The position numbers and the translations under genes were made by a program. Under the pieces are notes generated by a model. That model searched no databases, was not told the origin of the DNA, and was given only the letters and a program-made list of their open reading frames with translations. DNA of 38,145 bases from Rhodocyclaceae bacterium (GTDB lineage: Bacteria; Pseudomonadota; Gammaproteobacteria; Burkholderiales; Rhodocyclaceae). The stretch covers positions 1 through 38,145 of the forward strand of contig JAUSBB010000117.1 in assembly GCA_030652245.1 (NCBI GenBank). The letters are read 5' to 3'. Positions 1-38,145 of this stretch are shown piece by piece. Position 1 is the first letter of the stretch; each line of letters starts with the position of its first letter.

Positions 1-24
1 TACATTGCCGCTACAGTGGCGCTG

Positions 25-81
25 GCGCCGTCCCCATCAACGCGGCGGGCCGGCTGGCGCCGTCCCGCCAGCGCCGACTTT
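25..81 (+). repeat. Dispersed repeat R1 copy A (long form, core 58-81), intergenic
   Basis: gcgccgtccccatcaacgcggcgggccggctggcgccgtcccgccagcgccgacttt; core CGCCGTCCCGCCAGCGCCGACTTT identical to copy C. Confidence 0.9.
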
Positions 82-86
82 CAAAT

Positions 87-2423
87 TCAACGCCGCATCT
101 GTATCTCGTCGATGTAACCGATCATTCCGGTGCGAATGGAGGCGGCGTTGCCTTCGTCGGTGTCGATGTGCATGGCGAGGCGGAAATTCGGGTTGACGCG
201 CACCACCACGTCGCCGTAGATCAACTCGCGGTCGCCTTCGATGCGCACGCGCACCACGTAGCGGTCGCGCAGGCCGCGCCGCATGGCATCCTCGGGCGAC
301 ATGTGGATGTGGCGCTGGGCGCAGATCACGCCATGCGTAATCGTGGTCGAACCATGGCTGCCTTCGAGCGTGAGGCCCGGCGTGTTGGCGAGGTCGCCGG
401 ATTCGCGGATCGGCGGCTGAATGCCGAGCTTGAACTGCTCGGTCATGGCGATTTCGACCTGGGTTTCCTTGCGCGTCGGCCCGAGCACGCGGACGTTGTC
501 GATCCGGCCCTTGGGTCCGATCAGATGCACCTTTTCGGCGCAGGCATACTGGCCCGGCTGCGACAGTTCGTGTTCCGGCGTGAGCTGGTGACCGGGGCCG
601 AACAACTTTTCCACGTCGGCCTGTGACAGATGCGCGTGGTGGGCGGAAATCTCGATGGGAATCGGCTCATCGGCAGCGGCGGCGGCGCCGCGGACGATCT
701 GGCTGCGCTCGGTGGCGCGCAGCGCTTCCCAGGCCACCAGCCGCTCGTCGTTGCTGGTGATGACGATGATCGTGACGGGCGAATCGTCGTTGGAGATCAC
801 GGCATGCGAAGCCACCGGCCCGAGGTTGCGGTTTTTTTCCTCGTCGAGCTTGATGCCCATGAATTCGAGTCCCTGGCAGGCCAGGCTCCGGACGGCGGCG
901 CTGGTCTCGCCGATCCTGCCGGTGAAAGCCAGCACGTCGATGCCGCCCATCGCCGCGACATAGGCGCCGATGGTCTTGCGAATCTGGTAGGCATAGGCGC
1001 GGTGCGCCAGCAAGGCCCGGTGATGCCCTTCGTTGGCGGCTTCCTCGATCTCGCGGATATCGCCGGAAATGCCGGAAATGCCCTTCAGGCCGCTTTCCGA
1101 ATTGATCAGGCGCGAGATTTCGGCGGGCGACATCTTGTAGTGTTCCATCAGATGAATCACCACCGCCGGGTCGAGATTGCCGGCGCGGTTCGCCATGATC
1201 AGGCCTTCGGAGGGCGTCAGCCCCATCGTCGTATCCACCGAGCGGCCATGGTCGATGGCGCACATCGACGAACCGATGCCCAGATGGCATGAAACGATTT
1301 CCAGTTCCGACAGGGGCCGCCGCGTCACTTCCGCCGACTTCAGCGACACATAACGATGCGAGGTGCCATGGAAGCCGTAGCGGCGGATGCCGTCCTTCTT
1401 GTAGTAATCATAGGGCAGACCGTACATGTAGGCGTAGGTCGGCAGCGTCTGGTGAAAGGCCGTGTCGAACACGGCAATGTGCGGCACGGCGGGAAGCGCC
1501 TGCATCGCCAGGCGAATGCCGTCGAGGTTCACCGGGTTGTGATAGGGCGCGAACACCGCCAGCGCCTCGATGTCTTGCATCACCTCCGGCGTGATCAGCG
1601 TCGAGCTGTAATACTTGCTGCCGCCATGCACGACGCGGTGGCCGACGACAACCACCTCTTGCGGCAGGAAGGCGAAACGCCCGCCGAGGCTGCCGATTTC
1701 GTCGAAGATCACCTTGAACAGATCGGCCAGCTCGAAATGCGGCCGGCTGCGTTCGATCGTCTCGCCGCCCGCGCAGAGCGTCACGCCGACCGTGTCGTTG
1801 TCGAGATCATGGAATACGCCATGCACGCCGCGGCGCTCATCCGCGGTGTCGTAGAGGCCAAAGCGGATCTGCGCGCGACCGACATTGAGCGCGAGAACAC
1901 AGCCCGGCGTTTCGGACTTGAGGCTCAACGCATAGGGGTCGGCCGCGTTCGCCACCGCACGGGAATAGCCCGCGCCACCGCCAGGATTGAGCGGATTGGC
2001 GGCGTTGGCCTTGACCCGCTCGGCCAGCAGGCGCGAGAGGAACATCACCGCCCTGGGCTGGGTGACGATATCGCGATTGAATACCGCCTGCGGAATCATC
2101 AGCACAAAGCAGCGGTTGCCGGCGATGATGTCGGTGACCGTCGGGTCGCCGGTCAGCAAGGACATCTCGCCGAAGACGGCGCCATCGTCGAGGGCGTCGA
2201 TGACGGCGCGTTCGCCGGTCGGCCCGGCCATCGACACATCGGCATGGCCCGACAACATCACCCCGAGGAACTGCCCGGCTTCGCCGCAGGAAATGATGGC
2301 TTCCTTGCCCTCGAAGGTACGTACCTCGCTGTCGGCGAGGATGGCGTCAATCTTTTCAGGGCTGTAACCGTCGAACAGCCGTACTTTTTCGATCAGGAAC
2401 TGCTTGATTTCGAGGGGAGTCAT
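87..2423 (-). CDS. Acetate/propionate kinase with N-terminal cyclic-nucleotide-binding-like domain and C-terminal PduL-type phosphotransacylase domain
   Basis: CNB-like FGEMSLLTG; acetokinase motifs (VVVGHRVVHGG, RRYGFHGTSHRYV, CHLGIGSSMCAI, FTGRIGE); PduL-like IEISAHHAHLS and CAQRHIHMSPEDA. Start MTPLEIKQ chosen over the upstream MLMRRI. Confidence 0.92.
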   Translation of the reverse strand: MTPLEIKQFLIEKVRLFDGYSPEKIDAILADSEVRTFEGKEAIISCGEAGQFLGVMLSGHADVSMAGPTGERAVIDALDDGAVFGEMSLLTGDPTVTDIIAGNRCFVLMIPQAVFNRDIVTQPRAVMFLSRLLAERVKANAANPLNPGGGAGYSRAVANAADPYALSLKSETPGCVLALNVGRAQIRFGLYDTADERRGVHGVFHDLDNDTVGVTLCAGGETIERSRPHFELADLFKVIFDEIGSLGGRFAFLPQEVVVVGHRVVHGGSKYYSSTLITPEVMQDIEALAVFAPYHNPVNLDGIRLAMQALPAVPHIAVFDTAFHQTLPTYAYMYGLPYDYYKKDGIRRYGFHGTSHRYVSLKSAEVTRRPLSELEIVSCHLGIGSSMCAIDHGRSVDTTMGLTPSEGLIMANRAGNLDPAVVIHLMEHYKMSPAEISRLINSESGLKGISGISGDIREIEEAANEGHHRALLAHRAYAYQIRKTIGAYVAAMGGIDVLAFTGRIGETSAAVRSLACQGLEFMGIKLDEEKNRNLGPVASHAVISNDDSPVTIIVITSNDERLVAWEALRATERSQIVRGAAAAADEPIPIEISAHHAHLSQADVEKLFGPGHQLTPEHELSQPGQYACAEKVHLIGPKGRIDNVRVLGPTRKETQVEIAMTEQFKLGIQPPIRESGDLANTPGLTLEGSHGSTTITHGVICAQRHIHMSPEDAMRRGLRDRYVVRVRIEGDRELIYGDVVVRVNPNFRLAMHIDTDEGNAASIRTGMIGYIDEIQMRR

Positions 2424-2528
2424 GATTCGTCTCATCAACATTCACCGGCTGAGTATGGCACAGGAAGACGATTTATGTTGCAGCGCAACAGGGCAAATGC
2501 CGCGAAATCGCCGTGTTAACATGCCGCG

Positions 2529-3530
2529 ATGCAACTCACCCTGTTGGTCCCCGGCCTGCTGCTGCCGGACGCCATTCGCACCGATACCGTCTTCGACCTG
2601 AGCGCGCCCGCGCTCTCCCTCTTGCTGGGTCGCGGACAGCGCCGCGAGCTCACCCCCGACTGGCTGGCCGGCGCCTTTGGACTTTCTCCGCCCCTGCCGG
2701 CGGCGGCACTGCGCAAAGTCGGCGCTGGCGAGACGGCATTGGGCAACTGGCTCTGCCTCGACCCCGTACATTTACAGGTCGCGCGTGAGGGTATATCGCT
2801 CGCCGATCCGGCGCGGCTGGAGTTGACCGCCGCGGAAGCCGCCGCGCTGATCGAGGCTATCAGGCCGCTGTTCGCCGACTGGGGCACGCTTTCGGCCTCC
2901 GCGCCTGCGTACTGGGAGCTTGCGTTGAAGAAATCGCTGGCGCTAACGACCTGCCCGTTATCTGATGCCATCAGCCGGTCGGTCGACCCCGGTCTGCCCG
3001 GCGGCCCCGACGGCCAAGCCTGGCGTCGACTAATCGCCGAGGCGCAAACGATCATGCACAACCACCCCGTCAATCGCACCCGCGACGGACTCGGCCAGCC
3101 GCTGATCAACAGCCTGTGGCCCTGGGGATTCGGCAGCCTTCCCGACGCGGTGCAGGCTAATTTCAACGTCGTCTGGAGCAACGACCCGGTACTGGCCGGT
3201 TTGTGCACCCTGGCCAACCTGCCCTACCTGGCGCCCCCGGAACGCTTCCAGCCCGCCAGCGGTCGCGTCCTCGCCATCGTTGATAGCCTGGAGCATCCGG
3301 CCAGAACCTTTGATGCCCTGGCCTGGCGCAATGCCCTGCTGGACTTCGAGCGCAACTGGATTGTCCCGGGCCTGGCCAGTCTGAAGAAGCGCGAATGTCG
3401 CGAGCTGCGCGTGATCGGCGCGAGCATCCCGGGGGCTGCCGACGTTGCGCGGACCGTCGCGTTTTCGCTCACCCGCGGCGAACATTGGCAGCTCTGGAAA
3501 CGGCCGCGCCCGCTGACGGCACTGGCATGA
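2529..3530 (+). CDS. RpfE-like / phosphoglycerate-mutase-like conserved protein upstream of recJ
   Basis: 333 aa ORF; stop overlaps recJ start (ATGA); position next to recJ matches the rpfE neighbourhood. Confidence 0.6.
   Translation: MQLTLLVPGLLLPDAIRTDTVFDLSAPALSLLLGRGQRRELTPDWLAGAFGLSPPLPAAALRKVGAGETALGNWLCLDPVHLQVAREGISLADPARLELTAAEAAALIEAIRPLFADWGTLSASAPAYWELALKKSLALTTCPLSDAISRSVDPGLPGGPDGQAWRRLIAEAQTIMHNHPVNRTRDGLGQPLINSLWPWGFGSLPDAVQANFNVVWSNDPVLAGLCTLANLPYLAPPERFQPASGRVLAIVDSLEHPARTFDALAWRNALLDFERNWIVPGLASLKKRECRELRVIGASIPGAADVARTVAFSLTRGEHWQLWKRPRPLTALA
2715..2738 (-). repeat. Dispersed repeat R1 copy B (core), inside the RpfE-like CDS
   Basis: aaagtcggcgctggcgagacggca; translates as KVGAGETA. 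Confidence 0.9.
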
Positions 3531-5227
3531 CGCAAATTTCAGTGCGCTCCGTGCCGCAACGCGCGCGGCTGATGCTCGAACAAGCAGGCGTCCATCCGCT
3601 GCTCGCGCGCCTCTATGCCGCACGTGGCGTCTTGGGTGCTGACGAACTCGAAACCAACCTCTCCGGGCTGTTGCCGCCCGAACAACTCAAAGGCATCGAC
3701 CGCGCCGCGACGCTGCTGGCCGATGCCATCGCCGCGCGGCAGAAAATTCTCATCGTCGCCGACTACGACTGCGACGGCGCCACCGCCTGCGCCGTCGGGC
3801 TGCGCGCCTTGCGCGCCATGGGCGGGATTGTCGACTACCTCGTGCCCAACCGCTTCGAGACCGGCTACGGACTGTCGCCCGAGGTCGTGCAACTCGCGGC
3901 CACCATGCGGCCCGACCTGCTCATCACCGTCGACAACGGCATCGCCAGCGTCGCGGGCGTGGCCGCCGCCAAACAGCTCGGCATGACGGTGATCGTCACC
4001 GACCACCATCTGCCCGGCGACGAATTGCCGGCGGCGGATGCCATCGTCAATCCCAACCAGCCCGGCTGCCGTTTTCCCAGCAAGAGCATTGCCGGCGTGG
4101 GCGTGATGTTTTACGTCGCGCTCGCCACCCGCGCAGAACTCAGAAAACGCGGCGCCTTTGCCGACCGCACCGAACCCAATCTCGCCGCCCTGCTCGACCT
4201 CGTCGCGCTCGGCACCGTCGCCGATGTCGTGGCGCTCGATCGCAACAACCGCATCCTCGTCGCGCAAGGGCTGGCGCGCATCCGCCAGCGCAAAGTGCAA
4301 GCCGGCATCGCCGCCCTGTTGCAGGTGGCCGGACGCGAGGCGGCACGCGCTTCCACCTTCGACCTCGGCTTCGCCATCGGCCCGCGCCTGAATGCCGCCG
4401 GCCGACTGGCCGACATGAGCCTCGGCATCGAGTGTCTCGTCACCGACGACCTGGGGCGCGCGCTCAACATCGCGCAGGAACTCGACGCCATCAACCAACA
4501 ACGCCGCGCCATCGAAGCCGACATGCAGGCCGCGGCGGCCATCCAGCTCGAAGACATCGACCATGGTGGCCGCGCCAGCCTCACCCTGTTCGATCCCGAC
4601 TGGCACCAAGGCGTCATCGGCATTCTCGCCGGTCGCGTCAAGGAAAAACTGCATCGGCCCACCGTCGTCTTCGCCCGCGCCGGTGACGAACAAAATGGCG
4701 AGCTGCGCGGCTCGGGCCGCTCCATTCCCGGATTGCATCTGCGCGACGCGCTCGATCTGGTCGCCAAGCGCCGCCCCGGACTCATCCTGCGCTTCGGCGG
4801 CCACGCCGCCGCCGCCGGTCTGGCGATCAGGGAAAACGATCTGGCGGACTTCACGGCCGCCTTCGAGGCCATCGCCCGCGCCCTGCTCTCCCCGGCCGCG
4901 CTCACGCGCAGCCACGAAACCGACGGCCCGCTCGAAGCCGGTTATTACAGCCTGACGCCGGCCCGCCTGCTCGCCGCCGCCATCTGGGGCCAGGGTTTCC
5001 CCGCCCCGCTGTTCGCCGACCAGTTCGAGGTCGTGCAGCAACGCCTGCTGAAAGACAAGCACCTCAAGCTCACGCTAAAAAAAGGCAACACGCGTCTGGA
5101 CGCCATCCGCTTCAACCACCCTGACGCAGCCCCCGACCGCATCCACGCCGCATTCCGGCTGGATATCAACGAATGGCAGGGCGAAGCGAAAGTGCAACTG
5201 GTGCTGGAGCACTTCGAAGCGGCATGA
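3527..5227 (+). CDS. recJ: Single-stranded-DNA-specific exonuclease RecJ
   Basis: DHH motifs DYDCDGATA and DHHLPGDELP; start MTQISVRSVPQRA. Confidence 0.95.
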   Translation: MTQISVRSVPQRARLMLEQAGVHPLLARLYAARGVLGADELETNLSGLLPPEQLKGIDRAATLLADAIAARQKILIVADYDCDGATACAVGLRALRAMGGIVDYLVPNRFETGYGLSPEVVQLAATMRPDLLITVDNGIASVAGVAAAKQLGMTVIVTDHHLPGDELPAADAIVNPNQPGCRFPSKSIAGVGVMFYVALATRAELRKRGAFADRTEPNLAALLDLVALGTVADVVALDRNNRILVAQGLARIRQRKVQAGIAALLQVAGREAARASTFDLGFAIGPRLNAAGRLADMSLGIECLVTDDLGRALNIAQELDAINQQRRAIEADMQAAAAIQLEDIDHGGRASLTLFDPDWHQGVIGILAGRVKEKLHRPTVVFARAGDEQNGELRGSGRSIPGLHLRDALDLVAKRRPGLILRFGGHAAAAGLAIRENDLADFTAAFEAIARALLSPAALTRSHETDGPLEAGYYSLTPARLLAAAIWGQGFPAPLFADQFEVVQQRLLKDKHLKLTLKKGNTRLDAIRFNHPDAAPDRIHAAFRLDINEWQGEAKVQLVLEHFEAA

Positions 5228-5314
5228 GACATGCGGTGCGTGACGGCAGTCCCGCAACCACCGCTTGACTTCACCTTCCCCCGCCATAGAATGGATGCAC
5301 ATTGTTGCACACCG

Positions 5315-5328
5315 TTCAGTATACTGAA
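5315..5328. promoter_or_regulatory. Perfect 14-bp palindrome TTCAGTATACTGAA upstream of mmsA, candidate operator
   Basis: Self-complementary sequence 37 nt before the mmsA start codon. Confidence 0.5.
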
Positions 5329-5364
5329 TTAGCGATCTCCCGGAACCACACAGAGGAAGACCCC

Positions 5365-6888
5365 ATGACCACCCGGCTTGACGACACACCTCAACCGCGC
5401 CAGCTCGCGCACTTCATCAATGGCAAACCGCACGCTGGCGACGGGCGGCGCTGGGGCGACATTTTCAATCCGGCGACGGGCGCCGTGACGGCGCAGGTGC
5501 CGCTGGGCAGCGCAAGCGACGTCGACGCGGCGCTCCAGGCGGCCACGGCGGCATTGCCCGGTTGGGCCGACACCACGCCGCTACGCCGCGCCCGCATCCT
5601 GTTCAAGTTCAAGGAACTCCTGGAAAAGAACGCCGACGAGATCGCCGCGCAAATCACCCACGAGCACGGCAAGGTGCTGTCCGACGCCAAGGGGGAACTG
5701 ACGCGCGGGATCGAGGTCGTCGAGTTCGCCTGCGGCATTCCCCACCTGCTCAAGGGTGAATATTCAGATCAGGTCGGTAGCGGTGTCGATAGCTGGTCGA
5801 TCCGGCAGCCGGTCGGTGTCTGCGCCGGCATCACGCCCTTCAACTTCCCGGTGATGGTGCCGATGTGGATGTTCCCGGTGGCGCTGGCTTGCGGCAACAC
5901 CTTCATCCTCAAGCCTTCCGAACGCGACCCGTCGCCGAGCCTGATGCTGGCCGAACTGCTGCGCGAAGCCGGCCTGCCCGACGGGGTGTTCAACGTCGTG
6001 CATGGCGACAAAACCGTGGTCGATGCGCTGCTGACCGATCCGCGCGTGGCGGCCGTCAGCTTTGTCGGCTCGACGCCGATCGCCCAATACATTTATGCCA
6101 CCGGCACCGCGCACGGCAAGCGCGTCCAGGCGCTGGGCGGCGCGAAAAACCACATGGTGGTGATGCCCGACGCCGATCTCGACCAGACGGTCGAGGCCCT
6201 GCTGGGCGCCGCCTACGGATCGGCCGGGGAACGCTGCATGGCGATTTCCGTTGCGGTGGCGGTCGGTGAGATTGCCGACACGCTGGTCACGCGCATGGCC
6301 GAAAAGACGCGGAGCTTGCGCATCGGCCCGGGCGTCGATCCCGCCGCCGACATGGGGCCGCTCGTCACCCGCGCGCATTATGACAAGGTCAAGGCTTACG
6401 TAGACCAGGGCGTCAAGGAAGGCGCCAAGCTGGTCGTCGATGGCCGGTCATTCAAGGTTCCAGGCCACGAAGGCGGCTTCTTCCTCGGCGGCTGCCTGTT
6501 TGACAAGGTCAAGGCGTCGATGCGCATCTACCAGGAGGAAATCTTCGGCCCGGTGCTGGCGGTAGTGCGCGTGCCGGATCTCGACGCGGCGATCGGCCTC
6601 ATCAACGCCCACGAGTTCGGCAATGGCGTCGCTGTATTCACCCGCAGCGGCAACACGGCGCGCGAATTCTCGCGGCGCATTTCTGTCGGCATGGTTGGCA
6701 TCAATGTGCCGATCCCCGTGCCGATGGCCTTCCACAGCTTTGGCGGCTGGAAGCACTCGCTGTTCGGCGATCACGCCATTCACGGCCCCGAGGGCATACG
6801 CTTCTACACGCGGCTGAAGACCATGACGGCGCGCTGGCCACAGGCCGGCGAACTGTCGGCCAACGCCTTCATCATGCCGACGCACTGA
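5365..6888 (+). CDS. mmsA: CoA-acylating methylmalonate-semialdehyde dehydrogenase
   Basis: ALDH fold; [11 protein letters not shown] catalytic Cys; [23 protein letters not shown] typical of MmsA. Confidence 0.92.
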
Positions 6889-6913
6889 CCGGAGCGCGCC
6901 ACGCCAGGGAAAC

Positions 6914-7894
6914 TCAGGCGCCGAGCACTTCCGGATTAAGCAGGTTGGGCGGGCGCTGCCCGGACAGCGCCGCGATCAGGTTATCGGCGGCGAGCATGGC
7001 CATGCTCATCCGCGTCGCCCGCGAGGACGAGCCGATATGTGGCGTCAGCACGACGTTGTCGAGCCCGCAGAACCGCTTGTCCAGCGCGGGTTCGTTCTCG
7101 AACACGTCGAGCGCGGCACCGGCGATCTGTTGCTGTTGCAAGGCCGCGATCAGGGCCGCATCGTCGACAATGCCGCCGCGCGCCACGTTGATCAGATGGG
7201 CGGTCGGCTTCATCAACGCCAGTTCTGCCGCGCCAATGGCGTGATGCGTCGCCGGCGAATAGGGCAGCAGCAGCACCAGAAAATCCGCTTGCCGCAACAG
7301 AGCTTCCTTCTCCACCCATGCAGCGCGGCAGGCGCGCTCGTCGGCCGCGGCCAGCCGCGTGCGGTTGTGGTAGATCACCCGCATCTCGAAACCAGCGGCG
7401 CGGCGGGCCACGGCCTGGCCGATACGGCCCATCCCGAGGATGCCCAGCGTGGCATGGTGGACATCGTTGCCGAACCAGCCGTCGTGGAATTTCCAGCCCA
7501 ACCATTCCCCGGCGCGCACCCATTTGTCGGCGCTGACAATACGGCGCGCCGATGACATGATCAGCGCCCAGGCCATGTCGGCGGTAGTGTCGTCGAGCAC
7601 GCCGGGCGTGTTGGTCGCCATGACACCGGCCTGCGTGATCGCGGCGAGATCAAAGTTGTTGTAGCCGACGGCGACGTTGCAGACCGCCTTGAGGCCGGGC
7701 GCACCGGCCAGCACCGCCGCGTCGATGCGATCGGACAGCAGGGTGATGGCGCCCTGCTTGTCGGCCAGACGCGCCGCCAACTGCGCCGGCGGCAATGCCG
7801 CGTCTACATCGTGATAATCGACCTCGAAATGCGCGCCAAGACGCTCGATCACTTCCGGAAAAACCGCGCGACTGACCAAAACCTTAGCCTTCAT
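6914..7894 (-). CDS. 2-hydroxyacid dehydrogenase (glyoxylate/hydroxypyruvate reductase type)
   Basis: LGILGMGRIGQAVARR; NVARGGIVDDAAL; PHIGSSSRATR. Confidence 0.9.
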   Translation of the reverse strand: MKAKVLVSRAVFPEVIERLGAHFEVDYHDVDAALPPAQLAARLADKQGAITLLSDRIDAAVLAGAPGLKAVCNVAVGYNNFDLAAITQAGVMATNTPGVLDDTTADMAWALIMSSARRIVSADKWVRAGEWLGWKFHDGWFGNDVHHATLGILGMGRIGQAVARRAAGFEMRVIYHNRTRLAAADERACRAAWVEKEALLRQADFLVLLLPYSPATHHAIGAAELALMKPTAHLINVARGGIVDDAALIAALQQQQIAGAALDVFENEPALDKRFCGLDNVVLTPHIGSSSRATRMSMAMLAADNLIAALSGQRPPNLLNPEVLGA

Positions 7895-7944
7895 TTCGCC
7901 GTCTCCGCCTCAAGAAACACGCCGGACGGCCCCAAGTGTTTCTA

Positions 7945-7990
7945 GGCCCCCTGGGGGGAGAAAGCCGCGTAGCGGCTTTTACGGGGGGGC
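7945..7990. terminator. Nested hairpin, likely intergenic terminator
   Basis: Perfect stem AAAGCCGC-GTA-GCGGCTTT (7961-7979) inside flanking ggccccc / gggggggc arms. Confidence 0.65.
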
Positions 7991-7993
7991 TCA

Positions 7994-8158
7994 TTATTCC
8001 TTGCCGCGCAGTTGCTCGATGAATTCGTAGACCGCCATCGCCGCGCCAATCAGCACCACCAGGGTCAGCGCGACGCTCTTGAGCTTGAGCACCGGCGGGG
8101 CCAGAAACGCCAGCAGCGCGACCAGGCCGACCAGGCCCATTAATAATTTGATATTCAT
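7994..8158 (-). CDS. Small (54 aa) hydrophobic membrane protein
   Basis: Hand translation MNIKLLMGLVGLVALLAFLAPPVLKLKSVALTLVVLIGAAMAVYEFIEQLRGKE; below the length cut-off of the supplied ORF track. Confidence 0.7.
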   Translation of the reverse strand: MNIKLLMGLVGLVALLAFLAPPVLKLKSVALTLVVLIGAAMAVYEFIEQLRGKE

Positions 8159-8186
8159 GAAAGCATCCCTTCTTTCTTGTTTCTCG

Positions 8187-9512
8187 TTAGCCGACTACTT
8201 CAACCAACCAGCGCGCGGTGCGCAGCAGTCGCGCGTCGTCGCCAATCCGGCCGACCAGTTGCACTCCCACCGGCAAACCATTGCCCGCCTGCAACAGGGG
8301 CAGGCTGATCGCCGGCATGCCGCAAAATGTCCAGAGCGTGCAGAACAGCGGGCTACCAGTCGAATCCAGGCCATGCGGTGCCGCCCCTGGCACCGCCGGG
8401 GTCAGGATGGCGTCATAACGGTCGAAGACCTCGTCGAGTCCTTCGGTCACCACGGGAATGCGCGCCAGGGCCTGCAGGTAATCGACCGCCGTGGTGGCGC
8501 GCCCGCGCTCCAGTTGCTCGCGCAGCGTGGCCGACAACTGGTCGGCGCCGCGTTCGTATTCAGTCGCGTAGTTGGCCGCGATATCCGCCTCCATGACGGT
8601 CTTGTGCCAGTCGAGCGCCTTGGCGGCCGACTCCGGCAGCACGAATTCGCCGACCTGTTCGCCCAGATGTGCGACCAGCTCGCCAAAGCCTTCCCGCGCG
8701 TCGGCGTCCTGCTGCAACCACCACGGCGTCTTGATCAACGCCAGCTTGGGTGGCATGGGTGGCGCCGCTTCGCAAACTTGCAGCAGGGGCAGCCTGGCGC
8801 GCGGCTGCATGCCCGGCGCGTCGGCGTCGTAGGCCGCCAGCACCTCGCCCAGCAGGGCGATGTCCTCGACGCTGCGGGCAAAGCAACCCGGCTGATCGAG
8901 ATGCTCCGACTGGCGCAGGATGCCCTGGCAGGAGATCAGGCCACGCGTTGGCTTGAAGCCGAACACGCCGCAAAAGGCGGCCGGCCGGATCGTCGAGCCA
9001 TTGGTCTGCGTGCCCAGCGCCAGCGGCACCATGCCGGAGGCCACCGCAGCGGCGGAGCCGCTCGACGAGCCGCCGGGCGTGTGCTCGGGATTGTGCGGAT
9101 TGCGCGTCTTGCCCGGCGCATAGGTGGCCAACTCGGTGGTCACCGTCTTGCCCATGATCACCGCGCCGGCGCTGCGCAGCAGTTCAACCACCTTGGCGTC
9201 GTGCCAGGGCATGCGCCCGGCATGGAGCGGCGTGCCGTCCTCGGTCGGCATGTCGCCGGTGTCGATGATGTCCTTGATGCCGACCGGCACGCCGTGTAGC
9301 GGCCCGAGCGGCTTGCCGGCGGCGCGCCATTCGTCGGCGCGGCGCGCCTGCCCCAAGGCATGCTGCGGATCGAAATAGGTCCAGGCTTGCACATCCGGCT
9401 CGCGCGCCTCGATCTGCTTGATACAGGCTTGCACCAAGTCCTCGGCGGAAAACAACCCGTCTCGGATGCCCTGGGCCGCCTGGCGCGCGGAGAGCCAGTT
9501 CAATTGCGTCAT
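8187..9512 (-). CDS. Amidase (amidase signature family)
   Basis: PGGSSSGSAAAVASGMVPLALGTQTNGSTIRPAAFCG; start MTQLNWLSA overlapping the dctM stop. Confidence 0.92.
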   Translation of the reverse strand: MTQLNWLSARQAAQGIRDGLFSAEDLVQACIKQIEAREPDVQAWTYFDPQHALGQARRADEWRAAGKPLGPLHGVPVGIKDIIDTGDMPTEDGTPLHAGRMPWHDAKVVELLRSAGAVIMGKTVTTELATYAPGKTRNPHNPEHTPGGSSSGSAAAVASGMVPLALGTQTNGSTIRPAAFCGVFGFKPTRGLISCQGILRQSEHLDQPGCFARSVEDIALLGEVLAAYDADAPGMQPRARLPLLQVCEAAPPMPPKLALIKTPWWLQQDADAREGFGELVAHLGEQVGEFVLPESAAKALDWHKTVMEADIAANYATEYERGADQLSATLREQLERGRATTAVDYLQALARIPVVTEGLDEVFDRYDAILTPAVPGAAPHGLDSTGSPLFCTLWTFCGMPAISLPLLQAGNGLPVGVQLVGRIGDDARLLRTARWLVEVVG

Positions 9513-9513
9513 A

Positions 9514-10863
9514 TCAGTTGCCATAGAGCAGATCCGGCAGCCAATAGACCAGTTGCGGGAACACATAAACCGCTGCCATGGCCACGAACACCAGACCCAG
9601 GAACGGCATGCAGCCCTTGAAGATGGTCGCCAACTGAATGTGCTTCGGCGCCACGCCTTTCAGGTAGAAGGCCGACATCGCCATAGGTGGAGTCAGAAAC
9701 GAGGTCTGCAGGTTCAGGGCAATCAGGATGCCGAAGAACATCGGATCGACGTTGAAGTGCGCCAAGAGCGGCAGGAAGATCGGCACGAAGATGATGATGA
9801 TCTCGCTCCACTCCAGCGGCCAGCCGAGGATGAAGATGATGAGCTGGGTCAGGAGCAGGAAGGTGATGGTGTTCAGATCCATGCTCATCACGAAATCCTT
9901 GATCAGTCCTTCGCCGCCGAGGTAGGAGAACACCGACGAGAAGGTCCAGGAGCCGACGAACAGCCAGCAGACCATGGCCGTGGTGCGCGCGGTCAGGAAT
10001 ACCGCCTCCTTGAGGCGACCCCAGGTCAGGGCGCGATAGGCCGCGGCCAGCAGCGTGCCGCCCAGCGCGCCGATCGCAGCCGCTTCGCTCGGCGTGGCCA
10101 AGCCGAACAAAATGGCGCCCAGCACCGACAGAATCAGCACCGCCAGCGGCAGGAAGGCCTTGGCCAGCAGCACGAACACCTGAGTCCAGGAGATGTCCTT
10201 GTACGCCTCGGGCGGCAGCTTGGGTGCCAGGGAAGGATTCATCACCACCCGCGTCACGACATAGATCATGTAGAGGCCCGCCAGCAGCAGCCCTGGAATC
10301 AGCGCAGCGGCATACAGCTTGACCACCGAAACTGCCGATGTCGCGCCATAGACGATCAGCATGATCGAGGGCGGGATGAGGATGCCCAGGGTGCCGCCGG
10401 CAGCGATGACGCCCGTCGAGAGCTTCTGGTCGTAGCCGGCCTTGAGCATGGCCGGCAGGGCGAGCAGGCCCATCAGCGTCACCACGGCGCCGACGATGCC
10501 GGTCGCGGTGGCGAACAGCGCGCAGGTAATCAGCGCGGCCACCGCCATGGCGCCCGGCACGGCGCGCATCGCCAGTTGCAGGCTGTGGAAGAGGCGGTCC
10601 AGGATGTTCGCTCGTTCGACGATGTAGCCCATGAACAGGAACAGCGGTATCGACACCAGCACGTCGTTGTTCATGACGCTGAAGGTGTTCTGCGTCAGCA
10701 GGTAGAACACCCGGCTGTCAAAGAAGGCCTGGTCGGGCTGGAAATAGGCGTAATAACCGAAGCCGACGCCCATCGCCATCAACGTGAAGGCGATCGGGAA
10801 GCCGAGCAGGATGACAAAAACGAATGAGCCCAGCATCAGCAGGGCAATTTGCGGGTCCGTCAT
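9514..10863 (-). CDS. TRAP transporter large permease (DctM-type)
   Basis: Polytopic; MTDPQIALLMLGSF..., ITCALFATATGIVGAVVTLMGLLALP. Confidence 0.92.
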   Translation of the reverse strand: MTDPQIALLMLGSFVFVILLGFPIAFTLMAMGVGFGYYAYFQPDQAFFDSRVFYLLTQNTFSVMNNDVLVSIPLFLFMGYIVERANILDRLFHSLQLAMRAVPGAMAVAALITCALFATATGIVGAVVTLMGLLALPAMLKAGYDQKLSTGVIAAGGTLGILIPPSIMLIVYGATSAVSVVKLYAAALIPGLLLAGLYMIYVVTRVVMNPSLAPKLPPEAYKDISWTQVFVLLAKAFLPLAVLILSVLGAILFGLATPSEAAAIGALGGTLLAAAYRALTWGRLKEAVFLTARTTAMVCWLFVGSWTFSSVFSYLGGEGLIKDFVMSMDLNTITFLLLTQLIIFILGWPLEWSEIIIIFVPIFLPLLAHFNVDPMFFGILIALNLQTSFLTPPMAMSAFYLKGVAPKHIQLATIFKGCMPFLGLVFVAMAAVYVFPQLVYWLPDLLYGN

Positions 10864-11474
10864 TTGTTTTCTCCAGGCAGGGCCGCGTCGTAACCCATGC
10901 GTTTCTCGTCCTCGACCTGATGCAATATCGCCGTTTCCATTTCCTCGACGTCGTGCAGCCGCGCCGGCCATTCGCCAGTGCGGATGCAAACGATGCAACG
11001 CAGCACCTCGGCAATGCCCTGTAGGGCCAACAGCGCGCCGGCCGCCGGAATGACCAGCTTGAGCTGCCAGATTGGCACGCCAATCGGACTATTGACGCTC
11101 ACCTCGCCGATGCGCATCGAATCCATGGCGTAAGTCCAGCCCGAATACATTAGGGCAATGATGCCGGGGAAAAAAAAGATGATGTAGAGCACCAATTCCA
11201 GTCTACCCTGGACGCGGGTCGGCATCAGCCGGTAGAAAACATCGCCGCGTACATGCGCGTTGCGCGACAGCGCATAGGCGCCCGACATCAGGAACAGCGC
11301 GCCATAGAGAATGTAGCTCATGTCGAAAGCCCAACTCGTCGGGTCGTTCAGGACATAGCGGACAAAAACTTCGTAGGAGGTGCCCAGCGTCAGGATGACG
11401 ATGCACCAGGCGAAGGCATGCCCGACCGATTTCGACAACTGGTCGATGCCGTGCAACAGCGATTGAATGGACAT
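10860..11474 (-). CDS. TRAP transporter small permease (DctQ-type)
   Basis: Multi-TM small subunit; overlaps dctM start by 4 nt. Confidence 0.88.
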   Translation of the reverse strand: MSIQSLLHGIDQLSKSVGHAFAWCIVILTLGTSYEVFVRYVLNDPTSWAFDMSYILYGALFLMSGAYALSRNAHVRGDVFYRLMPTRVQGRLELVLYIIFFFPGIIALMYSGWTYAMDSMRIGEVSVNSPIGVPIWQLKLVIPAAGALLALQGIAEVLRCIVCIRTGEWPARLHDVEEMETAILHQVEDEKRMGYDAALPGENK

Positions 11475-11557
11475 AGGTATCCGTTCCATGAAGATTCGGA
11501 GGGGATGCCTGAACATCCCCCGCCGAGGTTTATGCAACTGCTAGAGACAGCGCGTGG

Positions 11558-12709
11558 TTAGAAGCCGAGCTTGCCATGGACGTGCTCGTAAGCCGACTTG
11601 TAATCGGCTTCGTTGAAGAAGTGATAGTAGCCGACCCGCTTGGCCCACGCCTTCTGCGATTCCCATACTTTCTTGAAGAACGGATCCTCGGCGGACAGGC
11701 GATTGACGATCGTGTCCCAGGCCTTGATCTGCGCGTCGAAGATGTCTTGCGGCGTGCGCAGGATGTTCACCTTTTCCTTGGTCCTGAGTTCCTGCAGGTC
11801 CTTCGAGTAGTTGTCCATCGCCAGCGCGTAGTTGGCGGTGGACGCCGCCTCGGCCGAATACTTCAGCACCGCCTGCAGATCCTTGGGCAGCGATTCGTAT
11901 TTCTTGCGGTTGAAAACGATCTCGAAAAACTCCATGGCCTGGTGATAGCTGCCCATCATATAGTTCTTGGCGACGTCCTGGGCGCCGAAGCGGCGGTCGG
12001 AGGTCGGGTTGTTGAACTCGAAGGCATCGATCACGCCGCGCTCCATCGCCGGCACGATCTCGCCGCCCGGCAACTGGGTCACCCTGGCGCCCAATTCCTG
12101 CATCAGGTCGGCGGCCAGGCCCACGGTGCGGTACTTGAGGCCCTTCAGTTCGGCGGCCGTCTTGATCGGCTTCTTGAACCAGCCCAGCGGCTGGGTCGGC
12201 ATCGGCATGGCGAAAAAGCCGACCACGTCGAGACCGATCTTTTTCATCAGCTCGTCGTAGAAGGGTTGCCCCTCTTTGTGAATCCAGGCCAGGTTCTGGG
12301 CGGAGTCGCAGCCCGTGATCGGGCCCGAGCCGAACAACGAAGCGACCTTGCTCTTGCCATACCAGTAAACCGCCACCTGATGGCCGGCGTCGATCACGCC
12401 CTTGGAGGTCGCCTCCATCACCTCGAAAGGCTTGACCACCGCGCCGGCGACCAGATAGTCGATGCGCAGGCGACCACCGGCCATTTCATTGACGCGCTTG
12501 ACATATTCTTCGGCCATCTCGTTGAAGACGTCCTTGGCGCCCCAGGCGCCCTGCATCTTCAGGACGATGGGCGATTGCGCGACGGAGATCATCGGGAAAC
12601 CGGCAATGGCCGCGCCCGCGGTACCGCCGACGGCGGCCTTGAGAAACTTGCGGCGTGCTGGCGCTGCTTCCGTGGCGACGGGTTGAATCGCTTGCTTTTC
12701 TTCTTCCAT
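11558..12709 (-). CDS. TRAP transporter substrate-binding protein (DctP/TakP-like, Tat-type signal)
   Basis: ARRKFLKAAVGGTAGAAIAGF signal; DctP-type PAMERGVIDAFEFNNP. Confidence 0.92.
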   Translation of the reverse strand: MEEEKQAIQPVATEAAPARRKFLKAAVGGTAGAAIAGFPMISVAQSPIVLKMQGAWGAKDVFNEMAEEYVKRVNEMAGGRLRIDYLVAGAVVKPFEVMEATSKGVIDAGHQVAVYWYGKSKVASLFGSGPITGCDSAQNLAWIHKEGQPFYDELMKKIGLDVVGFFAMPMPTQPLGWFKKPIKTAAELKGLKYRTVGLAADLMQELGARVTQLPGGEIVPAMERGVIDAFEFNNPTSDRRFGAQDVAKNYMMGSYHQAMEFFEIVFNRKKYESLPKDLQAVLKYSAEAASTANYALAMDNYSKDLQELRTKEKVNILRTPQDIFDAQIKAWDTIVNRLSAEDPFFKKVWESQKAWAKRVGYYHFFNEADYKSAYEHVHGKLGF

Positions 12710-12738
12710 GCTTCTCTCCTCTACGTTTGTGGGTAAAA

Positions 12739-12748
12739 CGAAATTTCG
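12739..12748. promoter_or_regulatory. CGAAATTTCG palindrome upstream of the TRAP SBP gene
   Basis: Perfect 10-bp palindrome about 30 nt upstream of the 12709 start; adjacent iclR-type regulator. Confidence 0.35.
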
Positions 12749-12823
12749 ATCTGTATCTGAACAGCAAAACCTTGCCTTGGCTGTCGAAATCGTCTGATCG
12801 CGGCATTACAACACAAAGGCGCA

Positions 12824-13669
12824 TCAACGCCTTTCGGACATCATGCCCAGGCGACGCGACATCAGTTCAGCCAGTTCATGCGCAGTCTTGACGGCACGAG
12901 CGCCGTCCTGCGGCGAACTCGCGGTCTTCATCATGCTGAGCGCAACGGCGGCCACGGCCTGCCTTCCAGTGGCATCGAATACCGGGGCGCCATGGCAACA
13001 CATGCCCTCGCGCGTCTCCTCGTCATCGACGGCATAGCCATGAGCACGCACGGAGGCCAGGTCGGCCAGCAGCGCCTTGAGACTGGTGCGGCTGTGGCTG
13101 GTCAGGCGTTCCAGCTTTTTGCCCTTGTATAACTGACGCACCCGCTCATCGGTCATGGTGCTCAACAGCGCCTTGCCCGATGCCGTGCAGTGGGCCGGCA
13201 GGCGCATGCCGATGCGATAGGTCAACGAAAACGGCTGGCTGCCGTTGCGGCAGGCCACATAAACGACGTCCGTGCCATCCAGCACGGCGAGCACGGCTGA
13301 TTCCTCCGGCATGGCACGCAAGGACTCCCAGGCCCGGGCAAATTCCTGGGTCAAATCGGTGCGCGACAGATAAGCGTGCGCCAGATCGACCAGATGCGTA
13401 CCCAAATGATAAGTGCCATCGTCGAAGCGCGTGAGCAGGCCCGCCTGCGTCAGGCTGGTGCACAAACTCAAGACACTGCTCTTGGGCAGATCGAGCCGTT
13501 GACTGAGTTCCGCCAGCGAAAAGGGATTGCGGGATGCCGCCACCACGTCCAGCAAACGCGCCCCTTTCAATACGGATGGAACTACCGCCTTCGGCAAATC
13601 TCTCTCCTTGGTTCTACATGTTGTTATCGATCCGCCGCGTATGATCACACAAAATTCAAGCCAAGGCAC
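12824..13669 (-). CDS. IclR family transcriptional regulator
   Basis: VLKGARLLDVVAASRNPFSLAELSQRLDLPKSSVLSLCTSL wHTH; IclR effector domain GKALLSTM...; exact start uncertain. Confidence 0.88.
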   Translation of the reverse strand: MPWLEFCVIIRGGSITTCRTKERDLPKAVVPSVLKGARLLDVVAASRNPFSLAELSQRLDLPKSSVLSLCTSLTQAGLLTRFDDGTYHLGTHLVDLAHAYLSRTDLTQEFARAWESLRAMPEESAVLAVLDGTDVVYVACRNGSQPFSLTYRIGMRLPAHCTASGKALLSTMTDERVRQLYKGKKLERLTSHSRTSLKALLADLASVRAHGYAVDDEETREGMCCHGAPVFDATGRQAVAAVALSMMKTASSPQDGARAVKTAHELAELMSRRLGMMSERR

Positions 13670-13725
13670 AACGTTCAGATATGTGAATTACGCGCACACT
13701 TTATCGCCTCCCGGCGGCGTGGGCG

Positions 13726-13755
13726 AAAAAAAACCGCCCGGAGGCGGTTTTTTTT
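13726..13755. terminator. Bidirectional intrinsic terminator
   Basis: aaaaaaaaccgcccggaggcggtttttttt, downstream of the minus-strand tRNA. Confidence 0.88.
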
Positions 13756-13785
13756 GACGGCAGAAATCTGTTTCTGCCGAGTGTT

Positions 13786-13862
13786 TGGTAGGCGCGATTG
13801 GACTCGAACCAACGACCCCCACCATGTCAAGGTGGTGCTCTAACCAGCTGAGCTACGCGCCT
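13786..13862 (-). tRNA. tRNA-Val (anticodon GAC), CCA encoded
   Basis: AGGCGCG...CCACC-TTGACAT-GGTGG...GTTCGAGTC...CGCGCCTACCA; 7-bp acceptor stem pairs perfectly. Confidence 0.95.
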
Positions 13863-13914
13863 GCAAATAAGCGGCGCATTCTACCTGAAACCCGCGCGCC
13901 GTCCATACCCCGCT

Positions 13915-15807
13915 TCAGTTTTTTAACGCCGCCCTGACCTGCTCCAGTGTCGTCGGATCGTCAAGCGTGGTCAGGTCGCCCGGATCACGGCCTTCGGCGA
14001 GCGCCTGAATCGAACGGCGCAGCATTTTGCCGGAGCGGGTCTTGGGCAGGCCGGCGACGAAATGCACGTGCTTGGGCCGTCCGATGGCGCCAAGAATGCC
14101 ATCGACAGTTTTCTTGACCTCGGCTTCGAGTGCGGCGCGCAGTTCGGGGGTGGCAACCTTCGTGGCGTCCTTGACCACGGCGAAGGCCATAGGCTCCTGG
14201 CCCTTCAACGCGTCGCTGACGCCCACCACGGCGACTTCGGCAATCGCCGCGTGCGCCTGAATGGCCTCTTCAATCTCGCGCGTGCCGAGACGATGGCCGG
14301 CGACGTTGATGACGTCGTCGGTGCGGCCGAGAATGTAGTGGTAGCCTGCCTCGTCCTGGATGCCCCAGTCGAACGAGGAATAAACCAGTGGGTCCTTGAA
14401 CAGGCTGAAGTAGGTCTTGACGAAGCGCTCGTCGTCGCCCCAGACGGTCGACAGACAGCCCGGCGGCAAGGGCGGCACGACGCCGACGATACCCTTCTCG
14501 TTGGGCGCGCACTCGCTGCCATCCTCGCGGAATATTTTGAGGTTGTAGCCATAGACCGGGAAGGCCGGCGTGCCGAATTTGATCGGCGTGTCTTCGACGC
14601 CGCGCACGGTGGAGAGCATCGGCCAGCCGGTTTCGGTTTGCCAGTAGTTGTCGATCACCGGCAGCTTGAGTTCGCCCGCGATCCATTCGTGGGTCGGCTG
14701 ATCAAGCGGTTCGCCGGCAAGAAACAGATGCTTGAGCGAAGAGAGGTCGTACTTCTTGAGGAAGGCCGGATCCTGTTTCTTGAGCACGCGCACGGCGGTG
14801 GGCGCCGAGAACATCACATTCACTTTGTATTTTTCGACAATGCTCCACCAGATGCCGGCATCGGGGCGCAGCGGCGTGCCTTCATACATGATGGTGGCCA
14901 TGCCGGCGATCAGCGGACCGTAAACAATGTAGCTGTGGCCGACCACCCAGCCGATATCCGATGTGGAAAACATCGTCTCGCCGGCAAAGCCGGTGAAGAT
15001 GTGCTTCATCGAAGCCGCCAGCGCCACGCAGTAGCCGCCGGTGTCGCGCTGCACGCCCTTGGGCTTGCCGGTGGTGCCGGAGGTGTAGAGGATGTAGGAC
15101 GGTTCGAAGGATTCCAGCCACTCGCAAGGCACGGAGGCGTTCATGTGCTGGGCGCGCAGCGTGGCGTAATCGACATCGCGCCCGGCCACCTGGCTGAAAC
15201 CCTTGTCGAGGCCGCGGTCGATCATCAGCACTTTTTCAGGCTTTGATTTCGCGAGCTTGATCGCCTCGTCCAATAGGTGCTTGTACGGCACAGCCTTGCC
15301 GCCGCGCATGCCGGCATCGGCGGAAACCACGAGCTTCGGCCGGGCATCGTCGATGCGCGTCGCCAGCGAGCCGGAGGCGAAGCCGCCGAACACCACCGAA
15401 TGAATGGCGCCGATGCGCGCGCAGGCCAGCATGGCGAAAGCGGCTTCGGCGATCATCGGCATGTAGATCAGCACGCGGTCGCCCTTGCCCACGCCCTGCG
15501 ACTGCATGATCGCCGCCATGCGCATCACCTCGGCCTGGAGTTCGGCGAAGCTGTAGATCTTTTCTTCGTTGGTCTCGGTCGAGATATAGATCAGCGCGCG
15601 GTCGTTCGGGCGCGTCGCCGCGTGGCGGTCGACGGCGTTATGGCACAGGTTGGTGCGGCCGCCGGAATACCACTTGACGAAGGGCGGGCGCGAGTAGTCG
15701 CAGATGGTCTGCGGTGGCGTCTGCCAATCGACCAGTTGCGCCTGTTCCGACCAGAACGCATCGCGCTGGTCGATCGAGCGGCGGTAAAAATCGCTGTACT
15801 TCGTCAT
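13915..15807 (-). CDS. prpE: Propionyl-CoA synthetase
   Basis: PrpE-like N-terminus (MTKYSDFYRRSIDQRDAFWSEQAQLVDWQ); YILYTSGTTGKPKGVQRDTGG; C-terminal KTRSGKMLRRS. Confidence 0.92.
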   Translation of the reverse strand: MTKYSDFYRRSIDQRDAFWSEQAQLVDWQTPPQTICDYSRPPFVKWYSGGRTNLCHNAVDRHAATRPNDRALIYISTETNEEKIYSFAELQAEVMRMAAIMQSQGVGKGDRVLIYMPMIAEAAFAMLACARIGAIHSVVFGGFASGSLATRIDDARPKLVVSADAGMRGGKAVPYKHLLDEAIKLAKSKPEKVLMIDRGLDKGFSQVAGRDVDYATLRAQHMNASVPCEWLESFEPSYILYTSGTTGKPKGVQRDTGGYCVALAASMKHIFTGFAGETMFSTSDIGWVVGHSYIVYGPLIAGMATIMYEGTPLRPDAGIWWSIVEKYKVNVMFSAPTAVRVLKKQDPAFLKKYDLSSLKHLFLAGEPLDQPTHEWIAGELKLPVIDNYWQTETGWPMLSTVRGVEDTPIKFGTPAFPVYGYNLKIFREDGSECAPNEKGIVGVVPPLPPGCLSTVWGDDERFVKTYFSLFKDPLVYSSFDWGIQDEAGYHYILGRTDDVINVAGHRLGTREIEEAIQAHAAIAEVAVVGVSDALKGQEPMAFAVVKDATKVATPELRAALEAEVKKTVDGILGAIGRPKHVHFVAGLPKTRSGKMLRRSIQALAEGRDPGDLTTLDDPTTLEQVRAALKN

Positions 15808-15819
15808 ATTCTTTCCTTA

Positions 15820-16809
15820 TTACGGCTGGATACGAACGACAACGCGGCCCTTGACGCGCGCCTTCAGGAAATCATCGAACACGCCCGGCAGTTCGCCGAA
15901 AGCAATCTCGCGCGCCTGGGCAATCACCTGCACTGGCTTGAGTTCCCCAGCCAGACGCCGCCAGACCTCGGCGCGCACGGGCATCGGGCAATTGACCGAA
16001 TCGATGCCGAGCAGCGAGATGCCGCGCAAGATGAAGGGCGCCACCGTGGTTTTGAAATCCATGCTCGCCGCCAGGCCAATGCTCGCCAGCGTGCCGCCGA
16101 TCTGCATGGTGCTGGCCATCCACGACAGCACGTCGCCGCCCAGGTTATCAACCGCGCCGGCCCACAGAGCCTTGTCGAGCGCCTTGATCTTGCCCAGATC
16201 GAGACTGGAACGCAGCAGCACTTCGCTGGCGCCCAACTGCTTGAGGTAGTCGGTTGCACTGTCCTTGCCGGTCAGCGCATGCACCTGATAGCCACGCTTG
16301 GCGAGGATCTCGACGGCGATGCTGCCGACCCCGCCGGTCGCGCCGGAAACCACCACCGGGCCATTCTCTGGCTTGAGACCGTCATGCTCCATGCGCACGA
16401 CCGCCAGGCCGGCCGTGAAGCCCGCCGTGCCGAGCGCCATGGCGTCACGCAGACTCAGGCCGGGCGGCAGCTTGATAACCCAGGCCGCCGGAATCCGCGC
16501 CATTTCGGCATAACCACCGTGGTGCGCAACGCCGATGTCGTAGCTGGTCGCCAGCACCTGATCACCCGGCGCAAACGCCGGATCAGCGCTGTTGACCACC
16601 GTCCCAGCCAGGTCAACCCCGCCCACGCAGGGAAAACGCCGGATGATGCGACCGGCGCCGGTCGCGGCGAGGGCATCCTTGAAATTGACGCCCGAATAGG
16701 CCACCGCAATCGTCACTTCGCCCGGATCAAGCTGATCCTCCGACATATCGGCGAAACCGGCGGAAATCTTGCCCTCGTTCTGCTGAATCAGGTAAGCCTT
16801 GAATGCCAT
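15820..16809 (-). CDS. acuI: MDR-family oxidoreductase, acrylyl-CoA reductase (AcuI/YhdH)-like
   Basis: VAYSGVNFKDALAATG...FPCVGGVDLAGTVV; VVSGATGGVGSIAVEIL. Confidence 0.82.
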   Translation of the reverse strand: MAFKAYLIQQNEGKISAGFADMSEDQLDPGEVTIAVAYSGVNFKDALAATGAGRIIRRFPCVGGVDLAGTVVNSADPAFAPGDQVLATSYDIGVAHHGGYAEMARIPAAWVIKLPPGLSLRDAMALGTAGFTAGLAVVRMEHDGLKPENGPVVVSGATGGVGSIAVEILAKRGYQVHALTGKDSATDYLKQLGASEVLLRSSLDLGKIKALDKALWAGAVDNLGGDVLSWMASTMQIGGTLASIGLAASMDFKTTVAPFILRGISLLGIDSVNCPMPVRAEVWRRLAGELKPVQVIAQAREIAFGELPGVFDDFLKARVKGRVVVRIQP

Positions 16810-16903
16810 CTGCGTCTCCTCCCCAAAAAACCCTTTAGTTGCAGTTGATTATAACCAACCGGTTTCTGCCTGCCTTACGCCAGGCTTACTATGCGAATTT
16901 TTG

Positions 16904-16932
16904 TTATTGAGAATAGTTCTTATTCTGATAAT
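16904..16932. promoter_or_regulatory. Fur-box-like palindrome
   Basis: AGAATA-GTTCT-TATTCT (16910-16926) in an AT-rich region upstream of an iron-binding-protein gene. Confidence 0.65.
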
Positions 16933-16969
16933 ATGCAGGCCATTATCCAACAGCTCACAGGAGCATTCA

Positions 16970-17983
16970 ATGAAACTCACCGCGATTTCCCTGCTGCTGG
17001 CCGCCCTGATCAGCCCATCACTTCATGCCAACGAGAAGGTGCTCAACCTCTATTCGGCACGGCACTACCAGACCGACGAGGCGCTTTATACCAATTTCAC
17101 CCAACAAACCGGCATCAAGATCAATCGCATCGAAGCAAAGGAAGACGAGTTGCTGGAGCGCATCAGGAACGAGGGCGCGCACAGTCCGGCCGATGTGTTC
17201 CTCACCGTCGATGCCGCGCGCCTGGCCAAGGCGGACGAGCTGGGCCTGTTCGCGCCGGTCAAATCAAAAGTGCTCGAAGCGCGCATCCCCGCGCATCTGC
17301 GCACCGACGACTGGTTCGCCTTTTCGACCCGCGCGCGAACCCTGATCTACAACAAGGGCAGCGTGAAACCCGAAGATCTGCGCAACTACGAAGATCTGGC
17401 CGACCCGAAATTCAAGAATCAGGTGTGCAGCCGCTCAGGCTCGCATCCTTACAATCTATCGCTACTTTCCGCGCTGATCGCGCAGCATGGAGAACAAAAG
17501 GCCGAAGCCTGGGCTAGGGGCGTGTTCGCGAATTTCGCGCGTCCCGCAAAGGGCGGCGATACCGACCAGATCAAGGCCGTGGCCGCCGGCGAATGCGGCG
17601 TGGCGATTTCCAACACCTATTATCTGGTACGGCTGATGCGATCGACCAAGCCCGAAGATCGCGCGGTCGCGGAAAAGGTCGGCGTCATCTGGCCGAACCA
17701 GCAGTCACAGGGGACGCACATCAACATTTCCGGCGGCGGCATGCTGAAGACCGCGCCAAACAAGGGGGCCGCTGTGAAGTTCCTTGAATATCTCGTCTCG
17801 GACGAAGCGCAGGTTTATTTCGCCGACGGCAACAACGAGTCGCCGGTCGTGCCGACTGTAAAAACCAACAACGCAGCGCTCGCCGCGCTGGGCAAGTTCA
17901 AGGCCGACCCGCTGCCGATCGGGACGCTGGCGAAGAACGCCACCCTCGCCCAGAAAATTTACGACCGGGTCGGCTGGCGATAA
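16970..17983 (+). CDS. Fe(3+) ABC transporter periplasmic substrate-binding protein (FbpA/FutA-like)
   Basis: Signal peptide MKLTAISLLLAALISPSLHA; VLNLYSARHYQTDEALY; GVAISNTYYLVRL. Confidence 0.9.
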   Translation: MKLTAISLLLAALISPSLHANEKVLNLYSARHYQTDEALYTNFTQQTGIKINRIEAKEDELLERIRNEGAHSPADVFLTVDAARLAKADELGLFAPVKSKVLEARIPAHLRTDDWFAFSTRARTLIYNKGSVKPEDLRNYEDLADPKFKNQVCSRSGSHPYNLSLLSALIAQHGEQKAEAWARGVFANFARPAKGGDTDQIKAVAAGECGVAISNTYYLVRLMRSTKPEDRAVAEKVGVIWPNQQSQGTHINISGGGMLKTAPNKGAAVKFLEYLVSDEAQVYFADGNNESPVVPTVKTNNAALAALGKFKADPLPIGTLAKNATLAQKIYDRVGWR

Positions 17984-18128
17984 ACGCCCGCCCCCCTTCG
18001 CTCCCCTCGCGGGGGGTTCTTAATGGCTCGCTGCGCTCGTCGATCACGGGGCGCTTCTTTTGGCAGCGGAGCGGGTTGCGGCTGGCGCCGCGTGCCGCGT
18101 TGGCTTGGGACGGCCCGGCGCACACGCT
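17982..18128 (-). repeat. Intergenic repeat R2 copy 1
   Basis: Reverse complement closely matches 25656-25804. Confidence 0.9.
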
Positions 18129-18146
18129 GTTTTTTTACGTTAATCA

Positions 18147-18202
18147 AAAGTCGGCGCTGGCGGGACGGCGCTAGCCGGACCGCCGCCAGCATGGGGACGG
18201 CG
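18147..18202 (-). repeat. Dispersed repeat R1 copy C (long form, core 18147-18170), intergenic
   Basis: aaagtcggcgctggcgggacggcgctagccggaccgccgccagcatggggacggcgc. Confidence 0.9.
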
Positions 18203-18232
18203 CAGCCATTCAGTGCTCTGCATGGTGCCACT

Positions 18233-19468
18233 TTAGGGCATCAATCGGTCGTCCAGCCACTCTATCCAGTGCTTGACCGGCAGTTCGGTCCCCGCCTGCA
18301 GATGGGCGATGCAGCCGATGTTGGCGCTGGCGATGCCGGCGGGCTGGCCGGCCGTCAGGGCGGCAATCTTGTTTACTTGCAGGCGGCTCGACAGCTCCGG
18401 CTGGAGGATCGAATAGGTGCCCGCCGAGCCGCAACACAGGTGGCTGTCGGCCACCGGCGTCAGGCTGAAGCCGGCCGCGCCCAGCAGGGTTTCGACCACG
18501 CCGCGAATCTTCAAGCCGTGCTGCAGCGTGCATGGCGCATGGAAAGCCAGCGGCACAGCCGGCACGGGCGGCAGGGCGGCCAGCAATTCGCGCAGGCGCG
18601 CTTGTTCCGCCGCCACGACTTCGCTGACATCGCGCGTCAGTTCGGCCACGCGCAGCGCCTTTGCGGCATAGGCCGGGTCGTCCTGCAGCAGATGGCCGTA
18701 ATCCTTGACCTGCACGCCGCAGCCGGAGGCGGTCATGACAATTGCCTCGACACCCGCCTCGATCCGCGGCCACCAGGCGTCGACGTTGCGGCGCGCGTTG
18801 GCGCTCGCCCCTGCCGCATCGTTCAGATGCAAGCGCACCGCGCCGCAGCAGCCGGCGTCCGGCGCGACTTCGAGCGCGATGCCGAGCCGCGCCAGCACCC
18901 GCGTGGCCGCGCCATTGATGTTCGGATACATCGACGGCTGGGCGCAGCCGGCGAGGACCAGCATCTTTCTCGCCTGCTCGCCGGGCAGGCTCACCCCGGC
19001 CGACGACAGCGGCGGCACTTTCGACTTCAAAGCCCCAGGCAGCAAAGGCCGCACCATTTGCCCGAGCTTCATCGCCGTACCGAACAGCACGGGGCGCGGC
19101 AGGGTTTCGCGCAGGGTGGCGCGCAGCACGCCATCCAGGCCGCTGCGCGGCACGCGCTGTTCGACGACCGCGCGGCCGATGTCGAGCAGGCGCGAATAAT
19201 GCACGCCCGACGGACAGGTCGACTCGCAGGAACGGCAGGTCAGGCAGCGGTCCAGATGCAGACGTGTCTTCTCGGTCGGCACCGTGCCTTCCAGCACCTG
19301 CTTGATCAAATAGATGCGTCCGCGCGGCCCGTCGAGCTCGTCGCCAAGCAACTGATAGGTTGGGCAGGTGGCCGTGCAGAATCCGCAATGCACACACTTG
19401 CGCAGGATTTCCTCGGCCTCGCGGCCGGCGGTGGTGTTGCGGATGAAATCGGCGAGATGGGTTTCCAT
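18233..19468 (-). CDS. glcF: Glycolate oxidase iron-sulfur subunit
   Basis: CVHCGFCTATCPTY and CLTCRSCESTCPSGVHY cluster motifs; two CCG-type motifs (AGCCGAVRLH, HLCCGSAGTY). Confidence 0.93.
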   Translation of the reverse strand: METHLADFIRNTTAGREAEEILRKCVHCGFCTATCPTYQLLGDELDGPRGRIYLIKQVLEGTVPTEKTRLHLDRCLTCRSCESTCPSGVHYSRLLDIGRAVVEQRVPRSGLDGVLRATLRETLPRPVLFGTAMKLGQMVRPLLPGALKSKVPPLSSAGVSLPGEQARKMLVLAGCAQPSMYPNINGAATRVLARLGIALEVAPDAGCCGAVRLHLNDAAGASANARRNVDAWWPRIEAGVEAIVMTASGCGVQVKDYGHLLQDDPAYAAKALRVAELTRDVSEVVAAEQARLRELLAALPPVPAVPLAFHAPCTLQHGLKIRGVVETLLGAAGFSLTPVADSHLCCGSAGTYSILQPELSSRLQVNKIAALTAGQPAGIASANIGCIAHLQAGTELPVKHWIEWLDDRLMP

Positions 19469-19469
19469 T

Positions 19470-20537
19470 TCAAAGTTCAGCGTACATCCGGCCGGGGTTG
19501 AAAATGCCGTGGGGGTCGAAGGTCTGTTTGAGGCGGCGCTGCAGGTTCAGCACGGGCAGTGGCAGCGCCGTGAAAGCGCCGACTGCCGCCTTGAGGGCAG
19601 GATCGGCGCGGAACAGTGTCGCGCTGCCGCCCACCTTCGCCGCTGCGGCGCGAATATCTTCCGCTGGCGCACTTGATCGCAACCAGCGCTGTGCCCCGCC
19701 CCATTCGATCAGGGTTGCGCCGGGCAGGTCGATGACCGGGGCGATCGAAGGCACCGACAGACGCCACAGCGGCCGTTCGTCCGCGAAGAACGGCGCACGC
19801 TGGTCGCGCAACTCGGTCCAGAACGCCGTCTCGCCAGCGCCGACTTTTGCACCACCCAATTCCTGCTCCGCCGCGGCGATTGCCGCGCGCGCACCCGCGA
19901 GCCGTAGCGTCAACTCGCCATCGGCCCAGGCGCTGGCGACAATCGGCAGCGGCTGGCCGGCCCAGCGATTGAGTTTATCGAGCGCTGCGGCCTGGGGCAG
20001 CTCGAAGCGCAGGGTGGCTTCGGCAACCGGCCGGGGCAGCACCTTCAGCGAGATTTCTAGCAACAGTCCCAGCGTGCCGAGGCTGCCGGCCATGACCCGC
20101 GAGACATCGTAGCCGGCGACGTTCTTCATCACCTGGCCGCCAAAAGAGAGTTCGCGCGCCGCGCCATCGAGCATCTTCACGCCCAGCACAAAGTCGCGCA
20201 CCGCGCCCGCGCTGACCCGGCGCGGCCCGGAAAGACCGGCCGCCACCACGCCGCCGATGGTTGAGTCAGCGCCGAAGCGCGGCGGCTCGAAGGCCAGGCA
20301 TTGGCCCTGCTCCGCCAGCACCGCCTCGATCGCGGCGAGCGGCGTGCCGCTACGCGCGGTGATGACGAGCTCGGTCGGTTCGTAGGCCAGCACGCCGGCA
20401 TGCGCGCGAGTTTCCAGCAGCGCGCCGCGCGGTGCCTGGCCGTAAAAGTCCTTGCTGCCGCCGCCGCGGATGCACAGCGGCGCGGCACTTCCCGCAGCAA
20501 GAATGCGCGCGCGAAATTCTTCGGTCAGATCGCTCAT
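19470..20537 (-). CDS. glcE: Glycolate oxidase FAD-binding subunit
   Basis: FAD-binding-4 type N-terminus; position between glcD and glcF. Confidence 0.9.
   Translation of the reverse strand: MSDLTEEFRARILAAGSAAPLCIRGGGSKDFYGQAPRGALLETRAHAGVLAYEPTELVITARSGTPLAAIEAVLAEQGQCLAFEPPRFGADSTIGGVVAAGLSGPRRVSAGAVRDFVLGVKMLDGAARELSFGGQVMKNVAGYDVSRVMAGSLGTLGLLLEISLKVLPRPVAEATLRFELPQAAALDKLNRWAGQPLPIVASAWADGELTLRLAGARAAIAAAEQELGGAKVGAGETAFWTELRDQRAPFFADERPLWRLSVPSIAPVIDLPGATLIEWGGAQRWLRSSAPAEDIRAAAAKVGGSATLFRADPALKAAVGAFTALPLPVLNLQRRLKQTFDPHGIFNPGRMYAEL
19824..19847 (+). repeat. Dispersed repeat R1 copy D (core), inside glcE
   Basis: cgccgtctcgccagcgccgacttt; glcE reads KVGAGETA. Confidence 0.9.
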
Positions 20538-21988
20538 CGCGCGCTCCCGGTCAGCCGGTATTCGGAACAGTGGCGCGGCTGCGGCACCGCCTTGCCGGGA
20601 TTGAGCAGGCCGAGCGGATCGAAGGCCGCCTTCACGCCGTGGAACGCCGTCAGTTCGTCGAAGGAAAATTGCAGGCACATCTGCTGCACCTTCTCGATGC
20701 CGACGCCATGTTCGCCGGTGATCGTGCCGCCGACATCGACGGACAAGGCGAGGATGTCCGCGCCCAGCGCGGTGGCGCGGTCGAGCTCGTCGTCACGGCT
20801 GGCATCGAACATGATGAGCGGATGCAGATTGCCGTCGCCGGCGTGGAAGACGTTGGCCACGCGCAGCCGGTGCTGCCGCGCCAGTTCCTCGATGCGCGTC
20901 AGCACATGGGCGATGTGCTTCCTCGGAATCGTGCCGTCCATGCACAGATAATCGGGCGTCAGGCGGCCGACGGCGGGAAACGCCGCCTTGCGCCCGGCCC
21001 AGAATTTCAGCCGCTCGGCATCGCTTTGCGAAACCCGCAGGCCGCGCGCGCCGCTGGCTTCGAGCACCTGGCACATCGCGGCAATTTCCTCGGCCACCTC
21101 CTGTTCCGTGCCGTCGGATTCGGCGAGCAGGATCGCGGCGGCACTGAGGTCATAGCCGGCATGCACAAAGGCCTCGACGGCGGCGGTCGCCGGCTTGTCC
21201 ATCATTTCCAGTCCGGCGGGGATGATGCCGGCGGCGATGATCGCGGCCACCGCATTGCCGGCCTGCGTGACATCGTCGAAGCTGGCCATCACCACCTGCG
21301 CCACCGTCGGCCGGGGCGTGAGCTTCACGGTCGCTTCGAGCACCACGCCGAGCATGCCTTCAGAACCGATCATGAGCGCCAGCAGGTCGTAACCCGGGCT
21401 GTCCAGCGCATGCGCGCCGATCTCGATGATCTCGCCATCGATCAGCGCGACGCGCAGCTTGAGGATGTTATGTACGGTGAGGCCATATTTGAGGCAATGC
21501 ACGCCGCCGGAATTTTCGGCGACGTTGCCGCCGATCGTGCAGGCGATCTGCGAGCTCGGGTCGGGGGCGTAGTAAAGGCCAAACGGCGCCGCCGCCTCGG
21601 AGATGGCGAGATTGCGCACGCCGGGCTGCACGCGCGCCAGACGGGCCAGCGGGTCGATCTCGATGATGCGCATGAAACGGGCCAGCGACAGCACGACGCC
21701 CGCCGCCACCGGCGTCGCGCCACCGGACAGGCCGGTGCCGGCGCCGCGCACCACCACGGGCACACGCATGTCATGACAGACGGAGAGCACGGCGATCACC
21801 TGTGCCTCGCTATCCGGCAGCGCCACGGCCCAGGGCAGGCAGCGATAGGCGGTCAGGCCGTCGCATTCATACGGTTTGATGTCCTCGGGGTCGCTGAGCA
21901 AGCCGCCGGCCGGCAGGAGTGGCGTCAGCCGGGCGAGCAAGGCGGCGCGGTGGGCGGCGTCAGGGGGAGGTAGCAAGGTGGCGGTCAT
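20534..21988 (-). CDS. glcD: Glycolate oxidase FAD-linked subunit
   Basis: VVVRGAGTGLSGGATP; GGNVAENSGGVHCLKYGLT; HAGDGNLHPLIMFD. Confidence 0.95.
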   Translation of the reverse strand: MTATLLPPPDAAHRAALLARLTPLLPAGGLLSDPEDIKPYECDGLTAYRCLPWAVALPDSEAQVIAVLSVCHDMRVPVVVRGAGTGLSGGATPVAAGVVLSLARFMRIIEIDPLARLARVQPGVRNLAISEAAAPFGLYYAPDPSSQIACTIGGNVAENSGGVHCLKYGLTVHNILKLRVALIDGEIIEIGAHALDSPGYDLLALMIGSEGMLGVVLEATVKLTPRPTVAQVVMASFDDVTQAGNAVAAIIAAGIIPAGLEMMDKPATAAVEAFVHAGYDLSAAAILLAESDGTEQEVAEEIAAMCQVLEASGARGLRVSQSDAERLKFWAGRKAAFPAVGRLTPDYLCMDGTIPRKHIAHVLTRIEELARQHRLRVANVFHAGDGNLHPLIMFDASRDDELDRATALGADILALSVDVGGTITGEHGVGIEKVQQMCLQFSFDELTAFHGVKAAFDPLGLLNPGKAVPQPRHCSEYRLTGSAR

Positions 21989-22782
21989 GGGTGTTGGCCG
22001 GCAAAAGTAACACGGAAATCATCGAGCCAGCCGAAGCTATCGAGTGTCGCCCCGCCGGGTTTGTATTCGCAGCCGATCCAGCCGGCGTAACCGAACTGCT
22101 CAAGACGCTCGAACAGGAAGGGAAAGCGGATCTCGCCCGTGCCCGGTTCATGGCGGCCGGGATTGTCGGCAATCTGGATGTGGCCGATCCGCGGCAGATG
22201 CGTTTCCAGCGTGCGGGTCAGGTCGCCCTCCATCACCTGGGCGTGATAGACGTCGTACTGCACCTGCAGATTGCGGCTGCCGACGGCATCGAGCACCTGC
22301 AATGCCTGCGCGGTGGTCGGCACGAGAAAGCCCGGATTGTCGCGGTTGTTTAGCGGTTCAAGCAGCAGGCGGATGCCCACGCGCTGTGTCGCCGCGGCGG
22401 CAAAGCGCAGGTTGTCGACGAGCGTTTCCAGCGCCTGGTCGCGGTCGCCGGCCGCAATGCCGGCCAGGCAGTTCAGCCGCGTGCAGCCCAGCGCCTCGGC
22501 ATAGTCGATGGCCCGCCCGACGCCCTCCTGAAATTCCGCCTTGCGTTCCGGCAGGCAGGCAATGCCGCGCTCCCCGGCCGCCCAGTTGCCCGCCGGCAGG
22601 TTGAACAGCACCACCTCGACGCCCGAAGTCAGCACCACCTCGGCCAGCACCGCCTTGTCGAAGTCGTAGGGAAAATGAAATTCGACGCCCTTGAAGCCAG
22701 CCCGCGCGGCTGCGCCGAAACGGTCGAGGAAGTCGTGTTCGGTGAAGAGGAAGGAGAGGTTGGCGGAGAAGTGCAGTGACAT
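21985..22782 (-). CDS. hyi: Hydroxypyruvate isomerase
   Basis: MSLHFSANLSFLFTEHDFLDRF...; EPLNNRDNPGFLV; QYDVYHAQVMEGDL. Confidence 0.92.
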   Translation of the reverse strand: MSLHFSANLSFLFTEHDFLDRFGAAARAGFKGVEFHFPYDFDKAVLAEVVLTSGVEVVLFNLPAGNWAAGERGIACLPERKAEFQEGVGRAIDYAEALGCTRLNCLAGIAAGDRDQALETLVDNLRFAAAATQRVGIRLLLEPLNNRDNPGFLVPTTAQALQVLDAVGSRNLQVQYDVYHAQVMEGDLTRTLETHLPRIGHIQIADNPGRHEPGTGEIRFPFLFERLEQFGYAGWIGCEYKPGGATLDSFGWLDDFRVTFAGQHP

Positions 22783-22794
22783 GGTTCAGCCCCC

Positions 22795-23118
22795 TCAAGC
22801 CGCCAGCTTTGCGCTCGCCAGTCGATTCAAGCTGACGCCCTGCTCGGCCGCCTGTGTCGCCAGGACGCGATGCACCTGGGGCGGAATACGCACCCGAAAT
22901 TCTCCGCTGTAGTGCTTCTCCGCCAAGGGAACGGGAATGGCCTCGCCGGCAGCTTGCATGTCGGCAACCACCCCGGACACGACCCGGCGAATGCCTTTCA
23001 AGGCCGCTTCCGGTGTTTTCGCCAGCCATGACAACGACGGAAATTCGGCGCATAAACCGACGTGTTCGCCGTCCTCGGCCGACCAGGTGACGCGGTAGGT
23101 GTAGTGATCAACGCTCAT
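22795..23118 (-). CDS. hicB: HicB-family antitoxin
   Basis: MSVDHYTYRVTWSAEDGEHVGLCAEFPSLSWLAKTPEAALKGI plus C-terminal RHH-like VRIPPQVHRVLATQAAEQGVSLN. Confidence 0.85.
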   Translation of the reverse strand: MSVDHYTYRVTWSAEDGEHVGLCAEFPSLSWLAKTPEAALKGIRRVVSGVVADMQAAGEAIPVPLAEKHYSGEFRVRIPPQVHRVLATQAAEQGVSLNRLASAKLAA

Positions 23119-23365
23119 TGCGCAGTCCCTCCAGTTTGTCGATTGCGAGCAGCACCTGCCTGACCTGATATGCCTTGGCCTTGCCTTTGTCGTCCTGGAT
23201 GTTGATCCGCGGATCGCCCACCCAGGGCGTTTTGAAGATGGCGTGACTGGTGCCCATTTGGCGTGGCTTTCCGAAACATGCCTCGCACACCTTCTTGAGA
23301 TCGCTGAACCGCACATTGCCTGGTTCGCGCCGCATTTGGTCGAGGATTTTGGTGGAAGACGCCAT
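23108..23365 (-). CDS. hicA: HicA-like mRNA interferase toxin
   Basis: 85 aa with the GTSHAIFKTP catalytic-His region; overlaps hicB by 11 nt. Confidence 0.8.
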   Translation of the reverse strand: MASSTKILDQMRREPGNVRFSDLKKVCEACFGKPRQMGTSHAIFKTPWVGDPRINIQDDKGKAKAYQVRQVLLAIDKLEGLRNER

Positions 23366-23430
23366 GGCAAGATGGTATCAATAGTGGAACCACATTTCAA
23401 CCGGCGGGTGCCTGCAAAGGGATTCCGGTT

Positions 23431-24111
23431 TCAGGCTTCGCCGCCACTCAGCCGTGCGATACGGTCGCGCAGCTTCCGCACCCACTCGGGGCTCAGGCCG
23501 GGGGCGGCAGCCAGCAGGGCGAGCGCCGCCGGCAGCGGACGCGGGGTGCGGACGGTGCGCCAGAATCGGGCCAGGGACACCGATCCGGCGGGACGTTCGA
23601 GATGTATCAGGCTGTCGCCGGCGCTAATCGCGCCCGGTTCGAGCACCCGGTAGTGCCAGCCGGTGCAGCCGTGTGCGGCGATATGGGCCGCGACGCCTTC
23701 GCAGCCGGTGCGCCAGTCGATTTTCCAGCAGGGTGTGCGCGGCTGGGTCACCTGGAGGCGCGCCGCGCCGAGCAGAAAGATGTCGCCGATGCAGACCGTG
23801 TCTTCGGTCAGGCCCCGCGTGGTGATGTTCTCGCCCAGGCCGCCGGGCGACAGGTTGCGCGCGGCCGGAAATGCCGTCTGCAAGCGGGCGTAGTGCTCGG
23901 CGGGAAAAAGGTGCAAGGCCTTGTCGGGCCCGCCGTGCGCCTCCAGGTCGGCGTGGGCATCGCCCGCCAGACCCTCGGCGCCCAGGCAAACCGCCCCGCT
24001 GGCGGCGGTCTTGACGATGGCGCTGGAACGGCTGTTGTCGGGAAGCGCGGCGACCGCGCCGACAAATACCGCATCGACGGTGCAGGGGGGGAGCAGTTCA
24101 GGGGCGGCCAT
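23431..24111 (-). CDS. MOSC domain-containing protein (YiiM-like)
   Basis: GLAGDAHADLEAHGGPDKALHLFP; NLSPGGLGENITTRGLTEDTVCIGD. Confidence 0.92.
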   Translation of the reverse strand: MAAPELLPPCTVDAVFVGAVAALPDNSRSSAIVKTAASGAVCLGAEGLAGDAHADLEAHGGPDKALHLFPAEHYARLQTAFPAARNLSPGGLGENITTRGLTEDTVCIGDIFLLGAARLQVTQPRTPCWKIDWRTGCEGVAAHIAAHGCTGWHYRVLEPGAISAGDSLIHLERPAGSVSLARFWRTVRTPRPLPAALALLAAAPGLSPEWVRKLRDRIARLSGGEA

Positions 24112-24122
24112 GTGATGTCTGG

Positions 24123-25175
24123 CTAGAGCTTGATCTCGCTCAGGTCGTGACTCAGCTTTTCCAGCGCAGCTTCAGTGTCGGCGGCATCCATCCGGTAACG
24201 GTCAAGGAAGTCGCCGGCCACGTCGCGCCAATGCGCCGCGCCCCGGCGCACGACTGCCAGCAAATCTGCCGTCCCACCAGCGCCGACTTTTCCCATATCA
24301 AATGCAGCCAGTGCGGGAAACAGCTCCTTGCGCATGCCGTCGAAGTTGGCGAACCAGAAATGCAGCTGCGGCCAGGCGGCCTGCTCGATCAGCGTGGGCA
24401 GGGTGACCAGACAATCGGCAAGATTGTCGCGCACGGCGCGGGCGAGAATTTCCGGGCGACGTTTTTCAAAACCCGCCAGCATCTTTTCCCAGTCGGGGCC
24501 GAGCAGGCCGCCGGCGGCGTGTTCGCCGCGTTCGTGCAGGATCAGGCTGGCGGTTTCGGCGTCGGTCATGCGTTCGAGCGCCGTTTGCGGATCATCCGCA
24601 TAACCGTGGAGGGCAAGCGCCCGCGCCAGTGCGCCCGGCGTTTTCTTCATGCTCCAGCCTTCGGCCTTTTCCCACAACCACTGGCGCAGGGCCTCCCGCC
24701 GCACGATGACGACGCCATTTTGCAGGGCGGCCGGAATGGCGGTCAGATCGCGCGCGTATTCGCGCTCGCAGACCAGCACCGTCAACCCATCCGTTGCCTC
24801 GCGATACGCCAGTTGCCCGAGGAAGAAATGCGGTTTGCCGAAACGCCCGATCCCGGCGCCATAGACGAGGCCATGAGCCGCGAGCCGCTGGTTGATGGCG
24901 ACACTGGCGAATGGGTCAAATTCCTCGTCGCTGACCGGCAGCGGCGCAAAGCGGTCTTCCGCAAGGGTTTCCCAGAGCGCTTCGCGCGCGGTAAGCCAGG
25001 CGCCGACATCGCCGCGCGCCAGCGTCTCACCCAGGGGAATGCCCTGCTCCCAGCGGTAGAACTCGCGCATTTCGAGCAGATAGGTGCACAGCGACATCTC
25101 GCGCGCATGGCGGGCGTCGGCGATGGCGCAGTTGCGTTGGACGATGGCAACCAGTTGCGCCAGGTCAATGTTCAT
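24123..25175 (-). CDS. Conserved protein of unknown function (350 aa)
   Basis: Intact ORF; ATGA overlap with the upstream 151-aa gene. Confidence 0.8.
   Translation of the reverse strand: MNIDLAQLVAIVQRNCAIADARHAREMSLCTYLLEMREFYRWEQGIPLGETLARGDVGAWLTAREALWETLAEDRFAPLPVSDEEFDPFASVAINQRLAAHGLVYGAGIGRFGKPHFFLGQLAYREATDGLTVLVCEREYARDLTAIPAALQNGVVIVRREALRQWLWEKAEGWSMKKTPGALARALALHGYADDPQTALERMTDAETASLILHERGEHAAGGLLGPDWEKMLAGFEKRRPEILARAVRDNLADCLVTLPTLIEQAAWPQLHFWFANFDGMRKELFPALAAFDMGKVGAGGTADLLAVVRRGAAHWRDVAGDFLDRYRMDAADTEAALEKLSHDLSEIKL
24267..24290 (+). repeat. Dispersed repeat R1 copy E (core), inside the 350-aa CDS
   Basis: tgccgtcccaccagcgccgacttt; CDS reads KVGAGGTA. Confidence 0.88.
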
Positions 25176-25627
25176 GATTTCGGCGTATTGGGCAGGCGGC
25201 GCTTGCGCCCCTGCCAGTGGGCGACGCCCTGCACGATGCGCGAAAACGGCAGGGCCTCGAAATTTTCATATTCGGCCTGGGCCAGCCGCACCAGTTTCAG
25301 GACATCGGGCGCGGCGGCTGCGGGGTCGAGCAGATCACGCAAGCCGATCAGCCCGCCGCATTGCACCTTCATGGTCATGGCATGCGGCAGGATGCGCTGG
25401 GCATCCTTGACCTTGAGCGCGAAAGCGGAGTTCTTCCGCAGCAAGCTGAGCAACTGACCGCACGCCGCCCGTGCCAGGGGGGCGCGGCAGGCCACGACCT
25501 CGCGCTCGGCCAGCGACAGCCGCTGCGCCGCCTCGCACACCGCTGCCTGCATCAGCAGCGCCCGATCGAAGACACAAGGCAACTGATTGATCTGATCGCG
25601 GGCGATGCGGTAGCTAGTTTCGTCCAT
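25172..25627 (-). CDS. Conserved protein of unknown function (151 aa)
   Basis: Intact ORF translationally coupled to the 350-aa gene. Confidence 0.75.
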   Translation of the reverse strand: MDETSYRIARDQINQLPCVFDRALLMQAAVCEAAQRLSLAEREVVACRAPLARAACGQLLSLLRKNSAFALKVKDAQRILPHAMTMKVQCGGLIGLRDLLDPAAAAPDVLKLVRLAQAEYENFEALPFSRIVQGVAHWQGRKRRLPNTPKS

Positions 25628-25655
25628 CGCGATAAAGCACGGTTAGCGTGAAATA

Positions 25656-25804
25656 CAGCGTTTGCGCCGGGCCGCCCCAAGCAAACGCGGCACGCGGCGC
25701 CAGCCGCAACCCGCTCCGCCGCATGATCGGAGCGCCCCGTGATATGCGAGCGCAGCGAGCCGTCAAGAACCCCCCGCGAGGGGGGCGAAGGGAGGCGGGC
25801 GTTT
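25656..25804 (+). repeat. Intergenic repeat R2 copy 2
   Basis: tttgcgccgggccgccccaagcaaacgcggcacgcggcgccagccgcaacccgctccgc...gaaccccccgcgaggggggcgaagggaggcgggcgttt. Confidence 0.9.
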
Positions 25805-25840
25805 TCATGGTGCGGGGGCGTAGCTCACGCATCATGAAAG

Positions 25841-26071
25841 TTAACTTTCTTCACCGGTGCGCGGATCGGCTTCGCGGACGGTGCGCAGCGCCTCTTCGGC
25901 CTGCAGTTCATTTTCGCCAAAAATGATCTTGACCTGGCAGTCCGCCAGGTCGACTGTCTTGCGCAGGCGCTTGGCTTCGTCCGAGGCGTCCTTGAACACG
26001 GGAAATTCGGCGAGTTTTTCGAGTTGCTTGATCGGCCCGATTTGGCTGACACGATAGATGTAGTAAGGCAT
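25841..26071 (-). CDS. Small conserved protein of unknown function (76 aa)
   Basis: MPYYIYRVSQIGPIKQLEKLAEFPVFKDASDEAKRLRK... Confidence 0.7.
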   Translation of the reverse strand: MPYYIYRVSQIGPIKQLEKLAEFPVFKDASDEAKRLRKTVDLADCQVKIIFGENELQAEEALRTVREADPRTGEES

Positions 26072-26081
26072 GTGGCTCCTG

Positions 26082-26471
26082 TTAGACGTAAAACTTGGCG
26101 GCCTTGCGGCGGCCCGGTTTGGATTTCTGGATGATCACGCCCTTGATGACCGACAGGTCGGGAATGTTCGCCGTTGCGTAATTGGGGTTCAGGGGCTGCA
26201 ATTTCCAGTCCCCCGCGCTGCCGACCAGTTGGCGGAAAATCCACTCGTCGTCCAGCCTGGCCATGACGTAGGAACCGTCGGTCGCCAGGCCTTCCGGCTC
26301 GATGACGATGATGTCGCCGTCGACGAATTCAGGCTCCATGCTGTCGCCGAGCACCATGAGCGCGAAGGATTCGCCGGCGCTACAGCCTTCCAGCGCGGCG
26401 TCGGTGGCGGGAGCTGAAGCGGGGAGGCCGGCGGGCACGACCGGGATGGGGAAGGGTTTTTTTTCGTTCAT
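26082..26471 (-). CDS. S24/LexA-fold protein without a DNA-binding domain (129 aa)
   Basis: MVLGDSMEPEFVDGDIIVIEP ... YVMARLDDEWIFRQL; LexA-type S-M-x-P-x-x-x-x-G-D core. Confidence 0.8.
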   Translation of the reverse strand: MNEKKPFPIPVVPAGLPASAPATDAALEGCSAGESFALMVLGDSMEPEFVDGDIIVIEPEGLATDGSYVMARLDDEWIFRQLVGSAGDWKLQPLNPNYATANIPDLSVIKGVIIQKSKPGRRKAAKFYV

Positions 26472-26472
26472 T

Positions 26473-26721
26473 TCAGTCACCAAGCCAACGAACCAGATAA
26501 TAGAGGCGGAAGCCTTCCGAAGAACGCGAGGGACCCACGACCTCGGCGGCATGCAGATTATGCACCGGCAGCGCGCGTGCCAGCGCGACCTCGGCCGATG
26601 CCACCACCTCGACGCAATTTTCGGCGAAGCGCTGGCGTTTGCCGCGCGTCGCCTGCACCAGCGCGAAGTGCTGCTGCACCAGATGCGGCGCCTCCGCATC
26701 AAGATAAACGCCACCTTTCAT
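26473..26721 (-). CDS. Small protein of unknown function (82 aa)
   Basis: MKGGVYLDAEAPHLVQQHFALVQATRGKRQRFAENCVEVVASAEVAL...; 4-nt overlap with the upstream gene. Confidence 0.65.
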   Translation of the reverse strand: MKGGVYLDAEAPHLVQQHFALVQATRGKRQRFAENCVEVVASAEVALARALPVHNLHAAEVVGPSRSSEGFRLYYLVRWLGD

Positions 26722-27746
26722 GCCACACCTCGCAAGATTTTAATGTTCTCGATGATCGGGGCAAACAGCGGTTCCAGATGGCGGCGCATCAGCGGTCCGA
26801 CCGCCGTGGTGCGCGTAAGGATCGGCGCGGCGACGTCGGCGTTCAATTGCGCCAGCGCCGCCAGCGCGGCCAGTAAGTCGGCCGCCGCCGGAATCCCGTC
26901 CGGGTCCGCAACATCACGTCCAGCGCGGAAATACTCGCCCAGCAAATTGAGCAGCAGATAGGCGGTTTCGTGGGTGAGCGGTTTTTCGAGCACCAGTTCG
27001 GCCGCCTGGAGATAGGCCTGCCCGGCCCCGCTGAAACAACGGGCCAGCAGTCGCAACGCGGGCGTGTCCTGCACCAGTTCAGTCGGCCAATCGCGCGGCG
27101 GCTCGTCCGGCAAGCTATCCGGCATATGTTCAAGAAAGCCGACCAGATAGTGCGGGCGGCGGCGGGCCTTGCGCCACAACTGCTCGCGCGCCGCCGGTTC
27201 GATCAACCCCGCCGCCAGCACCGCGCGCACGGTGTTCATGGCGGCGACCGGGTCTTCCTCGAAGGGCAGATGTTCGACCAGGTAAGCGACGAGCTCCCGG
27301 CCCATCGCGCCGGCGCGCACCGCCGGAGCGGCCAGCATGACGCGGGCAACTTCCATGGTCGGCAGCGCCCACCAGGCGCGGCGCGCCAGTTCGTCGGTGA
27401 GGGCAGGCGCATAGGCCACCGACAGCACCGCTTCCGGCTCGCCGAGCTTCAAGAGAACCTCAAGACTTTTTGGACTGGCATGGCCCATGCGCGTCCAGCG
27501 CCGCAGATGCACCGGGTAACCGCCGGGCGAACCCAGCGCATGGCCGCCCAGCAGTTCGCGCACGCGCATGAAGTAGCGCTCGGCGCGTCCGACCGGATTC
27601 AGCAGAATGCGCGCCTCGCCGCGCCCGGTCAGCCCGTGGAGCACGCGCGCCCCTTCGTCGATCCGCACCGCCAGCAGATCGCCCGCCAGCAGCACATTGA
27701 GGCGCAGGGCGTCTTCGGGCGTCAGTTCCGGGCTGCTAGAATTCAT
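26718..27746 (-). CDS. dsrS: Probable sulfur-oxidation-associated protein DsrS
   Basis: ELTPEDALRLNVLLAGDLLAVRIDE...HALGSPGGYPVHLRRWTRMGHASPKSLEVLLKLGEPEAVLSVAYAPALTDELARRAWWALPT resembles DsrS as recalled; not searched. Confidence 0.6.
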   Translation of the reverse strand: MNSSSPELTPEDALRLNVLLAGDLLAVRIDEGARVLHGLTGRGEARILLNPVGRAERYFMRVRELLGGHALGSPGGYPVHLRRWTRMGHASPKSLEVLLKLGEPEAVLSVAYAPALTDELARRAWWALPTMEVARVMLAAPAVRAGAMGRELVAYLVEHLPFEEDPVAAMNTVRAVLAAGLIEPAAREQLWRKARRRPHYLVGFLEHMPDSLPDEPPRDWPTELVQDTPALRLLARCFSGAGQAYLQAAELVLEKPLTHETAYLLLNLLGEYFRAGRDVADPDGIPAAADLLAALAALAQLNADVAAPILTRTTAVGPLMRRHLEPLFAPIIENIKILRGVA

Positions 27747-27819
27747 CGGCCCGATGATACATCGCGGGCCATTGACCCACCCCGCCCCTGGCGGGGACAC
27801 CACGCAAGGAGATCGTCAC

Positions 27820-28287
27820 ATGAAAACAGTTCATCGCACCGCCTGGCTCGCCATTGCCATTGCCGCTGCCGTCTTCCTTCTCGCCGGTTGCGCCAGCAGC
27901 CAGTCCGGTTCCAGCTACGCGCGCGAACAGACGCGCGGCGAAATGCATGTTCGCCTCGGCGTCGTCGAGAGCGTGCGCCAGGTCACCATCGAGGGCAGCA
28001 AGTCGCCGACCGGCGTGCTGGCCGGCGGCGTCATCGGCGGCATTGCCGGCAGCAACATCGGCGGCGGTCGCGGCGCGACGGTGGGCACGGTGATCGGCGC
28101 GGTTGCCGGCGGCCTCGCCGGCCAGGCCATCGAGGAAAGCGTGACCAGGAAGAATGGTCTGGAAATCACCATCAGGCTCGATGACGGCCAGATGATCGCC
28201 GTCACCCAGGAAGCCGACGAGCAGTTCTATCCCGGCGACCGCGTCCGCGTGCTCTCCGGTCGCGGCGCGACGCGCGTTACCCGCTGA
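27820..28287 (+). CDS. Glycine-zipper outer membrane lipoprotein (SlyB/Pcp-like)
   Basis: Lipobox LLAGCASS; GGVIGGIAGSNIGGGRGATVGTVIGAVAGGLAG. Confidence 0.88.
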   Translation: MKTVHRTAWLAIAIAAAVFLLAGCASSQSGSSYAREQTRGEMHVRLGVVESVRQVTIEGSKSPTGVLAGGVIGGIAGSNIGGGRGATVGTVIGAVAGGLAGQAIEESVTRKNGLEITIRLDDGQMIAVTQEADEQFYPGDRVRVLSGRGATRVTR

Positions 28288-28303
28288 TTGCCGGACGGCC
28301 GGA

Positions 28304-28879
28304 TTGGAAGCCTTTCTCATCTCCACGGGGATCGTCGCGCTCGCCGAAGTGGGCGACAAGACGCAACTGCTGGCTTTCATCCTGGCCGCCAAGTTTCGCA
28401 AGCCGCTGCCAATTGTCCTCGGCATTTTTGTCGCGACGGTGGCGAACCACGCCCTGGCCGGCGCGCTGGGAACCTGGCTCACCACGCTCGCCGGCCCGGA
28501 AACCCTGCGCTGGGTGCTGGGTGTCTCTTTCATCGGCATGGCTATCTGGACGCTGATTCCCGACAAGTTCGACGAGAAGGACGCCAAGTTGACGCACTTT
28601 GGCGTCTTCGGCACGACGCTGATCGCCTTCTTCCTGGCCGAGATGGGCGACAAGACCCAGGTCGCGACGGTTGCCCTGGCTGCCCAGTATCAGGCCTTCT
28701 TCGCCGTGGTCGCGGGAACCACCGTGGGCATGATGATCGCCAATGTTCCGGCGGTGCTGCTGGGCGACCGGATCGCCCACCGGATGCCGGTGCGCCTGGT
28801 GCATGCCATCGCCGCCGCGATTTTTGCAATCCTTGGCATCGCCACCCTGCTGGGCGCGGGCGAGAGCCTCGGTTTTTGA
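28304..28879 (+). CDS. TMEM165/GDT1 (UPF0016) family cation (Mn2+) exporter
   Basis: Two E-x-G-D-K-T-Q motifs: EVGDKTQLLAF and EMGDKTQVATV. Confidence 0.92.
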   Translation: MEAFLISTGIVALAEVGDKTQLLAFILAAKFRKPLPIVLGIFVATVANHALAGALGTWLTTLAGPETLRWVLGVSFIGMAIWTLIPDKFDEKDAKLTHFGVFGTTLIAFFLAEMGDKTQVATVALAAQYQAFFAVVAGTTVGMMIANVPAVLLGDRIAHRMPVRLVHAIAAAIFAILGIATLLGAGESLGF

Positions 28880-28885
28880 TCAAAC

Positions 28886-29824
28886 ATGCACCAACATAAC
28901 CTCTCCGCCTGGTCGCACAACCACGTCTTTGACGCAGGCAACCCCGCCGCAGAGCGCGGCACGCGCGCCGTCATGTGGATCACCCTGGTGATGATGGTGA
29001 TTGAAATCACCGCCGGCTGGTGGTTCAACTCGATGGCGCTGCTGGCCGATGGCTGGCACATGAGCTCGCATGCCGTGGCCATCGGCGTCAGCGCCTTCGC
29101 CTACGCGGCGGCCCGCCGCCATGCCAGCGACCCGCGCTTTGCCTTCGGCACCTGGAAGATCGAAGTGCTGGGCGGCTTTGCCAGCGCGATTTTTCTGCTG
29201 GGCGTGGCGGCGGTGATGGTGTTTGCCTCGGTCGAGCGGATTCTTGCGCCGCAGCCGATCCAGTATCAGGAGGCGCTGGCCATCGCCGTGGTGGGCCTTG
29301 TCGTCAATGTCGTCTGCGCGGTGATTCTCGGCAGGTCGCACGATCATCACCCTGACGATCACCACGGACACGGCCACGCGCACGGCCACGACCTCAACCT
29401 GAAGGCCGCCTATTTCCATGTCATCGCCGATGCCCTGACCTCCGTGCTGGCGATTGTCGCGCTGGCCGGCGGCTGGCTGTATGGCTGGGCCTGGCTCGAC
29501 CCGGCGATGGGCATTGTCGGCGCCGTGCTGGTGGCCAGCTGGGCGAGGAATCTGCTCACCGAGACCGGCCGCGTGCTGCTCGACCGCGAGATGGATCATC
29601 CGGTGGTGCAGGAGATTCGCGAGGCGGTTGAAACCGGCCCGGAGGCCGGCGATACGCGGATCGCGGATCTGCATGTCTGGCGCGTCGGCAAGCGCACCTA
29701 CTCGTGTGCGCTCACCTTGGTCACCCACGACCCGGCATTAACGCCAAAGCAGGTGCATGAACAACTGGCCCAGCATGAAGAGATCGTGCACGCCACGATC
29801 GAGATCCATCTGTGCCCGGGTTGA
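28886..29824 (+). CDS. dmeF: Cation diffusion facilitator, DmeF-like (Co/Ni)
   Basis: SMALLADGWHMSSHAVAIG; His-rich loop HDHHPDDHHGHGHAHGHD. Confidence 0.85.
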   Translation: MHQHNLSAWSHNHVFDAGNPAAERGTRAVMWITLVMMVIEITAGWWFNSMALLADGWHMSSHAVAIGVSAFAYAAARRHASDPRFAFGTWKIEVLGGFASAIFLLGVAAVMVFASVERILAPQPIQYQEALAIAVVGLVVNVVCAVILGRSHDHHPDDHHGHGHAHGHDLNLKAAYFHVIADALTSVLAIVALAGGWLYGWAWLDPAMGIVGAVLVASWARNLLTETGRVLLDREMDHPVVQEIREAVETGPEAGDTRIADLHVWRVGKRTYSCALTLVTHDPALTPKQVHEQLAQHEEIVHATIEIHLCPG

Positions 29825-29825
29825 T

Positions 29826-31124
29826 TCAGTTCAACTGGATGCGCCGACCCCAGGGCACCGGCGCCTTGCCTTTCACCAACCACAGCACGGGATAACTGGG
29901 CGGCTCCTTGGGAAATTCGCCTTCCGCGTCGGTGAAATAGACCAGCGAGTCCGGCTGCTGGCCGCTGCGTTCGATCCACTCAAACACCGGCGTAAAGGAC
30001 GTCCCACCGCCCCCGGCAAATTGGCGGGGCAGGCGCAATTCGTCCCAGGGTTCGAACACCCAGGGGGCGTCCGCCGCCAAGGCGGTGTCGCAGGCAAACA
30101 GCGTGATGCGCACCGGCATGGTGCCCTTGAGCGCGTTCATCTCGCCCAGAAAGCTGGCCAGGTCAGCCGCGCTCACCGAGCCCGAAACGTCGATGGCGAC
30201 ATGAATGTCGCCGGAGTGGCTGCGCAGGCTGGGCCAGATCACCTCGCCTTCACGGCGCGAGGGCCGCAGCCAGGTGTAGTCATCGCGCCCCACCTGCGTC
30301 AGGTATTGCGCCAGCAGCGCCCGCCACGACACCTGCGCCGCCAGCGCACTTTCGGTCAAACGCGCGAGCTGCCCGGATAGCTTGCCGGCCTCGCGGGCGC
30401 GTTGCGCAGCGGCGGCCAGATGGCGTTGCCATTGCTGCTGCAACTGTTCCTTTTCTTTCGCGGTGAGCGGCGGCGGCGGCGGGCCATCTTCATCACCCGC
30501 CGTACTGCCAGCGCCGACTTTCTCCGGCGAACTACCGCCCGCATCGGGGTCGATCTCCTCGGACGGCGCCGTCCCGCCGTCTTCCTTATTGTCGCTGCCC
30601 CCCTTGCCCTGCGCTTCCGACTGCTGTTCGCCCTGCCCGCCACCCTCGCCGCCCTCGTCGCTGTCCCAGACATGGTCATCGAGCATTTCGCTGTCGAGAT
30701 CGTCGTCGATGCAGGGATAGATTTCCTCGGCAGCCATGCCGCGATAGAGGTCAAGCGCCTGCGCGCCGGGCGGCGGTTTGAGGCCCTCGTCAAGCAGCAG
30801 CGGATTGATCGCAAAATCGCAGGCCAGATCCCACTTGCGCTGCACGCGATGGCCGCGCCGCGCGAAGTGGCCGAGCGCGCAATGCAGCGCCTCGTGGGCC
30901 AGCGCGAACTGCACCTCGGCGGAAGTCAGGTTCTCGATCCAGTTCGGGTTGTAGTAAAGCGCGCGGGCGTCGGTCGCCGTAGTGCGGCACCAGGCGCCAG
31001 CGGGCTTCAGGGGCAGGCGCAGCACCAGCGCGCCGAGGAAGGGCTTGTCGAGAATCAGCCGGGTTCTGGCCGCGGCCAGCTTTCCTTCGGCAGCCAGGGA
31101 AAGGGGGGCGCCGCCCTCACTCAT
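29826..31124 (-). CDS. VWA-like protein with HExxH metallopeptidase-like N-terminal domain (DUF2201 type)
   Basis: LAHEALHCALGHFARRGHR; MIDAS-like DVSGSVS; acidic low-complexity linker. Confidence 0.85.
   Translation of the reverse strand: MSEGGAPLSLAAEGKLAAARTRLILDKPFLGALVLRLPLKPAGAWCRTTATDARALYYNPNWIENLTSAEVQFALAHEALHCALGHFARRGHRVQRKWDLACDFAINPLLLDEGLKPPPGAQALDLYRGMAAEEIYPCIDDDLDSEMLDDHVWDSDEGGEGGGQGEQQSEAQGKGGSDNKEDGGTAPSEEIDPDAGGSSPEKVGAGSTAGDEDGPPPPPLTAKEKEQLQQQWQRHLAAAAQRAREAGKLSGQLARLTESALAAQVSWRALLAQYLTQVGRDDYTWLRPSRREGEVIWPSLRSHSGDIHVAIDVSGSVSAADLASFLGEMNALKGTMPVRITLFACDTALAADAPWVFEPWDELRLPRQFAGGGGTSFTPVFEWIERSGQQPDSLVYFTDAEGEFPKEPPSYPVLWLVKGKAPVPWGRRIQLN
30498..30521 (+). repeat. 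Dispersed repeat R1 copy F (core), inside the VWA CDS linker
   Basis: cgccgtactgccagcgccgacttt; CDS reads KVGAGSTA. Confidence 0.85.
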
Positions 31125-32169
31125 ACAGCATCAGGTCGGCCACGGCATTCGCCCAGCCGGAAAATTGCGGCACGGCAAACAAGGCCTGGCCGATGCCGCG
31201 ATGCATGTCGGACACCAGCATCACGCCCATTTCGCGTTGGGGAAATTTCTGCGCGTAGTCGAGGATGTTGCCCCAAACGGCCTTGGCGTCCGGCGCGTCC
31301 TTGACCCGCAACGCACGGCCCGCCAGCGCGGCGGCGACGGCGTATTGCAGGTCGATCTCGGTCGGCGCGGCCACGTCCTGACCAGCGCAAATGGCCGCCA
31401 GGTCGGGCAGTCGGTCGAGGCTGTCGATGAAGGCGGCGCACTCGATTCCCGCCGCATGGCCGACGCAGGCCGCCAGCGCACCGGCCAGCAGTTCGGGATG
31501 GTCGCCAAACTTTTGCAAGGCGCGGTGGGCAAATTCCCACGAACGCGGGCTGGGGAAAGCCAGCTCGCCGCCGGCGTTCTTCGCCGGGTCGAAGTCGAAA
31601 AGCAGTTCGGGCTTGAAGCGCAAAAAGGCAATCAGCCCCTCGTCAATGCCGTTGGCGTAGGCCCAGGCCGCCCAGTCATCGAGATGGGCATCCACCGCGT
31701 AGTGGGAAAATCGGTTGGCCAGCGGCGCCGGCATTGCATAGGTGACGCCGCGGTCGCCCTGGCGATTGCCGGCGGCGAAAATCGCCCAGCCATCGGGCAC
31801 CCGGTAATCGCCGAGTCGCCGGTCGAGAATCAGTTGGTAGGCGGCGGCCGACACGGCGGGCGGGGCCGAGGTGATCTCGTCGAGGAAGAGCACGCCCGCC
31901 GGCCCGTGGCGCACGGCATCGGGCAGCATAGTCGGCGTCGCCCATTCGACATGGTCGCCGACGCGAAAGGGAATGCCGCGCAGATCGGAAGGTTCCATCT
32001 GCGACAGGCGGATATCGACTACCGGCACCTGGTGACGCGCAGCCACCTGGGCGACGATCTGCGACTTGCCGACCCCCGGCGGCCCCCACAGCATCACGGG
32101 GGTATGGTGGCCGGCGGCCGTGCTCTGAAATTCACGGTCGAGAATGAAGGAGAGTTGGGCGGGACGCAT
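31117..32169 (-). CDS. MoxR-family AAA+ ATPase
   Basis: Walker A WGPPGVGKSQ; Walker B GVLFLDEI. Confidence 0.9.
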   Translation of the reverse strand: MRPAQLSFILDREFQSTAAGHHTPVMLWGPPGVGKSQIVAQVAARHQVPVVDIRLSQMEPSDLRGIPFRVGDHVEWATPTMLPDAVRHGPAGVLFLDEITSAPPAVSAAAYQLILDRRLGDYRVPDGWAIFAAGNRQGDRGVTYAMPAPLANRFSHYAVDAHLDDWAAWAYANGIDEGLIAFLRFKPELLFDFDPAKNAGGELAFPSPRSWEFAHRALQKFGDHPELLAGALAACVGHAAGIECAAFIDSLDRLPDLAAICAGQDVAAPTEIDLQYAVAAALAGRALRVKDAPDAKAVWGNILDYAQKFPQREMGVMLVSDMHRGIGQALFAVPQFSGWANAVADLMLYE

Positions 32170-32184
32170 AAATAGGATTCGGGA

Positions 32185-33666
32185 TCAGAATGACTCGTAG
32201 TGCAGTTGTGCGGCAGGCAGACCGGCGGCCGTCAGCGCCGTGCAGGCCGCGGAGACAAAGTCGGCGGGGCCGGCGACATAGACCTCGCGACAGGCGAAAC
32301 CCGCTTCGGCCCGCAGGCGCTGTACGGCTGCGACGCCGGCCGCTGGCAGGTCGTTCGCCCGCAGCGTGACGAAACTGAAGGTGTCGAGCGCGTCAGCCCA
32401 GGCGCGGCACTGGTTTTCCAGATAATGGCCGTTGTCGCGCGTCGCCGCCCAGATCAGTTGCAGGGCCACCGGCACGTCCGCGGCGACGGCGCTCTCGATC
32501 AGGCTCTTCGCCGGCGCGAAACCGGAGTCGCAGACGACAAACGCAATGTCGTTGGTCACGTCCTTTTGCAGCACGAAATCGCCAAACGGGCCGAACAGGC
32601 TGACCGGCTCGTCGACCTTGAGCGCATCGGCAAACAGGCGGCGCGCAAATTCGTCATCCGGGTTATTGCAAATGTGGAACAGCAGGTTGCGGTCGTCGCA
32701 GGGACAGGAGGCAATCGGGTAATCGCCGCGGAAGTTGGCGGTGGAACCCGACACGCTCAAGGAGACGCGCTGACCGGCCAGAAAACGCAAGCGGCTGCTG
32801 CGCGGCGTTTGCAGGTGCAACAGAATGATATCGGGCGCCAGCGGGGTGATTTTCTTGACCTTGGCAACAATCTCCTGCTCGGGAATGTCGGCCGGCAGCT
32901 TCGCTTCGAGCATCTCGATTTCGAGATCGGTGATCGCCGTGTGCGAGCAAAGCAGCGCATGCCCCTGAGCGCGCTCGCTGGCCGACAACGGATAGTCGGT
33001 GTGGTTCACCTGCTGCACCCGTCCCGCAACGATGCGCGCCTTGCACAGGCCGCAATTACCGTTGCGGCAGCCGTAGGACGGCGCCAGCCCGGCGCGCAGC
33101 GCCGCTTCGAGGACTGTCTCGTTGCCTTCGACGAAAAATTCATGGCCCGAAGGCTTGACCTTCACATGCGCGGTCATGACGCGGAGCACATCATCAAGCA
33201 CCTCCAGGGTATCCGCGGGTTCCTCGCTGCCCAGCACGCCGGCCAGCCCCGCGTCGAGAAACTCGGCCAATGCGGCGAGTTGTTCAGAGGGTGAGGCAGC
33301 GCGCAGCATCTCGATGCGCTCCTGCAGTGCCTCGATAAGGTCGTGATAATGGGCTAGATGGCGCCGCACTTCGGCCAGCTCCTCGCTCTGCGCCGCCAGT
33401 CGCTGCGCCAGCACTTCCTGGTTGGGCAGCACGCGCTCGCGGATGCGCCGGCCGAAGGCTTCCTCGCGAATCTTGACGGTCCGCTCGAAAGCGCCGGAAT
33501 CCTCCAACTGCAGATCGGGGAAGACCTTCAGCAAATCCGTGGTCGTCACCATGCCGTCCTGCGAAGGCAAGGCGCCGCTGGCGATATGTTTTTGCATCTC
33601 GGCGCGCGTCACACCCGTCAAATGCGCCGCGCGGGAAACCGTCAGCAAATGCGACATGGAACCCAT
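32185..33666 (-). CDS. HTH-like + 2Fe-2S ferredoxin + FAD/NAD(P)H reductase fusion protein
   Basis: N-terminal SRAAHLTGVTRAEMQKHIASGALP helical region; YGCRNGNCGLCK...LLCS 2Fe-2S ligands; GDYPIAS and VSLFGPFGDF reductase motifs. Confidence 0.85.
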   Translation of the reverse strand: MGSMSHLLTVSRAAHLTGVTRAEMQKHIASGALPSQDGMVTTTDLLKVFPDLQLEDSGAFERTVKIREEAFGRRIRERVLPNQEVLAQRLAAQSEELAEVRRHLAHYHDLIEALQERIEMLRAASPSEQLAALAEFLDAGLAGVLGSEEPADTLEVLDDVLRVMTAHVKVKPSGHEFFVEGNETVLEAALRAGLAPSYGCRNGNCGLCKARIVAGRVQQVNHTDYPLSASERAQGHALLCSHTAITDLEIEMLEAKLPADIPEQEIVAKVKKITPLAPDIILLHLQTPRSSRLRFLAGQRVSLSVSGSTANFRGDYPIASCPCDDRNLLFHICNNPDDEFARRLFADALKVDEPVSLFGPFGDFVLQKDVTNDIAFVVCDSGFAPAKSLIESAVAADVPVALQLIWAATRDNGHYLENQCRAWADALDTFSFVTLRANDLPAAGVAAVQRLRAEAGFACREVYVAGPADFVSAACTALTAAGLPAAQLHYESF

Positions 33667-33723
33667 CCCCCGATTCGTTGTTTGTTCTCGCCAGAATCAT
33701 ACCCAATCAGGGCAAACAGTGCG

Positions 33724-33807
33724 TATGTAACGATCTCTACTGTATAGTTGATTATTCTACTAAAATAGTTGTTGCAATACTTATAACACTTATGTAAAGT
33801 TCTCTAC
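33724..33807 (+). promoter_or_regulatory. Direct-repeat array in the chrB promoter region
   Basis: TATGTAACGATCTCTAC (33724-33740) and TATGTAAAGTTCTCTAC (33791-33807); ATAGTTG at 33744-33750 and 33765-33771. Confidence 0.6.
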
Positions 33808-34740
33808 ATGATCCAACTCGTCGAATGGCTCGTCCTCGTCACCACGCTGCCCACGCGCAATGCCGCGGCACGCATGCGCCTGTGGCGCGCCATCAAGGCG
33901 CTCGGCTGTGCCGCCTTGCGCGATGGCGTCTATCTGCTGCCGGCACGCGATGAAACCGGCGCGGCACTGCGCGCCCTGGCGGACGAGGTGCGCGCGAGCG
34001 AAGGCAGCGCCGAGGTGTTGTATGTAGCGGCCGATGGGGCACAGGACGAAGCCTTCCGCCAGCTATTCGATCGCAGTGCCGACTATGGCGCACTGATTGC
34101 AGATACGCGGTCGGCCAGCGCGGATGAAAAAACCCTGCGGCGGTTGACGCGTGAACTGGCGGCGCTGGAGGCCGCCGATTACTTCCCGGATACGGCACAC
34201 CATCAGGCGCAACAAGCCCTGGCCGCTTTGGCCAAGCGTCTGTCACCCAACGAGCCGCAAGCCGTCCCCAGCCCCATCCGCCGTCTCGCCAGCGCCGACT
34301 TTTCTGGCCGCACCTGGGCGACCCGCAAGAACATCTGGGTGGATCGCATGGCGTCCGCCTGGCTGATCCGCCGCTTCATCGATCCCCAGGCAAATTTTCT
34401 CTGGCTCGACACGCCGGCCGACTGTCCGCCGGATGCGCTCGGCTTTGACTTCGACAGCGCCACATTCACCCATGTCGCTCCAACCAGCCATGCGCCCGAA
34501 CTCGTGAGCTTCGAGGTGCTGGCGGCAAGTTTCGGCCTGGATGCCAATCCGGCCATCGCGAAGATCGGCGCCATCGTCCATTACCTCGATGTCGGCGGCG
34601 CGCCGCTGGCCGAAGCATCCGGCATCGAAGCCGTGCTGGCCGGCCTGCGCGTCGGCGCAATTGACGATGACGCGCGACTCACCGCCGCCGGCCGCGTCCT
34701 CGACGGCCTGTACACGAACTACCAGCAGCCGGAAGGCTGA
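33808..34740 (+). CDS. chrB: Chromate resistance protein ChrB
   Basis: WLVLVTTLPTRNAAARMRLWRAIKALGCAALRDGVYLLP; KNIWVDRMASAWLIRRFIDPQANFLWL. Confidence 0.92.
   Translation: MIQLVEWLVLVTTLPTRNAAARMRLWRAIKALGCAALRDGVYLLPARDETGAALRALADEVRASEGSAEVLYVAADGAQDEAFRQLFDRSADYGALIADTRSASADEKTLRRLTRELAALEAADYFPDTAHHQAQQALAALAKRLSPNEPQAVPSPIRRLASADFSGRTWATRKNIWVDRMASAWLIRRFIDPQANFLWLDTPADCPPDALGFDFDSATFTHVAPTSHAPELVSFEVLAASFGLDANPAIAKIGAIVHYLDVGGAPLAEASGIEAVLAGLRVGAIDDDARLTAAGRVLDGLYTNYQQPEG
34279..34302 (+). repeat. Dispersed repeat R1 copy G (core), inside chrB
   Basis: cgccgtctcgccagcgccgacttt, identical to copy D; preceded by GCCGTCCCC (34261-34269). Confidence 0.9.
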
Positions 34741-34776
34741 GGGCTATTTTCTCTCCGCGATACAAGGAAATACATC

Positions 34777-35367
34777 ATGTCGACAACCCCCATTCACAGC
34801 CGGAATCCGCAACCCTATCAGGTGACCCAGGAAGATGTGGCGCTACTGATCAATGCCGGCATGAGTGCGGAGGACCTCCAGCACAGCCAGGCCGTCGCCA
34901 AAAAGGCGCTCGAAATCGCCGGGCGCGTGAAGGCAAAGCTCGACATGGAACTGATCGGGCGTGGCGCCCTCTTCCACGACCTCGGCAAGACGCAGACCCA
35001 TGCCATCGAACACGGCAAGATCGGCGCCGAAATGGGACAGGCGCTCGGGCTGTCAAAGGCGATCACCGACATCATGGAAAAGCACATTCGTGGCGGCCTG
35101 ACCGCGGCCGAGGCGGCGGAACTCGGCCTGCCGGTCAAGGATTACACCCTCCACAAGCTCGAAGAAAGAATCGTCATCTACGCCGACCGTCTGGTGGACA
35201 TCATCCACGATGGCATCGTCAAAATTGACAACGAAGCCGAGGCCGAGCAGCGCTTCGAGGACATCCTGAACACCGAAATCAAATACGGCAAAAACGACAT
35301 CACCCGGGCGCGTTACTTCGGCTATCACCGCGAAATCCAGGGACTGATGGGTAACGCAGCGCAATAA
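34777..35367 (+). CDS. HD domain phosphohydrolase
   Basis: HSQAVAKKALEIAGRV...GALFHDLGKTQTHAIEHGKIGAEMG...EKHIRGG. Confidence 0.9.
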   Translation: MSTTPIHSRNPQPYQVTQEDVALLINAGMSAEDLQHSQAVAKKALEIAGRVKAKLDMELIGRGALFHDLGKTQTHAIEHGKIGAEMGQALGLSKAITDIMEKHIRGGLTAAEAAELGLPVKDYTLHKLEERIVIYADRLVDIIHDGIVKIDNEAEAEQRFEDILNTEIKYGKNDITRARYFGYHREIQGLMGNAAQ

Positions 35368-35413
35368 CCAGAACAACAACGACAATCACCCCCCCAGCAC
35401 AAGGAAATCTGCC

Positions 35414-36778
35414 ATGACCGACATCACCAACGCCGTCCCCATCAACGCGGCGGGCGCGGCTAGCGCCGTCCCGCCAACGCCGACTTTGGGCGAAGCCTTC
35501 AAATACTGGCTCAAGCTCGGCTTCATCGCCTTCGGCGGCCCGGTCGGGCAGATTTCGATGATGCACAACGAGCTGGTCGAGCGGCGGCGCTGGCTTTCCG
35601 AGCATCGCTTCCTGCATGCCCTCAACTACTGCATGCTGCTGCCCGGGCCGGAAGCGATCCAGCTCGCCATCTACATAAGCTGGCTGATGCACGGCGTGAA
35701 GGGCGCGGTGATGACCGGCATCCTGTTCTTCATGCCGGCCTTCGTATTGGTCACCGTGCTGGCGGGCGTCTATCTGAGCTACGGCGACGTACCGGCCATG
35801 CAGGGGATCTTCTACGGCATCAAGCCCGCCGTGGTCGCCGTGGTGCTGTTCGCGGCCTGGCGCATCGGCAGCAAGGTGCTGAAGAACGAGGTGCTGATGA
35901 CGATTGCCGCGCTGGCCTTCATCGGCATCTTTTTCTTCAAGATCGGCTTCCCGTGGATCGTGCTCGCCGCCGGCATCCTGGGCGCCATCGGCGGCAAGCT
36001 GGTACCGGCCAAGTTCAAGGCGGGCGGCGGGCATGGCGCCGCCGGCAAGGCGGCGCACGGCCCGGCCATCCTCGACGACGACACGCCGCCCCCGGCGCAT
36101 GCGAAATTCTCCTGGGGCAAGTCCATCATGATGGTCACGATCTTCGTTGCGATCTGGGCGGCTTCCATGCTGGCGCTGCAGGGCATGCCCGTGCTCTTCG
36201 ACATGGGCGAGTTCTTCACCAAGGCCGCCTTCCTCACCATCGGCGGCGCCTATGCCGTGCTGCCCTACGTCTATCAGGGCGCGGTCGAGCATTTCGGCTG
36301 GCTCTCCGGCCCGCAGATGATGGACGGCCTGGCGCTCGGCGAAACGACGCCGGGACCGCTGATCAAGGTCGTCACCTGGATCGGTTATCTCGGCGCCGTC
36401 AACCCGGCAAATCCGATCGCCACCGGCATGGCGGGCGCGGCGGTGGCGACCTTCTTCACCTTCCTGCCGTCCTTCCTGTTCATCCTCGCCGGCGGCCCGA
36501 TCGTCGAGGCGACGCGCGGCGAACTCAAATTCACCGCACCGCTCACCGCGATTACCGCGGCGGTAGTCGGCGTGATCCTCAACCTGGCCACCTTCTTCGC
36601 CTGGCACACCTTCTGGCCCGGGGCCGTAGACACCTCGCCCTTCGCCGGGCCCTTCGACATCATTGCGGTAATCATCGCCATCGCGTCGTTTGTCGCCCTG
36701 TGGAAATACAAAGTGGATGTCATGAAAACCATCGGCGTCTGCGCCCTGCTCGGCCTCGCGCTTTCCTTTGTCAGGTAA
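35414..36778 (+). CDS. chrA: Chromate transporter ChrA
   Basis: LKLGFIAFGGPVGQISMMHNELVERRRWLSEHRFLHALNYCMLLPGPEAIQLAIY. Confidence 0.95.
   Translation: MTDITNAVPINAAGAASAVPPTPTLGEAFKYWLKLGFIAFGGPVGQISMMHNELVERRRWLSEHRFLHALNYCMLLPGPEAIQLAIYISWLMHGVKGAVMTGILFFMPAFVLVTVLAGVYLSYGDVPAMQGIFYGIKPAVVAVVLFAAWRIGSKVLKNEVLMTIAALAFIGIFFFKIGFPWIVLAAGILGAIGGKLVPAKFKAGGGHGAAGKAAHGPAILDDDTPPPAHAKFSWGKSIMMVTIFVAIWAASMLALQGMPVLFDMGEFFTKAAFLTIGGAYAVLPYVYQGAVEHFGWLSGPQMMDGLALGETTPGPLIKVVTWIGYLGAVNPANPIATGMAGAAVATFFTFLPSFLFILAGGPIVEATRGELKFTAPLTAITAAVVGVILNLATFFAWHTFWPGAVDTSPFAGPFDIIAVIIAIASFVALWKYKVDVMKTIGVCALLGLALSFVR
35431..35487 (+). repeat. Dispersed repeat R1 copy H (long form, core 35464-35487), inside the chrA N-terminus
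   Basis: cgccgtccccatcaacgcggcgggcgcggctagcgccgtcccgccaacgccgacttt. Confidence 0.9.
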
Positions 36779-36788
36779 GGAGATAATC

Positions 36789-37103
36789 ATGGAACGCACC
36801 ATTTCCCCCACCCAACTGCACAGCGAATTCGCCGACAAACTCATTCTCGACGTGCGCCGCGGCAGCGATCTCGCCGCATCCACCGAACAACTGGCCGGCG
36901 CGCGCTGGCAAGACCCGGAAAAACTCGCCGACTGGGCGGGCACGCTGCCGACTGACAAAGACATCGTCATCTACTGCGTGCGCGGCGGCTCGGTGTCCAA
37001 CGGCGTGATTGACGCGTTGCACGCCAAGGGCCTCAAGGCCCGCTTCATCGAAGGCGGCATCGAAGGCTGGAAAGCCGCTGGCGGCAAGGTGGCGGCGAGA
37101 TAA
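36789..37103 (+). CDS. Single-domain rhodanese
   Basis: LILDVRRGSDL; active-site loop YCVRGGSVS; FIEGGIEGWKAAGG. Confidence 0.9.
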   Translation: MERTISPTQLHSEFADKLILDVRRGSDLAASTEQLAGARWQDPEKLADWAGTLPTDKDIVIYCVRGGSVSNGVIDALHAKGLKARFIEGGIEGWKAAGGKVAAR

Positions 37104-37105
37104 TC

Positions 37106-38145
37106 ATGCTCCTGCCCGGCGGTGTCGCGCCCGAGGCGCGGCGGCTGCTGATCGGCCGCGCGCTGCGGGCCTTCACCGACGGCTATGTCGCCATTCTGCT
37201 GCCCGTCTACCTGCTGGCGCTCGGCCTGGGCGTGTGGGACGTCGGGCTGATCAGCACGGCGACGCTGCTCGGCTCGGCGCTGATGACGCTGGCGGTGGGG
37301 CAGTGGGGGCACCGTTATCCGCAACGCCAATTGCTGCTCGCCGCCGCCGGGCTGATGTGCTGCACCGGTTTCCTGCTCGCCGGCTTTGGCAGCTTCTGGC
37401 CGCTCCTGCTCGTCGCCTTCGTCGGCACGATGAATCCGAGCTCCGGCGATGTCAGCGTCTTTCTGCCGCTGGAGCACGCGCGCCTGGCCGAAACCGCGCA
37501 TGGCGATGCGCGCACCGCCCTCTTTGCCCGTTACACATTCATCGGCGCCCTCTGCGCCGCGGTCGGCGCGCTCGCCACCGCCATTCCGCACTACCTGACG
37601 GAATTCGGCGTGGCGCAACTCGACGCGCTGCGCGCGATGTTCGTTTTCTACGGACTGACCGGCGTGGTGATCTTCTTTCTCTACCGCGCGCTGCCGGATC
37701 AGCCGCCGCATGAACAGGCCGCGCCACCGACACCGCTGGGACCGTCGCGCGCCATCGTCGTCCGCCTCGCCGCGCTGTTTTCGCTCGACGCCTTCGCCGG
37801 CGGCCTGCTGGTGAATACGCTGCTCGCGCTGTGGCTGTTCGAGCGCTTCGAAATGTCGCTTGCCGCCGCGGGCAATTTCTTCTTCTGGGCCGGGCTGCTG
37901 TCGGCCGGTTCGCAACTCGCCGCGCCCTGGGTGGCACGCCGCATCGGCCTGATCAACACGATGGTGTTCACCCACGTTCCGTCCAGCATCTGCCTGATCC
38001 TCGCCGCGTTCGCCGACAGCCTGCCCCTTGCGCTGGGCCTGCTGTTCATGCGCAGCGCGCTGTCGCAGATGGACGTGCCGACGCGCTCGGCCTTCGTCAT
38101 GGCCGTCGTCACGCCGGCCGAACGCGCCGCCGCCGCGAGCTTCAC
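37106..38145 (+). CDS. MFS transporter, truncated by window end
   Basis: Hand translation MLLPGGVAPEARRLLIGRALRAFTDGYVAILLPVYLLALGLGVWDVGLISTATLLGS...; open to the window edge. Confidence 0.88.
   Translation, partial: MLLPGGVAPEARRLLIGRALRAFTDGYVAILLPVYLLALGLGVWDVGLISTATLLGSALMTLAVGQWGHRYPQRQLLLAAAGLMCCTGFLLAGFGSFWPLLLVAFVGTMNPSSGDVSVFLPLEHARLAETAHGDARTALFARYTFIGALCAAVGALATAIPHYLTEFGVAQLDALRAMFVFYGLTGVVIFFLYRALPDQPPHEQAAPPTPLGPSRAIVVRLAALFSLDAFAGGLLVNTLLALWLFERFEMSLAAAGNFFFWAGLLSAGSQLAAPWVARRIGLINTMVFTHVPSSICLILAAFADSLPLALGLLFMRSALSQMDVPTRSAFVMAVVTPAERAAAASF

Follow-up and report, generated by a model that had tools for sequence, protein, structure and literature searches.

A fused 2Fe-2S reductase, a MoxR-type ATPase and a DUF2201/VWA protein as probable accessory components of the reverse Dsr sulfur-oxidation pathway

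Three adjacent minus-strand genes of a Rhodocyclaceae bacterium, encoding a 2Fe-2S/reductase fusion protein, a MoxR-type ATPase and a protein with a von Willebrand factor A (VWA) domain, very probably belong to the accessory gene set of the reverse-Dsr (DsrAB) pathway. Reverse Dsr is a main route of environmental sulfur oxidation and its standard gene list ends at dsrR/S. The assignment follows from strict co-occurrence with dsrA and from relatives whose main dsr operon includes moxR, vwa, dsrS and the reductase gene. That these genes head a satellite operon with a redox-coupled maturation role in reverse Dsr is, as a whole, the explanation that we favour with some reserve. By analogy with other MoxR systems the module may act in redox-coupled maturation or control of the pathway, but we put this mechanism forward only tentatively.

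The window, the whole 38,145-nucleotide contig that was analysed, encodes the fusion protein (493 aa) at 32185-33666, the MoxR-type AAA+ ATPase (350 aa) at 31117-32169 and the DUF2201/VWA protein (432 aa) at 29826-31124. The tight succession described in the sequence-only reading, with a 15-nt gap and then an 8-nt overlap, was reproduced from the open reading frames. That reading had ended the cluster at 29826; the genes are as it described them, but the cluster resumes on the same strand at 27746. There follow a DsrS homologue (26718-27746), a conserved 82-aa protein (26473-26721) and an S24/LexA-type peptidase-like protein (26082-26471) in the same operon, c18, a conserved 76-aa protein (25841-26071), c15, a conserved Cys-rich protein (25172-25627), and a protein of the Sfum_1244 family/DUF6866 (24123-25175). 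The order is thus fusion-moxR-vwa-dsrS-82aa-S24-c18-c15-DUF6866, split once after vwa by an insertion on the opposite strand (27820-29824) that encodes a glycine-zipper protein, GDT1 and the Co/Ni efflux protein DmeF and lies outside the system. The insertion interrupts the operon in the host species and its close relatives, and the nine genes run without a break in L038 and in Sulfurisoma sediminicola (L046). The host carries dsrA on a different contig (C65), and the operon in the window is located away from dsrAB.

Co-occurrence with dsrA was determined in 180 genomes of the host's order, 36 with and 144 without dsrA. The N-terminal domain of the fusion was present in 29 of the 36 dsrA-positive genomes, DsrS in 30, c15 in 32 and DUF6866 in 26, and none of the four occurred in any of the 144 dsrA-negative genomes (Fisher 1e-23 to 1e-31). 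The VWA protein was enriched but not exclusive (31/36 against 14/144); since a DUF2201 relative is found in 14 genomes that lack dsrA, the MoxR-VWA pair is not confined to Dsr. Seven dsrA-positive genomes of the order lacked the N-terminal domain. Within each of three families (f1, f11 and f48) there were members with both dsrA and the fusion as well as members with neither. In a census of the class, 39 of the 42 genomes with the N-terminal domain were dsrA-positive; of the three exceptions, a fragment of dsrB was present in one, and two were incomplete genomes (72% and 81%). In many Thiobacillus-type genomes the fusion gene has recJ as its neighbour and no Dsr gene in the vicinity, so that there the link to Dsr is by co-occurrence only. 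The Thiobacillus neighbour c1 was considered as a partner and rejected, as its sequence reads by eye as RecJ.

Gene order in relatives ties the system to the pathway more directly. The main operon of one gammaproteobacterial genus (L175 and L176) reads dsrABEFHCMKLJOPNR-moxR-vwa-dsrS-reductase, and thus contains everything but the N-terminal domain. In L174 and L177 the order is dsrR-dsrS-reductase, and MoxR and VWA are absent between dsrR and dsrS. The fusion gene is divergent from dsrA in L112 and lies near the dsr cluster in L114, and in G176 and G047 the main dsr cluster ends with c18 and c15 side by side. The DsrS homologue of the window is 39% identical over 355 aa (E 1e-84) to the gene that follows dsrN-dsrR in G317 (L143). 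The name DsrS relies on this conserved position behind a DsrR matching PDB 2k4z, and not on a direct comparison with DsrS of Allochromatium vinosum; L174 and L177 show the same order. The A. vinosum operon (dsrABEFHCMKLJOPNRS) shares the DsrS homologue; in L174-L177 the reductase gene follows dsrS, and in L175 and L176 moxR-vwa stands between dsrR and dsrS. It differs from the window, where these genes lie apart from dsrAB. The dsr genes named in the literature searched did not include moxR, vwa, the reductase or the N-terminal domain, no description of these genes as a system was found there, and the search returned nothing for DUF6866, for Sfum_1244 or for MoxR combined with Dsr.

The ATPase matches AAA_5 (7e-12) and contains Walker A (GPPGVGKS) and Walker B (LFLDEI) motifs. 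The VWA protein matches DUF2201_N (6e-45) and the DUF2201 VWA domain (5e-23), with an HExxH-type domain followed by a C-terminal VWA domain with the MIDAS motif DVSGS. Both the HEALH and the DVSGS motif noticed earlier are present in the window, but only the latter is a stable feature: DxSGS occurs in all complete copies read, and HExxH varies among orthologues (HDALH in L175 and L176, NQALH in L163), which makes a protease role doubtful. An AAA+ protein with Walker A/B motifs beside a VWA/MIDAS protein corresponds to the chaperone-pair pattern of NorQ-NorD, RavA-ViaA and CbbQ-CbbO, in which a MoxR-type ATPase and its VWA partner are likewise encoded together, adjacent to a respiratory or metabolic client. 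Here the VWA partner belongs to the DUF2201 family and contains a segment resembling HExxH, DsrS would be a third partner and, judging by gene context, Dsr the likely client. Coordinates place vwa next to dsrS in 15 genomes from 7 families, and the order moxR-vwa-dsrS was confirmed in eight genomes. The sequence-only reading had proposed a redox-linked maturation or regulatory system around the MoxR-VWA pair; this fits, as the conserved association of the three genes that it presupposed was found, but it had missed the reverse-Dsr system.

The fusion protein was described from the sequence as a MerR/excisionase-like segment and coiled coil joined to a 2Fe-2S domain and an FNR-like reductase. 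This layout holds (predicted MerR/excisionase-like winged-helix fold ~4-50, long helix/coiled coil ~83-144, plant-type 2Fe-2S domain ~165-250, reductase ~262-493), but the FNR part is divergent and lacks RxYS and GGxGxxP. Pfam gave Fer2 at 6e-14, with NAD_binding_1 (0.007) and HTH_17 (0.05) both below the cut-off; the FNR fold is supported by AlphaFold (pLDDT ~90) and Foldseek (1e-13 to 1e-26). Since orthologues occur at full length in at least 65 contigs and the Fer2 and FNR folds are predicted with confidence, the fusion is not an artefact of assembly. The 2Fe-2S ligands CxxxxCxxC...C (C200, C205, C208 and C240) are all invariant. The RxYS/T motif for FAD is gone in the fused forms (of 65 aligned orthologues, none keeps the Ser and 64 have lost the Arg), the GGxGxxP nucleotide loop is replaced by CDSGFAP and variants where paralogues retain GGTG or SGTG, and the CGP motif is altered. 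Ordinary NAD(P)H turnover is therefore doubtful. Directly after the RxYS position there is a CPC motif (321-323) that is invariant in every reductase copy examined, and the C-terminal domain contains a further cysteine, C420. The N-terminal domain and the reductase are also encoded as separate genes, side by side in two cases, and fused and split reductases group in a single clade (100/100) that excludes the common paralogue.

These features bear on three other readings of the reductase. An ordinary oxygenase-type NAD(P)H reductase, fused by chance to a helical domain near MoxR genes, would explain that the best sequence and fold matches are BenC, GcoB and carbazole dioxygenase reductase; BenC, T4moF and GcoB indeed share the fold and the order Fer2 then FNR-like domain. 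Here, however, RxYS and GGxGxxP are not kept, CGP is altered, CPC has been gained and an N-terminal domain added, and the strict dsrA co-occurrence, the dsr operon position and the separate clade with invariant CPC contradict this reading, which we regard as very improbable. The position in dsr operons, the redox domains and the four invariant cysteines would also suit a respiratory electron carrier that replaces or supplements DsrL, either taking electrons from DsrAB or DsrL or handing them on to another acceptor, while MoxR-VWA-DsrS act elsewhere. The known NAD(P) partner for the electrons released by reverse Dsr is DsrL (PMC7596348). DsrL, an NAD(P)H:acceptor oxidoreductase, is likewise an iron-sulfur redox protein tied to rDsrAB, but its architecture, which combines two-[4Fe-4S] ferredoxin domains with a GltD-like body, is unrelated to one plant-type 2Fe-2S domain with an FNR fold. 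As GGxGxxP and CGP are not kept, RxYS is lost in the fused forms and the reductase is missing from some dsr-positive genomes, a carrier role seems unlikely. A more unusual idea is that the CPC pair and C420, fed by the 2Fe-2S cluster, substitute dithiol or persulfide chemistry for flavin/NAD chemistry, the target being DsrC or a sulfur carrier, and that MoxR-VWA-DsrS load or activate the reductase; we consider this quite improbable, but if true the protein would be a novel type of redox enzyme that handles sulfur.

The N-terminal domain (coding part 33175-33666) raises the question of regulation. As a redox-sensing regulator of dsr genes, comparable to SoxR with a reductase attached, the protein would dimerize through the coiled coil and bind DNA, and its 2Fe-2S/flavin-fold half would read the redox or sulfide state. 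The N-terminal half does contain a long helix of the dimerization type, HTH_17 leaves a trace, and the stand-alone form of the domain, a gene of ~145-200 aa in other dsr-positive Gammaproteobacteria, matches the DNA-binding family NF038291 at 1e-5. DsrR, also encoded in the dsr operon, has a reported regulatory role (PMC11406059). Foldseek retrieved MerR/BldC/Xis-type and CbpM winged helices, but the matches were non-significant (E 0.04-0.9) and the best was CbpM, a J-domain adaptor; a PDB profile search with the domain gave only chance matches to coiled coils. The modelled domain thus resembles these winged helices only suggestively. Moreover, the net charge of the HTH is about zero in many orthologues, and many dsr-positive genomes have the reductase without the N-terminal domain, which is thus not needed for the core function. 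A regulator of this kind seems rather unlikely.

In the maturation model that we prefer, the MoxR ring, the VWA protein as MIDAS adaptor and DsrS would together remodel or mature a Dsr client, as NorQD acts on NO reductase and RavA-ViaA on fumarate reductase. Candidate clients suggested by gene context are DsrMKJOP and DsrAB, the latter with siroheme and Fe-S clusters. The 2Fe-2S/CPC reductase could be a redox partner devoted to the maturation step, in which it would donate or withdraw electrons or exchange thiols, and the MerR-like coiled-coil N-terminus may dock it to a partner or to DNA. The analysis adds the 2Fe-2S/CPC reductase, its N-terminal partner, MoxR-DUF2201, c15, c18 and DUF6866 as candidate Dsr parts and gives DsrS a concrete partner set. 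This could imply that Dsr, like NO reductase, requires an AAA+/VWA machine.

A defence system was rejected because PADLOC gave nothing beyond a weak AAA match, and viral carriage because a search of viral contigs found no relative. The chromate resistance genes noted beside the cluster are present, as ChrB, an HD-domain protein and ChrA on the opposite, divergent strand (33808-36778), outside the system. Their location near the fusion gene in 13 of 15 Rhodocyclaceae loci (L032-L046) could suggest a module in which the cluster responds, with ChrB/ChrA, to chromate or metal stress. The chr genes are divergent and at varying distance, however, and other dsr-positive families have no chr gene near the fusion apart from L099, which is probably mis-binned. 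Such a module is hardly credible, as the association is confined to a single lineage, and the chromate genes are a lineage-specific neighbour of the Rhodocyclaceae.

The fusion, MoxR and DUF2201 genes lie on the minus strand of the window (32185-33666, 31117-32169 and 29826-31124), separated by a 15-nt gap and then an 8-nt overlap, exactly as the sequence-only reading had it. The fusion architecture proposed there is genuine, since it recurs in full-length orthologues on more than 65 beta- and gammaproteobacterial contigs. Its plant-type 2Fe-2S domain is certain, the FNR fold is recognised by structure and scarcely by Pfam, and the N-terminal segment shows only a trace of HTH_17. The hosts are mostly sulfur oxidisers (Sulfurisoma, Sulfuritalea, Thiobacillus, Hydrogenophilus, Thiohalophilus, Parabeggiatoa), and co-occurrence with dsrA was therefore tested.

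One set of 180 Burkholderiales genomes served for both the N-terminal-domain profile and dsrA, which was present in 36 and absent from 144. The profile matched 29 genomes, all with dsrA, and none of the 144 dsrA-free genomes; the DsrS homologue (30 genomes), c15 (32) and DUF6866 (26) were likewise confined to dsrA-positive genomes. Fisher values for the association were 1e-23 to 1e-31, phylogeny being ignored; families f1, f11 and f48 each hold members with both dsrA and the fusion and members with neither. The window's own genome carries dsrA on a separate contig (C65). Across the wider gammaproteobacterial sample (229 genomes), dsrA was found in 39 of the 42 genomes with the N-terminal domain; of the remaining three, one retains part of dsrB where a contig ends and the other two are 72% and 81% complete. 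Both uncharacterised and restricted to dsrA-positive genomes across the order, the proteins c15 (whose window copy has five Cys) and DUF6866/Sfum_1244 (window 24123-25627) are useful Dsr markers. Genome G038 shows dsrA split in two on contig C13 (L113:17012-18381) and once more on C59, as interrupted or frameshifted copies.

Gene order is the decisive evidence for assigning the system to dsr: in two species of one genus (L175, L176) the main operon reads dsrA-B-E-F-H-C-M-K-L-J-O-P-N-R-moxR-vwa-dsrS-reductase on a single strand. Loci L174 and L177 have dsrR-dsrS-reductase on a single strand, and in L112 the fusion gene is divergent from dsrA. In G317 (L143), the DsrR following dsrN matches PDB 2k4z (1.4e-25) and is followed by a 372-aa gene, which we take to be dsrS from the known order dsrNRS; window gene 26718-27746 is homologous to it (39% over 355 aa). 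The gene association holds elsewhere, with a one-strand operon fusion-moxR-vwa-dsrS-82aa-(S24)-c18-c15(-DUF6866) in G090 (L118), L038, L042 and Sulfurisoma sediminicola BSN1 (L046); in L042 a 1.5-kb gap separates moxR from vwa and the sequence ends before DUF6866. Three opposite-strand genes (27820-29824) split the window operon, and eight further genomes (L160-L167) conserve the moxR-vwa-dsrS trio. The S24/LexA-type peptidase domain of this satellite operon (129 aa, window 26082-26471) has no obvious DNA-binding domain. At L033:6001-9273, moxR and most of vwa and dsrS are absent, and the fusion runs into a C-terminal vwa fragment with a dsrS fragment after it, which is either a real deletion or an assembly fault.

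Published dsr gene listings name R, S and T without the window's additional genes (PMC11406059, PMC7596348, PMC10504309). No paper combining MoxR, dsrAB and sulfur oxidation was found in the searched literature, and because many subscription papers lie outside its scope, we only provisionally regard the window genes as new parts of the known Dsr pathway.

The MoxR Walker motifs are preserved in nearly all copies. Of the HExxH-VWA protein described earlier, the MIDAS half stands, with DxSGS in all complete copies, but HExxH is replaced by HDALH or NQALH in some orthologues, and peptidase activity therefore seems unlikely as its conserved function. Since NorQD is reported to act in metal insertion and RavA-ViaA on fumarate reductase (PMC9976466, PMC13036017, PMC10585395), the most natural reading by analogy is that MoxR-VWA would mature or activate a putative client among the Dsr enzymes. 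The DUF2201/VWA family also extends beyond Dsr (14 of the 144 dsrA-free Burkholderiales genomes).

The fusion consists of two separable parts. The N-terminal domain stands alone (145-200 aa) in about 20 dsr-positive gammaproteobacterial genomes of the sample and the reductase (312-364 aa) in many genomes, while in G317 and G325 they are neighbouring separate genes. The split G317 reductase falls within the fusion clade, and 100/100 support sets this clade apart from the AscD-like paralogue that is common. Because some dsr-positive genomes have the reductase without the N-terminal domain, the core appears to be the reductase, with the N-terminal domain as a modulator. AlphaFold predicts for this domain a small winged helix and a long helix, for which Foldseek ranked CbpM, NmlR, Xis and BldC highest (E 0.04-0.3). 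This predicted fold could serve DNA binding, or equally protein docking as in CbpM. Xre/MbcA/ParS-type toxin-binding-domain proteins recur next to the N-terminal-domain gene or fusion (L148:9374-9784, L149:8769-9164, L097:4865-5227), and no toxin gene was recognised beside them.

None of the four 2Fe-2S ligands of the reductase varies. Of the 65 aligned fused copies, 64 lack the Arg of the FAD motif RxYS and none keeps its Ser; several stand-alone copies retain R-x-K-S, and both forms have an altered NAD loop (GGxGxxP) and an altered CGP motif. The fused and separate forms examined all carry A-[SN]-C-P-C (once G-S-C-P-C, L188) immediately behind the site of the former RxYS, and C420 is nearly universal in them; paralogues lack the CPC motif and C420, except for one in which a Cys aligns with C420. 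These cysteines may have a dithiol or metal role.

Elsewhere in the window, the minus strand carries an ordinary set of glycolate oxidase glcDEF genes with a hydroxypyruvate isomerase-like gene (18233-22782) and a tRNA gene detected by Rfam (13789-13862). Lastly, locus L099, labelled Desulfobulbaceae, has a chrB 95% identical to that of the window and is probably a mis-binned Rhodocyclaceae contig.
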